DNA from: a virus
Virus record (IMG/VR): IMGVR_UViG_3300013093_001722
Location: 1-47,789 of that record
DNA length: 47,789 nt
Direction: 5' to 3' (one strand)
Below the pieces are notes generated by a model. The model saw only the letters and a program-made list of their open reading frames with translations, was not told where the DNA came from and searched no databases. How positions within the stretch are numbered: the stretch's first letter is position 1; each line of letters opens with the position of its first letter. Shown piece by piece: positions 1 to 47,789 of the stretch. The position numbers and the translations under genes were made by a program.

Positions 1-217
1 TCAGTTGTTGATTAATACCGGATTCTTCAACTCCGAAATGTTTCAACAAAAATTCTAAATCAGGATGTCCTCTATGAAAGGCAGTATCAATACATTCCCG
101 AACAATCAACTCGGCGAACTTTTGTTCATCAAGAACTAGTTTTCCTATATCGGTTCCAGTTCCGTCAAATTTTCTGATTGTGGCCTGTTTAGCAAGTTCT
201 TTAATTTTGTTGTTCAT
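1..217 (-). CDS. Small conserved phage protein, C-terminus cut by window edge
   Basis: The reading frame starts at the ATG at 215-217 and is still open at base 1, so at least 72 residues are present and the end is missing. The start overlaps the end of the preceding gene (stop at 201-203). A middle segment reads FAELIVREC and the C-terminal part carries HFGVEE. Both motifs recur in the partial gene at the other end of the window (LIVQEC and HFGVEE), so the two are paralogues. I recall similar short proteins as frequent in aquatic T4-like phages, without known function. No domain, signal peptide or membrane segment is visible. Confidence 0.75.
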   Translation of the reverse strand, partial: MNNKIKELAKQATIRKFDGTGTDIGKLVLDEQKFAELIVRECIDTAFHRGHPDLEFLLKHFGVEESGINQQL

Positions 218-590
218 GTTCCTTGCTCAGTGTTACTGTAGCTTTTAGTTGTTGTTCTGCTCGTAATGCGGCTTCTTTGGCTTTATTTAGGTTTTCTTTA
301 GCTATTTTAACAGCAGGATGGTCGTCTTGTAAAGATTCGATCATCCTATCTTCTTCCATTTTACGTCTAGCCCACAGTAAAATAGATTCAGCTTCTGGAG
401 TCAAACTAACGCTTGCATAACTTGATTCTAGGGTTTTCCAAACAGAACCGTCATTAACTTCCATACAGTTCATATTAGGATTCCATCTCAACATGCCGGC
501 ACCTGCAGAACCAGGGGATATGTAAGTACTACTTACTGTTCCGCCTGATACTGTTATAAAACTACCTTGAGCGTTAATACCTTTAATCAT
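201..590 (-). CDS. Hypothetical protein with fibre-like N-terminus and coiled-coil C-terminus
   Basis: This 129-residue protein lies two bases downstream of the sliding clamp gene and is probably co-transcribed with it. Residues 1-55 are Gly/Ser/Thr-rich and include a stretch of the kind MLRWNPN..MEVNDGSVWKTL. That resembles the short modules in phage fibre and virion proteins in which a recorded value is followed by a DGS-W motif. Residues 75-125 are rich in Glu, Lys and Ala and should form a helix or coiled coil. I do not recognise a named family. A small virion-associated or scaffold-like protein is possible, but its position next to replication genes gives no firm clue. Confidence 0.75.
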   Translation of the reverse strand: MIKGINAQGSFITVSGGTVSSTYISPGSAGAGMLRWNPNMNCMEVNDGSVWKTLESSYASVSLTPEAESILLWARRKMEEDRMIESLQDDHPAVKIAKENLNKAKEAALRAEQQLKATVTLSKEHEQQN

Positions 591-592
591 TA

Positions 593-1327
593 TTAAGCCT
601 GAGCTGGAATGATATATTTGTAAGTTGCCAAGCCGCTGTCTAAAGCGATCTGCATGGCACCGTCATTACTGATACTTAATTTGCAATTATTAGCATCTGC
701 GATTTTCAAGATGCTCAACACTTGCTGAACTGGCCATGTCCACGCTTTGTTCAATGTACCAGCAACACCTGTAGCAAATACGAACTCGCCGCCGTGTGTG
801 CTTTGATCACCAAATACAAACTTTAGATTACCATTTTCAGTTTTAGTTAAAAATGTTGTGTGTTCTGCGTTTGCTTGTGCTTGATAGTTAAAACGTTGGA
901 TTGCGGCAACAGTTGGATCAACCTCAACCTGCCAATTAACTCCACGGAACTTAACAGTCTTTAACTTTTCGTTGATGATTTCTGTGTTCATGAAACGATA
1001 GTCGTTCTTGAAGTCACCTGCGGCATTCTCAAAGTGTAAGCCTACTGGAATTGTATCGCCGTTACGCTGTGCTGTAACAACATCAATTGAAGCATTCTCT
1101 TTATACTCTGGACAGTCTAAATGAATTTTCAACTTGTTAAGTTGTGGCATACCAAATACACCAATCATTTCTGGAACTGGTCCGCTTACTTCACCGTATA
1201 GGATCACTGAACGGTCATCAGCCATTGAGTCAAGTTTAGTTGATGTTTCGTCGCCTGTGACTTTTACAATGTTTAAGAAACCCAAGTTATGGGTATGTGT
1301 TACTACGTCTTTTAATAGGTCTAGCAT
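593..1327 (-). CDS. 45: DNA polymerase sliding clamp (gp45-like)
   Basis: The 244-residue product resembles T4-type sliding clamps (T4 gp45 is about 228 residues), the trimeric ring that tethers the polymerase to DNA and, in T4, also activates late transcription. Supporting features are the overall length, the alternating strand pattern, a late segment with NDGAMQIAL, and its place directly downstream of the family B DNA polymerase, as clamp and polymerase genes are often close in T4-like phages. An AAAGGAG ribosome site sits 6 bases before the ATG. A sigma-70-like promoter lies just upstream, so it can be expressed independently of the polymerase. The presence of TAAATA late promoters in the window fits a clamp-coupled late transcription system. 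Confidence 0.87.
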   Translation of the reverse strand: MLDLLKDVVTHTHNLGFLNIVKVTGDETSTKLDSMADDRSVILYGEVSGPVPEMIGVFGMPQLNKLKIHLDCPEYKENASIDVVTAQRNGDTIPVGLHFENAAGDFKNDYRFMNTEIINEKLKTVKFRGVNWQVEVDPTVAAIQRFNYQAQANAEHTTFLTKTENGNLKFVFGDQSTHGGEFVFATGVAGTLNKAWTWPVQQVLSILKIADANNCKLSISNDGAMQIALDSGLATYKYIIPAQA

Positions 1328-1345
1328 TTAGATCTCCTTTGTATT

Positions 1346-1374
1346 ATTATATTTAGAAAATGAAAGAAAGTCAA
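1346..1374 (-). promoter_or_regulatory. Sigma-70 promoter of the sliding clamp gene
   Basis: On the minus strand TTGACT (1369-1374) is followed by a 17-base spacer and a perfect TATAAT (1346-1351). The clamp ATG is 18 bases beyond the -10, with AAAGGAG in between. Host RNA polymerase should use it, so the clamp is likely an early or middle gene. Confidence 0.8.
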
Positions 1375-1384
1375 TGAAATTTCT

Positions 1385-4054
1385 TTACTCGAAACTGAAT
1401 AAACTACCAAAAGTATTTTCTTGTGTAGTTGATTCCAAATCCCACTCAAGCACTCCGATTAGGTTTTCCAACTTATTGTTAATAATAGTTGTTTCCATTT
1501 CAGAATGATCAAATGGTAATTCCTGGAACCATTTAGGTAAACGCATTTCGTCTACTGGATACGCAACGCTGGTATAACCTAAAGGATTGTCTTTTACCTT
1601 ACATACGATAACTTTCATACCGTCAACAATCTGTTGGCTGTATTTGTCGCCGTGCATACGTTTCAAGGTATTCCAATTGATACTTGCACGAACATGTCCA
1701 GGCATGTTAGCTTTGCCAAATTTCTTTTCTTTGGCTTCGTAGTCAGTGATGTTGTTAGCACGTTTTGGTGAACCTTTTTCCCAACCTGGTCGAGATTTAA
1801 ATTCAGTGCGGAACTCACTAATACGATCTAGAATTTCTTCTTCTTGGCTACCGTTCAAAACCTTTTCTAAGATTTCACTTAAAAAGTTCTGCATAAATTC
1901 TGGAGTATCTGAACGTTTCAAATCTAAGCCCATAGCTTTGATCTTACCTGGCTTACCTTCTACGTCCTGGCGCTTGCCTTCTTTATCGTAATAAAGAACA
2001 GCATAACGTTTCTTAGTAATGAACAAGCCTTTGATAGCAACAATCTCACGACCTGCTTTGATAACTTCGCCACGTGTCTTTGGACAGTGGAAACTATCTA
2101 ACATGAACTGAGGGAATGTAGCATTTACTTCATCGCTAATTTGATCATACAGTTGGATAACAGTATCTTTATTCCAAGGAATGAGTCCTTTTTGGATATC
2201 ATTCTTTAGTACAGGCCACGCACTGAAATATACAGAGTCAGTGTCACCATAGATAATGCTCTTACCAATATAGTCGTATTCACCTGCTACATACTCATTT
2301 ACTTTTGCGGCCATATGGCGAGCAATTCTGCGCCCTGTAAGAGTTGTGGATTGGCCAATACGCTTATCAAAGAACCTACAACCAGGGTTAAGAATAGCAC
2401 CGTATAGACTGTTAAGATTAATTTTCTTAACAAGCTGTCGCTTATCCCAATATTCTTCTTCAATTTTATTCTCCGCTTTAATTGCTTCTTTTAATTTGGC
2501 CTGCATTTCTTTACGTTCAGCATACCAACGTTTTAGTAAACCAGGAATAATACCTTCTTTTTCATAAGTGAAAATTGTACCGTTGGCCGATAACATCCAA
2601 GGTTGATTACTTTCAAATATTACATCATTGATCTGGGCACCACTTAACACATCAGTTGATCCATCTTCCCAATCAACAATAATGTCATGACTAATGTCTT
2701 TGTTCATCACAAATTCGTATTCATTAGTTCCGAACTTACCTTCCCAAGCAGCTGCGAAGCTGGCACCTTTAGCCATCTTGGCTTCAATTTCTTCTTTGGT
2801 ATAATCTGGACGTAACTGACCAACGATAGTTTCTGGACCCATGTTAAGGGCACGAATCGCTGATGGATACAGTGAATTAATATCCATTGAACCAATCCAG
2901 TCATGTAATCCTTTCTTAGGAGACGCAACATACGCACCAGCCGCTTGGTTATCTGCGGTGTCATCTCTGCGTGGACGACTTGGAACAATAAAGCCTTTAC
3001 TATGGGCTTCATTAATAATAGCCTGCTCAGTTACCGCAACAGCACCCATCGTTGTTTGTAGCAATACTGTACATTCATGAGCCAGTGTGTTTGCTAGATC
3101 AATAAATTTTAATTTCTTATCTAGATCATCAAGAAGTTGACAGTCATTGATGTTATATTCAATAAACTTTTTAAAGTCATTGTTGTATAACTGATCTAGT
3201 GTACCTTCATATTGTGTCTTGCGTTGACCTAATTCATATTCTGCGATAGCATCCAAACGATAACTGTGTCTTTCTTCATAGGTATACTTGCGATACAGTT
3301 CAAGACTATCTAAGTGTACACGACCTACTAAATCGTAAGTAACAGCGTTCTTACCAAACTTTTCGTATTCACGTTTCTTAGGAAATTGATCCCATAAACA
3401 AAAACGTCTAGTATCTTCTTTAGAGAGAACCTTAGTTACACGATTAACGGTGTACGGGATATCAAAGCCCTCTGAGTTCCAACCACTAATAACATCTGCG
3501 TCATCGATCAACTGTAAGAATGTTTCTAACAGTTCTGCTTCAGTTTCAAACAAATGTGTATTAGGAAAATCTTTAACAAGTTCTGTGGCCTGTGCCATTG
3601 TTAAAGTCTTTGGTGGAAGTGCCAAACATACCATAGTATCTAACCATTGTAGTTTTACAGCGATCGCTGTAATTGGCATGAACGCATCTTCTGGACTTGC
3701 ATATCCACGCTCTGGATCAAAGTCCACCTCAATATCGAAAAAGGCTACGTTTAGTTTTGGAGCATCTTTGTTTAGATAGTTTTCTTCTAGTGTACGGAAA
3801 ACAGCATTGATGTCCGACTCATATAACTTGTGACCGCTATGAATCTTTTGTTCTTTGATAAACTCTTTCCAATTCTTGCAGGTAACTTTGGAAAGTTGCT
3901 CACCATAAATTGATGTGTACTTACCTCGTTGGTCTGGGTAATAGAAAGTATAACGTGCGGGGAATTCTTGGAATATGCGACCTTTCTTAGGGTCACGTTC
4001 TACAACACGAACCACGTCATCATCGCGGTTCCAGATGGCATCTACATAACTCAT
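1385..4054 (-). CDS. 43: Family B replicative DNA polymerase (gp43-like)
   Basis: This 889-residue protein (T4 gp43 is 898) has the complete set of family B motifs. Exonuclease: FDIE at 106-109, GWNSEGFDIPY around 191-201, and a third motif with D304. Polymerase: motif A DINSLYPS at 391-398, motif B KKINLNSLYG at 543-552, motif C YGDTDSVY at 602-609 with its two aspartates. All catalytic acids are present, so both synthesis and proofreading should work. The extreme C-terminus ends in GSLFSFE, a hydrophobic tail like the clamp-binding peptide of T4-type polymerases, consistent with the adjacent clamp gene. A GGAG ribosome site precedes the ATG. Confidence 0.96.
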   Translation of the reverse strand: MSYVDAIWNRDDDVVRVVERDPKKGRIFQEFPARYTFYYPDQRGKYTSIYGEQLSKVTCKNWKEFIKEQKIHSGHKLYESDINAVFRTLEENYLNKDAPKLNVAFFDIEVDFDPERGYASPEDAFMPITAIAVKLQWLDTMVCLALPPKTLTMAQATELVKDFPNTHLFETEAELLETFLQLIDDADVISGWNSEGFDIPYTVNRVTKVLSKEDTRRFCLWDQFPKKREYEKFGKNAVTYDLVGRVHLDSLELYRKYTYEERHSYRLDAIAEYELGQRKTQYEGTLDQLYNNDFKKFIEYNINDCQLLDDLDKKLKFIDLANTLAHECTVLLQTTMGAVAVTEQAIINEAHSKGFIVPSRPRRDDTADNQAAGAYVASPKKGLHDWIGSMDINSLYPSAIRALNMGPETIVGQLRPDYTKEEIEAKMAKGASFAAAWEGKFGTNEYEFVMNKDISHDIIVDWEDGSTDVLSGAQINDVIFESNQPWMLSANGTIFTYEKEGIIPGLLKRWYAERKEMQAKLKEAIKAENKIEEEYWDKRQLVKKINLNSLYGAILNPGCRFFDKRIGQSTTLTGRRIARHMAAKVNEYVAGEYDYIGKSIIYGDTDSVYFSAWPVLKNDIQKGLIPWNKDTVIQLYDQISDEVNATFPQFMLDSFHCPKTRGEVIKAGREIVAIKGLFITKKRYAVLYYDKEGKRQDVEGKPGKIKAMGLDLKRSDTPEFMQNFLSEILEKVLNGSQEEEILDRISEFRTEFKSRPGWEKGSPKRANNITDYEAKEKKFGKANMPGHVRASINWNTLKRMHGDKYSQQIVDGMKVIVCKVKDNPLGYTSVAYPVDEMRLPKWFQELPFDHSEMETTIINNKLENLIGVLEWDLESTTQENTFGSLFSFE

Positions 4055-4068
4055 ATCTTCTCCATGTC

Positions 4069-4085
4069 ATTTGCGGCTGACAAAT
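4069..4085 (-). promoter_or_regulatory. Small hairpin in the polymerase mRNA leader, possible translational operator
   Basis: Five-base arms ATTTG and CAAAT flank a 7-base loop about 15 bases before the polymerase start, just upstream of its GGAG. T4 gp43 is known to repress its own translation by binding a leader hairpin; this is a positional analogy only. The stem is short and could be chance. Confidence 0.25.
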
Positions 4086-4120
4086 ACCAATATTGCGACT
4101 TATGGCTCGCTGGACCTTTC

Positions 4121-4420
4121 TCACAAATATTTAGTTAGCATCCTAATCAGACCAACAGAATCTATGCTTACTAGCAAGATGTAGTTAGCCAACATGCCAA
4201 ATGATTTCCTAGTATAACTAGCCCAAGCGTACATAGCACACCCACTGATCCAAATAGGGTAAAGAACCAGAAGAGGTGGGTTTGGGACTGTAAGGGCCAT
4301 CGTGATACTACAGCCAACACTAATAGCCCAAGCAAGAAGCTCGATACAGAAGCGAAAAGGATGACTTCTAAAATCATCTTTGATCCATTTTAAGGTTGGT
4401 CCAAATATAGCATCAATCAT
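4121..4420 (-). CDS. Small multi-pass membrane protein
   Basis: The frame contains three hydrophobic segments (around FCIELLAWAISVGCSITMAL, LLVLYPIWISGCAMYAWA and MLANYILLVSIDSVGLI) after an amphipathic N-terminus. It is probably an inner-membrane protein of about 99 residues. The start is uncertain: ATGs at 4420, 4450 and 4489 are in frame and none has a strong ribosome site. I chose 4420 because it gives only a short overlap with the upstream gene and places the start just before the charged WIKDDF segment that I recall in similar T4-like phage proteins. Function is unknown. It lies between the DsbA-like gene and the DNA polymerase gene and may be translationally coupled. Confidence 0.7.
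   Translation of the reverse strand: MIDAIFGPTLKWIKDDFRSHPFRFCIELLAWAISVGCSITMALTVPNPPLLVLYPIWISGCAMYAWASYTRKSFGMLANYILLVSIDSVGLIRMLTKYL
4128..4135 (-). promoter_or_regulatory. Possible late promoter motif upstream of DNA polymerase
   Basis: The minus strand reads ACTAAATA, close to the TAAATA motif seen before several other genes here. It lies inside the last codons of the membrane protein gene, 74 bases before the polymerase ATG, so chance is quite possible. Confidence 0.25.
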
Positions 4421-4718
4421 TGTTGCTACGATTTGGATTTTCTGCGTCATAGTCACTTTGACGAATAGCGTGGCCGCTAACTTCAACAATAGTTTCTAGA
4501 TCATCAAACTCTGTGAATACACGATCCCAATCACCCTTTTGTGCAATTTTAATTGCCTTACGGATAATGCTTGGTTTTACTTCTAGTTCTTCTGCAACAG
4601 CTTTGATAGTGTCGCTTAGACCTTCATTCAAATCTTCAATTTCTTGTAAGACTGTAACGCCTTCAGAAATAAGTTGTTTGATTTTTGCTTGCTCTGGTGC
4701 GCCAAATACTTTGCTCAT
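4413..4718 (-). CDS. dsbA: DsbA-like double-stranded DNA-binding / late transcription accessory protein
   Basis: The 101-residue protein is almost all helical, with a core IKAVAEELEVKPSIIRKAIKIA that looks like a compact DNA-binding helical unit, followed by an acidic C-terminus. Length and pattern fit the small T4 DsbA family, a DNA-binding protein that T4 encodes and that has been linked to late promoter regions. The assignment rests on pattern resemblance, not alignment. A perfect sigma-70 promoter and AGGAG ribosome site (spacing 8) precede it, so it is strongly expressed early. It heads an operon that continues into the membrane protein and perhaps the polymerase. Confidence 0.7.
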   Translation of the reverse strand: MSKVFGAPEQAKIKQLISEGVTVLQEIEDLNEGLSDTIKAVAEELEVKPSIIRKAIKIAQKGDWDRVFTEFDDLETIVEVSGHAIRQSDYDAENPNRSNND

Positions 4719-4738
4719 AATTATTCTCCTGTATGCTA

Positions 4739-4767
4739 ATTATATAGCACTTTACTACAAGTGTCAA
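4739..4767 (-). promoter_or_regulatory. Perfect sigma-70 promoter of the dsbA-like gene
   Basis: TTGACA (4762-4767), exactly 17 bases, TATAAT (4739-4744) on the minus strand: a full consensus match. Transcription should start near 4732, giving a 14-base leader that includes AGGAG. Confidence 0.9.
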
Positions 4768-4770
4768 CTA

Positions 4771-5274
4771 TTATTTTGAATCTTTTAGGAATGTATCAGC
4801 GAAAGATTGGCACAGTTCTCTAATTTGGAGATTTTCAGTTTCCATCAAATTAAAATGTCTGTGATCCTTACTGCCATGGTTTTGAGAAGGGTCCATGTAA
4901 CCGCAATAAACTTTGAGTACGCCTGCTTGTTCAATAAGATCGGCGCATGGTGGTCCATCACGCTCATCCATATGAGTATTACATGGACTTAGTGTAGTTA
5001 GGATGATACTGCCTTCTGGAATGTCGCCGTACTCTTTATGATACGCTTCAATCGCAGCATGTTCTGCATGTATGCGTTTACCATCTTCACCAGGATAGTT
5101 AAGTCCGGCTACTATATTGTTATCTGGATCTAAAACGGCTGCAGCAACCATACCATAATCTTTATCGCTTTTCTTACCTTCGACAACCATTTCACATAGT
5201 TTGGTAAGGATACGATCTAACTTATGATAGTTACGGATTTCGTAGTCCGAGGAAACAACTTCAAAAATGTGCAT
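4771..5274 (-). CDS. Zinc-dependent deaminase, RibD/dCMP deaminase superfamily
   Basis: The 167-residue protein has the two cytidine-deaminase-fold motifs: HAEHAAIEAY (H69, catalytic E71) and SPCNTH...GPPCADLI (C98 and C110). The second motif is not the usual PCxxC. The zinc cysteines are 11 residues apart and followed by ADLI, which resembles the RibD (riboflavin pathway) deaminase layout PC..TPPCAEALI, with three extra residues. The substrate could be a deoxycytidylate or a pyrimidine of riboflavin type, and the sequence does not decide. In T4-like phages a dCMP deaminase normally feeds dTMP synthesis. The start overlaps the upstream stop as TAATG, indicating coupled translation. Confidence 0.82.
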   Translation of the reverse strand: MHIFEVVSSDYEIRNYHKLDRILTKLCEMVVEGKKSDKDYGMVAAAVLDPDNNIVAGLNYPGEDGKRIHAEHAAIEAYHKEYGDIPEGSIILTTLSPCNTHMDERDGPPCADLIEQAGVLKVYCGYMDPSQNHGSKDHRHFNLMETENLQIRELCQSFADTFLKDSK

Positions 5275-5918
5275 TACTTTGATATTTTTCTAAGCATGTT
5301 CGCTAACTTTTCTTCATAAGTGCGTTCATGTTCAAATAGTCTATCTGCTAGACTATCGTGTGTCCATCCTTTTGATTCAGGTAGTCCGCCGTGTGGTACT
5401 TTTTTAGTAAAAGTATTTTTAGTATTCTTTTGTTGTGGCTTTGGTGTATCACCGAAACCGTAACCTTCCATCGCATCTGGGTCCTGTGACATTTCTTGAT
5501 CACTTATTAAGTAATCCATAACACTAACCATCATACCTTTAATAGCACCCATCTTTTCGCTTACCCATTCTGGGAAATCGTCATTAACATCTAACCTTTT
5601 GTCTAGATGTGTTGCCACACGGATAATTGTATGTAGGCTATTTTTAAGAGTTTCGCCTTCTGGTTCGTCCATACCTTCTGCAGGCATAATGTTACCATTG
5701 ACTTCGCGATCATTCATGTCGCGATTTTCTTTAACTATTTTAGATAATAATTCTTCAAGACCTTCAGCATAGTCTTTTTTCTTATGCTTTACATCGCCTT
5801 GTTTATCAGCTTTCTTTTTATCCTTGTGAGCACCTGCACCTGTTTGTGTAGGTGCGTGTCCTGTACGAGGTTTAATTGTATATATTGGACGTTTACGATC
5901 TTTTTTAGCTTCGTTCAT
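5274..5918 (-). CDS. Hypothetical Lys-rich protein of the accessory cluster
   Basis: This 214-residue protein has a strongly basic, disordered N-terminal third (residues 1-50, many Lys plus Gly and His), then a helical region (about 85-145) with the pattern RVATHLDKRLDVNDDFPEWV, then a disordered segment and a basic C-terminal helix. I recall that middle segment from other phage proteins of unknown function. No catalytic motif is visible. It lies between the deaminase and the HAD fusion, in a run of genes with basic tails and capsid-targeting-like N-termini. It may be a head-associated or scaffold protein, but that is inference from position and composition. Confidence 0.72.
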   Translation of the reverse strand: MNEAKKDRKRPIYTIKPRTGHAPTQTGAGAHKDKKKADKQGDVKHKKKDYAEGLEELLSKIVKENRDMNDREVNGNIMPAEGMDEPEGETLKNSLHTIIRVATHLDKRLDVNDDFPEWVSEKMGAIKGMMVSVMDYLISDQEMSQDPDAMEGYGFGDTPKPQQKNTKNTFTKKVPHGGLPESKGWTHDSLADRLFEHERTYEEKLANMLRKISK

Positions 5919-5920
5919 GA

Positions 5921-7039
5921 TTATCTCTTAATAAGTTTTGGCTTTTTCTTTTTTTTGGAACTAACTGATTCCGCCCCAGGACCACCAAATGCAAAACCGT
6001 TACCGTAAGGGCCAGTTCCTGAATTAGACGCTCCTCCGCTTACTCCGCTAGCTCCACTGCTTGCTGACTCGCCTAATGGTGCGGTATTTTTGATAACTTT
6101 ATTAGCGTCACCTTCCATGTATCCGCCTTCTGAACCAAACGCATACATTCCGTATTTTGGTTTCAAAACCCATTCATCGTACTCGACGTCATTGCCTGTA
6201 ACCATAATTTCATCATCGGCTTCTGCACCGACATCATCTTTAAGATGAACAAACCATTTTTTTAATTTACCGAGCTGATATGGTCCTTTATAACCTCTTT
6301 GTTTTAGTACATCGACTAGTTTTGGATGTATTCCAGATCCAGTATATCTTGTAGTTTCTTTAGCCATCATTGGTCTAGATTGGAAACGAGGATTTATCTC
6401 ATCGTTCTCTTGTACATCTGCTGCTGAACTAGGTTCTTCATCGCTGTCGCCGCTCTTGGCAATTAGTTTTCCTGAGCTACGATCTTTGCTTTTTAATTGT
6501 TGTGGTTTATGTTCTTCTTCACCTTTAAGAATCTTGCGAGCGCGAGTAAATCCGTCTACTACTTTACTTAGACTATCTTCATCTGCCTGATACTTAATAC
6601 CAATACCACCTGCGGCTTCCCAAGCAGAGATATTACTACCTCTATCATCAATTAAGATGTTAGGTGTACCATCTGCTTGTTTTGCATATTTGGCTTTGTT
6701 TGGTGTAATGATTACATCAACAGGACCTGGTTTCAATTCACGTTGAATCCAAACCTTTTTCCATTTTTCTGAGTTTTCATGATCGCCACGTAGGGGACTT
6801 GAGCACACATGATATTTTCCGTATAGTTTTACGATCATGTGTACTAGTTGATCAGCGTTAGGACACTTAGGCAGACGATTAAAGAAATCAGTACCTACCA
6901 TTTTGTCTAGTGTAGGATCTGTTTTTGCTGGGGGGATATCTCTGTAGTTGCCGTTTTCAACGCCGGCAAGTTTAGCATACTCTGTAAAAAAGTCTGCTAC
7001 TACTCCGTCTAGGTCTAAGTATACTTCTGGTTTACTCAT
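5921..7039 (-). CDS. HAD-family 5'(3')-nucleotidase domain fused to a second domain and basic tail
   Basis: Residues 1-170 are a HAD phosphatase of the 5'(3')-deoxyribonucleotidase type: DLDGVVADF with nucleophile D9 and acid D11, CSSPLRGD (motif II), a lysine around NKAKYA (motif III) and LIDDRGSN (motif IV). Known members dephosphorylate (deoxy)nucleoside monophosphates. Residues 175-225 are a polar linker; 225-310 form a second small domain (KWFVHLKDD, EYDEWVLKP) I do not recognise; the end is Gly/Ser-rich and finishes in KKKKKPKLIKR. Such a fused, basic-tailed form is unusual for a nucleotidase. The gene overlaps the next one by ATGA-type coupling. Confidence 0.82.
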   Translation of the reverse strand: MSKPEVYLDLDGVVADFFTEYAKLAGVENGNYRDIPPAKTDPTLDKMVGTDFFNRLPKCPNADQLVHMIVKLYGKYHVCSSPLRGDHENSEKWKKVWIQRELKPGPVDVIITPNKAKYAKQADGTPNILIDDRGSNISAWEAAGGIGIKYQADEDSLSKVVDGFTRARKILKGEEEHKPQQLKSKDRSSGKLIAKSGDSDEEPSSAADVQENDEINPRFQSRPMMAKETTRYTGSGIHPKLVDVLKQRGYKGPYQLGKLKKWFVHLKDDVGAEADDEIMVTGNDVEYDEWVLKPKYGMYAFGSEGGYMEGDANKVIKNTAPLGESASSGASGVSGGASNSGTGPYGNGFAFGGPGAESVSSKKKKKPKLIKR

Positions 7040-7428
7040 TTTTTACTTTTCTTTTCTTTCGTTGGTTTCATCCAGTTTGCTACTGGACTAGTTGTACCTA
7101 CATCGCTTTCCTCACTAGAACCAGGAGGAGATAATTTTGTATGCCTTGCTTCTTTGCCGAATGCTTTTTCAGCTTGATCAATAATAGCAGCATCGCCTTT
7201 TGAATATGCAACTGTAACTAACGCTTGACCTGCAGGACCATCACGGTCTGGTTGGTGTTCATAATCGTCGACACCATTTGCGCCAGCTAAAAAGTGTGCG
7301 GAAAAACGCCATGGGTGATATGGACTAGAGTTATCTAGATTTGGATGACTACGCATGCCAGGAGTAGCAGATTGCTGATTCGCAGGAATCTTGTTTACTT
7401 TTTCACTTATGAATTCTCTAGCTCTCAT
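7036..7428 (-). CDS. Small protein with capsid-targeting-like N-terminus
   Basis: The 130-residue product begins MRAREFISE, followed by Lys. This resembles the N-terminal capsid-targeting peptide of T4 internal proteins (MKTYQEFIAE), after whose final Glu the T4 prohead protease cuts in an I/L-x-E context. The remainder (DYEHQPDRDGPAGQALVTVAYSKGD.. and a helix around AIIDQAEKAFG) is a small unknown domain, and it ends in a Lys-rich tail. A sister N-terminus, MRASEFITE, is found in the gene two places upstream. I infer an internal head protein that may enter the host with DNA; the family itself is unknown to me. Confidence 0.72.
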   Translation of the reverse strand: MRAREFISEKVNKIPANQQSATPGMRSHPNLDNSSPYHPWRFSAHFLAGANGVDDYEHQPDRDGPAGQALVTVAYSKGDAAIIDQAEKAFGKEARHTKLSPPGSSEESDVGTTSPVANWMKPTKEKKSKK

Positions 7429-7749
7429 TTACTTTCCCACAGGCTTTTCGCCAGTTAAAAATGGTTTACTAAACCATAGTTTAATATATTCAGGAGATCC
7501 TGGTTTAATATTATTATCTTTCATCAGCTGAACTTTTTCAGCCGCTGTTGTTGAAACATTACTACCTTTATTTATTTCCTTGTTGTGCTGTGCGGTTTTG
7601 GCGCGATATTCCTGTAATCGTGCTTCACCACCAAGCCCTGCTAGGTATTGCACTACCTTTAGCTCGTGTATAGGATCGTCTGGTGCAAGATATGCGTCAT
7701 TATCGCTATCCTGCGGAAGATGATCAGATGTTATATAGTATTGTTTCAT
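7429..7749 (-). CDS. Hypothetical protein
   Basis: A 106-residue, soluble, helix-rich protein with no catalytic motif, signal peptide or membrane segment that I can recognise. The N-terminal 30 residues are rich in Asp and Pro, the middle carries a helix with LAGLGGEARLQEYRAK, and the C-terminus is mixed. It starts with an ATGA overlap to the upstream basic protein gene and ends one base before the start of the next gene, so all three should be translated together. Its place in the cluster of capsid-targeting-like proteins is the only functional hint. Confidence 0.68.
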   Translation of the reverse strand: MKQYYITSDHLPQDSDNDAYLAPDDPIHELKVVQYLAGLGGEARLQEYRAKTAQHNKEINKGSNVSTTAAEKVQLMKDNNIKPGSPEYIKLWFSKPFLTGEKPVGK

Positions 7750-8117
7750 AAAATTTGTTTTAACTTATTGATCATTTGTTCACCTTCAATGATCATTTGT
7801 TGCATTTGTTCAATACTTTCACAGTTCCATTTACGCAGAGATTTATTAATACGGCTATTTGGATCTCGTTTAGTTTTTGCTCCAGTGCGGTGTTTCTTCA
7901 TACCTTTCATACGAGCACAAAAGCTCTTACGGCGCTTGCTGGCCTTGCTACCTTTCTTTAACTTACTAGGTTTAGTAGTTACGGCTGTTTGTAAATGGCT
8001 ACCTGGATGTTCTCTGCGATAACTAGCGACACCTTTTTTGTTTAAGCCGCCGTTCTTATTCTTACCGCTAGATTTTTGCCAAGCAGCTGATTCAGTTATA
8101 AATTCACTCGCTCTCAT
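7746..8117 (-). CDS. Basic DUF6321-like protein with capsid-targeting-like N-terminus
   Basis: The 123-residue protein begins MRASEFITE followed by Ser, matching the I/L-x-E pattern of T4 prohead-protease sites. The body is very basic: GGLNKKGVASYRREHPGS, then KLKKGSKASKRRKSFCARMKG, a layout I recall for DUF6321 domains of phage proteins (Gly-Gly-Leu, SYRREHPGS and RRKSFCARM blocks). The C-terminus is an amphipathic helix. Function is unknown. Charge and N-terminus suggest a DNA-associated protein packaged in the head. It overlaps the giant multi-domain gene upstream and the small gene downstream by ATGA junctions. Confidence 0.75.
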   Translation of the reverse strand: MRASEFITESAAWQKSSGKNKNGGLNKKGVASYRREHPGSHLQTAVTTKPSKLKKGSKASKRRKSFCARMKGMKKHRTGAKTKRDPNSRINKSLRKWNCESIEQMQQMIIEGEQMINKLKQIL

Positions 8118-11100
8118 TTCTTTGCCTTGCCTGCTTTCATATTAGCTAACCAATGTGCCATGCGAGCCTTTTCGCCTGTGCTATGTTTAGCTGTCTTTCT
8201 TAAATCACTAACACTTGCTTTGGTATTAACACCACTACGTTTTGCCAAACCTTTACGTCCAGGATTTTTACCATCTGCAAAGTTTTCAAGTAATTTGCTA
8301 ACAGCATTGGAAATCTCATCTTCCCACGCTTCACCTATTTTAACACAATTATTAACTCTTGTCCCACCTTTCATTTTGGTGCCTTGCTTGCGATAACCTT
8401 TCCAACATTTAGGATCTAGTCGCTGATCTTCGTCAACACCTTTTTCTTTCTTTTTAGCGATAGCGATAGCAGCCTGTTGTGCAGCATTGGCGGCTTCTGT
8501 TTTTGCTTTTTTCTGTTTAGGGAAAAATGCTTTCAATTCTTTGTTTAATGTATTTGGCTTAACATCAACAGTTGTATTCTGTGCTGTAACAGTACCGACT
8601 CCTGCACATTCTGTTTCTACACTTTCTGCAGAGCCACCGACTAGGTCACCTGCACGAGCGCCACGCTTTTGATTGCGTAGTTGACCTGCTGTACCTAACT
8701 TGTTTTTCTTGCTACCAGCAAATGCACTAGCTGGCAACATTTTTTCGTCAATGTTTTTATCAATGCCACGACTACGAACACCGCCTCTACGTCTTTGTTT
8801 GGCTAACTCTGCTAGTGCGTGTTCAATCTCGTCAATGTTCATTTGTAGTTCTTTAAAATGACGAGTGATGCTTTGCCATTCCATTGGACTTGCTGTTTGT
8901 GCTCGAGTCGCTAGATCTTTTAACTGTCCGCTTGCTCTTAACATACGATCTTTTAATGCAGCAGGATTTGATTTATGATGGATCATCGGATTCATTGGAT
9001 CAGGATCGTGTGGATTAGGTCCAATCGCTTCCCAAGGCATGTGACTCATTGATACATAACTACCGCCACCTACTGGCTCTTTTTTAATTTCTGCTGTACC
9101 ACCATCTACGCTTTCTGCTTGCGGTTCTTTAGGTGCTACTAGTGCATTTAAAACACGACCTGGTTTTGGTTTAGCAAGACCTTTAGGACCGTAATTAATT
9201 GCATAGTCATCGTCATTCTTTGGCATATTTGTTTTTACTCCGCTTGGACTAGTGTGTGGTTCACCTAGGCCCATTCCTTTACGTGTTAAATCCATTAGAT
9301 GCTTAATCCATTCAGCACCTAATTTTTTAACATCGAACCCTTGTTCCCAAACTTTTAATTGTTCTTCTGGAGTCGCATTAACATCTTTTAAAATATTACG
9401 CAACTTAGTAAAGCTCATTCCGGTGCCACGCGGTGTCGCTTCTAATTTAACATTAACATGTTCATATCCTGGGAACTTGTTAACAGCTTTCATCAGTGCG
9501 CCAGCGATAGGCATATCTTTTTGATCCTCACCTACCATAATAACAATATTATCGTAACGTGGAGGTTTGCCTGGTAACGGATTGATTAATTCGTGTTTGA
9601 TCTTTTGTAGTAGTGTACCACCTTCTTGAACTGTGCTGATGTTATCGGCATATTCAGGATACATCTTGTGCCATGTTTCTACTTTAGTAGCTGGAGGAAT
9701 TGGATCATTTTTACCTACAGCATTACCAATAAACAAATAAGGATCACCACCTAATTGTTTTGCTTTGTTAATTGTATAGTTAAACAGTTCTTCGTGACCT
9801 TTATGGCCAACAAAACTACCAATAGCAACTACAGCGGTCTTCGATTCACCGCGTGGACGTTCTGTACGAGCATTAGCCATAGCATCTTTCTTAGCCTGTA
9901 TAACATCACGTTGTTCTTGACTAGTAACTTTAATAGGACCAAGGCGACTGTTAATAACAATACCTTCGTAATTCTTACCTAATAAATCTTTACCAACAAT
10001 ATTTGGATCTTCAATGATTGCTTTTTCAAGAGCAAGTTTAACTGGCTCAAGTGCGGCCTTAACTTCTGCGGCTTGATCACGTTTCTTGCTTGCTAACATA
10101 GCCTTAAACTGTGCTATGTTTTCCATAGGAGGTACAAGTGCTGTAACATCTAACGCTTCATTCTGTGTTAGGCTGTTGTCAATAAACATTACACTACCTG
10201 CTTTACCTACTTTAGTTAATTGTTTAATAAACTTATCTGAATCAGGTAGATCTTCGCCTGTGTCGCCTTCTACTACACGGAAAGGAACTAGGGCTAGTTG
10301 CACACCATCTGGTAGTTTGTCATAGTGTATGCCAACAAACTTTAATTTGCCTTCTGGAGTTTCTGTAGCGAATGGAAGATATAATACTTCGCAAGTTACT
10401 TGTTTGTTGATTAAGAAATCTTTACCTAGTTTGCTATCTACTAATTTAATAGCATCCATCATTTCATTAAACAAGTCATCAAACATTTGAGCACGACCTA
10501 GTATATCTGGATCAGTGGTTCCTTTTTGTTGATGATATTTTACAAAACTTGCTTCATAGCGCGGCTCTGTGCGGCTAGTACCCATGAAAGGTTTGCCTTC
10601 TGCATTTTTACCAAAGCGTCCACCAAAGCCGTCTACTTTAACATTAAGTGGAATATTCTTTAATTCAAACTTACCATTACCTTGATGTAGTTCATCTAAT
10701 AAATCTAAAAAGTCTGCTGACTTTAAATCACGTAAATGCGGCATGCCTTTACGTAGTTGTGCTTTAACTTGTGGTTGTTCAGGATCTGCTTCGTTTAAAA
10801 TAGATTCTGCCATTGGTTGTTTTTTAACTCTAAAAGCATCTTCATATGCTTTGCTCATTTCAACAGCGTGTTTTCTAAATCCTTGAGGATCAGTCATCTT
10901 TAGTCTTTCAACCATAAGATCAATAGCTGCGAACTTTGCTTCACGATCACTTGCAGGATCGTTTTTAGTAATCATCTGTGAGCCCGGCTCAAAACAAATG
11001 TCTAAGAAACGATTAGCAACTTCTTGACGTTGTTGATCATCAAGATATTTGTTTGCTAATTGTATAGTACCTTGGAAACTGTTTAGTAATTCAAGGTCAT

Positions 11101-12379
11101 TGCCTTTTGGTTTACGATCAAAGTAGATCTCAAACTGTTGTGCTAGATTTTGTATGTAATCTCTTTGGTTAGGAGGTAGCTCCTGCATAACAGGAATGCC
11201 ATCTTTCATCATTGGCTCACCTGTTGTAGGATCGATATAAGGCTTATACTTGGCACTTACACCACCACCTTGACCACCTGCTACAGCAAAACTATAATCA
11301 GCATCTACAACAGGCTGATCGCTAATCTTTGTACTCTTCTTAAGTACACGAGCAACGTATTTTTCACTAGTCTTAGCGTATGGTAATGCACGGTCTATGT
11401 ATTTGTGGAATACACCCTTAACACCTGCTTCAACGTCCGACCAGTCTGAACTATGACTGTATGAATACCACTCGTCTGGAGCATTAGTCTTAGGATCATA
11501 ACGACCAAACTCAAAGTCAATCTGTACTTTAACAGGTGGATCTTGTAGTTGGAACAGTCCAGAGAACTGATTATTACCTGGTTTGAATCCTAAGAACTTG
11601 GCTGTACCTACTTGTTTGCCAACAATAGATGTTAAGTATTGCTGTACTTGTGGTTCTAATTCTTTATCGCATTGTGTATCAATGTCACCTACTTTAGGTT
11701 TCTTAGCAACAAACTGTTCGTCTGGAATGCCTTTAACATTGAAGAAGTGTAATGAGCTACCACTTAGGAATGTACCAGCTTTTATCAGCTGAGGACTCCA
11801 TAATGGTTGATTATACTGTGCTTGGAAAGACGCATTGATGTCTTGTAGTAACTTGTTTAATACACCGACCATGAAACTACGGTTGTGTACTTTTAATTCT
11901 ATAGTATCTGCTTGATGAGATTGACCTGGTTGATCAACATCAGGTACTTCTAAATTACCACCTTCCATAATGGATTGGTATTTTAAGTATTCTGGGTATT
12001 GCTTATTGAAGTGGCGCATAACAATACCAGCCATTTCATTCGCTTTGTTTTCTTCTGGGCTACCTGTTTCTGGACTGATTTCGATATGCTCGCTATCTTG
12101 TAGGGCATGTGTTAGCTCGTGAGCTAATGTTCTCAGTGCATCAACAGGTTGACGATTAGCAACTGCTAGTTCTAAAGTATAAGTGTCGTTATAAAAACGA
12201 CCCATAGTTGGTTGATCGCCGTGTGCTAGTGTTTTTTTAAGAACGATAGTGGGAAGTTTTTCTAGACCAATTATCTTTTTAGCAAGGGGCAAGAACTTCT
12301 TTAATATATCTTTGAATTCATCAACAGTGATGGCTTCATTAATTTGTTCTTTAGGTTGGAATAAACTATTCAAAAGCAT
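8114..12379 (-). CDS. 1421-residue multi-enzyme protein: metallopeptidase-like, pol-beta NTase, ligase-type NTase and HxGH nucleotidylyltransferase
   Basis: Four modules are visible in order. (1) Residues 40-130: HELTH at 88-92 with E115, a zinc-metallopeptidase-like HExxH site. (2) Residues 160-345: a pol-beta-type nucleotidyltransferase pattern, SGSS at 206-209, GDIDTQ at 231-236 (D232, D234) and a third acid D288. (3) Residues 570-825: a ligase-type covalent nucleotidyltransferase, KVDG at 581-584 (motif I lysine K581), E664 (motif III-like), YEGIV at 804-808 and IKV at 816-818 (motifs IV and V). (4) Residues 848-1000: nucleotidylyltransferase with HKGH 859-862 and SFTKLR 989-994. The C-terminal 350 residues are basic and disordered, with a segment DPKCWKGYRKQGTK I recall in other phage proteins. 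Possible prohead-protease sites are INE/A at 13-16 and ILNE/A at 527-531. The substrates are unknown. I infer a head-packaged polyprotein for nucleic-acid or cofactor processing. Confidence 0.85.
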   Translation of the reverse strand: MLLNSLFQPKEQINEAITVDEFKDILKKFLPLAKKIIGLEKLPTIVLKKTLAHGDQPTMGRFYNDTYTLELAVANRQPVDALRTLAHELTHALQDSEHIEISPETGSPEENKANEMAGIVMRHFNKQYPEYLKYQSIMEGGNLEVPDVDQPGQSHQADTIELKVHNRSFMVGVLNKLLQDINASFQAQYNQPLWSPQLIKAGTFLSGSSLHFFNVKGIPDEQFVAKKPKVGDIDTQCDKELEPQVQQYLTSIVGKQVGTAKFLGFKPGNNQFSGLFQLQDPPVKVQIDFEFGRYDPKTNAPDEWYSYSHSSDWSDVEAGVKGVFHKYIDRALPYAKTSEKYVARVLKKSTKISDQPVVDADYSFAVAGGQGGGVSAKYKPYIDPTTGEPMMKDGIPVMQELPPNQRDYIQNLAQQFEIYFDRKPKGNDLELLNSFQGTIQLANKYLDDQQRQEVANRFLDICFEPGSQMITKNDPASDREAKFAAIDLMVERLKMTDPQGFRKHAVEMSKAYEDAFRVKKQPMAESILNEADPEQPQVKAQLRKGMPHLRDLKSADFLDLLDELHQGNGKFELKNIPLNVKVDGFGGRFGKNAEGKPFMGTSRTEPRYEASFVKYHQQKGTTDPDILGRAQMFDDLFNEMMDAIKLVDSKLGKDFLINKQVTCEVLYLPFATETPEGKLKFVGIHYDKLPDGVQLALVPFRVVEGDTGEDLPDSDKFIKQLTKVGKAGSVMFIDNSLTQNEALDVTALVPPMENIAQFKAMLASKKRDQAAEVKAALEPVKLALEKAIIEDPNIVGKDLLGKNYEGIVINSRLGPIKVTSQEQRDVIQAKKDAMANARTERPRGESKTAVVAIGSFVGHKGHEELFNYTINKAKQLGGDPYLFIGNAVGKNDPIPPATKVETWHKMYPEYADNISTVQEGGTLLQKIKHELINPLPGKPPRYDNIVIMVGEDQKDMPIAGALMKAVNKFPGYEHVNVKLEATPRGTGMSFTKLRNILKDVNATPEEQLKVWEQGFDVKKLGAEWIKHLMDLTRKGMGLGEPHTSPSGVKTNMPKNDDDYAINYGPKGLAKPKPGRVLNALVAPKEPQAESVDGGTAEIKKEPVGGGSYVSMSHMPWEAIGPNPHDPDPMNPMIHHKSNPAALKDRMLRASGQLKDLATRAQTASPMEWQSITRHFKELQMNIDEIEHALAELAKQRRRGGVRSRGIDKNIDEKMLPASAFAGSKKNKLGTAGQLRNQKRGARAGDLVGGSAESVETECAGVGTVTAQNTTVDVKPNTLNKELKAFFPKQKKAKTEAANAAQQAAIAIAKKKEKGVDEDQRLDPKCWKGYRKQGTKMKGGTRVNNCVKIGEAWEDEISNAVSKLLENFADGKNPGRKGLAKRSGVNTKASVSDLRKTAKHSTGEKARMAHWLANMKAGKAKK

Positions 12380-12380
12380 A

Positions 12381-12779
12381 TTAGTGGCCTAACTTATATT
12401 CGCCTTTAATGATATCTTTATGATAGTGTTCTGCACAACGTCTGCATAACGTTTTCATAAATTCTTGATTAAATGTTTCTTTAGGATCACCAGGTACATG
12501 ATGTTGTTCAAAGTACCTAATACAGCCTTCCTTAACCATTGGTAGCCAGTGTTTCCAATCTTTAGTACTATCGGATTTGTCTGCGCTGTGTGCAGCCTTA
12601 AGCTCTTTAGCCTTAGGCATAAAGTGCTGTTTATGTAGATCATCGTGATCGATTATAAACCAAAAAAGGTCATCTGCAAGATGCTGTTCTTCTTCTTGAT
12701 TTAATGTAGAAGGATCTTTATCTTTATCCTCTGGATTAACACTTCGATCAATTTTGCCAAAAAATTCGTATAGTTTCAT
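12381..12779 (-). CDS. Hypothetical protein, His/Cys-containing C-terminus
   Basis: The 132-residue product starts MKLYEFFGK, a weak echo of the targeting-like N-termini in this cluster but without the I/L-x-E cut site. The middle is helical and acidic, and the C-terminus has LCRRCAEHYHKD, whose two Cys and two His might bind a metal. I recall proteins with this C-terminal pattern in T4-like phages but no function. It ends one base before the giant multi-enzyme gene and probably heads that operon. An ACTAAATA motif about 35 bases upstream of its ATG could be its promoter; I see no clear ribosome site. Confidence 0.72.
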   Translation of the reverse strand: MKLYEFFGKIDRSVNPEDKDKDPSTLNQEEEQHLADDLFWFIIDHDDLHKQHFMPKAKELKAAHSADKSDSTKDWKHWLPMVKEGCIRYFEQHHVPGDPKETFNQEFMKTLCRRCAEHYHKDIIKGEYKLGH

Positions 12780-12810
12780 AATAGTCTGCTAGGGTTAAGG
12801 TAATATGCTA

Positions 12811-12818
12811 TATTTAGT
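12811..12818 (-). promoter_or_regulatory. Possible late promoter motif (ACTAAATA)
   Basis: ACTAAATA on the minus strand, 31 bases before the ATG at 12779, in a 51-base intergenic gap. It differs from the ATAAATA form by one base but its position fits promoter use for the accessory cluster 12779-5274. Confidence 0.4.
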
Positions 12819-12830
12819 GCATTTTAGCTT

Positions 12831-13298
12831 TTAGAAATTGTACCTGACTGTGTTTACAGTACCTTGGCTAATGTCTAATCTTGCACGGAGATAAGCGTAA
12901 TTGCCTACAAAATTAAAGAGATCAGTTTGTGTAGGGTGGCTAATCGCACCACTAAACCCGCCGCTAATGCCTGCACTACCCGTAGTTTCTAGGCCATAGT
13001 AGTATTTTTGTGTTTCTGGAATATCTGTCCAGTCAGTATCTTGCGGATTAGGAAAATTAGAGTATTGTATTGTAATGGTTCCTCTAAATGAACCTTCTAT
13101 AGTATAGCTAATTGTGTGTTGTACAGAGCCTAAACTGTAATAGCCAGCGGCATTTATGCGATCGCTGTACACAGTTAGCACAGGCGGAACTTGTTGTCCG
13201 TTGACCATTTGTGGCATCGTAAAGCTAGGCTGTGAAACGTGCTGATTACGAGTTATGTATGGATTGTAAAATTGTAGTGTCGTACTAGTTGCTGGCAT
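12831..13298 (-). CDS. Putative virion structural protein
   Basis: The 155-residue product is rich in Thr, Ser, Gly, Tyr and Asn with a beta-strand pattern (TISYTIEGSFRGTITIQYSN, and YAYLRARLDIS near the end), as in small phage tail, neck or baseplate decoration proteins. There is no Cys and no signal peptide. The ATG is preceded by AGGA and, 18 bases upstream, by AATAAATA, a T4-type late motif. Late expression is what a virion protein needs. The late motif forms the loop of a long inverted repeat described separately. The exact position in the particle cannot be inferred. Confidence 0.72.
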   Translation of the reverse strand: MPATSTTLQFYNPYITRNQHVSQPSFTMPQMVNGQQVPPVLTVYSDRINAAGYYSLGSVQHTISYTIEGSFRGTITIQYSNFPNPQDTDWTDIPETQKYYYGLETTGSAGISGGFSGAISHPTQTDLFNFVGNYAYLRARLDISQGTVNTVRYNF

Positions 13299-13345
13299 AA
13301 TTTGTCCTAGATATACTATTTATTGTATATCTCTTAGGACAAATT
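13299..13345. repeat. Long inverted repeat whose loop is a late promoter motif
   Basis: Left arm 13299-13316 (18 bases) and right arm 13325-13345 (21 bases) are complementary except for a 3-base bulge on the right. The 8-base loop 13317-13324 is exactly the minus-strand late motif AATAAATA. The right arm and loop contain the stop codon and last codons of the upstream gene; the left arm contains the leader and SD of the downstream gene. Confidence 0.75.
13317..13324 (-). promoter_or_regulatory. Late promoter (AATAAATA)
   Basis: AATAAATA on the minus strand, 18 bases before the ATG of the structural-looking gene; a transcript from about 13311 would carry a 12-base leader with AGGA. Confidence 0.6.
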
Positions 13346-13982
13346 CTTGTGTTTTTTTAACATATTCACCTAAAAACATAGTAATCATGCTTAGGTTAGG
13401 GCCATCTACCACATAAAGGAACGGGTCTTGTATCCAATTTCTTTTTCCAGCCAACCAAAAATGTGTATTCTTAGCCATTTTAACTTGTTCAGAATAGTGT
13501 TCTAACCATGTAGCAAAGTTAGATCTAACATTTTGGGGCATACGTTCACGGAGGTATACCTTGTACTTGTATTTGTTATAAGGCAATCGATCACAAAGAC
13601 GGTACCTACTTTTTTCTTGAAGTATCTTTAAATCTTCTTCGCTAGCAGGTTCGGTTATACTTACAACCCACGGTGACATTTCTGTACACATTTTTTTGTA
13701 TAACTCGTAGTCGTCAGTATAGAAACTACAAGTATCGCCTTCAAATCTAAGTTGTCCTGCAGAATTTAAGAATTCTGTAGAATCATAGATATATTTGTGT
13801 AGTTTTAATTTTTGATCTTCAGATAGTTGCTTACGGACCCATAATGGTTGCCATGTATTCGTGCAAATATCAATAGTACGGCTAATGCCCCACTCTTTGA
13901 TTAAATGAGCTTTTGGGGCATTAGTTTCTACTTTATAAGGCCATTTTTTAAAAAATAGTTTATTCGTTTGATAAACTTTCAT
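13320..13982 (-). CDS. Hypothetical protein coupled to clpA
   Basis: The frame extends upstream into clpA, but the ATG at 13980-13982 is preceded by a purine-rich GAAGAAG site and gives a 220-residue protein that overlaps the clpA end by 23 bases, so I take that start. The product is rich in aromatic and basic residues (KLFFKKWPYKVE, YNKYKYKVYL, LAGKRNWIQDPFLYVVDGPN) and has no recognised motif, signal peptide or membrane segment. The composition suggests binding to nucleic acid or to another phage protein. It is transcribed after dnaJ, def and clpA, so a role with the protease or an early takeover role is possible, but that is position only. Confidence 0.72.
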   Translation of the reverse strand: MKVYQTNKLFFKKWPYKVETNAPKAHLIKEWGISRTIDICTNTWQPLWVRKQLSEDQKLKLHKYIYDSTEFLNSAGQLRFEGDTCSFYTDDYELYKKMCTEMSPWVVSITEPASEEDLKILQEKSRYRLCDRLPYNKYKYKVYLRERMPQNVRSNFATWLEHYSEQVKMAKNTHFWLAGKRNWIQDPFLYVVDGPNLSMITMFLGEYVKKTQEFVLRDIQ

Positions 13983-16239
13983 CTTCAACTTCTTCGATGT
14001 TAGCTTTTTCAACTGGCAATATGTCAGCAAACTTGAAACTAAATTTATCGTCCTCGGCAGTGATTTCAACAACTCCGCCGTTGACTAACCTTCCAAATAG
14101 AATTTCTTTACTTAACGGTTTCTTGATATGTTCATCAATAGCACGAGCTAATGGACGAGCACCCATCTTCTTGTTAAAGCCTTTCTTGATTAGCAATTCA
14201 ACAGCGTCTGTATCTGGTTTAACAAACACATTCTTATCTTTGATCTGCACATTAAGTTCGTCAACGAATTTCTTAACGATCCTAATCATTACAACATGAT
14301 CTAATTTACCAAACTGGATAACACCGTCTAAACGATTGCGGAACTCTGGTTTGAAGAACGAATTAACAGCATTGTTAATTTCGCCGTCTTTATCAATGCT
14401 ACCAAATCCAATACCGTTCTTTTCAGCATCACTTGCACCTAAGTTTGAAGTTAGGATAACGATAGCGTTACGAGCATCTGCTTTCTTACCATTAGATCCT
14501 GTTACAAAGCCATTGTCCATCAATCCTAACAATACGTTGCTTACACTTGGATGTGCTTTTTCAATTTCGTCTAATAACAAGATACAGTTTGGGTGTTCTT
14601 GTAGTTTAGTAACAAGTTGACCTGCATTATCCTCAAAGCCAACATAGCCCGGAGGAGCACCAATGAACTTGGCAACAGAGTGTTGTTCTTGGAACTCACT
14701 CATATCAAATCGTACAAGTTGTACTCCCATTGATTCTGCCAATACTTTTGCTGTCTCAGTCTTACCACAGCCCGTAGGACCTACGAACAAGAAGTTTCCA
14801 ACTGGCTTGTTGATAGATTTTAATCCTGCTTGTGCGATATAAATTTTGTCTAACAAAATATCAATCGCTTTTTCTTGGCCAAACACTTTACCACGCATGT
14901 TCTTATCAAGGTCACGCAGGTTTTTATTTTCTTTTGATGCAACTTGTTCTGTTGGAAGATTTGCGATCTTAGATACTTCAAAAACGATTTCATCATGATC
15001 AACAATGCCACCTTCCTCGTCACGTACTTTAAAACGAGCAGATGCACAATCAATCAAATCAATAGCTTTGTCTGGTAAGTGCTTATCTGGCATATACTTG
15101 ATACTATATTTGACAGCATCAATGATCGCTTGATTAGTGATCTTAACATTATGATGTTTTTCGTAATACTTCTTAAGACCTTTAAGGATCTTAATAGCTG
15201 TTGCTTCGCTTGGCTCGTCAATCACAACACGTTGGAAACGGCGCATCAATGCACGATCCTTTTCAAAGTGCTTACGATATTCGTCCCATGTAGTCGACGC
15301 AACAACTTTAATAGTGCCTTTGCCTAGTGCAGGTTTCAGCATATTAGCCATATCGTTTGAACTACCGCTTACAGCACCTGCACCGTTAATCATGTGTGCT
15401 TCGTCAATAAACAAGATGCAATTCTTTTTCTTTTCAAGAGCGTTGATAACCATCTTCAAGCGTTCTTCAAAATCTCCGCGATACTTACTGCCAGCAAGCA
15501 TAGCTGAGATATCTAATGCGTACACGGTATGGTCAGCAATAAATTTAGGAACCTTGCCTTCAACGATGTTACGTGCAAGACCTTCAGCAATCGCTGTCTT
15601 ACCTACACCAGGATCGCCAATCATCATGACGTTGCATTTGTTTCTACGTGCAAGAACCAATTGCATTTCTTCAATTTCTTTTTCACGACCAATAACTGGA
15701 TCAATTTTCTTCTGCTTAACTTTGTTATTAAGGTTAGTACAGAATTGAACCAACATACGTTCAAGTTGGGTAGAATTTACATCTTCTGGAAGATTTTCTG
15801 AAGATGTCTTTTCTTGTCCAATATAGTCAATGAACGCATCTTTGTCAATTTTTGCCTGACGCATAAAATGTGCGGCATGACTTTTCTTTTCAGCAAACAT
15901 ACTGATGAAGCAATCAACAGGACTGATAGTTGAACGACCGCTAAACAACACTTGTGTAAACGCACGATTTAACATACGTTCCATTGAGTGTGTTTTCTTA
16001 GGACGCTGATTTAAATCTTCTACAACAATTTCAGTTAGCTTTGTTGCAATATATGTTTCTAGGTTAGTTTTAAGAGATTCAAGATCTGCACCAAAGTCGC
16101 CCAGCAACTGTTCAAATTTTGAATCAATGATTAAACTGTATAAGAAGTGTTCTAACGTAATATACTCGTGTTTGTTTTTTGCGGCAATTTTAACAGCACG
16201 ATCAAATACAGCTTCTAAATCGCTATTTGGTTCTAACAT
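13960..16239 (-). CDS. clpA: ClpA-type AAA+ unfoldase
   Basis: At 759 residues it matches E. coli ClpA (758). It has an N-terminal Clp repeat domain (1-140) and two AAA+ modules: Walker A GDPGVGKT 208-215 with Walker B ILFIDEAH 275-282, and Walker A GPTGCGKT 487-494 with Walker B ILLLDEIE 553-560. Residues 610-612 are IGF, in the position of the IGL/IGF loop by which ClpA and ClpX dock on ClpP. A ClpP gene is present at 46078-46713, so the phage probably forms its own ClpAP or recruits host ClpP. ClpB-type middle coils are absent. An AAGGA site precedes the ATG, which follows def by one base. Confidence 0.95.
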   Translation of the reverse strand: MLEPNSDLEAVFDRAVKIAAKNKHEYITLEHFLYSLIIDSKFEQLLGDFGADLESLKTNLETYIATKLTEIVVEDLNQRPKKTHSMERMLNRAFTQVLFSGRSTISPVDCFISMFAEKKSHAAHFMRQAKIDKDAFIDYIGQEKTSSENLPEDVNSTQLERMLVQFCTNLNNKVKQKKIDPVIGREKEIEEMQLVLARRNKCNVMMIGDPGVGKTAIAEGLARNIVEGKVPKFIADHTVYALDISAMLAGSKYRGDFEERLKMVINALEKKKNCILFIDEAHMINGAGAVSGSSNDMANMLKPALGKGTIKVVASTTWDEYRKHFEKDRALMRRFQRVVIDEPSEATAIKILKGLKKYYEKHHNVKITNQAIIDAVKYSIKYMPDKHLPDKAIDLIDCASARFKVRDEEGGIVDHDEIVFEVSKIANLPTEQVASKENKNLRDLDKNMRGKVFGQEKAIDILLDKIYIAQAGLKSINKPVGNFLFVGPTGCGKTETAKVLAESMGVQLVRFDMSEFQEQHSVAKFIGAPPGYVGFEDNAGQLVTKLQEHPNCILLLDEIEKAHPSVSNVLLGLMDNGFVTGSNGKKADARNAIVILTSNLGASDAEKNGIGFGSIDKDGEINNAVNSFFKPEFRNRLDGVIQFGKLDHVVMIRIVKKFVDELNVQIKDKNVFVKPDTDAVELLIKKGFNKKMGARPLARAIDEHIKKPLSKEILFGRLVNGGVVEITAEDDKFSFKFADILPVEKANIEEVEDESLSNE

Positions 16240-16240
16240 C

Positions 16241-16732
16241 TTATTTCCTTTTCTTTGATTTCTTAACGGCCATGGCCCACTTTAATGTACTTACTCTATC
16301 TTGAAAAACAATACCCTCTAAATGGTCTAATTCATGTAAAAAACACTTACATTCATATCCACTAAATTCTCCTTCTAGTGTTTCACCTTTAGAGTTTTGC
16401 CAACGTGCTTTAATAGCGGTAGGTCGTTTAACATTAACAAACACACCCGGAAAACTTAAACAGCCTTCTTCTAAATCTTTAACATCTTCCGTATTAGCAA
16501 CAACTACGGGATTAAAAAATGCTGTTGCATTTTCTGGGTTATCTCTATGACCCATAACAAACATTCTAGCATTGATGCCTACTTGATTAGCAGCAAGCCC
16601 AATCCCATCATATGTTAGCATGGCTTCAATCATGTCTTTTTCTAATTGTACAGGATCTGTAGTAGGATTGTCAAAGTCAAACTCTGGCATCCTTGTCCGC
16701 AAAATCTCTGCTGGAAATTTTACAATATTCAT
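16241..16732 (-). CDS. def: Peptide deformylase
   Basis: This 163-residue enzyme removes the formyl group from the N-terminal methionine of new proteins. All three signature motifs are intact: [10 protein letters not shown] (43-52), EEGCLSFPG (88-96) and HELDH (133-137), giving metal ligands C91, H133, H137 and catalytic E134. Length is near the bacterial norm and the end is a short Lys-rich tail. Phage deformylases are known from marine phages, where they are thought to act on phage or host photosystem proteins; no photosystem genes occur here. It lies between dnaJ (ATGA overlap) and clpA in one operon devoted to protein quality control. Confidence 0.96.
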
Positions 16733-17562
16733 TTAAGGTTGAGGTTTCTTAATTGTTGTTTTTGATTATCGTCTAGTTTTGGTACACGCAATTTAATCTT
16801 AACCAACAGCCGTCCACGTCTTGTTGGATCGTTAAAGTTTGGCATACCATAACCCCCTAAACTCAACACAGCATCGTGCTGGATACCTGCATCAATAACT
16901 GTTTCAAGTTGTTTACCATCTAAACTACTTACAACTACTTTAGCACCTAACAATGCATCAATGGCACTAATTTCTAAATCACGAACAAGGTCATCGCCCT
17001 GGCGTTTAAATGTAGGATGATCTTGTATATGAACATTAAGAAGAATATCACCTTTTGGTGCTGTTTGTATAGAGTCGTCCCCCATACCTGCTAATCGTAA
17101 TGTAGTGCCTTCATGTATACCTTTTGGTATACTGATATTGATAGTACGATCACGTCCACTAGGTAAAGTAATCTGTGCGACTATTTCTTTACCGTAAAAA
17201 GCATCTTCTAATGTAATAGAGGTTTGTAATTGTATTGGGCGATTGCCCATTGGTTGTCTAAATCCAAATATATCTCCAAACGGACTACGTTCAAAGAACT
17301 GTTCAAATCCGCCACCACCTGGACCAAAGTGAAATTGGAATCCGCCTGGGCCGCCTGGGCCAAATTGTGGTTGAGGATTATCGTATTCAGCACGAGCCTG
17401 TGGATCGCTAAGTGTAGCGTAGGCTTCTTGAATTTGTTGGAATTTAGCCTGATCGCCCCCGCGGTCAGGATGATGTTTCATAGCTAACGATCTATAGGCC
17501 TTTTTAATGTCCTCTTCGCTAGCGTTTTTTGGAACTCCGAGTGTTTGGTAAAAGTCAGTCAT
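16729..17562 (-). CDS. dnaJ: J-domain co-chaperone, type II (CbpA-like)
   Basis: Residues 1-65 are a J domain with the HPD tripeptide at 31-33, needed to stimulate Hsp70 ATPase. Residues 68-105 are the Gly/Phe-rich region. From 110 to 270 there is a DnaJ C-terminal substrate-binding domain, with phrases such as [13 protein letters not shown] and [21 protein letters not shown]. There is no Cys-rich zinc finger, so it is the CbpA class. It probably recruits host DnaK, since no phage Hsp70 is seen here. It is the first gene of the dnaJ-def-clpA operon and sits behind a strong sigma-70 promoter; the predicted leader of about 20 bases lacks an obvious ribosome site. Confidence 0.95.
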
Positions 17563-17570
17563 ATCGTTTA

Positions 17571-17605
17571 AGCAAAAGTAATATAGTAATTATACTACCT
17601 TTGCT
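17571..17605. promoter_or_regulatory. 35-base palindrome over the dnaJ -10 box, candidate operator
   Basis: Two 17-base half-sites around a single central base agree at 14 of 17 positions (outer parts AGCAAA and TTTGCT). The palindrome covers TATAAT and the predicted transcription start, the classic place for a repressor site. Alternatively it could act as an RNA hairpin on read-through transcripts. Confidence 0.6.
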
Positions 17606-17617
17606 CAACGATGTCAA
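17589..17617 (-). promoter_or_regulatory. Perfect sigma-70 promoter of the dnaJ-def-clpA operon
   Basis: TTGACA (17612-17617), 17 bases, TATAAT (17589-17594) on the minus strand. The ATG is 26 bases beyond the -10. The -35 is just upstream of the stop side of the holin-like gene. Confidence 0.9.
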
Positions 17618-17619
17618 GA

Positions 17620-18252
17620 TTAGAATCCGCTACCAAATCCACCTGCTGGTGATGGTGGAGGACCGCTAGTTATTGGAGGCGGTTTGATTGTAGGGTTACT
17701 TGCTGGAGGAATTGGGCTACTTGATGGAGTTGTCGCTGCACCAAAACTACTTGTTGGTGCAGGTGTTGACGGTGATCCAAAACTACTAGATCCACCGAAT
17801 CCGCTTGATGCAGGAGCACTAAAGCCGCCACCCATACTTGAGCCACCAAAGCCACCGCCCATACCACCGCCCATTCCTGAGTTCATGCCGCCCATTCCGC
17901 CACCCATACCACCTGAGTTGCTACCAAAGCCGCCAGCTACGTTGCCTGACATGTTTTGATTATTAGTAATAGTTTGGCTTGTAGCAGTTGGATTGGCCGC
18001 TGTACCTGCTAATTTTTCTTGTGTACGACCAAATGCTGAGATACCTAACACAGCACCCATGGCGATATGGAATAAGCCAGCACCTTGAAGTGTTAGTGGA
18101 TTCCACTGTGTGATAGGTACATGATTATAACCTTGCCATAATGCCCATAGGACTGGGAATACCGCCATGTCTAACAGACATATTAACATGTACATCCAAC
18201 CCATCATTGGACGCCATAGTGTTTGCATCCAGTTATCGTTTTTCTTTGACAT
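17620..18252 (-). CDS. Holin-like membrane protein with Gly/Ser/Pro-rich tail
   Basis: After a short polar start with RPMMGW, residues 17-40 and about 58-75 form two hydrophobic segments (MYMLICLLDMAVFPVLWALW; GAGLFHIAMGAVLGISAF). This head resembles small phage holins of the RP..GW..M..C..D type. The C-terminal 120 residues are a low-complexity Gly/Met/Ser then Pro-rich tail with many GGMGGG units, unusual for a holin. If a holin, it forms inner-membrane lesions that start lysis. Spanins lie 3-4 kb upstream, but no endolysin is seen in the window. The assignment is by topology and motif resemblance only. Confidence 0.6.
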   Translation of the reverse strand: MSKKNDNWMQTLWRPMMGWMYMLICLLDMAVFPVLWALWQGYNHVPITQWNPLTLQGAGLFHIAMGAVLGISAFGRTQEKLAGTAANPTATSQTITNNQNMSGNVAGGFGSNSGGMGGGMGGMNSGMGGGMGGGFGGSSMGGGFSAPASSGFGGSSSFGSPSTPAPTSSFGAATTPSSSPIPPASNPTIKPPPITSGPPPSPAGGFGSGF

Positions 18253-18274
18253 TGTCGCTCCTTGCTGTTTGGTG

Positions 18275-18643
18275 TTATTGTGCTGCGGGAGTGTCTACTA
18301 CTGGCGCTGGAGGTGCAATGATTTGGCTTGCTTGTGTAGCTAAGTCAGCGGCGTGTGCAGCTGCTAACGCTTTAAATTTTGCAGAATCAGCATCTGCGGC
18401 CTGAGCGGCTGCTGTTGCGGCATCTACAGCGACTTGGTGTAAATCACGTGCTTTAGTTAACGCAGCCTGTAAGTCTGCTTTTAATTTGTTAACCAACTCA
18501 TTTGCTGCCAGTGCATCGGCACGTGCAGATTCAAAATCTTTTTTAACATCTGATACAATTAAATTTTCAAATTTTTGAAAATCTTTTACGATAGTACCTT
18601 CAATATCTTTTGCCTTACTAACTGTGTTTGAAAAAAATCCCAT
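18275..18643 (-). CDS. Ala-rich coiled-coil protein
   Basis: The 122-residue protein is predicted to be nearly one continuous helix: residues 15-105 have a heptad-like pattern rich in Ala, Lys, Asp and Leu, with the end Pro/Ala-rich (APPAPVVDTPAAQ). There is no signal peptide, Cys or catalytic motif. It is flanked by the holin-like protein and a DUF4337-like membrane protein, so it may be part of a membrane-associated complex, for example a partner in lysis or in membrane remodelling. The ribosome site is AGGAG just before the ATG. The family is unknown to me. Confidence 0.72.
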   Translation of the reverse strand: MGFFSNTVSKAKDIEGTIVKDFQKFENLIVSDVKKDFESARADALAANELVNKLKADLQAALTKARDLHQVAVDAATAAAQAADADSAKFKALAAAHAADLATQASQIIAPPAPVVDTPAAQ

Positions 18644-18661
18644 TTTACTTCTCCTAAAAGT

Positions 18662-19252
18662 TTAAAACCAAAGAAACAAACCGTTTAGGCTTAATATTAA
18701 ACCTAAACCTGCTACTACAAAACTACTCCAGAACAGTCCCATACTAACAGCAAGGATACTTGCTGAAAGAATAACGATTGCCATTTGGTAAGCGGTTGAC
18801 GCATATCCAATCCACGGGCTACGTGCTTTAGCTTCGTCACGTTCTGCTTCTAGTTTATTTGCTTTTGCTAGTAGCTCTTTCTTGCCTTCTCCCGATTTAG
18901 GATCGCTTTCGTACTTTTCAATCTTTTCAGCCATTTCTGCAGCACGAGCTTTATCACCACTCTTTTGTGCTTCATAAAGATTTTGTTCTGCTAGGCCTTG
19001 TTTTAGACTTTTTGCTTGATAAAAGTTATATATGTCGCTGGCTTTGATTGTGTTGTTCATAATGGTACTAGACAACTTGCCACCGTACCACACGTTAACT
19101 GCTAATAGCAACGCAAACACATTAATAACCATACCTGCTTTATCTTTGATTTTAGCTTCACGTTCTGAACGTGAGCCGACTGGTGGTTTAGGTGCGTCTG
19201 GATCTTTTGGTTGCTTATTAATTAGGTTCAACATTGAATCTAATAATGCCAT
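18662..19252 (-). CDS. DUF4337-like membrane protein
   Basis: This 196-residue protein has a first membrane segment around 41-55 (MVINVFALLLAVNVW), a long charged helical stretch with DIYNFYQAKSLKQ and many Glu/Lys/Ala residues (75-140), and two hydrophobic segments at the C-terminus (about 150-195). This layout, including the FYQAKS.KQ phrase, matches what I recall of the DUF4337 family, which is of unknown function. It should sit in the inner membrane with a large cytoplasmic or periplasmic helix. The neighbours are also membrane or coiled-coil proteins. Confidence 0.78.
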   Translation of the reverse strand: MALLDSMLNLINKQPKDPDAPKPPVGSRSEREAKIKDKAGMVINVFALLLAVNVWYGGKLSSTIMNNTIKASDIYNFYQAKSLKQGLAEQNLYEAQKSGDKARAAEMAEKIEKYESDPKSGEGKKELLAKANKLEAERDEAKARSPWIGYASTAYQMAIVILSASILAVSMGLFWSSFVVAGLGLILSLNGLFLWF

Positions 19253-19268
19253 TTGCAGTTTCTCCTAA

Positions 19269-19466
19269 TTAAGCGTATGTACTACCAGTCTCTGTAGTTT
19301 TTACATGATGAACAATGACGTTATCTTCATTGAATACTTTGGCGCTGCTTGCACCGGAATTGTTAGCAAATTCTACAGCTTCTTCAATTGACTCAAATGC
19401 TTGCTCCGTCCACAAAAGTAGACCATCAACCCAATTATGTAATCTTACACGATGTTTTTTTGACAT
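19269..19466 (-). CDS. Small hypothetical protein
   Basis: I chose the start at 19464-19466 (MSKKHRVRLHNW) because AAGGA lies 7 bases upstream. A longer frame from 19532 adds 22 residues and begins with a TAATG overlap to the upstream glycosyltransferase, so it is also possible. The 65-residue form contains WVDGLLLWTEQAFESIEEAVEFANN and then a strand-rich end with VFNEDNVIVHHVK, like a small alpha/beta domain. I recall similar short proteins in phages but no function. No metal site or membrane segment is present. Confidence 0.65.
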   Translation of the reverse strand: MSKKHRVRLHNWVDGLLLWTEQAFESIEEAVEFANNSGASSAKVFNEDNVIVHHVKTTETGSTYA

Positions 19467-19531
19467 TTCTTTTTCCTTAAAAATTGCAGTAGTGTTCTGC
19501 TTTTTTATTAACTGTCTAATCCAGTTAAACA

Positions 19532-20614
19532 TTATTCTTGAGATTTGAAGTAGTTAACCCAAATCTTTCTTGTTTTGTCAGTGTATTTAGTTAATTTTCG
19601 CTGATGTAACCACACGTTAGCTTGTTTAAAAACTAGGGCGCGGGTCATAGCATGGAAAATCTCATCACTTTCTGTTGGGTTAGCGTTAAAGAAAGAAGCA
19701 CTCCATGGGATTTCTCGTGAGCTTACGATTGGTACACCTTGGCTCATTAGATCAGAACTTACAATATTAAATGTTTCTGAGAAGTTACATTGTAGTCCGA
19801 CATCCATTTCTGCACATAATTCTAGGAATTCTTCTCTTGGACGCCATTCGTGCATTACTAGTTTGTGTCCGTAATCTGCTAGATGTTCGAACATATTTTT
19901 TAGATTGTTTAGTACAGGGCTACCCTGCATTTCTACACGGCCTGCATTAATATGGAACCGTAATTGTTTACCGTGTTGATTGGCATATTTTAGGGCGGCT
20001 ACAGCTTGTATCATGTGATTCTTTAATGGGCGGATTGCACCAAAACATGCAACATCAATCCAATATTGATCACCGCGATATTTGTGAGTAGGTTTTCCTA
20101 CTTTAGTATTGTATGTTTGAGGGTAAAAATTAGGCATGTAAAATACACGCTTGTCTATTTCTTGCTCTGTTAATTTTGTAGTAGTGGACAAATACACTCT
20201 AGCTTCGTTGAGCATACGAGGTGCGTTTACACCAATACTAATTTGAGGGAATTTGATATATTCGCCGATCCAGTCCATCGCCATACCTTCACCTGCTATG
20301 AATGGCATCTCGCTATGTAAGCGTACTATCCATTTAACATCTGGGTGTAGGGGAGTTAGCACAGCAAATTTAGTTGGAACTACCCACAGGGCTTCAATAA
20401 TAACATGGGTAGGTTTATGTAGGGTTACTAGTCTATCAATGCAATTATTATCGATAGCAACTTCAATCGCAGAATCGATGCCTGCTTCTTGAAGCATTTC
20501 GTTCATGAAATTTGCGGAATTGAATAGACCTGTGCTTAATCCCTGTGGACTGTGTTTCACAGGATTGAAATCTTCTCGTCTCTTGAGAATGAATAAAACT
20601 TTTGTTGACGCCAT
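19532..20614 (-). CDS. GT-B type glycosyltransferase
   Basis: The 360-residue protein has the two-domain GT-B layout. The N-terminal half carries VLFILKRRE and an acceptor-type domain. The C-terminal half has a start-of-domain segment VACFGAIRPLKNHMIQAVAAL, then VGLQCNFSETFNIVSSDLMSQGVPIVSS, the nucleotide-sugar binding region of GT4-type enzymes with the acidic E in SETF. It likely moves a sugar from a nucleotide donor to phage DNA, a virion protein or a host surface polymer; the sequence does not say which. A late motif GATAAATA and an AAAGGGG ribosome site precede it, which favours late expression and a virion or surface target. Confidence 0.85.
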   Translation of the reverse strand: MASTKVLFILKRREDFNPVKHSPQGLSTGLFNSANFMNEMLQEAGIDSAIEVAIDNNCIDRLVTLHKPTHVIIEALWVVPTKFAVLTPLHPDVKWIVRLHSEMPFIAGEGMAMDWIGEYIKFPQISIGVNAPRMLNEARVYLSTTTKLTEQEIDKRVFYMPNFYPQTYNTKVGKPTHKYRGDQYWIDVACFGAIRPLKNHMIQAVAALKYANQHGKQLRFHINAGRVEMQGSPVLNNLKNMFEHLADYGHKLVMHEWRPREEFLELCAEMDVGLQCNFSETFNIVSSDLMSQGVPIVSSREIPWSASFFNANPTESDEIFHAMTRALVFKQANVWLHQRKLTKYTDKTRKIWVNYFKSQE

Positions 20615-20619
20615 TTGCT

Positions 20620-20640
20620 AGTTGCCCCTTTAATGCAACT
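20620..20640 (-). promoter_or_regulatory. Hairpin carrying the ribosome site of the glycosyltransferase gene
   Basis: On the minus strand AGTTGC and GCAACT pair around a loop holding AAAGG. A transcript starting at the late promoter (near 20634) would lack the left arm and free the ribosome site, while read-through RNA from upstream could fold and hide it. The T4 late genes that use this strategy are the model; it is inference here. Confidence 0.4.
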
Positions 20641-20647
20641 ATTTATC
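20640..20647 (-). promoter_or_regulatory. Late promoter (GATAAATA)
   Basis: GATAAATA on the minus strand, 25 bases before the glycosyltransferase ATG; predicted leader of about 20 bases with AAAGGGG. Confidence 0.6.
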
Positions 20648-20683
20648 TACATACTTAATAAATCTGATTAAAGTTAGATTATA

Positions 20684-20920
20684 TTATGCGTAGAAACTGA
20701 TTAATTGTGTTATTCCAAAAAATAATGCAGCCTTAACATGATCTGCATTGGCCTGTTCTTGTAACTGTTGAGTATTGATAAGATCTTGCAATACTTCTTT
20801 AGCTTCACTCGTACTCATTTGTCCTGCGCTTACTGCTTGTTGAACTTGTAGTGCGTATTGGGCACGTTCTGCCGCCCATTGGTCACCGCTAGTTGCTACT
20901 TGGTTTAATGTATCGCTCAT
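20684..20920 (-). CDS. Small helical protein with hydrophobic C-terminus
   Basis: The 78-residue product is polar and helical in residues 1-60 (many Gln and Ala), ending with a hydrophobic stretch AALFFGITQLISFYA that could anchor in the membrane. No known motif is seen. It overlaps by one base with the upstream lipoprotein gene and appears to be the last gene of the spanin-lipoprotein operon, which suggests a role at the membrane or in lysis. Note that this is position-based. The 69 bases after it hold the glycosyltransferase promoter and no further gene. Confidence 0.68.
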   Translation of the reverse strand: MSDTLNQVATSGDQWAAERAQYALQVQQAVSAGQMSTSEAKEVLQDLINTQQLQEQANADHVKAALFFGITQLISFYA

Positions 20921-21300
20921 TAGAATCTTCCTTGTACAGTTTTGGCAATAATATCACCCTGTTGTATTAGGATCTTTTTCTTAAGATCGCAATATAACGG
21001 GCTTACTGGACCTGCATTTACTTTATCTTGAAACTCTTTAATAGTAGTAACCATTAACTTGTCTAGTTTTTGCATGTCGTAAGTTGGTTTAGTTTGAGCA
21101 TATAAGTCGTACCACTCAACTTGATTATAAAGCGTTACTAGTTGAGGTTTTAAATCTGCTGTACAATCGATATGTCTAGTTGTTTGTTGAATATCTGTTA
21201 CAATTTTACTTTGATTAGGGTCCCAAAAACTAGGAATTTGTTCTTGTATTGCTGCACACCCTGATAAAAGTAATGCTACCGCTAATAATAATTTTTTCAT
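20920..21300 (-). CDS. Outer-membrane-type lipoprotein
   Basis: The protein begins MKKLLLAVALLLSGCA, a signal peptide with the lipobox LLSGC. Cleavage before C15 and lipid attachment are expected. The mature part (about 110 residues) is polar and helical with two further cysteines (DCTADL, YCDLKK) that might form a disulphide in the periplasm. It follows the lipoprotein spanin gene with an ATGA overlap. A second lipoprotein in a spanin operon could be a superinfection-exclusion or lysis-modifying protein, but the sequence does not prove this. Confidence 0.75.
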   Translation of the reverse strand: MKKLLLAVALLLSGCAAIQEQIPSFWDPNQSKIVTDIQQTTRHIDCTADLKPQLVTLYNQVEWYDLYAQTKPTYDMQKLDKLMVTTIKEFQDKVNAGPVSPLYCDLKKKILIQQGDIIAKTVQGRF

Positions 21301-21572
21301 TTCACAGAATCACTTATTTGTTTTTGAGTATTATACCATTCAATCCACGCATCTACTTTAATTTTACACAAATTATACTGTGTGTAATTATCGCCAACTG
21401 TTGATATTAAGTCACTTAGTTTTTGACTGTCGCGATCTGCAAGTACTAGATCAGGACATGCTTGTTTTAAATCGTCTGGTATAGCCGGAAAATCTAATTT
21501 TGTAACTGGTCTTGTAGTAGCAAGGCACCCGCTTAATAGTATTACAGGAATTAGTAATGCTAGTCTTTTCAT
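21297..21572 (-). CDS. Outer-membrane spanin lipoprotein (Rz1-like)
   Basis: The 91-residue protein starts MKRLALLIPVILLSGC with a clear lipobox (LLSGC); the mature part is about 75 residues with VLADRDSQKL and a C-terminal WIEWYNTQKQISD. In spanin systems the o-spanin is a short lipoprotein in the outer membrane that pairs with an inner-membrane coiled-coil partner to disrupt the outer membrane at the end of lysis. The gene directly follows the i-spanin-like gene with an ATGA overlap, the usual adjacency for two-gene spanins. It implies a host with an outer membrane. Confidence 0.75.
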   Translation of the reverse strand: MKRLALLIPVILLSGCLATTRPVTKLDFPAIPDDLKQACPDLVLADRDSQKLSDLISTVGDNYTQYNLCKIKVDAWIEWYNTQKQISDSVK

Positions 21573-22018
21573 TGTTTGCCACCTTTAGCGACTTCATTTA
21601 GAGCATCAATTGCTGATGCATCTACTTTACAGTCTTTATCTACTTGAACTTGAACTTCTTTAATTCTATCTTTAAAAACAGTTTGTACTTCTTTAACTAC
21701 TTTTACTTTACCTTGAACTGCATTATGTAGATCTTGATTTGCTTGATCTGCTTTAGCTTCTGCAGCTTCTACGTTTGCCTGCATTTCTTCTATTTGTTTT
21801 TGATATATTGCTGTTACTCCAGCACCACCATACATGAATATACCAAACGCTGTAACTAACAAACTAACTGGGCGAATCAAGTACGCCCAAGGCCTAACTT
21901 GTGGTAATGCGCTTAGGAAATGAAATAAGAAAAATACTGCGGTGCCGCCGCCTGCTAGTGCAGGCCATATAATTAACGGAATATTACCTAGAACTAATTG
22001 GACAACCCAACTAAACAT
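21569..22018 (-). CDS. Inner-membrane spanin (Rz-like)
   Basis: I chose the ATG at 22016-22018: AAGGAG lies 8 bases upstream and the ATG overlaps the upstream stop as TAATG. The product of about 149 residues has hydrophobic N-terminal segments (WVVQLVLGNIPLIIWPALAGG and a second around 50-70), then a periplasmic coiled coil (KQIEEMQANVEAAEAKADQA and on) and a C-terminal CKVDASAIDALNEVAKGGKQ, similar to the Cys-ID.LN pattern near the end of many Rz proteins. It should span the periplasm with the lipoprotein partner. The extra membrane segment compared with typical one-pass i-spanins is noteworthy. Confidence 0.72.
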   Translation of the reverse strand: MFSWVVQLVLGNIPLIIWPALAGGGTAVFFLFHFLSALPQVRPWAYLIRPVSLLVTAFGIFMYGGAGVTAIYQKQIEEMQANVEAAEAKADQANQDLHNAVQGKVKVVKEVQTVFKDRIKEVQVQVDKDCKVDASAIDALNEVAKGGKQ

Positions 22019-22779
22019 TACCATTTCTCCTTGGCTAATATTACAGCACGATCACCATTTCTAACTAAAAAATGTCCTTCGATTTTGTTAATATCATAAT
22101 TACCAAGAAATTTGTTTAGGTATACAACTTGACCGCGACTTGCTTCATCTAATTGTAGAGCACCTTTTAGTGCTTCTTTTAAAACAGCGTAATCACCAAT
22201 CGCAACTAATTTTGCATGTAATGTTTCTGAATATGGTTTCTTGAAAGTTAAATTTTTACTTTCATCCATTTCTACATCTGTTGCGCCTTGATCAAAGAAG
22301 TCTGTTACTTCACCTTTATCTTCTGCTGATACTCTTTCTTCGTATTCTACAGAAGTTAGCGGTACTACTGTTGCAAATGTTTCTTCGCTAAAATCATTAC
22401 CGCCGATATCTTTGTACCAACGGAAACGCCAATTTTCTTCACCGCATAAACGACTAATACCATTCATTAGATCTGCGATCTGTTCTGGAGCTTTTTTACT
22501 ACGTTCAATTTCTACAAAGATGCTGTAGTTGCCATCTTTTTCTTCGCCTGAACTGATATCAGCATCTAGTACGAAAGGATAACCTCTTTCAATAAATTCC
22601 ATTAAATCTATTGCTGGTTCTTTATCAGCGGCACGGAAGCGTAGGACAATAATATCTTTGTCATTGCCCATTTTGCTACTATACTGATCTATCGTAAAAA
22701 GGTTATTGATCATGCTTTTTAAATCAGCATGACGAAGACCTTCAGTTAGATTACTGTCCTTGGATTGGTGCTTGTTCAT
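22018..22779 (-). CDS. Conserved T4-like phage protein, function unknown
   Basis: The 253-residue protein includes INNLFTIDQYSSKMGNDKDIIVLRF and AIDLMEFIERGYPFVLDADISSGEE, segments I recall from conserved hypothetical proteins of aquatic T4-like phages. The first half is alpha/beta, followed by an acidic linker and a helical C-terminal part ending in VRNGDRAVILAKEKW. No catalytic motif or membrane segment is visible. It overlaps the preceding gene by 29 bases and the i-spanin gene by a TAATG junction, so all are co-transcribed from the late motif at 23306. A virion or packaging role would fit late expression but is not shown. Confidence 0.78.
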   Translation of the reverse strand: MNKHQSKDSNLTEGLRHADLKSMINNLFTIDQYSSKMGNDKDIIVLRFRAADKEPAIDLMEFIERGYPFVLDADISSGEEKDGNYSIFVEIERSKKAPEQIADLMNGISRLCGEENWRFRWYKDIGGNDFSEETFATVVPLTSVEYEERVSAEDKGEVTDFFDQGATDVEMDESKNLTFKKPYSETLHAKLVAIGDYAVLKEALKGALQLDEASRGQVVYLNKFLGNYDINKIEGHFLVRNGDRAVILAKEKW

Positions 22780-23284
22780 CTGGCATCGCCTCTGTTGCTG
22801 CTGCGTCTGGGGTCATAGCTTGGTTAGGGTTGATATCTATATGATCGCGAACATATTCGCTTGTTTGGCGTTTCTGGCCTTGATAGATATCTTGCATTAA
22901 TTTCTTAGGCATTGTGATTTCTACTACCCAAATTGGGTGAGCATCAATTTTGCCTTTCTTTGTACCTGGGCGGAAATCGCTAGGCTTGTATACTTTACGT
23001 GGAACTAGCAAGTTATGTTTTTGATACTTAACTTGGCATCCGTAATCTAATAATCTAGTGGCACCAACTGGGTCTGGCATATTTTTGTATGGCCACATAA
23101 ATTTACAGCTAACAACGTGTCTGTGAATATCCGGACCTTCAACTAGTTCGCCGTCTTCCCAGTTTTCAAAAACGTACAAATCTAGGTCGTCTAGAACTCT
23201 TTCAAAATCCTTAAGGATCTTAAACGCTGAGTCGTTTGTTGTTAGTGATTCTATGTTTTTTATAATATCTACAATATCGTGCAT
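22751..23284 (-). CDS. Conserved T4-like phage protein, function unknown
   Basis: The 177-residue product has an N-terminal helical region, a central alpha/beta part with VSCKFMWPYKNMPDPVGATRLLDYGC and VYKPSDFRPGTKKGKIDAHPIWVVEI, and an acidic, Ala/Pro-rich disordered tail. I remember the central segment from conserved T4-like phage proteins next to the gene that follows it here, so this is probably a conserved pair acting together. The function is not known to me. CATAAATA lies about 22 bases before the ATG, with AAGAGAG as ribosome site, so it should be late. Confidence 0.78.
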   Translation of the reverse strand: MHDIVDIIKNIESLTTNDSAFKILKDFERVLDDLDLYVFENWEDGELVEGPDIHRHVVSCKFMWPYKNMPDPVGATRLLDYGCQVKYQKHNLLVPRKVYKPSDFRPGTKKGKIDAHPIWVVEITMPKKLMQDIYQGQKRQTSEYVRDHIDINPNQAMTPDAAATEAMPDEQAPIQGQ

Positions 23285-23305
23285 AAGAGCTCTCTTTTGA
23301 CATAA

Positions 23306-23313
23306 TATTTATG
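23306..23313 (-). promoter_or_regulatory. Late promoter (CATAAATA), minus strand
   Basis: CATAAATA upstream of the conserved pair and the spanin operon; expected transcript start near 23300, giving a leader of about 17 bases. Confidence 0.6.
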
Positions 23314-23356
23314 CTGTAAAAAATAATAGCATTTGATATGGATTTTAGAGATTTGA

Positions 23357-23364
23357 TGTAAATA
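23357..23364 (+). promoter_or_regulatory. Possible promoter of phoH (TGTAAATA)
   Basis: TGTAAATA on the plus strand, 32 bases before the TTG start, with AGGAGG (23385-23390) in the leader. A weak sigma-70-like TTGATA (23333-23338) lies upstream, so the class of promoter is unclear. Confidence 0.4.
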
Positions 23365-23384
23365 TCTATGCAGGTCGCTCTTAT

Positions 23385-23390
23385 AGGAGG
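23385..23390 (+). promoter_or_regulatory. Strong ribosome binding site deciding a TTG start for phoH
   Basis: AGGAGG is 6 bases before TTG at 23397-23399. No ATG is suitably placed downstream before the conserved region, so TTG is the likely start codon. Confidence 0.8.
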
Positions 23391-23396
23391 CATAAT

Positions 23397-24146
23397 TTGT
23401 CTAGAGCAAAACGAAGAGAAAGGGTTAATACTAATCCTACTCACAGCAACGACACTTCAAATTTGATTCAAATGAATCAATATCTGCGTAAAAAGCATCA
23501 AGTTAATATTGTTCCACGTAACGTGGCACAAGAAACATACTTGGAACTGCTTAAAAACCCACGAAAATACATAGTTTTTGCAATCGGGCCTGCGGGCACG
23601 GGCAAAACCATGTTGGCGGTGCAGATGGCTATCAAACTATTCAAAGAGGGGGAGATTAGTAAAATAGTGGTTACTAGGCCAGCTGTTAGCGTAGATGAGG
23701 ATCACGGATTCCTACCTGGAACATTAAACCAGAAAATGGAACCATGGACCCGACCAATATTTGACGTGTTTGAGGAGTACTATCATCCAAAAGAAATTGC
23801 AGAAATGCTTGAGGATGGCGTGATTGAAATATCACCGTTAGCGTATATGCGTGGACGCACATTTAAAAATGCGTTTGTGATCGCTGACGAAATGCAAAAC
23901 GCAACACCAAGTCAGATGAAAATGTTATTAACCAGATTGGGCGAAAACTCAAGAATGGTAGTAACAGGGGATTTGAATCAAGCAGACCGTCCAAAGGAGA
24001 ATGGTCTACTAGAATTTTGCAGTCTATACGGCGAAGGAGGTGACTATCGTATGATTGCTATGGCTACGTTTGAGACAAAAGATGTTGAAAGACACCCTGT
24101 TGTAAAAGAAATTTTGAAAATCTATAAGGAAAATAATATCGAATAA
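23397..24146 (+). CDS. phoH: PhoH-like ATPase
   Basis: The 249-residue protein matches phage PhoH: Walker A GPAGTGKTM, then KIVVTRPAVSVDEDHGFLPG, a Walker B-type VIADEMQNATPSQMKMLLTR and VVTGDLNQAD. PhoH is a P-loop NTPase related to RNA helicase-like proteins; it is widespread in marine phages, and its exact function is unsettled. The start is a TTG with a strong AGGAGG site. It is one of only three genes on the plus strand in this window and is divergent from the late spanin operon. A bidirectional terminator follows, separating it from the convergent clamp loader gene. Confidence 0.95.
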   Translation: MSRAKRRERVNTNPTHSNDTSNLIQMNQYLRKKHQVNIVPRNVAQETYLELLKNPRKYIVFAIGPAGTGKTMLAVQMAIKLFKEGEISKIVVTRPAVSVDEDHGFLPGTLNQKMEPWTRPIFDVFEEYYHPKEIAEMLEDGVIEISPLAYMRGRTFKNAFVIADEMQNATPSQMKMLLTRLGENSRMVVTGDLNQADRPKENGLLEFCSLYGEGGDYRMIAMATFETKDVERHPVVKEILKIYKENNIE

Positions 24147-24168
24147 GAACCACTAATTTTATTCAGCA

Positions 24169-24213
24169 AAAACCACATAGTAACCCGACCTGCACGTTAG
24201 ACTATGTGGTTTT
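24169..24213. terminator. Bidirectional intrinsic terminator
   Basis: Thirteen-base arms AAAACCACATAGT (24169-24181) and ACTATGTGGTTTT (24201-24213) enclose a 19-base loop and are flanked by T-rich runs on both strands. It serves phoH (plus) and the clamp loader operon (minus), which converge here. Confidence 0.9.
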
Positions 24214-24217
24214 CTTT

Positions 24218-25135
24218 TTAGAGTCTTGCTAGTTTAGTTAATGTTGCGGCTAAGTTAATTTCAGCATCTGCAATCAAGGTATGATCAACTAGGCCTTGTT
24301 TAATAATCAACAACGCACTATCTTTAGTTTCTTCGTCTTTTCCAAACAAATCTAAGTTGTCATACATCCAACGATAGATATCTTCCATCTCTTCTGGGCG
24401 AGCTGATGCACATACAAGTTTACGTGCTTCTTTAATCTTGCCAGCTTTAAACAGTTGTACCATTTCAACTTTGTAGTCTGCTTGACCTGTGTCGCTAGAA
24501 TCAACACCTGCTAACTTGCCATCTACTACATTTTGCTGTACCATATTAATACACTTACGCATATCTGGATAAGTGACTTTTACATAAGTGTCTAGAGTAT
24601 CTAGATCAAAGTCAACTTCTTCAGTTACTAGGATAGTAGCAACACGAGCTGTAAATTCTGTTTGATCAGTTTTCTCAACGTGGAATCCTTGACAGCGACT
24701 GTGTAGTGCTGGAATGATACGATTAGGATAGTTACAGGTTAAAATAAATCTACTAGTGCTTGAATAAGTTTCCATAACACCACGCAAGATAGCCTGTGCG
24801 TTTGGAGTCAAGTAATCAGCCTCGTCAAGTAGTACCGCCTTAAATGGGCCAAAAGGCATCATCTGTACAAAGTTGATAATCTTATCGCGGACTGTGTCAA
24901 CGTTATTTTCACGTGACGCATTGATTTCTAAGATGTCGTATTCTTCTAGACACAATTCGTTGAACAGAACTTTAGCAAGGGTAGTCTTACCAATACCTGC
25001 CGCACCACTAAACAGCAAGTGCGGAATTGAACCTTCTTTGATCCAATTTTCAACTTGCTTACGTTGATGCCCGTCTCTAAACACATAATCAGTGATGTGG
25101 TTTGGACGATACTTTTCTACCCATAGTTCTTTCAT
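24218..25135 (-). CDS. 44: Clamp loader AAA+ subunit (gp44-like)
   Basis: The 305-residue protein (T4 gp44 is 319) loads the gp45 ring onto primed DNA. It has Walker A GAAGIGKT (44-51), Walker B VLLDEADYL, sensor 1 LTCNYPNRIIPAL and the SRC box HSRCQ that supplies the arginine finger to the neighbouring subunit. The C-terminal half is the helical collar domain. No gp62 partner is visible in this window, though in T4 it is adjacent. It is the third gene of an operon starting at the sigma-70 promoter at 25802, after the cytidylyltransferase and a 63-residue membrane protein. Confidence 0.93.
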   Translation of the reverse strand: MKELWVEKYRPNHITDYVFRDGHQRKQVENWIKEGSIPHLLFSGAAGIGKTTLAKVLFNELCLEEYDILEINASRENNVDTVRDKIINFVQMMPFGPFKAVLLDEADYLTPNAQAILRGVMETYSSTSRFILTCNYPNRIIPALHSRCQGFHVEKTDQTEFTARVATILVTEEVDFDLDTLDTYVKVTYPDMRKCINMVQQNVVDGKLAGVDSSDTGQADYKVEMVQLFKAGKIKEARKLVCASARPEEMEDIYRWMYDNLDLFGKDEETKDSALLIIKQGLVDHTLIADAEINLAATLTKLARL

Positions 25136-25323
25136 ACTAATTCCTCAGCTATTCCTAACACTTCAGCGAACACTAAAAGTAATCCTGTAACTTCTATAAG
25201 ATAATTGCCACCGTCTAATCCAGCAACGGCTAATGCGATTCCTGCAAGGATTCTAAATCCGCTTTTGATAAAACTAATATATTGATGTTTTTTTGGATCA
25301 GGAATCCTAGTTAGATCTTTCAT
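25132..25323 (-). CDS. Small membrane protein in the clamp loader operon
   Basis: The 63-residue product has a polar start with IPDPKKHQYISFIKSG and then two hydrophobic segments (FRILAGIALAVAGL and YLIEVTGLLLVFAEVLGIAEEL). I recall such short proteins with the PDPKKHQ..SF.KS phrase in T4-like phages; function is unknown. Both gene ends overlap neighbours: 17 bases with the cytidylyltransferase and an ATGA junction with the clamp loader gene, so it is translated together with them. It may anchor a host- or replication-related complex at the membrane, but nothing in the sequence shows this. Confidence 0.72.
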   Translation of the reverse strand: MKDLTRIPDPKKHQYISFIKSGFRILAGIALAVAGLDGGNYLIEVTGLLLVFAEVLGIAEELV

Positions 25324-25795
25324 GTTCGCCCTTTAAAATTTTATTTGATTCTGCTTGTACTACACGTTTACGTAAACTACTAGAACTAAATGAATGATCA
25401 CGTCCGTTGTATATAATTTCAATACCACGGGCCATGCACTCATTACGTCCTGTGAAATCTTTATGTTCGTATTCTACACCTAGTATTCTAACATCTACTG
25501 GAAGAATAAGCAATAGGTCAACTAGGTCTCGTTCTGTGTTGTAAACTACGATTTCGTCTACATAACGAGTAGCGGCCAATTGGATTTGTCTTTCTACAAT
25601 ACTTTGGATAGGTTCGTTCTTTTCTGGACGATCCCATTGTGCATTGTTTTGTAATCCAGCAATTAAGTAATCGCAATGATTCTTTGCTTCGCTTAACATA
25701 GCGATATGTCCTGCATGGAGCATATCAAATTGACTAAAGGTTATACCAATCCTTAGTCCTTGTTCTTTTAATTCTTTTACGCGGTTGAATATCAT
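25307..25795 (-). CDS. Cytidylyltransferase-like protein (TagD/glycerol-3-P type)
   Basis: The start at 25793-25795 (MIFNRVKELKEQ) gives 162 residues. The motif GITFSQFDMLHAGHIAML contains the HxGH signature of the nucleotidylyltransferase superfamily, and SSSSLRKR near the end is the second conserved motif (S/T-S-x-L-R). Close relatives activate a phosphate compound with CTP, as in glycerol-3-phosphate cytidylyltransferase, but ADP-sugar or FAD synthetase-type substrates are also possible. An upstream in-frame ATG at 25831 lies within the promoter, so it is not used. The mRNA from this promoter is predicted to begin exactly at the ATG (leaderless). Confidence 0.85.
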   Translation of the reverse strand: MIFNRVKELKEQGLRIGITFSQFDMLHAGHIAMLSEAKNHCDYLIAGLQNNAQWDRPEKNEPIQSIVERQIQLAATRYVDEIVVYNTERDLVDLLLILPVDVRILGVEYEHKDFTGRNECMARGIEIIYNGRDHSFSSSSLRKRVVQAESNKILKGEHERSN

Positions 25796-25801
25796 GTGTT
25801 T

Positions 25802-25831
25802 ATTATACAGGGAAGAACAGGGCCGTGTCAA
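25802..25831 (-). promoter_or_regulatory. Sigma-70 promoter giving a leaderless cytidylyltransferase mRNA
   Basis: TTGACA (25826-25831), 18 bases, TATAAT (25802-25807), then exactly six bases and the ATG at 25795. Transcription normally starts about 7 bases after the -10, i.e. at the A of ATG. Confidence 0.88.
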
Positions 25832-25846
25832 GCCCTATTGGATTTA

Positions 25847-26164
25847 TTAATTTGGAACTAAAACTGTTTTATAACAATTACAGTTAGCATCTAGGATAGC
25901 TTCCCAATGATATCCTGCTGGTTGAGGATATACTGGAGCGGCTGGAGGAGGATATACTGGTTGTGGTTGAACTACAACAACGTTTGGCTGATATGGACGA
26001 GCGATCTCGTATCCAATAACCCCGCCAACCACAGCTGGTACTACCCAACCAAATCCTGGACGGTAAACATAATGCCCACCACCATGGTGCCACGGTTCAG
26101 CATATGATGTTGCACATGTACCTAACCCTGCACATAATGTAAAAATTGCCAATAGCTTTTTCAT
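25847..26164 (-). CDS. Secreted Pro/Tyr/Val-rich small protein
   Basis: The 105-residue protein starts MKKLLAIFTLCAGLGTCATSYA, a signal peptide with a likely cleavage after SYA. The mature part has an HHGGGHYVYRPGFGW segment, a hydrophobic glycine stretch (VVPAVVGGVIGY), a run of Val and Pro (VVVVQPQPVYPPP..) and a C-terminal GYHWEAILDANCNCYKTV with three cysteines close together. This resembles small exported bacterial proteins of unknown function. It starts after AAAGGAG and follows MazG by two bases, so it belongs to the GroES-MazG operon. It may act in the periplasm or cell envelope. Confidence 0.75.
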   Translation of the reverse strand: MKKLLAIFTLCAGLGTCATSYAEPWHHGGGHYVYRPGFGWVVPAVVGGVIGYEIARPYQPNVVVVQPQPVYPPPAAPVYPQPAGYHWEAILDANCNCYKTVLVPN

Positions 26165-26166
26165 AC

Positions 26167-26535
26167 TTACTCCTTTTGGACAAATGTTTTTAAGTTAGGT
26201 GGCTCCCAACCTAGCGGCTTCAACACTTTTCCATCTTCACGTTTACGTACCTTGCCTGTTTCTTTATCAATCTTAGCGAAGTTGGTACGCATAACTTCTT
26301 TCCAGGCTCCTTCACCGTCAGCACCCGCTGAATGGATCGCACCAATGGTAACAACTAGGATATCTATTAGTGCGTCTAACTGTTCAACACGATCACCTTG
26401 TGCTATAGCACCGTTTAATTCTGCGGTCTCTTCTGCGATCAACCCTATATATAGATTATACTGTGATTGGTTAAACTCGTCGACCGTTTGGTCGCAAGCC
26501 TTCATAAATTTTTCTTGGTCTCTAAATAGATTCAT
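26167..26535 (-). CDS. MazG-like nucleotide pyrophosphohydrolase
   Basis: The 122-residue protein has the EETAELNGAIAQGD and LDALIDILVVTIGAIHSAG helices, with acidic residues placed as in the all-alpha MazG/PRA-PH NTP pyrophosphohydrolase fold (ExxE...DxxxD). It ends with the phage-typical DGKVLKPLGWEPPNL. Such enzymes remove pyrophosphate from (d)NTPs or alarmone-type nucleotides; in phages they are thought to alter host nucleotide signals or to clean non-canonical dNTPs. It overlaps the homing endonuclease gene with ATGA, and the secreted protein follows. Confidence 0.88.
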   Translation of the reverse strand: MNLFRDQEKFMKACDQTVDEFNQSQYNLYIGLIAEETAELNGAIAQGDRVEQLDALIDILVVTIGAIHSAGADGEGAWKEVMRTNFAKIDKETGKVRKREDGKVLKPLGWEPPNLKTFVQKE

Positions 26536-27134
26536 TTTGTCTTCTTTCTATTTTGTTGTGCTAATTTTCTTGCTTCTGACCAGGGCTTTCCTTTCAGATG
26601 ACCCCAGCTTTGTTTTCGTTCTTCTTCTGTTAGTAATGCTCTTTTCGATGCAGAACTTTTCATTTTTTCTCTGCTCTCATCAGAGTGAGTTTTTCCTCGA
26701 TACGGGTTATTTTCTTCCATCCACTGCTGATGTTGCTGTTTTCTTTCTAACGCTTTTATTGGATCTTTCTGAATCTCTTCGTATGTCATACCTTTATACG
26801 GACTCGGCCTTCCTCTTGATGCGTTGCCTATCTTTTCCTTAGCTTCTTCAGTGTGAGTAAACGTTCCTCCGTCTCCGGATTCTGGTTTAAGATTTGCCCA
26901 TGTTATATCTTCTACAACATTCCACATGTTACTATAATGCAACCCTGCTTCTTTTATCTTAACAGGATCATTACTTTCTAACAATATTTCAGTATCAAAG
27001 TCGTATCCGTACTTGTCTAAATGTGCCCGCCATCTTGTTCCTGATCCAGGGTATAAATGCGGATCTGTAGAAGAAGTTTTTCCTAAATATTTTAATCCTG
27101 TTTTCCGGTGAGTTTTAATGTACAAGTATATCAT
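26532..27134 (-). CDS. GIY-YIG homing endonuclease with NUMOD3 repeats
   Basis: The start is taken at 27132-27134 (MIYLYIKTHRK). Residues 1-90 are the nuclease domain: IYLYIKTH..TGLKYLGKT is the GIY-YIG region, here YLY..YLG, then GTRWRAHLDKYG with the conserved Arg, and a late Asn/Glu region. The C-terminal half carries NUMOD3-type DNA-binding elements, EEAKEKIGNASRGRPSPYKG and NPYRGKTHSDESREKM. It is a freestanding, self-spreading gene placed between groES and mazG; the reading frame is intact. A late motif GATAAATA lies 5 bases upstream of the ATG, so its mRNA may be leaderless or silent early. Confidence 0.93.
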   Translation of the reverse strand: MIYLYIKTHRKTGLKYLGKTSSTDPHLYPGSGTRWRAHLDKYGYDFDTEILLESNDPVKIKEAGLHYSNMWNVVEDITWANLKPESGDGGTFTHTEEAKEKIGNASRGRPSPYKGMTYEEIQKDPIKALERKQQHQQWMEENNPYRGKTHSDESREKMKSSASKRALLTEEERKQSWGHLKGKPWSEARKLAQQNRKKTK

Positions 27135-27139
27135 ACAAC

Positions 27140-27147
27140 TATTTATC
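27140..27147 (-). promoter_or_regulatory. Late promoter motif of the homing endonuclease gene
   Basis: GATAAATA on the minus strand, only 5 bases before the ATG at 27134. T4 homing genes are commonly restricted to late expression. If active, transcription would begin at about the start codon. Confidence 0.5.
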
Positions 27148-27168
27148 ACCGAAATGGATTCGTCATAA

Positions 27169-27549
27169 TTATCCCGGAATGTTAAAATTAAAATTACCAC
27201 CAACGCCTGCCGCAACAGCACGGTACCCTGTATTAGAAGGCTTTTCATCTGATGACAACATTATAGCGTTATTATCTGCTAGATGTATATCAATTTCTGT
27301 ACCATCATCATACTCATACTTGATTGCACGGCTCCAACGTCCGTGTTCCATAAGGACCCACTCGCCCACTTTTACTTCTGTCTGTTCTGGACCAATAGCC
27401 CAAACCTGCGCCCATCTAGGATGAACACCTTCACCTTTACCATTATCACTTTGAAGTATAATACCTGATTCGAGAACTTCTTCATCAAAGTTCATATTGT
27501 GTAAAAGTACATTGTCTTTTAATGGAATAAAGTTTCCTTTAACAGCCAT
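27169..27549 (-). CDS. groES: Phage GroES-like co-chaperonin
   Basis: The 126-residue protein follows the GroES/gp31 pattern: FIPLKDNVLLHNMN and SGIILQSDNGKGEGV (mobile loop region, with the ESGIILQ edge that touches GroEL), then WAQVWAIGPEQ, VGEWVLMEHGRW and DNNAIMLSSDE. It should cap the host GroEL and help fold phage proteins, as gp31 does for the T4 major capsid protein. The last 25 residues extend the core and are hydrophobic with Gly. It sits downstream of the PolIII-like gene and a 66-residue gene, and the homing endonuclease is inserted just after it. Confidence 0.92.
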   Translation of the reverse strand: MAVKGNFIPLKDNVLLHNMNFDEEVLESGIILQSDNGKGEGVHPRWAQVWAIGPEQTEVKVGEWVLMEHGRWSRAIKYEYDDGTEIDIHLADNNAIMLSSDEKPSNTGYRAVAAGVGGNFNFNIPG

Positions 27550-27561
27550 TGGGCCTCCTTA

Positions 27562-27762
27562 TTATTGTTTTGGTGATTGATTTTTGTAGTGATCGTTAAC
27601 GATATCTTCACGTTTCTTAACAACTTGACCGCCTGGGCCTAATTGATCACCACGAGCATTCATACGAACATTTCCAACGGCTGGCATTGTTTCGTTACGA
27701 GCTGCTAATGATTCCATGTCTACAGTTTTTCCCTGCATACTCTTATATACTTTACGGGTCAT
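27562..27762 (-). CDS. Small conserved phage protein
   Basis: A 66-residue basic, disordered-looking protein beginning MTRKVYKSMQGKTVDME with MPAVGNVRMNARGDQLGPGG in the middle. I recall close relatives in T4-like phages as conserved short proteins (K-V-Y-K-S, VGN..VNARGD), which are sometimes annotated as virion or structural components; the function is not settled. It is one of three tightly spaced genes of the operon ending with groES. No motif, membrane segment or signal peptide is visible. Confidence 0.75.
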   Translation of the reverse strand: MTRKVYKSMQGKTVDMESLAARNETMPAVGNVRMNARGDQLGPGGQVVKKREDIVNDHYKNQSPKQ

Positions 27763-27772
27763 AATGACTCTC

Positions 27773-28294
27773 CTATTTTAAAAACTCATGTATGTCTAAA
27801 TCATACTTGATACTGTCAACTTTATGGACACCTATTAAGAATAAACAATAACTTGCTACGCTTGATCCACGTCCTACACCCCAAACAATCTTGTTAGTAC
27901 GCATAGTGTCGACTAAGTATTTAAGGTATTTTAAGAGGGTGATCATGTTATGTTGGGCGAACAGCTTTAATTCTTCAGTTACCCTGGTCTTTTCTTCTTC
28001 AGTACGGCATTCGCAATATAACCAGTCTACGATGTCATATAATCTGTATTCTTCTGGCATAAACCATTGATCTTGATTTTTAGCATCAAAATCTTTAATG
28101 CTATCAACGGTTTGTTCAAATTTGTGTAATACAGGAAATGGATCTGCGTTTTGATTACGAGCTGTATTGAATCGCTCAATAAGCGTTTGATTGTCAATGT
28201 TGACTTGATCTAGTTTGGTAATTTTGCCAGAATATAGTCCTTGGAATATATCCTGTTCATCTAAAATTACTTCTCTAAAATCTGTGACTTTCAT
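27773..28294 (-). CDS. DNA polymerase III alpha-like fragment protein
   Basis: The 173-residue protein ends with VWGVGRGSSVASYCLFLIGV and then DSIKYDLDIHEFLK, which matches the conserved GRGS segment through to the DLLFERFLN box of bacterial DnaE-type polymerases. In DnaE the next residues contain the catalytic PDxDxDF motif, but this protein stops just before it. The first 130 residues are helical (LKYLKYLVDTMR and so on) and do not show other motifs. It cannot polymerise on its own, so a binding or decoy role is likely. It has its own sigma-70 promoter and a predicted leaderless start, and precedes the 66-residue and groES genes. Confidence 0.8.
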   Translation of the reverse strand: MKVTDFREVILDEQDIFQGLYSGKITKLDQVNIDNQTLIERFNTARNQNADPFPVLHKFEQTVDSIKDFDAKNQDQWFMPEEYRLYDIVDWLYCECRTEEEKTRVTEELKLFAQHNMITLLKYLKYLVDTMRTNKIVWGVGRGSSVASYCLFLIGVHKVDSIKYDLDIHEFLK

Positions 28295-28300
28295 GTGCTA

Positions 28301-28329
28301 ATTATAACACATCTGCAGTTGCAGGTCAA
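28301..28329 (-). promoter_or_regulatory. Sigma-70 promoter giving a leaderless PolIII-like gene mRNA
   Basis: TTGACC (28324-28329), 17 bases, TATAAT (28301-28306), then six bases (28295-28300) and the ATG at 28294. Confidence 0.88.
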
Positions 28330-28568
28330 CCAATATTGATTAAACCATCTAGGTCTTTGTTTTGTTTTGCTAACATTTTTTTGGTAGCTTCTGATTGGCG
28401 TCTTAGTGTTTCGTCACGCACGGCTTCAATTATCATAGCGACCTGCATAGCCAAAGAACCGTTACCAGTTCTAAGTGCTATGGTATACTTTTTATTAAGA
28501 TCAGTCATCTTGGCTTCCAAGTCCTGATCTTTTAATTGAGTAAGGTCGTCTAGTAATGGATTAAACAT
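28326..28568 (-). CDS. Small conserved helical phage protein
   Basis: The 80-residue product starts MFNPLLDDLTQLKDQDLEAK and consists of two long helices with a conserved TGNGSLAMQV turn. This type of short protein is common in T4-like phages, close to fibre and neck genes, and is possibly a small chaperone or structural adaptor; the function is unknown to me. It ends within the -35 of the PolIII-like promoter and its ATG overlaps the stop of the downstream-neighbouring fibre gene by one base (TAATG). Confidence 0.75.
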   Translation of the reverse strand: MFNPLLDDLTQLKDQDLEAKMTDLNKKYTIALRTGNGSLAMQVAMIIEAVRDETLRRQSEATKKMLAKQNKDLDGLINIG

Positions 28569-30043
28569 TAGTTAGCTGAGTTAATATCTGCAAAGCCAGC
28601 ATCGTAAGCATCTACTCTATCTACGAATATGGTATTGCCACCGTCTGGAGTTGTAACTTCTAATACGATAGTAGTTCCAGTATTGCCTACAGCGTAGTTA
28701 CTTGGATACTGTCTATTAACTACAAGTGTTGCTCCGTTAGACACATAACCAACTCTACCTGCCGCTCCTGGTCCTGGTGCAAAGTATAAGGTTGTTGCTG
28801 TTGACAAGTTAATTGGAGGATTTACTGTAATAATCTGTGAACCAATAACTGATTGAACTGTAGTTAAAGTTGTGTAGGTAGCAGGATTAGTTGGATCCCA
28901 TAGACCTAAACTGCTTGACGGAGTTGTATCAGTCCAAGCATACCAACCGCTACCAATCTTAAATTGATTTAATGCTGTACCTGAACCCAAATAAACATCA
29001 ACACTCATACCGTTAGTTGTACAAGTACTGATATAGATACCTGTTTGTTGGAACGCTACTCGTGTTCTCTTAGTGTATTGGATTTCAAGAGTACCTTTAT
29101 GTACACCGCCGTCTTGTGGCCAGTTAGTAAAGTAGAACCCAACGCTTGTTTGAGTATTGTTTACTGTATAACGTTGGTATGATCCTAAGCCATAATCAAC
29201 TGGGAAAGTGATATTTTGATTCCAGCTACCGTCACCTACGATATAAGTTGAACTGTTAAGAACAGTATTAACCACAGTTGATGTAGATACACCGTAGCCG
29301 CCAACATTAAATGTAGTATAACTTCCGCTGTTGGCCGTAATAGTGCCGCCAACGACAACATCAGCAGCAACACCAACACCGCCATTGACTATCAACGCAC
29401 CTGTAGTAGTTGATGTGCTGTTAGCTGTGTCAGTAACCGTAATATCACTAAATGTGATAGCACCTGTAGTTGTTGATGTACCAACAGAATATGCTGTTAG
29501 GAATTGTGTTTTGCCTTGGTCGGGACTAGAAATCTCAAATATAACGGCTGTTTGTGAATTTACTGTGTATGGATTTTTAATTCTGCTGTCAACATATAGT
29601 GTAGTTCCTGTTGTTACAGCTTGGAAGTAAACCATACCTTGTGTATTAGTAGATTGTACCTGTACTTGTAGTGCGCCATTAATGTTATTTGCTGGCCAAT
29701 TGATAACAGTAAAGTTAGTTGTAGTTGTTGGATCTACTAAGAACTTTTGATAGTTACCAGCTTGGTAATTAATTGTGTTAAACCCTGTAACAGCTTGGCC
29801 TGTATAGTCTGCAACTAGCCAACCTACATCATGTAAAATAGCATTACGGATTTCGTTAGTGTTAAAATCGTTATTTTGAACTAGACTAGCACCATTCATC
29901 TGTAGCTGGCTGATTTCAAAATTTGCTGTAGTTAAGGCGGTAACGATAGCACTGAAGTTATCTCTAAATCCTTGTGTGTCGTTATCCTGCCCTGGGACAG
30001 GAAATGTTGCGTCTATTGAGTTTGGGTTTATATTTGATGCCAT
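28568..30043 (-). CDS. Tail fibre or adhesin-like structural protein
   Basis: The 491-residue protein opens with SIDATFPVPGQDNDTQGFRDNFSAI, the N-terminal unit shared in this window with the next fibre gene (NIDANFPVQGQDNPSAGFRNNFGAI). The body is rich in Thr, Ser, Gly, Val and Asn with repeated beta strands and the module STTTGALIVNGGVGVAADVVVGG, present in two other fibres. The C-terminus ends in a collar-like strand region. No catalytic motif is seen. It is likely a distal or accessory tail fibre component and should be late: ATTAAATA and GGATAAG precede it. Assembly probably needs trimerisation. Confidence 0.85.
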   Translation of the reverse strand: MASNINPNSIDATFPVPGQDNDTQGFRDNFSAIVTALTTANFEISQLQMNGASLVQNNDFNTNEIRNAILHDVGWLVADYTGQAVTGFNTINYQAGNYQKFLVDPTTTTNFTVINWPANNINGALQVQVQSTNTQGMVYFQAVTTGTTLYVDSRIKNPYTVNSQTAVIFEISSPDQGKTQFLTAYSVGTSTTTGAITFSDITVTDTANSTSTTTGALIVNGGVGVAADVVVGGTITANSGSYTTFNVGGYGVSTSTVVNTVLNSSTYIVGDGSWNQNITFPVDYGLGSYQRYTVNNTQTSVGFYFTNWPQDGGVHKGTLEIQYTKRTRVAFQQTGIYISTCTTNGMSVDVYLGSGTALNQFKIGSGWYAWTDTTPSSSLGLWDPTNPATYTTLTTVQSVIGSQIITVNPPINLSTATTLYFAPGPGAAGRVGYVSNGATLVVNRQYPSNYAVGNTGTTIVLEVTTPDGGNTIFVDRVDAYDAGFADINSAN

Positions 30044-30067
30044 CTGTTCTTATCCGTTATAGGTTTA

Positions 30068-30075
30068 TATTTAAT
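30068..30075 (-). promoter_or_regulatory. Late promoter motif (ATTAAATA)
   Basis: ATTAAATA on the minus strand, in the 34-base gap between two fibre genes, 24 bases before the ATG at 30043. Confidence 0.45.
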
Positions 30076-30077
30076 AG

Positions 30078-31220
30078 TTAAACTACACGCACCTGAGCGT
30101 TTAGAGTATACCAAGTGTTACCATTATAGTAACAGGGTTGAGCACCAAAAGGAGCATCAGTAACATAAACTATTGCCGCTGTAGCTGTTGAAACTATTGT
30201 TTTTAATGTTGATGTTGAATAAATTGGTAATACCAGTGGAGCACCTAATGTCATAGTACCGCCTACGTGGGCATTGCCACCTACTCCAAGTCCGCCTGTT
30301 ACAGTCAACGCACCTGTATTTGTACTTGTGCTTTGTGTAGTATTAGTAATTGATGTTGGGTTAGCAATAGTGCCACCATTCCAATTAGAACTTACTGTTC
30401 CGTCTGCAGTTGCAGTTAAGTTAGAACCAAGTTTAATTCCACCTAACGAGCTTGCTGTTGCGGTTGTTAAAGAGTAAGGAGCTGCAACACTGATAGTACC
30501 ATCACCTGCGATGTTTACATTTGATCCTGCAATGACACCACCTAATGTAGCGTTAGTTGCGGCAGGCAATGAGTATGGGGTAGCAACACTAATAGTTCCA
30601 TCACCTGCGATGGTTACGTTTGCACCGATCTTAACTCCGCCCAATACAGAATTGGTTGCTGTGGCTAAGGTATATGCTTGCGGGAATGTAACACTAATAG
30701 TTCCATCACCTGCAACATTGATATTTGATCCAATTTTAACTCCGCCTAGAGCCAGCGCAGTTGCTGTATTAAGTGTATATGGAGTTACACTGATAATTCC
30801 ATTGTTAACATCAATGCCGGATCCTACGATCACACAACCTAATACAGAATTAGTTGCTGTTACCAAGCTATACGGTGTAACTGAAATAGTTCCGGAATTG
30901 TCTACATTGATTCCAGATCCTACAATCACTCCGCCAATTGATGATGTAGTTGCAGAAACAACACTAACAGCACCTGTAGTGGTGCTAACATGTAATCCAG
31001 TTGATATAATTACTACGCCCGTACTAGATGTAGTTGCTAAGGGTGCTTGTAAAGGGTTATTGTAAATGTCATTAAACGCATTAGAAACTTCATAAAAAAC
31101 TGTTTGGATTGCACCAAAGTTATTTCTAAAACCTGCGCTGGGATTGTCCTGTCCTTGTACAGGAAAGTTAGCGTCGATATTTGACGTTAAATTTACAATC
31201 TGATTTCTTAGTGTTGTCAT
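30078..31220 (-). CDS. Tail fibre protein with seven short repeats
   Basis: After the shared N-terminal unit, residues 60-280 contain seven repeats of about 30 residues with the pattern TATxxxLGGVKIGSNxxIAGDGTISV. This forms a long beta-structured, probably trimeric shaft. Then follows the shared module TGALTVTGGLGVGGNAHVGG and a C-terminal tip of about 60 residues (LPIYSTSTLKTIV .. GNTWYTLNAQVRVV). Repeats of this type vary in number between related phages. The gene starts after AAAGGG with a late motif AATAAATA upstream. The tip is the likely receptor-contacting part, but its target is unknown. Confidence 0.9.
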   Translation of the reverse strand: MTTLRNQIVNLTSNIDANFPVQGQDNPSAGFRNNFGAIQTVFYEVSNAFNDIYNNPLQAPLATTSSTGVVIISTGLHVSTTTGAVSVVSATTSSIGGVIVGSGINVDNSGTISVTPYSLVTATNSVLGCVIVGSGIDVNNGIISVTPYTLNTATALALGGVKIGSNINVAGDGTISVTFPQAYTLATATNSVLGGVKIGANVTIAGDGTISVATPYSLPAATNATLGGVIAGSNVNIAGDGTISVAAPYSLTTATASSLGGIKLGSNLTATADGTVSSNWNGGTIANPTSITNTTQSTSTNTGALTVTGGLGVGGNAHVGGTMTLGAPLVLPIYSTSTLKTIVSTATAAIVYVTDAPFGAQPCYYNGNTWYTLNAQVRVV

Positions 31221-31239
31221 TTTTACAGTTGCCCTTTGA

Positions 31240-33735
31240 TTATGTATTTATTAGTGGAAAATTTACCCAATTTGTTCCAGTCCCTAAAGTTTCTACTACA
31301 ATTCTATCAGTATCAAAATCAAACTGTTGGAAACTAAACTGTCCTGTAGTAATTAGGTTATTAATTCGTGATACGATCTTAGCTGACTGTCCAGGTAAGG
31401 TATAGCACAGCGGCACCGCTTTAATAAATCCAATAGGAACACCCGTGGATTGATCTAATGTTGTTTGATATTTTGGCTGTAATCTATCATCTACTAAGAT
31501 TGTTGTGCCACTAACAACATCAATAGATTCTAATTGTGTCTGTAGATATCCAATTGATTCTGGATAGGTAGTATATGATTGCCCGTTGTAGGAATATGTT
31601 GTAGGACTTACACTTACTGATCCAGACATTTGAGAGTCGACAATACTCACATACACAATATCGTAATAAGATTTTCCATAGATATCAGTTGCTGTGATAT
31701 ATCCTACATCACCAAAGTAAAAACGTTTTTTACTTAGGAAGTTTTGTAGGGCACCAAAATATTGATCTACGGTAGCTTGCTGGATTCCTGATTCAATTAC
31801 TAATTTGATTGAACTCTGAACTCCAAAGTTTGGATCATTAGGTCTGTATAGTAATGCTGGATCAAAAACTGTTTTGTCTGTAGTGAAATTTTTGTAAGCA
31901 GTTCTCTTGTCAATACTTAAGAACGGTTTAATATATATTCTTGTATATAGATTTAAATTGTCTTCTAGGACTTTGATATATACCTGTTGAGTTACAGCAT
32001 CTAATTTATAAACGTCATTAGCTTGTACAGTAAAATACCAATTCTCGTCAATAGTAGTTGTACCACCGTCTAAGGTAAACGCACCATAGCCATAAGGAGT
32101 GCCATCGCCAGGTAATAGATCAATATGTGTCTGACTATCAAATGCGATTTGTCCTTGGATAGATCCATCGCTATTTAAAGTTAATCCATCTGGTAACTGT
32201 CCGCTTACTAAAGAATACTCTAAAGGAAACGTACTATTGGTATTAGTCGCCACAGCAGCTAACTCGCTAATTTCTCCAGGTATTAAAGTACCAAGGCTAC
32301 CTGTGGTTATGAATTGTATGCTACTTTGTATATCCCCAAGAACAGTCATGCTAAAGATTTGACTGTTAGTTGCAACACCGCCTGTGTTGATGTCTGTCTT
32401 TATTGTCTTGATCGTAAATCTATATGTCTTACTAAACGCAGGTTGGTATTGTATTCTTCCGTATAATTTTCCTGTACTTCCATCAAGAGTCAAGCCTGGC
32501 GGATGGACACTTGGAGTTCCAACATAAAATACAGTTGAGTCAGGCAAATGATCAGCTAACGGTTGATCAATGTTTAGGTAACCTTGAGTAGACCCTAGTT
32601 TAACTACTCCAGTGATAGTATATACCGTAGTTCCTGCAGTTCCGATGTAATCACTAAATCTAACTTTCATTCCTGCTATAGGAAATACAGTTGCATTTTT
32701 AAAATATATTGCTGTCTTTCCAGGAATGTTTTCTGCATCAATACCTGCATTATTAATTCTATTATCTGTTACTAACGATATTTCTGGGTTAACTGCTATG
32801 TCCCAACTGTAAGTAACTGGACCAGTTAAAGGATAAGGATCGTACTCATATAAAGAAAACACTTGTTCTTTACCTGCTCTTATAGATCCTAAATTTGAAA
32901 CACCCGCTAATTTATTTCCAAGATTATCTTGCCATAGTGGACTTAATAGATAGCCTACGCTGGTGTCAAAATCTGTTTCGTCAGATTTGATAAACGTATT
33001 ATCAACACGCAAACTATTAGGGTCAATAACTTTGATACTGAATAATCTCTTGCTGGTCGCAATACCATCTGTGACTGTAATATAAAATTGATAAATTTTA
33101 TCAATGGACGTTGGTTTAACCTGCTGAAGAACACCTTGGCTATTGTAGATCGCATGATCGTATGGATAGCCGTCATAGTTTTCGCTGTCATACCCGCCTG
33201 TATTACTTGCGCCGTAATCTAATGTTAGGAGGTCATTTACGAATCCATAGATGCGACCCGACTGTGTTAATGTTAAACCAGGAGGCAAACTACCATCATT
33301 ATCACCAATGAAATACTTTAATGTGTTTCCGTTTGTTAATACATCTGTCTGCGCTCTAACGGTATAGTCAACGAATTCTTTATTAAACGTATAATACTCG
33401 CCATTTAATCCTGCGGGAAGTGAACCAGATGAAGTCGCCCAGATTGGCTGTGTTGGTCCTTGTACTTCAATACTAAATGTTCCGTCTATTATTCCAGATG
33501 ATGTGTTAACAGCACGAATAACAAATGTTGAATCAACATCATCCGGAACTGATAGAGGAGTTCCATTAATAATACCAGTTGATGAGTTAAGATTCATCCC
33601 TGGAGGAAGACTACCACTCAATAAAGAGTAGGTAATGTTTCCAGCTGGCTGTGCCTCAACAGATACCGATGAGAATTGTCTTTCTGTGAGGGTTCCTAAA
33701 AACCCTGGAGCAAAACGCCAGGTTAATGCTGTCAT
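31240..33735 (-). CDS. Virion protein with Ig-like (He_PIG-type) repeats
   Basis: The 831-residue protein has several copies of a strand motif of the form LPPGLxLxxxGxIxG (for example SLPPGMNLNSSTGIINGTP, SLPPGLTLTQSGRIYGF, HPPGLTLDGSTGKLYG, LPDGLTLNSDGSIQGQ), typical of cadherin/He_PIG-type Ig-like domains used for surface contact. It has no signal peptide or catalytic motif, so it is probably a long tail or baseplate-attached decoration. It overlaps the large fibre gene upstream by one base and ends inside the late promoter of the next fibre, so these genes form one late block. Confidence 0.87.
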   Translation of the reverse strand: MTALTWRFAPGFLGTLTERQFSSVSVEAQPAGNITYSLLSGSLPPGMNLNSSTGIINGTPLSVPDDVDSTFVIRAVNTSSGIIDGTFSIEVQGPTQPIWATSSGSLPAGLNGEYYTFNKEFVDYTVRAQTDVLTNGNTLKYFIGDNDGSLPPGLTLTQSGRIYGFVNDLLTLDYGASNTGGYDSENYDGYPYDHAIYNSQGVLQQVKPTSIDKIYQFYITVTDGIATSKRLFSIKVIDPNSLRVDNTFIKSDETDFDTSVGYLLSPLWQDNLGNKLAGVSNLGSIRAGKEQVFSLYEYDPYPLTGPVTYSWDIAVNPEISLVTDNRINNAGIDAENIPGKTAIYFKNATVFPIAGMKVRFSDYIGTAGTTVYTITGVVKLGSTQGYLNIDQPLADHLPDSTVFYVGTPSVHPPGLTLDGSTGKLYGRIQYQPAFSKTYRFTIKTIKTDINTGGVATNSQIFSMTVLGDIQSSIQFITTGSLGTLIPGEISELAAVATNTNSTFPLEYSLVSGQLPDGLTLNSDGSIQGQIAFDSQTHIDLLPGDGTPYGYGAFTLDGGTTTIDENWYFTVQANDVYKLDAVTQQVYIKVLEDNLNLYTRIYIKPFLSIDKRTAYKNFTTDKTVFDPALLYRPNDPNFGVQSSIKLVIESGIQQATVDQYFGALQNFLSKKRFYFGDVGYITATDIYGKSYYDIVYVSIVDSQMSGSVSVSPTTYSYNGQSYTTYPESIGYLQTQLESIDVVSGTTILVDDRLQPKYQTTLDQSTGVPIGFIKAVPLCYTLPGQSAKIVSRINNLITTGQFSFQQFDFDTDRIVVETLGTGTNWVNFPLINT
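31245..31252 (-). promoter_or_regulatory. Late promoter (AATAAATA)
   Basis: AATAAATA on the minus strand, 24 bases before the ATG at 31220 and partly inside the end of the preceding gene. The leader would include AAAGGG. Confidence 0.6.
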
Positions 33736-36700
33736 TACATTCTTCCTATAGCTACTTCAATAATTCCCATTCCTGGGTCTGTTTTATCTGCTAATGCCTT
33801 ACCAATGATAGTACCTACTGTTGGGTTCATTGCCTTAGTTGCATATCCTGGTGTAAGTGAAGTTGTTAGTAAATCTCCTTTACGTACAACACCGATAACC
33901 TTAACTGGTACACGACCTTGTAATGCTATACAAGCTGCTGTACCTGTAGATATACCTGCGTTCATTACATAAGCTGGATCAGTTGTTACAACACCTGCAA
34001 CTCTTGAATCGTTACTTACTGCTGTTACAGTTACTTCAGCAACACCACCAAATATTAACACAGTACCTGGTTCGTAGAAATCATCTGATGTGTACCACTC
34101 TGCCAAGTCAGCGTATGTTGCTTGGAAAGTAGCACCGCTAGCTAACGTCCATGTACCATATACAGTAGCACCGCCACTAACTGAACGTAAGTTTTGTACA
34201 GTAATATCAAGTGTTGGCGATAGTGTAAATGTTGCTGTAGTTGAAGTTGACCCGCTTGAACCATTTACTAAAATCTGATTAGCCGAGCCAATTACAGTTG
34301 GAACACCTAACTGTCCTGTTACACTTATAGTTACAGTTCCTGTACCGCTTGTTGGGTTCAATGCAATATTAGGACCTGCAAGTAATTGTTGTACACCACC
34401 TGGAGTATAGTTAGCATAAGTTAGTACTGGACTACCTCCTACATATAACTGGCCGCCAAAGTACGCATCTTTTTGTACACCTAAACCACCGACAACATTT
34501 AATGCACCATTAGTTACAGTAGTAGCATTAGCTGTATTAGTGATTGTTGTAAGGTTGTTGATATTTGTCCAACCTGTATTTGCACCAATGCGGATCGCTG
34601 TACCAGCACCACCAAAGTTAATTGTAGTTGCTGTAGCATTTAACAAGTTGAATGAAGTATTAGTAGTTACTAATCCACCTGCAACATTTAAATTACTGCT
34701 GATAGTTGCTGTGTTAACAAATAAGTTACCCCAACGGAATCCTGACGAACCTAAGTTATAAGCAATATCAGTTGTCGGTGAAAGATTGTTTGCTAGGTTT
34801 AATGTTACCCATCCGTTAGTTGCGGCAAACAATGAACTATCAAAACTTGATAGACCTAAGTTAGCTTGTGTAATTCCTGATGAACTAGCACGAGTAGTTG
34901 CGGCATTCATAGCCAACTTACTTTGTTGGATAGCCGCATTATTGTTTACATGGTAGTCTGTAATTGGGTTAGCACTACCTTGACCACCGACTAGTTTAAT
35001 AGTTACTTGATTGCCAGTACGTGCTAATGTTACATCACTACCGCCACCATTTGCAGATGATGTGTTTGTGATAGCAGCTGTATTGTTTGTTACATTAACA
35101 ACTCTAGTTGCAGTATTATATACAGCAGGGTTAGTTGTTGTACTAACAGCGATAGGACCTGCAAACATTACTAAATCAGTATCAGTCGCTGTGCTTACTG
35201 AAACATCACGTAGCTGATTGAATTGACTTTGTTTATCAACGTAACGTTTTGTTGCGGCCTGCACTACAGGATCAATCGTAATAGTTGTTGATGGAGTGAT
35301 AGTTGTTGCAATCGCTTGATTCAACGTGATAACTTTGTTTACATAATCAATCTGAGTGATATAGCTACCTGGAGTTATACCAGGTGCGTTAACTTGATTT
35401 TCTAATGTAACACCAGTTACAGTTGCTAAAGTGATTGTGAACAATCCGCTAACAGCTTGAGTAGTTGCACTAGTTGTAACTACAAATGGATCATTAGATA
35501 ATTGTAGTGATCCAGTCATTACACCCCAGTTAGGAACGTGTGTAGAACCATCAACATCAAGAGCGGCAGTACCTGCGTTACTAATCTTAGTATCTGCATA
35601 GTTCTTGTTAACAGCGTCAGTACCATAACTTAGGCGCGGCGCAGCAAGGTTAACAATATTATGTGTACCCATGTCAATTGAGCCAGTCATTGGCAACACA
35701 CCACTACGTGCTAAGAACTGTGGTCCTAATGGAGATCCAGCATAAACGTTACCGTTTTGGTCAATACCTAAACGTCTGCTGATATAGTTAACAACAGCTA
35801 GTTCAGTTGGAACAAATTGGTTAGTTGGACTTGATCCGTCTAATGTATCATCAATAGTAAATTGTGTAATAGCTGGTCCAAGATCTTTCTTCAAACTCAA
35901 ACTAGTTAAGTTTGTCAAATCTAACGGAGCACTAATAGTAACTGTACCTTGTGATTGATCAACACGGAAAGCACTACCAACACGGAAGTTACCGTCTTGG
36001 TCAGTAGACACATAGAATACACGACCTTTGCCTACTTCAATTACTTCCTTAGTTTGATCAGGACTAATAATTGGAGGTCCGTATAAGTCGTTTGGAATAC
36101 GAGTAGTTGCATAACCACCTGTACCTACGTCAACGAAGTCATGTCCTGTTACACGGCATAGAGAAATAATAACTGTGATTGCCGCAGAACCGTTGCTAGG
36201 TAAGCCAGCTTGTAAAGTCATTCCTGGTTTGATAGCAACAGCGATCGCTTGGTCGACATCAATTTCTGCCCATGTCTGGCCAGTTACGCTTGTGCTACGA
36301 TATGCAAGGATCTTAAATTTTTGTCCGTTAACACCAAACTCATAATAGTAAGGAGTGCTTGCGGCTAAACCGTTTGCAATTCTTGCGGCACTCTTGGCAT
36401 CTAAGTTACTGATTTGGAGCGTCTTAGATCCGACATTACCTGCGATATTGATGTTAGTTGGAATAATAGCACCAACGCCTGTAGTAGTTCCTGTTAGTGC
36501 AACAGTAGTAGTGGTACCAACCCAACCGGCGCCAGGAGTTACTGTAATGCCTGCAATATTACCTGCACCATTAATTTTTACGCTTGCAGAAGGTCTTACA
36601 CTTGTAAATGTTAAAGTTGTACCACCGGCAACAGAAGCTGCGGTTGATACACTTAGACCAACGATCTGAGTAGTTGTATTAAAGAATGTTACAACAGTTC

Positions 36701-39700
36701 CTGTTGTAATACCAGTTCCGCTAACAACTTGTCCAACAACTGGAGTACCAGATGAAGTAGTCAATGCTAGGTATTGAACACCTGACAATGCACTACCTTG
36801 TGTACCGTTAACTGTCTTAGTAACGTTTTGTGATAATGTTGTTGTACTAATTGTTACAGTAGCGGTAGTATAGAGTGTACCTGAGTTAGCGATTGGAATA
36901 TAATTTACACCTTGATTCTGTGTACTAAATGTGATGTAATTATAATTTTCGCTAGTGTATGAGAATACAGCGTTGTCAGTTTGTACTGAACTGTAATCAG
37001 TTACGTGATAGATTGTTGTAGGATCATCATTGAATGTTAGTACAGTTGCAGGACGACTAAATGCCGCTGGATTAAATCCATTCAACTTGAATACGTCAGT
37101 GGCACGTAGTACGATTGGAGTTGTGCTATCAACGTTATCAATCAACCCAACTGGACCGAATGTTATTTGGTAAACATACTTACCGCCTGATGTTAATGGA
37201 TTTCCACTGCCATCTAATATTTGGCTTGCGGCATTAATTGTGTAGTTCTGGATAACACCGTGATGGTTGATTTCCATCTGTCCACTGCTGTATGGAGGGA
37301 AGCCTCCGTTTACTAAATCAACAAGGACATAAATTGTAGTTGCACCAAGAAGTGCTGTGTATGATGGAGAACTTACATAAGCACCAACAGCTTGTGTCAA
37401 CGCATATGATAAGTTAGCTGCTGTCGGAACTTCATTAGGATCTGAACCTTCAGCACGTAGACCGTAGTCACCGTAACAGCTTGAACCTGTAGTAGAACGA
37501 ATTTGTGAACCATTCAATGAGTAATACGATACATGGTTGTAGTATGTAAACATTGAAACGTTTTCAGCGAAGCCACCGTTATTAATAAAGATACCATAAC
37601 CTAAATCGTTGACCTGTGTAAAGTCATTGGCCAACATACTACGGTTACCAGCTGTTTGTAATTCAATCTGTGCAGGTACATTATCTAAGAAGCCTGGAAC
37701 TGGAGTTGGTACTGGTAATGAAACGTTACCATATACTACATTGTAACTGATATTGCTAGCCCAGTTAGTACCACCTGAAATAATTGTAGCTGATGTGATA
37801 GCACCAGTTACTGTATTAACCGCTGTTACTTGAGCTGTCGCTGTATTAACAGTAGTAGTTCCGATAGGATTAATTGTAATCGTTGTGCCTGTTGAATAAC
37901 CTTGTCCGCCTGATGCAATATTAAATGATGTAATAGCACCACCTGTGCTGATCACAAGGTTGTTAATAACCGCACCACCGATAGTTACTGTTGGAGCGGT
38001 TGAATATCCAACACCTGGGAAAGTTATAACAAAGTTATAAACCTTACCAGCACTATTTGTTTGAACATAACCCTGGGCTTTTGATCCACCTACAGCAGTT
38101 GGAGAACTAAATGTAACAGGTATGTATGTTTGGTTAGGTTGGAAGCCGCCGATCAAATCAGTTACAACAGTTGCGCCTAAAGTCAAACCTCCAAGTTTAA
38201 TTGGACTTAGATTTAATGTAGCTTTGTATGTTTGTTCACCTGTTGGTAAAATAACATCTGGAGTATAGTTGCTAAAGAAGTCAACTTCATAGCGTATACC
38301 ATTTACATTAAAGAATGTTGGAACCTGTGGTCTACGTAATAGTCCGTTAACTGGGAACAGTATAGGAGTTGTCAGTGTTGAAGTTGTTGGAGTTGCTAGT
38401 ACGTTACCAGCAAAGCCGTCACAGTACATACCACCTGCAAAACGTTGTTTAGCATTACTTTGACTAAATGACGAACAGGTCTGTGTGTAAGGTGATTTAT
38501 TTTTAATCTGGCCAACAGGATCGAGAACTTCCATGAAGCCGCCATGGTTTTGACAGCTAACATAACGAACCATGGTTGCATCGTTCATTAAGAACACATC
38601 CATTTCGCTGTTTAGTTTTGGTAAGTTTAGATCTGCTTCCTTGTTTAGGATCTTGTTAATAACATTAACCATATCAGCAAGCACTACACCAGAGCCAGAC
38701 TCTGCTGTGTATGTTGTATCAATAGTTTGTGTTACTGTATTCTGATATAAGGTTACGCTTTGATTCTGTATGATCTGTTGTGAAAGTGTGCCAATGAACG
38801 CAATGGCAGCGGTAGTTGTAGTCAACTCTCCAGACTGTACAGCGGTTACGTTAGCATATGAATCACCTGCGACTGTACTTTGTCCATAACCACCGTAGGT
38901 TAAGTCGTATACTAAACTATCAACAATTAATCCTGCGTCACGATAGCATAACACTTGATTGTATTGGAAGTTAGTTCCAGAAGTAATCGCATTAACATAC
39001 GCAACAGTCTGTGCTTGAATAAACTGTCTATTTTCTGTTAACAATGCAGCCGCACTTGCGTATCCGCCGTAGTTGGTTTGTGTGTTACCAACGTTAATTG
39101 GACGGCTTGGATCACGTAGATAGTGATAACCAAAGTTATATGGTTTGTAAATTGCCCAGCTACCTGCTGGAATAGAACTAGCACTAGTCAATCCGTTGTT
39201 ATCAACAGTAACAGAAAAACTACTTCCGTTGACAGCGGTAATAACACCTTGTCCGCCATTACCAACAAACATGAAGTTTGTTAGTGTAGATGATACTGTA
39301 CCTGTACTTACAGCAACAGTGATGCTACCATTACTACCAGTTAAGGATACTGATGCGTTTGCTATGCTTCCTGTGCTAGCATAGTTAGTTCCGCTGTTAA
39401 GTGCGGCAATCTGTAGTCCGTCAATCTGTGTATCACGTTTGAAATATGTGTTAGCCCACTTACTTCCTGATGCACCGTATGCAGGACGAATAATACAACG
39501 GCGGAATTCATCACCGCGGATAGAAGTATTAGGTGGAAGTTTAATTGGATACTGTTCGTAGTATTCACCTGACTCTAAAATAAGACTAATCTGATATGAA
39601 CTTACGTTGGTATTATAAACTACTTGTTCGTTTGCCTGTAGGTCGCCTGAATAAACGTGCCATGTGCCGTTTGAAATAGTTCCTGAAGTAGGTGCTCCTG

Positions 39701-41108
39701 AAGTAAATTCTACAACAAAAGAATCGTGATAGTTACCTTGGAAGTCAGCTGTTGATTGTACACTTACGATCGTACCGTTTGGAACCCCTGTATCAGTATA
39801 GAACTGATAGCCTACCCAGAAATCAGGGATAGGTGCAGTTTCTAAACTGACGAATGTAAATGCTACAGTACCAGAGTTTAGTGGATTGCTGGCAATGATG
39901 TCTGTGTTGAAGCCGATAGCGTAATCAACATATTGGATGGTGTATACTTCTGGAGCGCCACTAAATGATGATTTAGCAATATTTTCAATAAGTGCAAGAG
40001 CGCCGCTTTCGACACCTTGGATATATTGTCCAGGGAAAATAGTGTAGTTACCTGGAGACACAGAACCGAATTGGTCTGATCCAACAGTTCCTACATTTAA
40101 ATTTAATTGTGTTAGTTTGCTTCCACCGTAGTTGTTTACAGTAGAACTTACAGTAGCGGCCTGCCCGTTGGCATAGGTAATTAGACGTGCATAATCACCA
40201 ACTTCAATTTTGGCTGCATTTTGTAATGCTTCTGCATAACGTGCCGCTTTGTTGATCGTAGCAAACGCATATTGGCTATTACGGCCACGTCGTCCGCTTG
40301 GTACTGTTGGCTGATAGTCGCTACCTTTAGTGTTAACATAGATGTTGTTATCACTCCAATAGGTATTGTTGTCAACGTACCCCATGGTAGCGGCTGTTAA
40401 GTAGCTGTCACCTGAATTTGGATTTCTAAATAATTGTAATGCACCAGTCATTTGTCCAAATGATGTATTAGTAGATCCTGTAGCAGGATCAATCGCACTA
40501 ATACCAGCTAATGATACTTTACCATCAGCATAGGCTTTGTTGACTAAGTGTGTTGAACTTGTTGCTGTAGTTAATAAACTAATATTTTGGCGAAGTGTGC
40601 TACCGCCAAATACTGTGCTAGTTGTTGGAGGAATTCCGCTTTCGTAAACATAGTTACTATCGCGATTTAAGAAGTTGTCATATATCCAGCGTCTTGTAAC
40701 TAAGTCTTGATCAGCAGCTGGATTGGCAAAATCTACAGCTCTGTAAGTATAGTTTCCGCTTAGATTTGCGGATAAAGTAGGATTTGGATCTGAACTTAGT
40801 GAACTTCTATTGTTAGTTAACGTAATAGTGCCAGCGGCAAAGTCGTAGTTAATACCAATTCCAGTACCACCAACGATTGTAGCTTGGGTTACAGTTGTAC
40901 CTAATGCGTCTGTTAATAAGACTGATTGTGTATTATATCCGGTAGGACCATCAGAAAAACCACCTTTGATTCTTAGTCCATTTCCTAGTCCTGCTACGTT
41001 AAACAGGGTATCGAAGTTTGTGTTTACTTTACTAAATGCGTCACGTATACTGTCACCAGTACCGTCGTTTGATTGACTACCTACGTTAATATATTCTTTA
41101 TTTGCCAT
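33735..41108 (-). CDS. Giant tail fibre protein, 2457 residues
   Basis: This is the largest gene in the window. It starts with NVGSQSNDGTGDSIRDAFSKVNTNFDTL, the typical N-terminal attachment unit of large T4-like fibres, and continues through long Thr/Ser/Gly-rich beta regions, several fibre-type segments (YADGKVSL, WGVMTGSLQL, NKNYADTKI) and a module TNGALNVVGGLGVQKDAYFGG shared with two neighbours. The C-terminal 140 residues contain DLAEWYTSDDFYEPGTVLIFGG and LQGRVPVKVIGVVRKGDLLTT, a conserved tip domain with a possible intramolecular chaperone role. The middle (around residues 520-660) includes pectate-lyase-like strand repeats. A late motif GGTAAATA lies upstream, with GGAG as ribosome site. 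Confidence 0.93.
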   Translation of the reverse strand: MANKEYINVGSQSNDGTGDSIRDAFSKVNTNFDTLFNVAGLGNGLRIKGGFSDGPTGYNTQSVLLTDALGTTVTQATIVGGTGIGINYDFAAGTITLTNNRSSLSSDPNPTLSANLSGNYTYRAVDFANPAADQDLVTRRWIYDNFLNRDSNYVYESGIPPTTSTVFGGSTLRQNISLLTTATSSTHLVNKAYADGKVSLAGISAIDPATGSTNTSFGQMTGALQLFRNPNSGDSYLTAATMGYVDNNTYWSDNNIYVNTKGSDYQPTVPSGRRGRNSQYAFATINKAARYAEALQNAAKIEVGDYARLITYANGQAATVSSTVNNYGGSKLTQLNLNVGTVGSDQFGSVSPGNYTIFPGQYIQGVESGALALIENIAKSSFSGAPEVYTIQYVDYAIGFNTDIIASNPLNSGTVAFTFVSLETAPIPDFWVGYQFYTDTGVPNGTIVSVQSTADFQGNYHDSFVVEFTSGAPTSGTISNGTWHVYSGDLQANEQVVYNTNVSSYQISLILESGEYYEQYPIKLPPNTSIRGDEFRRCIIRPAYGASGSKWANTYFKRDTQIDGLQIAALNSGTNYASTGSIANASVSLTGSNGSITVAVSTGTVSSTLTNFMFVGNGGQGVITAVNGSSFSVTVDNNGLTSASSIPAGSWAIYKPYNFGYHYLRDPSRPINVGNTQTNYGGYASAAALLTENRQFIQAQTVAYVNAITSGTNFQYNQVLCYRDAGLIVDSLVYDLTYGGYGQSTVAGDSYANVTAVQSGELTTTTAAIAFIGTLSQQIIQNQSVTLYQNTVTQTIDTTYTAESGSGVVLADMVNVINKILNKEADLNLPKLNSEMDVFLMNDATMVRYVSCQNHGGFMEVLDPVGQIKNKSPYTQTCSSFSQSNAKQRFAGGMYCDGFAGNVLATPTTSTLTTPILFPVNGLLRRPQVPTFFNVNGIRYEVDFFSNYTPDVILPTGEQTYKATLNLSPIKLGGLTLGATVVTDLIGGFQPNQTYIPVTFSSPTAVGGSKAQGYVQTNSAGKVYNFVITFPGVGYSTAPTVTIGGAVINNLVISTGGAITSFNIASGGQGYSTGTTITINPIGTTTVNTATAQVTAVNTVTGAITSATIISGGTNWASNISYNVVYGNVSLPVPTPVPGFLDNVPAQIELQTAGNRSMLANDFTQVNDLGYGIFINNGGFAENVSMFTYYNHVSYYSLNGSQIRSTTGSSCYGDYGLRAEGSDPNEVPTAANLSYALTQAVGAYVSSPSYTALLGATTIYVLVDLVNGGFPPYSSGQMEINHHGVIQNYTINAASQILDGSGNPLTSGGKYVYQITFGPVGLIDNVDSTTPIVLRATDVFKLNGFNPAAFSRPATVLTFNDDPTTIYHVTDYSSVQTDNAVFSYTSENYNYITFSTQNQGVNYIPIANSGTLYTTATVTISTTTLSQNVTKTVNGTQGSALSGVQYLALTTSSGTPVVGQVVSGTGITTGTVVTFFNTTTQIVGLSVSTAASVAGGTTLTFTSVRPSASVKINGAGNIAGITVTPGAGWVGTTTTVALTGTTTGVGAIIPTNINIAGNVGSKTLQISNLDAKSAARIANGLAASTPYYYEFGVNGQKFKILAYRSTSVTGQTWAEIDVDQAIAVAIKPGMTLQAGLPSNGSAAITVIISLCRVTGHDFVDVGTGGYATTRIPNDLYGPPIISPDQTKEVIEVGKGRVFYVSTDQDGNFRVGSAFRVDQSQGTVTISAPLDLTNLTSLSLKKDLGPAITQFTIDDTLDGSSPTNQFVPTELAVVNYISRRLGIDQNGNVYAGSPLGPQFLARSGVLPMTGSIDMGTHNIVNLAAPRLSYGTDAVNKNYADTKISNAGTAALDVDGSTHVPNWGVMTGSLQLSNDPFVVTTSATTQAVSGLFTITLATVTGVTLENQVNAPGITPGSYITQIDYVNKVITLNQAIATTITPSTTITIDPVVQAATKRYVDKQSQFNQLRDVSVSTATDTDLVMFAGPIAVSTTTNPAVYNTATRVVNVTNNTAAITNTSSANGGGSDVTLARTGNQVTIKLVGGQGSANPITDYHVNNNAAIQQSKLAMNAATTRASSSGITQANLGLSSFDSSLFAATNGWVTLNLANNLSPTTDIAYNLGSSGFRWGNLFVNTATISSNLNVAGGLVTTNTSFNLLNATATTINFGGAGTAIRIGANTGWTNINNLTTITNTANATTVTNGALNVVGGLGVQKDAYFGGQLYVGGSPVLTYANYTPGGVQQLLAGPNIALNPTSGTGTVTISVTGQLGVPTVIGSANQILVNGSSGSTSTTATFTLSPTLDITVQNLRSVSGGATVYGTWTLASGATFQATYADLAEWYTSDDFYEPGTVLIFGGVAEVTVTAVSNDSRVAGVVTTDPAYVMNAGISTGTAACIALQGRVPVKVIGVVRKGDLLTTSLTPGYATKAMNPTVGTIIGKALADKTDPGMGIIEVAIGRM

Positions 41109-41137
41109 TGATTCGCTCCGAGCGGGTTACTTTGTGT

Positions 41138-41145
41138 TATTTACC
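41138..41145 (-). promoter_or_regulatory. Late promoter motif (GGTAAATA) of the giant fibre gene
   Basis: GGTAAATA on the minus strand, 29 bases before the ATG at 41108; the leader holds a CGCTC/GAGCG hairpin and GGAGCG. Confidence 0.5.
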
Positions 41146-41165
41146 AAAGATTTTTGTAACCACAA

Positions 41166-41173
41166 TGTAAATA
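41166..41173 (+). promoter_or_regulatory. Late promoter motif of the small zinc-finger gene
   Basis: TGTAAATA on the plus strand with only four bases before the ATG at 41178. If active, the mRNA would be nearly leaderless, since no ribosome site exists. Confidence 0.35.
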
Positions 41174-41177
41174 ATCA

Positions 41178-41465
41178 ATGTTCATCACAACAAAGAAAAT
41201 AACCACTGAATATCAGCGAGCTAGCAAACTAGGTAAGGTTCATAGCCACAAAAGGGTAAAGACCATTGTAGTATTTCGCTGTGATAGCTGTAATGAGCTG
41301 TTTGAAAGACCGCAAGCAAAGATGGAAACTAAAAGGCGCAGTAATGCCTATTTCCATTGTTGCTCTAAGTGCGATTCAAAGCGTTTTGCCCAGCGTAAGG
41401 GCGTAGAGCGCAGATTTATCTGGGATAAACCTGCAAGTAGTACAGATGATATTAGTAAACTTTAG
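41178..41465 (+). CDS. Small zinc-ribbon-like protein
   Basis: The 95-residue protein has VFRCDSCNELFERP and later FHCCSKCDSKRFAQRKG, two CxxC pairs separated by about 25 residues that should bind one zinc. The rest is basic (many Lys and Arg), so nucleic acid binding is plausible. I recall similar small zinc-ribbon proteins in T4-like phages; the function is unknown and could be an HNH-like remnant or a transcription factor. It is on the plus strand and divergent from the giant fibre gene; its end overlaps by four bases the end of the convergent sufD-like gene. Confidence 0.8.
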   Translation: MFITTKKITTEYQRASKLGKVHSHKRVKTIVVFRCDSCNELFERPQAKMETKRRSNAYFHCCSKCDSKRFAQRKGVERRFIWDKPASSTDDISKL

Positions 41466-42286
41466 TCTACTAACAGTTGCTCAACTTCTTCTTTAATTTC
41501 TGAATTTTGTAGTATGTTTAGCACTGCTTTTCTGTGGGCAGAAATTAGTAGAGCTTTAGCATCTGCTTTTGAAATACCGCGGCTCTGTAGATAGTAAACT
41601 TTATCATCTTCCAAAGGGTTAGTAACAGTTGCGTTGCTGACATTTGATGTTGATGTATGATTGTATACTTCAGGGACACTTTGACAACGGCCTTCATCAC
41701 CTGTGATTAAGTTTTCGTTTTCAATGCCAACTTGCGAGTAGTTTGCGTCAGGGAATATGTTGATCATTGATTGGAATACTGTTTGACTATTCTTTCCAGC
41801 TTCTGATACAAAATATTGATTGCTAACACTATAAGGACCTTGATGCTCTATTTTAGTAATAAATTCAGAGTCGCCACCTACATCATTATGAGCATATCCA
41901 TAAGCATTAAAATTAGCACCATCATCAAGGATTACTTGGAAAATATGTTTGTTTAGTTTTCCGCCCTTAATAAATGCACCAAGATTAATATGCCCGCCCT
42001 CACGTACACGGATGTCGTAAAGGAATACTTGCTGTAATTTATCGCTAGCTTCGTTAATAATAGTGACGTCTAGTTTAGCGTTCTCACGTACATCAATACG
42101 CAAGTGCTTGGCCAGCATTTCTTTTTCTGTAGGTGTTTGGCGTAGAATAATCTTATCAGTTTTATCTTGACCTAATTCTATCAAGTTAGCATCGATTAAT
42201 TTAAATTCTTTCTCAAAATATTGTTCTGGAGTAAACGCCCAATCCGGATCACCTTTAGTTGCTTTTAGAAAACTCTGGATACCCAT
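41462..42286 (-). CDS. sufD: SufB/SufD-like Fe-S scaffold protein
   Basis: Starting at 42284-42286 (MGIQSFLKATK, AAGGA nine bases upstream) the protein has 274 residues and overlaps sufC by 32 bases. The core is a strand-rich beta-helix region (FLYDIRVREGGHINLGAFI..), and the end GISKADAKALLISAHRKAVLNIL closely follows the SufB/SufD C-terminal helices after the RSRGI site. It should pair with SufC to build Fe-S clusters. The usual CSHGATV His/Cys region reads SNVSNATVT here, so the conserved His is replaced, and the N-terminal helical domain is shorter. It may be a modified scaffold that works with host SufB. Confidence 0.87.
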   Translation of the reverse strand: MGIQSFLKATKGDPDWAFTPEQYFEKEFKLIDANLIELGQDKTDKIILRQTPTEKEMLAKHLRIDVRENAKLDVTIINEASDKLQQVFLYDIRVREGGHINLGAFIKGGKLNKHIFQVILDDGANFNAYGYAHNDVGGDSEFITKIEHQGPYSVSNQYFVSEAGKNSQTVFQSMINIFPDANYSQVGIENENLITGDEGRCQSVPEVYNHTSTSNVSNATVTNPLEDDKVYYLQSRGISKADAKALLISAHRKAVLNILQNSEIKEEVEQLLVD

Positions 42287-42971
42287 CTTTAATGATCCTT
42301 TTATATAATTCTGCATCGCCTGATAATTTAATCTCTCCCTCACTCATTACATGAACATGTGTTGGTTGAATAATATCTAGGAATTCTTGATTGTTAGTAG
42401 TAATTATGCCTGCTCGTTCTGGTGTGATATAATCTTTTAGAAACGCAGCCATTAATTGTACTTCTTCTGCACTTGCGTTTACATCAATTTCGTCAATAAG
42501 CACAAGCGAAGGTTTTGATAGATACATGTGTACAAGTTCAGCACGTTTGGCTTGGCCCATGTTCATTTCAAAACCGGTAGGATGTTTTGCTCCGTGATCA
42601 AACCCTAAGTCTAGCACCATACATGCTGTAGTATAATCTAGATCTAAATTTTCTGTTCCACTGTATAGCCTGCTAACGATTTCCCAATTTGTTAAGTTAT
42701 CAAACTCTGGAGGAAATTGCCAACCAACAAAGATACCTAGCTTTGCTCGCTCATCAGTTTCTAAGTCGTGTATTTTTTTCTTGTTAAATGTAATGGATCC
42801 ATCTACTTGTTGTATATTTGGATGCCCTAGTATTGAATGTAGTAGTGCTGATTTTCCACTAAACTTAGGTCCCATGACAGCGTGGATTTCTCCTGCTTTA
42901 ACTTCTAAGTTTATGTCTTGTAACATTGACTGGCTTTGTGATGCTGCTGATAGTTTTTTTATTTTAAGCAT
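42255..42971 (-). CDS. sufC: SufC-like ABC ATPase with degenerate motifs
   Basis: The 238-residue protein is clearly SufC-related: GEIHAVMGPKFSGKSALL (Walker A 34-41), the Q-loop FVGWQFPPEF (Q85) close to the SufC FQYP.E pattern, Walker B LVLIDEID (156-163) and a SufC-like end HVHVMSEGEIKLSGDAELYKRI. Several positions differ from the family: the signature LSGGEKKR reads MNMGQAKR (136-143), the D-loop after DEID is VNAS, and the H-switch TH is TN at 192-193. ATP binding should remain; hydrolysis may be reduced. It lies upstream of the SufD-like gene and overlaps it, as in host suf operons. Confidence 0.92.
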   Translation of the reverse strand: MLKIKKLSAASQSQSMLQDINLEVKAGEIHAVMGPKFSGKSALLHSILGHPNIQQVDGSITFNKKKIHDLETDERAKLGIFVGWQFPPEFDNLTNWEIVSRLYSGTENLDLDYTTACMVLDLGFDHGAKHPTGFEMNMGQAKRAELVHMYLSKPSLVLIDEIDVNASAEEVQLMAAFLKDYITPERAGIITTNNQEFLDIIQPTHVHVMSEGEIKLSGDAELYKRIIKDGYPEFSKSN

Positions 42972-43002
42972 AGATTAAGTATACTGTATTTTATAGTTTA
43001 AA

Positions 43003-43557
43003 TCAAGTTTTTATTACTAGTCTGTTATTGATCACAGACCAATCTATGATCTTCCATAAGTTATTCAAGTAGCCTGCTTTGTCTGCTTGATAATCTAATG
43101 CCCACGCATGTTCCCACCAATCAACTAATAGTAAGATATCTTTTTTGATTTCGTGATTTTTGATTGTTTTAAGTTCACCGTCATTTGACAGATATACCCA
43201 ACCACTACCCTGTATAGCCATCGCAGTCTTTTCAAATTCTTTTTGAAACTTATCCCACGATTTAAAATGCTGTTCAATAAGCTCTAATATAGCACCATCT
43301 GGTTTGTTTGAACCTTTTGGTGATCTAAATTGGCTAAAGTATACTCCGTGTAAGTATGCGCCTGCTTCATTGAAATCTAAGTCACCTTCTCCTGCATTAT
43401 ATCGATCACAGTAGGTTTTATATAACTTGCCGTAATGATAGTTCATAGTTTGCTTGCTCAGGCTTCGGCCCAGCCCATCTAAAGGATACTCTAGCTTAAC
43501 ACGCTCTAGTGTCTTTCCTAATCTACCTTCAGTTATTTGTCTTATAAAGTTATACAT
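43003..43557 (-). CDS. sod: Fe/Mn superoxide dismutase
   Basis: This 184-residue protein contains all four metal ligands of Fe/Mn SOD: H41 in NYHYGKLYKTY, H70 in AGAYLHGVYF, and D146 and H150 in DWWEHAWALDYQ. The active-site Tyr is Y49. The N-terminal 20 residues differ from bacterial enzymes and lack an export signal, so it acts in the cytoplasm on superoxide. The metal (Fe or Mn) cannot be decided from sequence by eye. It is transcribed with sufC and sufD downstream (gap 31 bases), making a likely oxidative-stress and Fe-S unit. The leader is long (see 43558-43734). Confidence 0.93.
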   Translation of the reverse strand: MYNFIRQITEGRLGKTLERVKLEYPLDGLGRSLSKQTMNYHYGKLYKTYCDRYNAGEGDLDFNEAGAYLHGVYFSQFRSPKGSNKPDGAILELIEQHFKSWDKFQKEFEKTAMAIQGSGWVYLSNDGELKTIKNHEIKKDILLLVDWWEHAWALDYQADKAGYLNNLWKIIDWSVINNRLVIKT

Positions 43558-43734
43558 AATGTTAAATAGTTTGTTGAGTGGTTAACAGGGCATCCAAGGA
43601 CCCCTAACTACGAACTTTCCCTGTTTTTGCGTAGTACAGCTAATGTGGCTTAAAGGTAAATTGGCGCTCAACCTTTTTATGTTACTGTGATATTTATTGA
43701 CTTAAATAAAGTATACATTTAAAGGAGATTCCAA
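43558..43734. promoter_or_regulatory. Divergent promoter region and structured SOD leader
   Basis: This 177-base gap between the minus-strand sod gene and the plus-strand basic membrane protein gene contains AATAAATA (43691-43698, minus) and CTTAAATA (43701-43708, plus) late-type motifs back to back. Between the minus motif and sod are two possible hairpins: AACAGGG (43584-43590) with CCCTGTT (43619-43625), and AAAGGT (43652-43657) with ACCTTT (43671-43676). No tRNA or convincing ORF is present. The plus-strand gene has a clear AAAGGAG site. Confidence 0.45.
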
Positions 43735-43998
43735 ATGGAATTTATTGTTATTGGTTTAGTAGTATTGGCAGGTTTGTATATTGCATTCCGCCCAAAGAAA
43801 GTAGAAGTAGAAGTTGCTCCTTATAAGATTGAAGCAACCCCAGAAGTGACTGAAGTTGCTGACGTAGCAACTCAAGCAATGGTAGAAAGCGTTACTCCAG
43901 CTAAAAAGCCACGTGCTAAGAAAGCACCAGCTAAAGCAACAGCCTCTAAGAAGCCAACTGTTAAGAAAGCTACTACACGTAAGCCTAAAGCAAGTTAA
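43735..43998 (+). CDS. Membrane-anchored Lys/Ala/Pro-rich basic protein
   Basis: The 87-residue protein has one N-terminal membrane segment (residues 3-18, FIVIGLVVLAGLYIAF) immediately followed by RPKK, giving a likely cytoplasmic C-terminus. After an acidic-to-neutral spacer, the last 30 residues are a histone-H1-like run of KKP, AKK and KAT units with many Lys, Ala and Thr. Such a tail would bind DNA or RNA, so this may tether nucleic acid to the membrane. I know no named family. It is on the plus strand and its end overlaps the uvsE end by 14 bases. AAAGGAG precedes the ATG. Confidence 0.75.
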   Translation: MEFIVIGLVVLAGLYIAFRPKKVEVEVAPYKIEATPEVTEVADVATQAMVESVTPAKKPRAKKAPAKATASKKPTVKKATTRKPKAS

Positions 43999-45022
43999 GC
44001 TCTTTTGCTTGCTTGGCAAGTGCGAAACTAGCTAGATTTTTAGCCTTGCTTTCGCACTGGATATCAAACTTATCCAAGAAACTCAGTGCCCATTCATTAA
44101 CATCTCTATTCCAATAGAAATTAGAATGAGCACGGAGTTTTTGTTTTTTGTAACCTCGCTCTAACAGCAGGGCCATTTCGGGCCTAGTGGGATGTTCTCT
44201 AATATCCAAGACATCTTCTCTAGATACGGAGTAATGGCAAGCAGGGCGCACACCACGCCAACTATCAACAACCTTTTGTACTCTTTGGTCAGTAGGATCG
44301 ATGTATTCTCCTTCCCTGATCCAATGATGGTGTATATCAAGCACAATAGGGACAATATCAGAAATAGATAAGCAGTCATCTAACCCCCAAGAGTTTTCTT
44401 CGTTTTCGATTGTAATACAGTTACGTGCTTCTGGACTTAGTTTTTGGTACGCTCTGCGGATGCCTTCTGGTCCTTGACGTCCGGCGATATGCACGTTGAT
44501 TTTGAAGTCTTGGAAGTTTCTTCCGTACCCCATCCAGCGGGCCATGTCTGCGTGGTATTCAAATTCTGCAATCGACCGCTCGACAATTCCTGGGTTATCA
44601 CTTGCCAACACAGTAAACTGCCCAGGATGAAAAGAAAGCCGCACACCGCGATCGCGAGCAATATCACCCACTCTCTTAAAGTGGGTTTCGGCGTATGAAA
44701 CAACGTCAGGTTTACGCCAATAATCAGCAAAATCAGCGTGAGTATAAACAGGCAGGATGTCGCTGCTAATCCTAACCATGCGAAGAGAAGGCTCAAGCTG
44801 CCCGACACGCTCTACTAATAATCGAGTTGCCTCGATATTGCCTACCATTAGGTCCCATAACTTTTGCTCCGCTACATCCCTTGTTTGTCTATTTAACCAA
44901 GCGACAGTAGTTGTACCGGTGTTATATTTCTTTGCTGTGTCAGTTTGTTTGATCCCGTCAATTTGGCTAGGACCATCGATCCATTTACAACAAAATCCAA
45001 TGCGTTTAAGTGTCTGTGTCAT
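43985..45022 (-). CDS. uvsE: UV damage endonuclease (UvsE/UvdE)
   Basis: From the ATG at 45020-45022 the protein has 345 residues. Conserved TIM-barrel motifs are RIGFCCKW, RMVRISSD, RLSFHPGQF, KINVHIAGRQG, ITIENEE, IVPIVLDIHHHW and RPACHYSVSR with the metal-binding His and Glu residues. This nuclease nicks DNA 5' to UV photoproducts and other lesions, starting alternative excision repair; T4 itself uses the unrelated DenV. An in-frame upstream ATG at 45091 is not used, because the promoter lies between. The mRNA is predicted to start at the ATG itself. Confidence 0.94.
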   Translation of the reverse strand: MTQTLKRIGFCCKWIDGPSQIDGIKQTDTAKKYNTGTTTVAWLNRQTRDVAEQKLWDLMVGNIEATRLLVERVGQLEPSLRMVRISSDILPVYTHADFADYWRKPDVVSYAETHFKRVGDIARDRGVRLSFHPGQFTVLASDNPGIVERSIAEFEYHADMARWMGYGRNFQDFKINVHIAGRQGPEGIRRAYQKLSPEARNCITIENEENSWGLDDCLSISDIVPIVLDIHHHWIREGEYIDPTDQRVQKVVDSWRGVRPACHYSVSREDVLDIREHPTRPEMALLLERGYKKQKLRAHSNFYWNRDVNEWALSFLDKFDIQCESKAKNLASFALAKQAKELNLL

Positions 45023-45028
45023 AGTACT

Positions 45029-45057
45029 ATTATAACACAGACTTTGGTAAAGATCAA
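45029..45057 (-). promoter_or_regulatory. Sigma-70 promoter giving a leaderless uvsE mRNA
   Basis: TTGATC (45052-45057), 17 bases, TATAAT (45029-45034), six bases and the ATG at 45022. The -35 overlaps the stop codon of queD. Confidence 0.88.
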
Positions 45058-45581
45058 CCTTCGTATGTAGCGGAATTCGCACCGTGCTCAAATACTTCTA
45101 CGCTTTTTACACGCACACTTGGATTGATTGGATAACGCATATTGCCAGAAGCTAGCAATTCAGCCATTTTGTCGTATGCCATTTTGGCAAACATTTCGCA
45201 ACCAACAGCAGGTACAATACGTAAATCACAGATGCCTTGACGGCGGAATGGTTCTACTTGTACACGTTCTGGGTTACTATCATGCTCTGGATTTGAACTC
45301 CAGCCTGACATTTCTTTGAATCGATCTAGCATTGGGTCATCTTCAGCAATTACCAAAGTATGATCAAACATATGATCTGCCCACTCTTTAAATTCTTTGA
45401 GTCCGCCAAAGTCCATACACCAGTTTTTGTCATCTAGTGTATCACATTCAAAGATTAATTTGATGCCAATTGAATAACCGTGTAGTGTTGAGCAGTGGCT
45501 ATGTGTGGCACGCCATTGTCTAAAACAGCATGATAAGCCGCGATCGTTTCCGTAAGTTTTTGTTGAGTAAAATTTTGCCAT
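45054..45581 (-). CDS. queD: QueD-like 6-carboxytetrahydropterin synthase, phage type
   Basis: The 175-residue protein belongs to the 6-pyruvoyl-tetrahydropterin/QueD family: THSHCSTLHGYSIGI (catalytic C30 and His residues), DFGGLKEFKEWADHMFDHTLVI (D73, H74) and VFEHGANSATY near the end. The usual HGH zinc motif is HGY here (33-36), a form I recall in phage-type members. QueD makes 6-carboxy-tetrahydropterin, a step toward preQ0 and preQ1 used for queuosine in tRNA or for 7-deazaguanine changes in phage DNA. No other pathway gene is visible in the window. A sigma-70 promoter and a preQ1-riboswitch-like leader precede it; AAGGAG is the ribosome site. Confidence 0.9.
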   Translation of the reverse strand: MAKFYSTKTYGNDRGLSCCFRQWRATHSHCSTLHGYSIGIKLIFECDTLDDKNWCMDFGGLKEFKEWADHMFDHTLVIAEDDPMLDRFKEMSGWSSNPEHDSNPERVQVEPFRRQGICDLRIVPAVGCEMFAKMAYDKMAELLASGNMRYPINPSVRVKSVEVFEHGANSATYEG

Positions 45582-45605
45582 TGTAGTCTCCTTAAGATTA
45601 GCAAT

Positions 45606-45645
45606 GGCGGCAGAGTTTATATTGCGGGATGACGCCTAGACCGCA
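45606..45645 (-). ncRNA. Candidate preQ1 class I-like riboswitch in the queD leader
   Basis: The predicted transcript starts at about 45646 and at once forms the stem UGCGG/CCGCA around a 13-base loop with UCUAGGCGUCAUC, followed by the A-rich AUAUAAACU. Stem length, loop length, the CUAG in the loop and the A-rich 3' tail resemble preQ1-I aptamers. A pseudoknot GGCG (45633-45636) with CGCC (45606-45609) is possible, though the tail is longer than in known examples. The neighbouring gene is queD, a preQ1 pathway gene, which is the main support. Confidence 0.45.
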
Positions 45646-45652
45646 TAGTATA

Positions 45653-45680
45653 ATTATATACTCTTATTTACTGTTGTCAA
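45653..45680 (-). promoter_or_regulatory. Sigma-70 promoter of queD
   Basis: TTGACA (45675-45680), 16 bases, TATAAT (45653-45658). It also contains AGTAAATA in the spacer. The leader to the queD ATG is about 65 bases. Confidence 0.82.
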
Positions 45681-45992
45681 CTACTTCGGTAAGTTTTTTA
45701 CGTCTTCTCTAATTTCTCTAATACACTTTACGAGATCGTGTAGTATTTCAGATTCTTCTCGACGATGGCTTATAAGGCGGTGTACTATCTTCATAGTCCA
45801 ATACCACCATACTACCGTTATTGCTGCGCCTAACCCTATTATGATCCAGAATGCGTTTGAATTTTGAATGATGTTGCGATCTATAAAAAATACGACTATA
45901 ATTGTCGCGACAACTCCGCTTAACAATAACCATAGTTTATGTTGAAAGGTTAAACGGTTTACTTCTTCAAGATGTTTTGTAATTTTATTCAT
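45681..45992 (-). CDS. Small membrane protein with two transmembrane segments
   Basis: The 103-residue product has a short polar N-terminus, hydrophobic segments at about 20-38 (WLLLSGVVATIIVVFFI) and 48-66 (FWIIIGLGAAITVVWWYW), then a charged helical tail (RREESEILHDLVKCIREIREDVKNL). Both ends are likely cytoplasmic. Family and function are unknown to me; small two-pass proteins of this kind occur as phage exclusion or holin-like proteins. It is separated from clpP by a large inverted repeat that lies exactly at its start. An AGGGAAA ribosome site is part of that repeat's right side. Confidence 0.72.
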   Translation of the reverse strand: MNKITKHLEEVNRLTFQHKLWLLLSGVVATIIVVFFIDRNIIQNSNAFWIIIGLGAAITVVWWYWTMKIVHRLISHRREESEILHDLVKCIREIREDVKNLPK

Positions 45993-45994
45993 AT

Positions 45995-46075
45995 TAATTT
46001 CCCTAAATTGAGCCTAAATGTGCCTGGTAGAATTTTGTTCTACAATAATAATTATCTAGGCTCAATCGGAAATTA
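45995..46075. repeat. Large imperfect inverted repeat between clpP and a membrane protein gene
   Basis: Outer arms TAATTTCC (45995-46002) and GGAAATTA (46068-46075), then ATTGAGCCTA (46007-46016) and TAGGCTCAAT (46057-46066) pair, with a small asymmetric bulge. An inner hairpin GTAGAA/TTCTAC (46027-46043) sits in the loop. RNA from either strand could fold. It lacks a T-run, so it is not a clear terminator. Confidence 0.75.
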
Positions 46076-46077
46076 AA

Positions 46078-46713
46078 TTATGATACAATTTCGTCTGGAC
46101 GCTTTTCAACGATCTGATCTGCAAGTCCGAACTTAACAGCCTGTTCTGCACTTAAGAATGTATCAAACTTCATGGTAGCAAACATTTCGTCATAAGTTTT
46201 GTTTGCGGTATTATGACGTACATACAATTCTGTCAAGCGTTTATTGATGCGTTGACTTTCTTCATAGGCACGTTTTGCATCTTCGAATTCAAGTTCTTGT
46301 ACATGGACACTACCGCTAGTACCAGGAGTACCTGAGCTAACACGATGGATCATTGTACGTGACTCTGGCAAGACAAAACGCTTGCCCTTGGCACCTGCTT
46401 GTGCTAGGAATGATCCCATTGATGCCGCCTGCCCCATGACATAGGTCGCTACATCTGGTTTAATAAATTGCATAACATCATAGATGCTTAATCCTGCTGT
46501 TACTAGTCCACCTGGACTATTGATATAAAAATTGATGTCTTTATCAGCATCTTCTGATTCTAAAAACAACATCTGGGCTACAATTAAGTTAGCAGAGTTA
46601 TCATCCACCGGTCCGTTTAAAAAGATAATACGCTCTTTCAACAAGCGACTATAAATGTCATAAGCACGTTCACCGTTACTTGACTTTTCAACTACCATTG
46701 GTACTAAATTCAT
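46078..46713 (-). CDS. clpP: ClpP protease subunit
   Basis: The 211-residue serine protease has the catalytic triad S98 (GQAASMG), H123 (MIHRVSSG) and D184 (KFDTFLS), and INSPGG earlier. The position of the triad and the length are as in bacterial ClpP, though the handle segment after the His differs ([12 protein letters not shown] rather than QP.GG). Fourteen subunits should form the chamber, fed by ClpA; the ClpA gene here has an IGF docking loop. The start is coupled to the glycosylase gene by an ATGA overlap. Targets are unknown, likely host regulators or aborted phage proteins. Confidence 0.93.
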
Positions 46714-47114
46714 GCGTAAATTTCCTCTTCTAGATATCGTTTTAGTTCTTTGTCTGTCGGCTCAACTGAGTAGTTCTGCTTAAAGAAAATCTCGTAGCTG
46801 TCACTACCATATTTGCCAATTCCATATAACATTGTAGCATCATCGCCGTCCCATGTCAAAAAGTCCTGGCTCATTTTCATCAAGCGAGTATATCGCACGT
46901 TCATCATGCCTAGCGGTTCGATAATGCTTTTAACAAACTCTTCATCTGCTTTGAGCAGAGCATACGGAGTAGGAAACCAATATAAGAATTCTGGCAAAGT
47001 TGTCTTAACAGGTTTTCGTCCTGTTTGGTTTAACATAATGACGCCCACCATGTGCTGCCAAGCGCCATCTATTTGTTGTTGGACCATTAGGTCATCGCGA
47101 AGTGGCTTAAACAT
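46710..47114 (-). CDS. HhH-GPD DNA glycosylase, MBD4-like
   Basis: The 134-residue protein matches the glycosylase domain of MBD4: [11 protein letters not shown] (cf. the LNRTSGK start), [27 protein letters not shown], the helix-hairpin-helix [12 protein letters not shown] (96-107) and then [11 protein letters not shown] with D121 at the catalytic aspartate position. MBD4 removes T or U from G mismatches and deaminated cytosines. So the phage enzyme probably excises a mispaired or modified pyrimidine from DNA. At this size it is only the catalytic domain. It lies between a conserved unknown gene and clpP, with ATGA overlaps. Confidence 0.88.
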
Positions 47115-47670
47115 TTTCTTCTAGAAATTTTTGGGCGTCTTCTTTGGTGTACTCACCTACTTTAACTTGGTCAATGAACGCTTTTAACATCTTGTTCATC
47201 CAATCATTAAAAGTCATGTTTTCAGCATGTGCGGCCTTGAACGCAAACATCAGCAAGTCATCTGGTAAGTCTAACGGAACACTGATATCTGTGCTGTAAT
47301 CTTCACCAGCCTTGATAGCTAGGCATTTTTGGATAAAGTCGTCAACAACTTCTAAATCAACATAGTTGACATCGTCCCATGCTTGATTGGCTAGTTCACT
47401 CTTGTGTTCAGCTTCTTTACGATGCTTTTCAACAAACTTGGGATTGATCATACGATAAGCACGATCATTTGTATAGTCGCATACACTTACTTCGTATACC
47501 TTTTGGCTTTTTGTACTAAAAATAATGTTAAAACTATATCCGCCCTTGCCGTGGACACCATTCCAACTGTCCAAACAATAGGCATTGTGACCATAGCATT
47601 GCCAACCGTACTCACCACCTTCAGTGATCTTATAGTCAACTAATTCCATCCATTCTTTCATTGTAATCAT
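47107..47670 (-). CDS. Conserved T4-like phage protein, function unknown
   Basis: The 187-residue product has an N-terminal strand-rich domain with YKITEGGEYGWQCYGHNAYCLDSW, familiar to me from phage conserved hypotheticals, then an alpha-helical part (residues 75-115) and a C-terminal stretch with LDLPDDLLMFAFKAAHAENMTFNDWM. That last segment resembles ribbon-helix-helix or Arc-like segments described in phage proteins as dimerisation units, but I cannot confirm it. The ATG is part of an ATGA overlap with the partial gene at the window end, and the glycosylase start overlaps its end. Confidence 0.78.
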   Translation of the reverse strand: MITMKEWMELVDYKITEGGEYGWQCYGHNAYCLDSWNGVHGKGGYSFNIIFSTKSQKVYEVSVCDYTNDRAYRMINPKFVEKHRKEAEHKSELANQAWDDVNYVDLEVVDDFIQKCLAIKAGEDYSTDISVPLDLPDDLLMFAFKAAHAENMTFNDWMNKMLKAFIDQVKVGEYTKEDAQKFLEENV

Positions 47671-47789
47671 TCTTCAACTCCAAAATGTAGTTTAATCTTC
47701 TTGCTATTCTTTTCAAATTCTTTTAAGGCCAAATCGCTCGTGTAACATTCTTCCGTCCACAATGACTCAGCACATTCCTGCACAATCAA
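47667..47789 (-). CDS. Small conserved phage protein, N-terminus cut by window edge
   Basis: The last 40 residues of a minus-strand gene are present, starting outside the window. It begins in the window with LIVQECAESLW and ends LHFGVEE. The same two motifs (LIVREC and HFGVEE) occur in the partial gene at 1-217, so they are paralogues. The stop TGA overlaps the next ATG (ATGA). The function is unknown. Confidence 0.78.
   Translation of the reverse strand: MIVQECAESLWTEECYTSDLALKEFEKNSKKIKLHFGVEE

What the first reader, a model, noticed from the sequence alone, without database searches (positions are those of the whole stretch)
8114..12379. One phage gene with four enzyme-like modules
Seen: an HExxH zinc-protease site (residues 88-92), a pol-beta-type nucleotidyltransferase (SGSS, DID, third acid), a ligase-type covalent nucleotidyltransferase (KVDG, EGIV, IKV) and an HxGH nucleotidylyltransferase (HKGH, SFTKLR) in a single 1421-residue chain. 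I know no described protein with this order. Inference: a nucleic acid or cofactor (NAD/RNA/tRNA end) repair system delivered as one polypeptide.
Basis: partly seen in the sequence, partly recalled or inferred. Interest (0 to 1): 0.9.

Follow-up and report, generated by a model that had tools for sequence, protein, structure and literature searches.

The report
Phage capsid-targeted multi-enzyme effector polyprotein
This is one long phage protein holding a protease and three nucleotide-transferring enzymes; its sequence suggests it is loaded into the virus head, cut into separate enzymes by the phage's own head-maturation protease, and injected with the DNA, which would be a new arrangement of a known phage strategy.

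Summary
ORF 8114-12379 (minus strand, 1421 aa) encodes an HExxH...E metallopeptidase, a pol-beta-fold nucleotidyltransferase (NT), a covalent ligase-type nucleotidyltransferase (LIG) and an HxGH nucleotidylyltransferase (CT). Catalytic residues are invariant across 57-64 homologues; AlphaFold/Foldseek place NT, LIG and CT in the expected folds. Seventy-nine distinct NT-LIG-CT cores occur in IMG/VR contigs. Only three carry the protease fused.

'One delivered polypeptide' is probably wrong. N-termini carry a T4-like capsid-targeting/prohead-protease site ([ILV]xE|GGN, 69 of 71). A second [IL]xE precedes LIG (53 of 67 vs 7 by shuffling); none lies between LIG and CT (0 of 78). Variable tails are punctuated by such sites (154 vs 60 shuffled; cores 50 vs 189). 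Related contigs encode the gp21-type protease. Stand-alone NT genes start MGGN, exactly at the predicted mature end. CT's cyanophage relative T4-GC190 was found by mass spectrometry in virions, and its N-terminus matches T4 internal-protein targeting peptides. Best reading: an injected effector polyprotein segmented by the prohead protease. That NT+LIG+CT repair nucleic-acid ends is inference. New variant of polyvalent/internal proteins; cleavage is untested experimentally.

The parts
8114..12379 (-). whole ORF, 1421-aa polyprotein
   Evidence: relatives
12335..12379 (-). predicted capsid-targeting propeptide MLLNSLFQPKEQINE (residues 1-15), cut after I-N-E15
   Evidence: disordered in the model; relatives MLLxELF...[ILV]xE|GGN in 69 of 71
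11963..12334 (-). HExxH...E metallopeptidase module (residues 16-139; HELTH 87-91, E110)
   Evidence: invariant residues; weak Pfam M78/DUF6782; fused only here and in L020, L034; stand-alone in L054-56, L061, L064, L072 and cyanophage S-SRM01
11963..11971 (-). predicted cleavage site I-M-E139|GGN (new N-terminus Gly140)
   Evidence: low pLDDT at 136-140; stand-alone NT homologues begin M-GGN
10790..11962 (-). pol-beta-superfamily nucleotidyltransferase NT (residues 140-530; G207-S-S, D232-I-D234, D288)
   Evidence: phrog_19290 E 1e-28
10790..10798 (-). predicted cleavage site L-N-E530|AD between NT and LIG
   Evidence: [IL]xE in 53 of 67 linkers vs 7.0 by shuffling; low pLDDT 523-536
9839..10789 (-). 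ligase-type covalent nucleotidyltransferase LIG (residues 531-847; K581VDG, E664, E805GIV, K817)
   Evidence: hhalign vs X1 gene E 4e-17, YB07 gene E 7e-13
9260..9838 (-). HxGH nucleotidylyltransferase CT (residues 848-1040; H859KGH862, SFTKLR 989-994)
   Evidence: hhalign vs a set of 8 phage cytidyltransferases led by P-SSM4 T4-GC190 E 1.5e-11; vs P-SSM4 T4-GC190 alone E 5e-9
8117..9259 (-). variable basic tail of small modules with further candidate sites after E1212, E1317, E1350, E1365
   Evidence: module hits phrog_4359, phrog_22379
12381..12779 (-). upstream gene (MKLYEFFGK..., 132 aa); a similar segment is fused in front of NT in L085 and L111
   Evidence: similarity judged by eye from the N-terminal sequence
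7746..8117 (-). downstream basic protein with N-terminal MRASEFITE targeting-type peptide
   Evidence: (phrog_727 and others)
7036..7428 (-). small protein with N-terminal MRAREFISE

Best explanation
The ORF is the precursor of a set of proteins carried in the head of a T4-like phage and injected with its DNA. (1) The first 15 residues act as a capsid-targeting propeptide that puts the precursor into the prohead core. (2) The gp21-type prohead protease cuts after [I/L]xE at E15, E139 and E530 (and probably in the tail), releasing a small zinc peptidase, a GGN-starting pol-beta-type nucleotidyltransferase, a ligase-HxGH two-domain enzyme and small basic peptides. (3) The products enter the cell with the DNA before any phage gene is expressed. 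(4) NT and LIG-CT act together on nucleic-acid ends, most likely repair of RNA (tRNA) broken by host defence, with CT supplying or handling a nucleotide cofactor (NAD-type); the peptidase and tail modules are interchangeable effectors. Steps 1-2: strong comparative evidence, no experiment. Step 3: supported only by published virion mass spectrometry of CT homologues. Step 4: inference, my probability about 0.35. The confidence given is for steps 1-3.
For: N-terminal [ILV]xE|G[GS]N in 69 of 71 complete proteins. [IL]xE just before LIG in 53 of 67 cores vs 7.0 expected (maximum 15 in 2000 shuffles), 25 of 30 at 70% non-redundancy, 0 of 78 between LIG and CT. NT-LIG linker length varies (SD 21, up to 140 aa, with inserted modules), LIG-CT does not (SD 2.6). 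Tails enriched in [ILVM]xE[GAS] (154 vs 60) while cores are depleted (50 vs 189); D/K/Q/N controls show no such pattern. Recurrent separator QGVAE 25 times vs 0.01 expected. The three main predicted sites in the window fall in segments with pLDDT under 50. gp21-type Peptidase_S77 in 9 of 14 large contigs holding the gene, with gp23-, gp22- and gp21-like neighbours bearing such sites. T4 gp21 specificity L/I-X-E and the CTS concept: PMC9026906. Stand-alone NT genes begin MGGN. [ED]F[ILVF]xE starts exactly at residue 5 in 47 of 1248 ORFs, 0.15 expected. CT relative T4-GC190 detected in S-SM1 virions (PMC3037559), and cytidylyl-/NMNAT-like proteins in S-CREM2 and S-SCSM1 virions (PMC10665884, PMC9602691); 10 of 12 T4-GC190 N-termini read here fit M[KR]x[FY]xxF[ILF]xE|A, as T4 IPII/IPIII MKTYQEFIAE|A.
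Against: No protein-level data for this phage or any polyprotein relative. The window is a 47.8-kb fragment and holds no Peptidase_S77 match, nor do 5 of 14 related partial contigs. MLLxELF...xE differs from the classical T4 IP peptide. Sites in the window's own tail (E1212|K, E1317|D) are weaker than those in relatives. The 79 cores share ancestry, so counts are not independent events. X1 and YB07 homologues have no targeting peptide. NT matches no Pfam family, so pairing with known RNA-repair nucleotidyltransferases is by fold and context only. An RNA substrate is undemonstrated.
Confidence: 0.72

Rival explanations
1. A single uncut multifunctional enzyme made in the infected cell: the four domains channel one repair or cofactor pathway, and the [IL]xE motifs are coincidental surface sequence.
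For: LIG and CT stay linked in all 79 cores; NT, LIG and CT are also neighbours as separate genes.
Against: Site statistics at the NT-LIG boundary versus LIG-CT, and tails versus cores; basic modules inserted between NT and LIG (L050, L051); disordered boundaries; MGGN starts of stand-alone NT.
Confidence: 0.12
2. The polyprotein is processed by its own HExxH peptidase, as proposed for zincin-containing polyvalent proteins.
For: An intact HExxH...E site is in the chain; this is the model in PMC5512222.
Against: 76 of 79 distinct cores lack the domain in cis yet keep the same [IL]xE sites; the sites match gp21 specificity.
Confidence: 0.06
3. On function: NAD+ supply rather than nucleic-acid repair. 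CT is an NMN adenylyltransferase that restores NAD+ depleted by host defence, and NT/LIG modify other targets.
For: CT relatives are annotated NMNAT/cytidyltransferase and their virion copies were proposed to act on NAD; GRFQPxHxGH motif in X1/YB07; phrog_3462 nicotinamide-nucleotide adenylyltransferase hit for S-SRM01.
Against: The best sequence match of CT is FAD synthetase and the fold is shared by PPAT, FAD synthetase and NMNAT, so the substrate is not settled; tight linkage to LIG and NT suggests a joint pathway.
Confidence: 0.25
4. Artefact: separate genes joined by a sequencing or assembly error.
For: In X1 and YB07 the modules are separate genes.
Against: The same order is open in 79 distinct cores and the four-module form in three contigs.
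Confidence: 0.01

Closest known systems
Polyvalent proteins (Iyer et al. 2017, PMC5512222)
   Same: Large multi-domain phage proteins mixing peptidase, pol-beta NTase, GNAT, ParB-like and nucleotide-signalling domains, predicted to be injected with DNA; the tails here carry HD_4, ParB_N and a weak GNAT hit.
   Different: The NT-LIG-CT core is not described in the passages I read; the pol-beta NTase there is a minimal type mainly of firmicute mobile elements; processing there is attributed to an internal zincin or assemblin-like domain, here to trans-acting prohead-protease sites between modules.
T4 internal head proteins and Alt (capsid-targeting sequence)
   Same: N-terminal propeptide ending in [I/L]xE cut by gp21; carried in the head and injected.
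   Different: T4 IPs are small proteins with an N-terminal cut; here several enzymes are predicted to be separated by several sites.
Cyanophage T4-GC190 'cytitidyltransferase/NMNAT'
   Same: Homologous to CT; detected in virions by mass spectrometry; carries a T4 IP-like peptide.
   Different: No LIG or NT in the same chain in the cyanophages read here; some S-PM2-type proteins align over both LIG and CT in a fold search.
Xanthomonas phage X1 / Stenotrophomonas phage YB07 gene cluster
   Same: NT, LIG and CT homologues as neighbouring genes in the same order.
   Different: Separate proteins, no targeting peptides, with an extra gene between NT and LIG.
RlaP plus ATP-grasp RNA ligase RNA-repair pairs (PMC7824862)
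   Same: A pol-beta-fold NTase working with a covalent-nucleotidyltransferase ligase.
   Different: NT has no Pfam match at all; no OB-fold or known RNA-ligase C-terminal domain follows LIG; an HxGH domain is fused instead.

Membership tests
Polyvalent proteins | two or more domains of disparate biochemical activity in one polypeptide | tested here: met
Polyvalent proteins | transferred into the host with the DNA | not testable with these tools
   only indirect: targeting peptide and virion detection of CT relatives
T4-type capsid-targeted internal protein | short N-terminal peptide ending in (L/I)xE | tested here: met
   QINE15 in the window; [ILV]xE|G[GS]N in 69 of 71 relatives
T4-type capsid-targeted internal protein | gp21-type prohead protease in the same genome | tested here: inconclusive
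   present in 9 of 14 related partial contigs; no match in the 47.8-kb window, which is a fragment
T4-type capsid-targeted internal protein | presence in virions and cleavage at the site | not testable with these tools
   no proteomics for these uncultivated phages
Covalent nucleotidyltransferase (ligase/capping) superfamily | KxDG, motif III acid, EG motif IV, motif V lysine in the right fold | tested here: met
Known RNA- or DNA-ligase family | sequence match to a ligase family model | tested here: not met
   no Pfam ligase match among 64 members
Pol-beta nucleotidyltransferase superfamily | GS motif, DxD and third acid in a pol-beta-like fold | tested here: met
   fold search weak but consistent
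RlaP RNA-repair nucleotidyltransferase | sequence match to the family | tested here: not met
   no nucleotidyltransferase Pfam hit among 57 members at E up to 1
HIGH (HxGH) nucleotidylyltransferase superfamily | HxGH and C-terminal S/T-x-x-R motif in the Rossmann-like fold | tested here: met
NMN adenylyltransferase | NMN specificity | not testable with these tools
   best sequence match is FAD synthetase; the fold does not separate PPAT, FADS and NMNAT

The most novel reading that the evidence does not exclude
A large group of T4-like phages builds injected effector cocktails as polyproteins: interchangeable modules strung between prohead-protease sites behind one capsid-targeting peptide, so that capsid maturation itself releases the individual enzymes, with a conserved NT + LIG-CT nucleic-acid or NAD repair core acting before any phage gene is expressed.
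Probability: 0.55. Interest if true: 0.88.

Novelty: new variant of a known kind. Interest (0 to 1): 0.78.

Why it matters
If true, head maturation doubles as the activation step of an injected enzyme cocktail, comparable to viral polyprotein processing but inside a bacteriophage capsid. It gives a sequence rule ([IL]xE separators; MLLxELF, MRAxEF and MKxFxxF peptides) for finding head-delivered effectors in uncultivated T4-like phages, and offers a packaging explanation for a cytidyltransferase/NMNAT repeatedly found in cyanophage virions, which the papers read here did not give. It also points to a conserved three-enzyme nucleotidyl-transfer pathway whose substrate can be tested directly.

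Tried and rejected
Cellular origin: a scan of 84,980 prokaryote genomes found no relative of LIG, and no plasmid match was found with the relative L020. LIG versus cyanophage DUF6267 (KWDG motif): not significant by profile comparison, so kept only as a lead, although a viral fold search aligns S-PM2-type proteins over both domains. Idea that the extra gene in X1/YB07 and the cyanophage neighbours form one nuclease family: no support. RlaP membership: no hit. Solved-structure sequence searches for NT and PRO: nothing significant. The first PRO+NT alignment misaligned the stand-alone peptidases and was replaced by A6. A tree gave the three peptidase-fused cores as near each other but not as one firm clade (quick tree only), so one fusion with losses or several fusions both remain possible.

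Full report
OBSERVATION. ORF 8114-12379 lies on the minus strand, encodes 1421 aa and contains all four motif sets. The catalytic residues are invariant in relatives: peptidase H87/E88/H91/E110 in 8 sequences; NT G207/S208/D232/D234/D288 in 57; LIG K581/D583/G584, E664, E805/G806, K817 and CT H859/G861/H862 in 64. AlphaFold models are confident (89.8 and 88.5 mean pLDDT). Foldseek puts LIG with DNA and RNA ligases and CT with PPAT/FAD synthetase/NMNAT; NT resembles pol beta and poly(A) polymerase at modest significance. For the peptidase only weak Pfam hits were found.

RELATIVES. Scans of IMG/VR gave 79 distinct NT-LIG-CT cores after removing duplicates. The peptidase is fused only in the window, L020 and L034; in other contigs it is a separate gene, once joined to what I read by eye as LysM and GH19-like sequence (L064). 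In L085 and L111 a segment resembling the window's upstream gene 12381-12779 is fused in front of NT instead (by eye). In Xanthomonas phage X1 and Stenotrophomonas phage YB07, NT, LIG and CT are neighbouring separate genes in the same order; profile comparison supports NT (E 9e-35 and 2e-13) and LIG (4e-17 and 7e-13). No relative of LIG was found among sequenced prokaryote genomes by this scan.

PROCESSING SITES. Nearly all polyproteins begin with a short hydrophobic peptide ending in [ILV]xE followed by GGN (69 of 71). In the window the peptidase sits between such a site (QINE15|A) and the conserved IME139|GGN. A second site, [IL]xE followed mostly by A, D or E, precedes LIG: 53 of 67 cores versus 7.0 by shuffling; 25 of 30 versus 3.3 at 70% non-redundancy; none of 78 LIG-CT linkers has one. 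The NT-LIG linker is also the one that tolerates insertions, including a basic module in L050/L051. The C-terminal tails are strings of variable modules with [ILVM]xE[GAS] at 154 versus 60 shuffled, including the recurring separator QGVAE (25 versus 0.01), while folded cores contain 50 versus 189; D, K, Q and N controls do not behave this way. In the window model the three main predicted sites fall in segments with pLDDT below 50.

WHY THE PROHEAD PROTEASE. T4 gp21 cuts after L/I-X-E, and short N-terminal propeptides (CTS) direct internal proteins into the head (PMC9026906). Nine of 14 related contigs encode Peptidase_S77, beside gp22/gp23-like genes with the same site type (gene names by position and sequence, from established knowledge of the T4 head cluster). 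The window fragment itself has no S77 match. Small neighbouring genes carry MRAxEF[IV]xE: the motif [ED]F[ILVF]xE starts at residue 5 in 47 of 1248 ORFs against 0.15 expected. Stand-alone NT homologues in X1, YB07 and Vibrio phage phiKT1024 begin with MGGN, the same residues that cleavage would expose.

EXPERIMENTAL TIE FROM LITERATURE. The cyanophage relative of CT, T4-GC190 (CT versus a set of eight phage cytidyltransferases led by P-SSM4 T4-GC190, profile E 1.5e-11; versus P-SSM4 T4-GC190 alone, E 5e-9), was detected in purified S-SM1 virions (PMC3037559); cytidylyltransferase/NMNAT-like proteins were detected in S-CREM2 and S-SCSM1 virions (PMC10665884, PMC9602691). The authors of the latter two caution that abundant contaminants cannot be excluded. 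Ten of the twelve T4-GC190-type N-termini read here fit M[KR]x[FY]xxF[ILF]xE followed by A, as in T4 IPII and IPIII (MKTYQEFIAE|A); S-BM3 deviates and P-HM2 has a short form that starts at the catalytic domain. The review states that residues 4 and 7 govern targeting and 8 and 10 processing in T4, and these are the conserved ones here. I found no paper in the library that notes this.

MECHANISM. Best supported: the precursor is packaged via its N-terminal peptide, cut by the prohead protease, and its products injected. The function of the core is inferred: a pol-beta NTase plus a ligase-type enzyme is a described RNA-repair pairing (PMC7824862), and a head-delivered version could act before phage transcription; CT could serve NAD supply. 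Motif V of LIG is at residue 817 and CT begins at 848, so there is no room for an OB or RNA-ligase C-terminal domain between them, and sealing activity is not assured. NAD supply is the main functional rival.

CLASS. The tails' HD_4, ParB_N and weak GNAT hits and the overall design fit polyvalent proteins (PMC5512222), but the prohead-protease segmentation and the NT-LIG-CT core are not described in the passages read. Rated new variant of a known kind. All cleavage claims rest on comparative sequence evidence.

Noticed in passing
cyanophage T4-GC190, e.g. L187:5770-6921, L191-L198: N-termini match T4 IPII/IPIII capsid-targeting peptides, a likely packaging signal for a virion-detected 'cytidyltransferase/NMNAT'.
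   Followed up: partly
L057 (L008) polyprotein tail: HD_4 domain (E 2e-17), (p)ppGpp-hydrolase-like, as a tail module of an NT-LIG-CT polyprotein.
   Followed up: partly
L058 and L065 tails: ParB_N domain (E 3e-6) and a weak GNAT hit as other tail modules.
   Followed up: no
L064:7243-8523: Stand-alone peptidase followed by what looks like LysM and GH19-type lysin sequence, judged by eye.
   Followed up: no
L006, L010, L046, L161 tails: Internal MRAKEF-type peptides inside polyprotein tails, as if genes with their own targeting peptide had been fused in frame.
   Followed up: no
L017:6775-8007, L187:4857-5783: DUF6267-type proteins next to cyanophage cytidyltransferases carry a KWDG motif; possible unrecognised ligase-type enzymes.
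   Followed up: partly
window 13960-17562: ClpA-like ATPase (phrog_4871) and a gene starting like a DnaJ J-domain protein close together.
   Followed up: no
window 1385-4054: T4-type DNA polymerase, closest to Sinorhizobium phage Phosso and Agrobacterium phage Atu_ph07 (46-51% identity).
   Followed up: no
window 33735-41108: 2457-aa tail-fibre-like protein with a weak head-closure hit.
   Followed up: no
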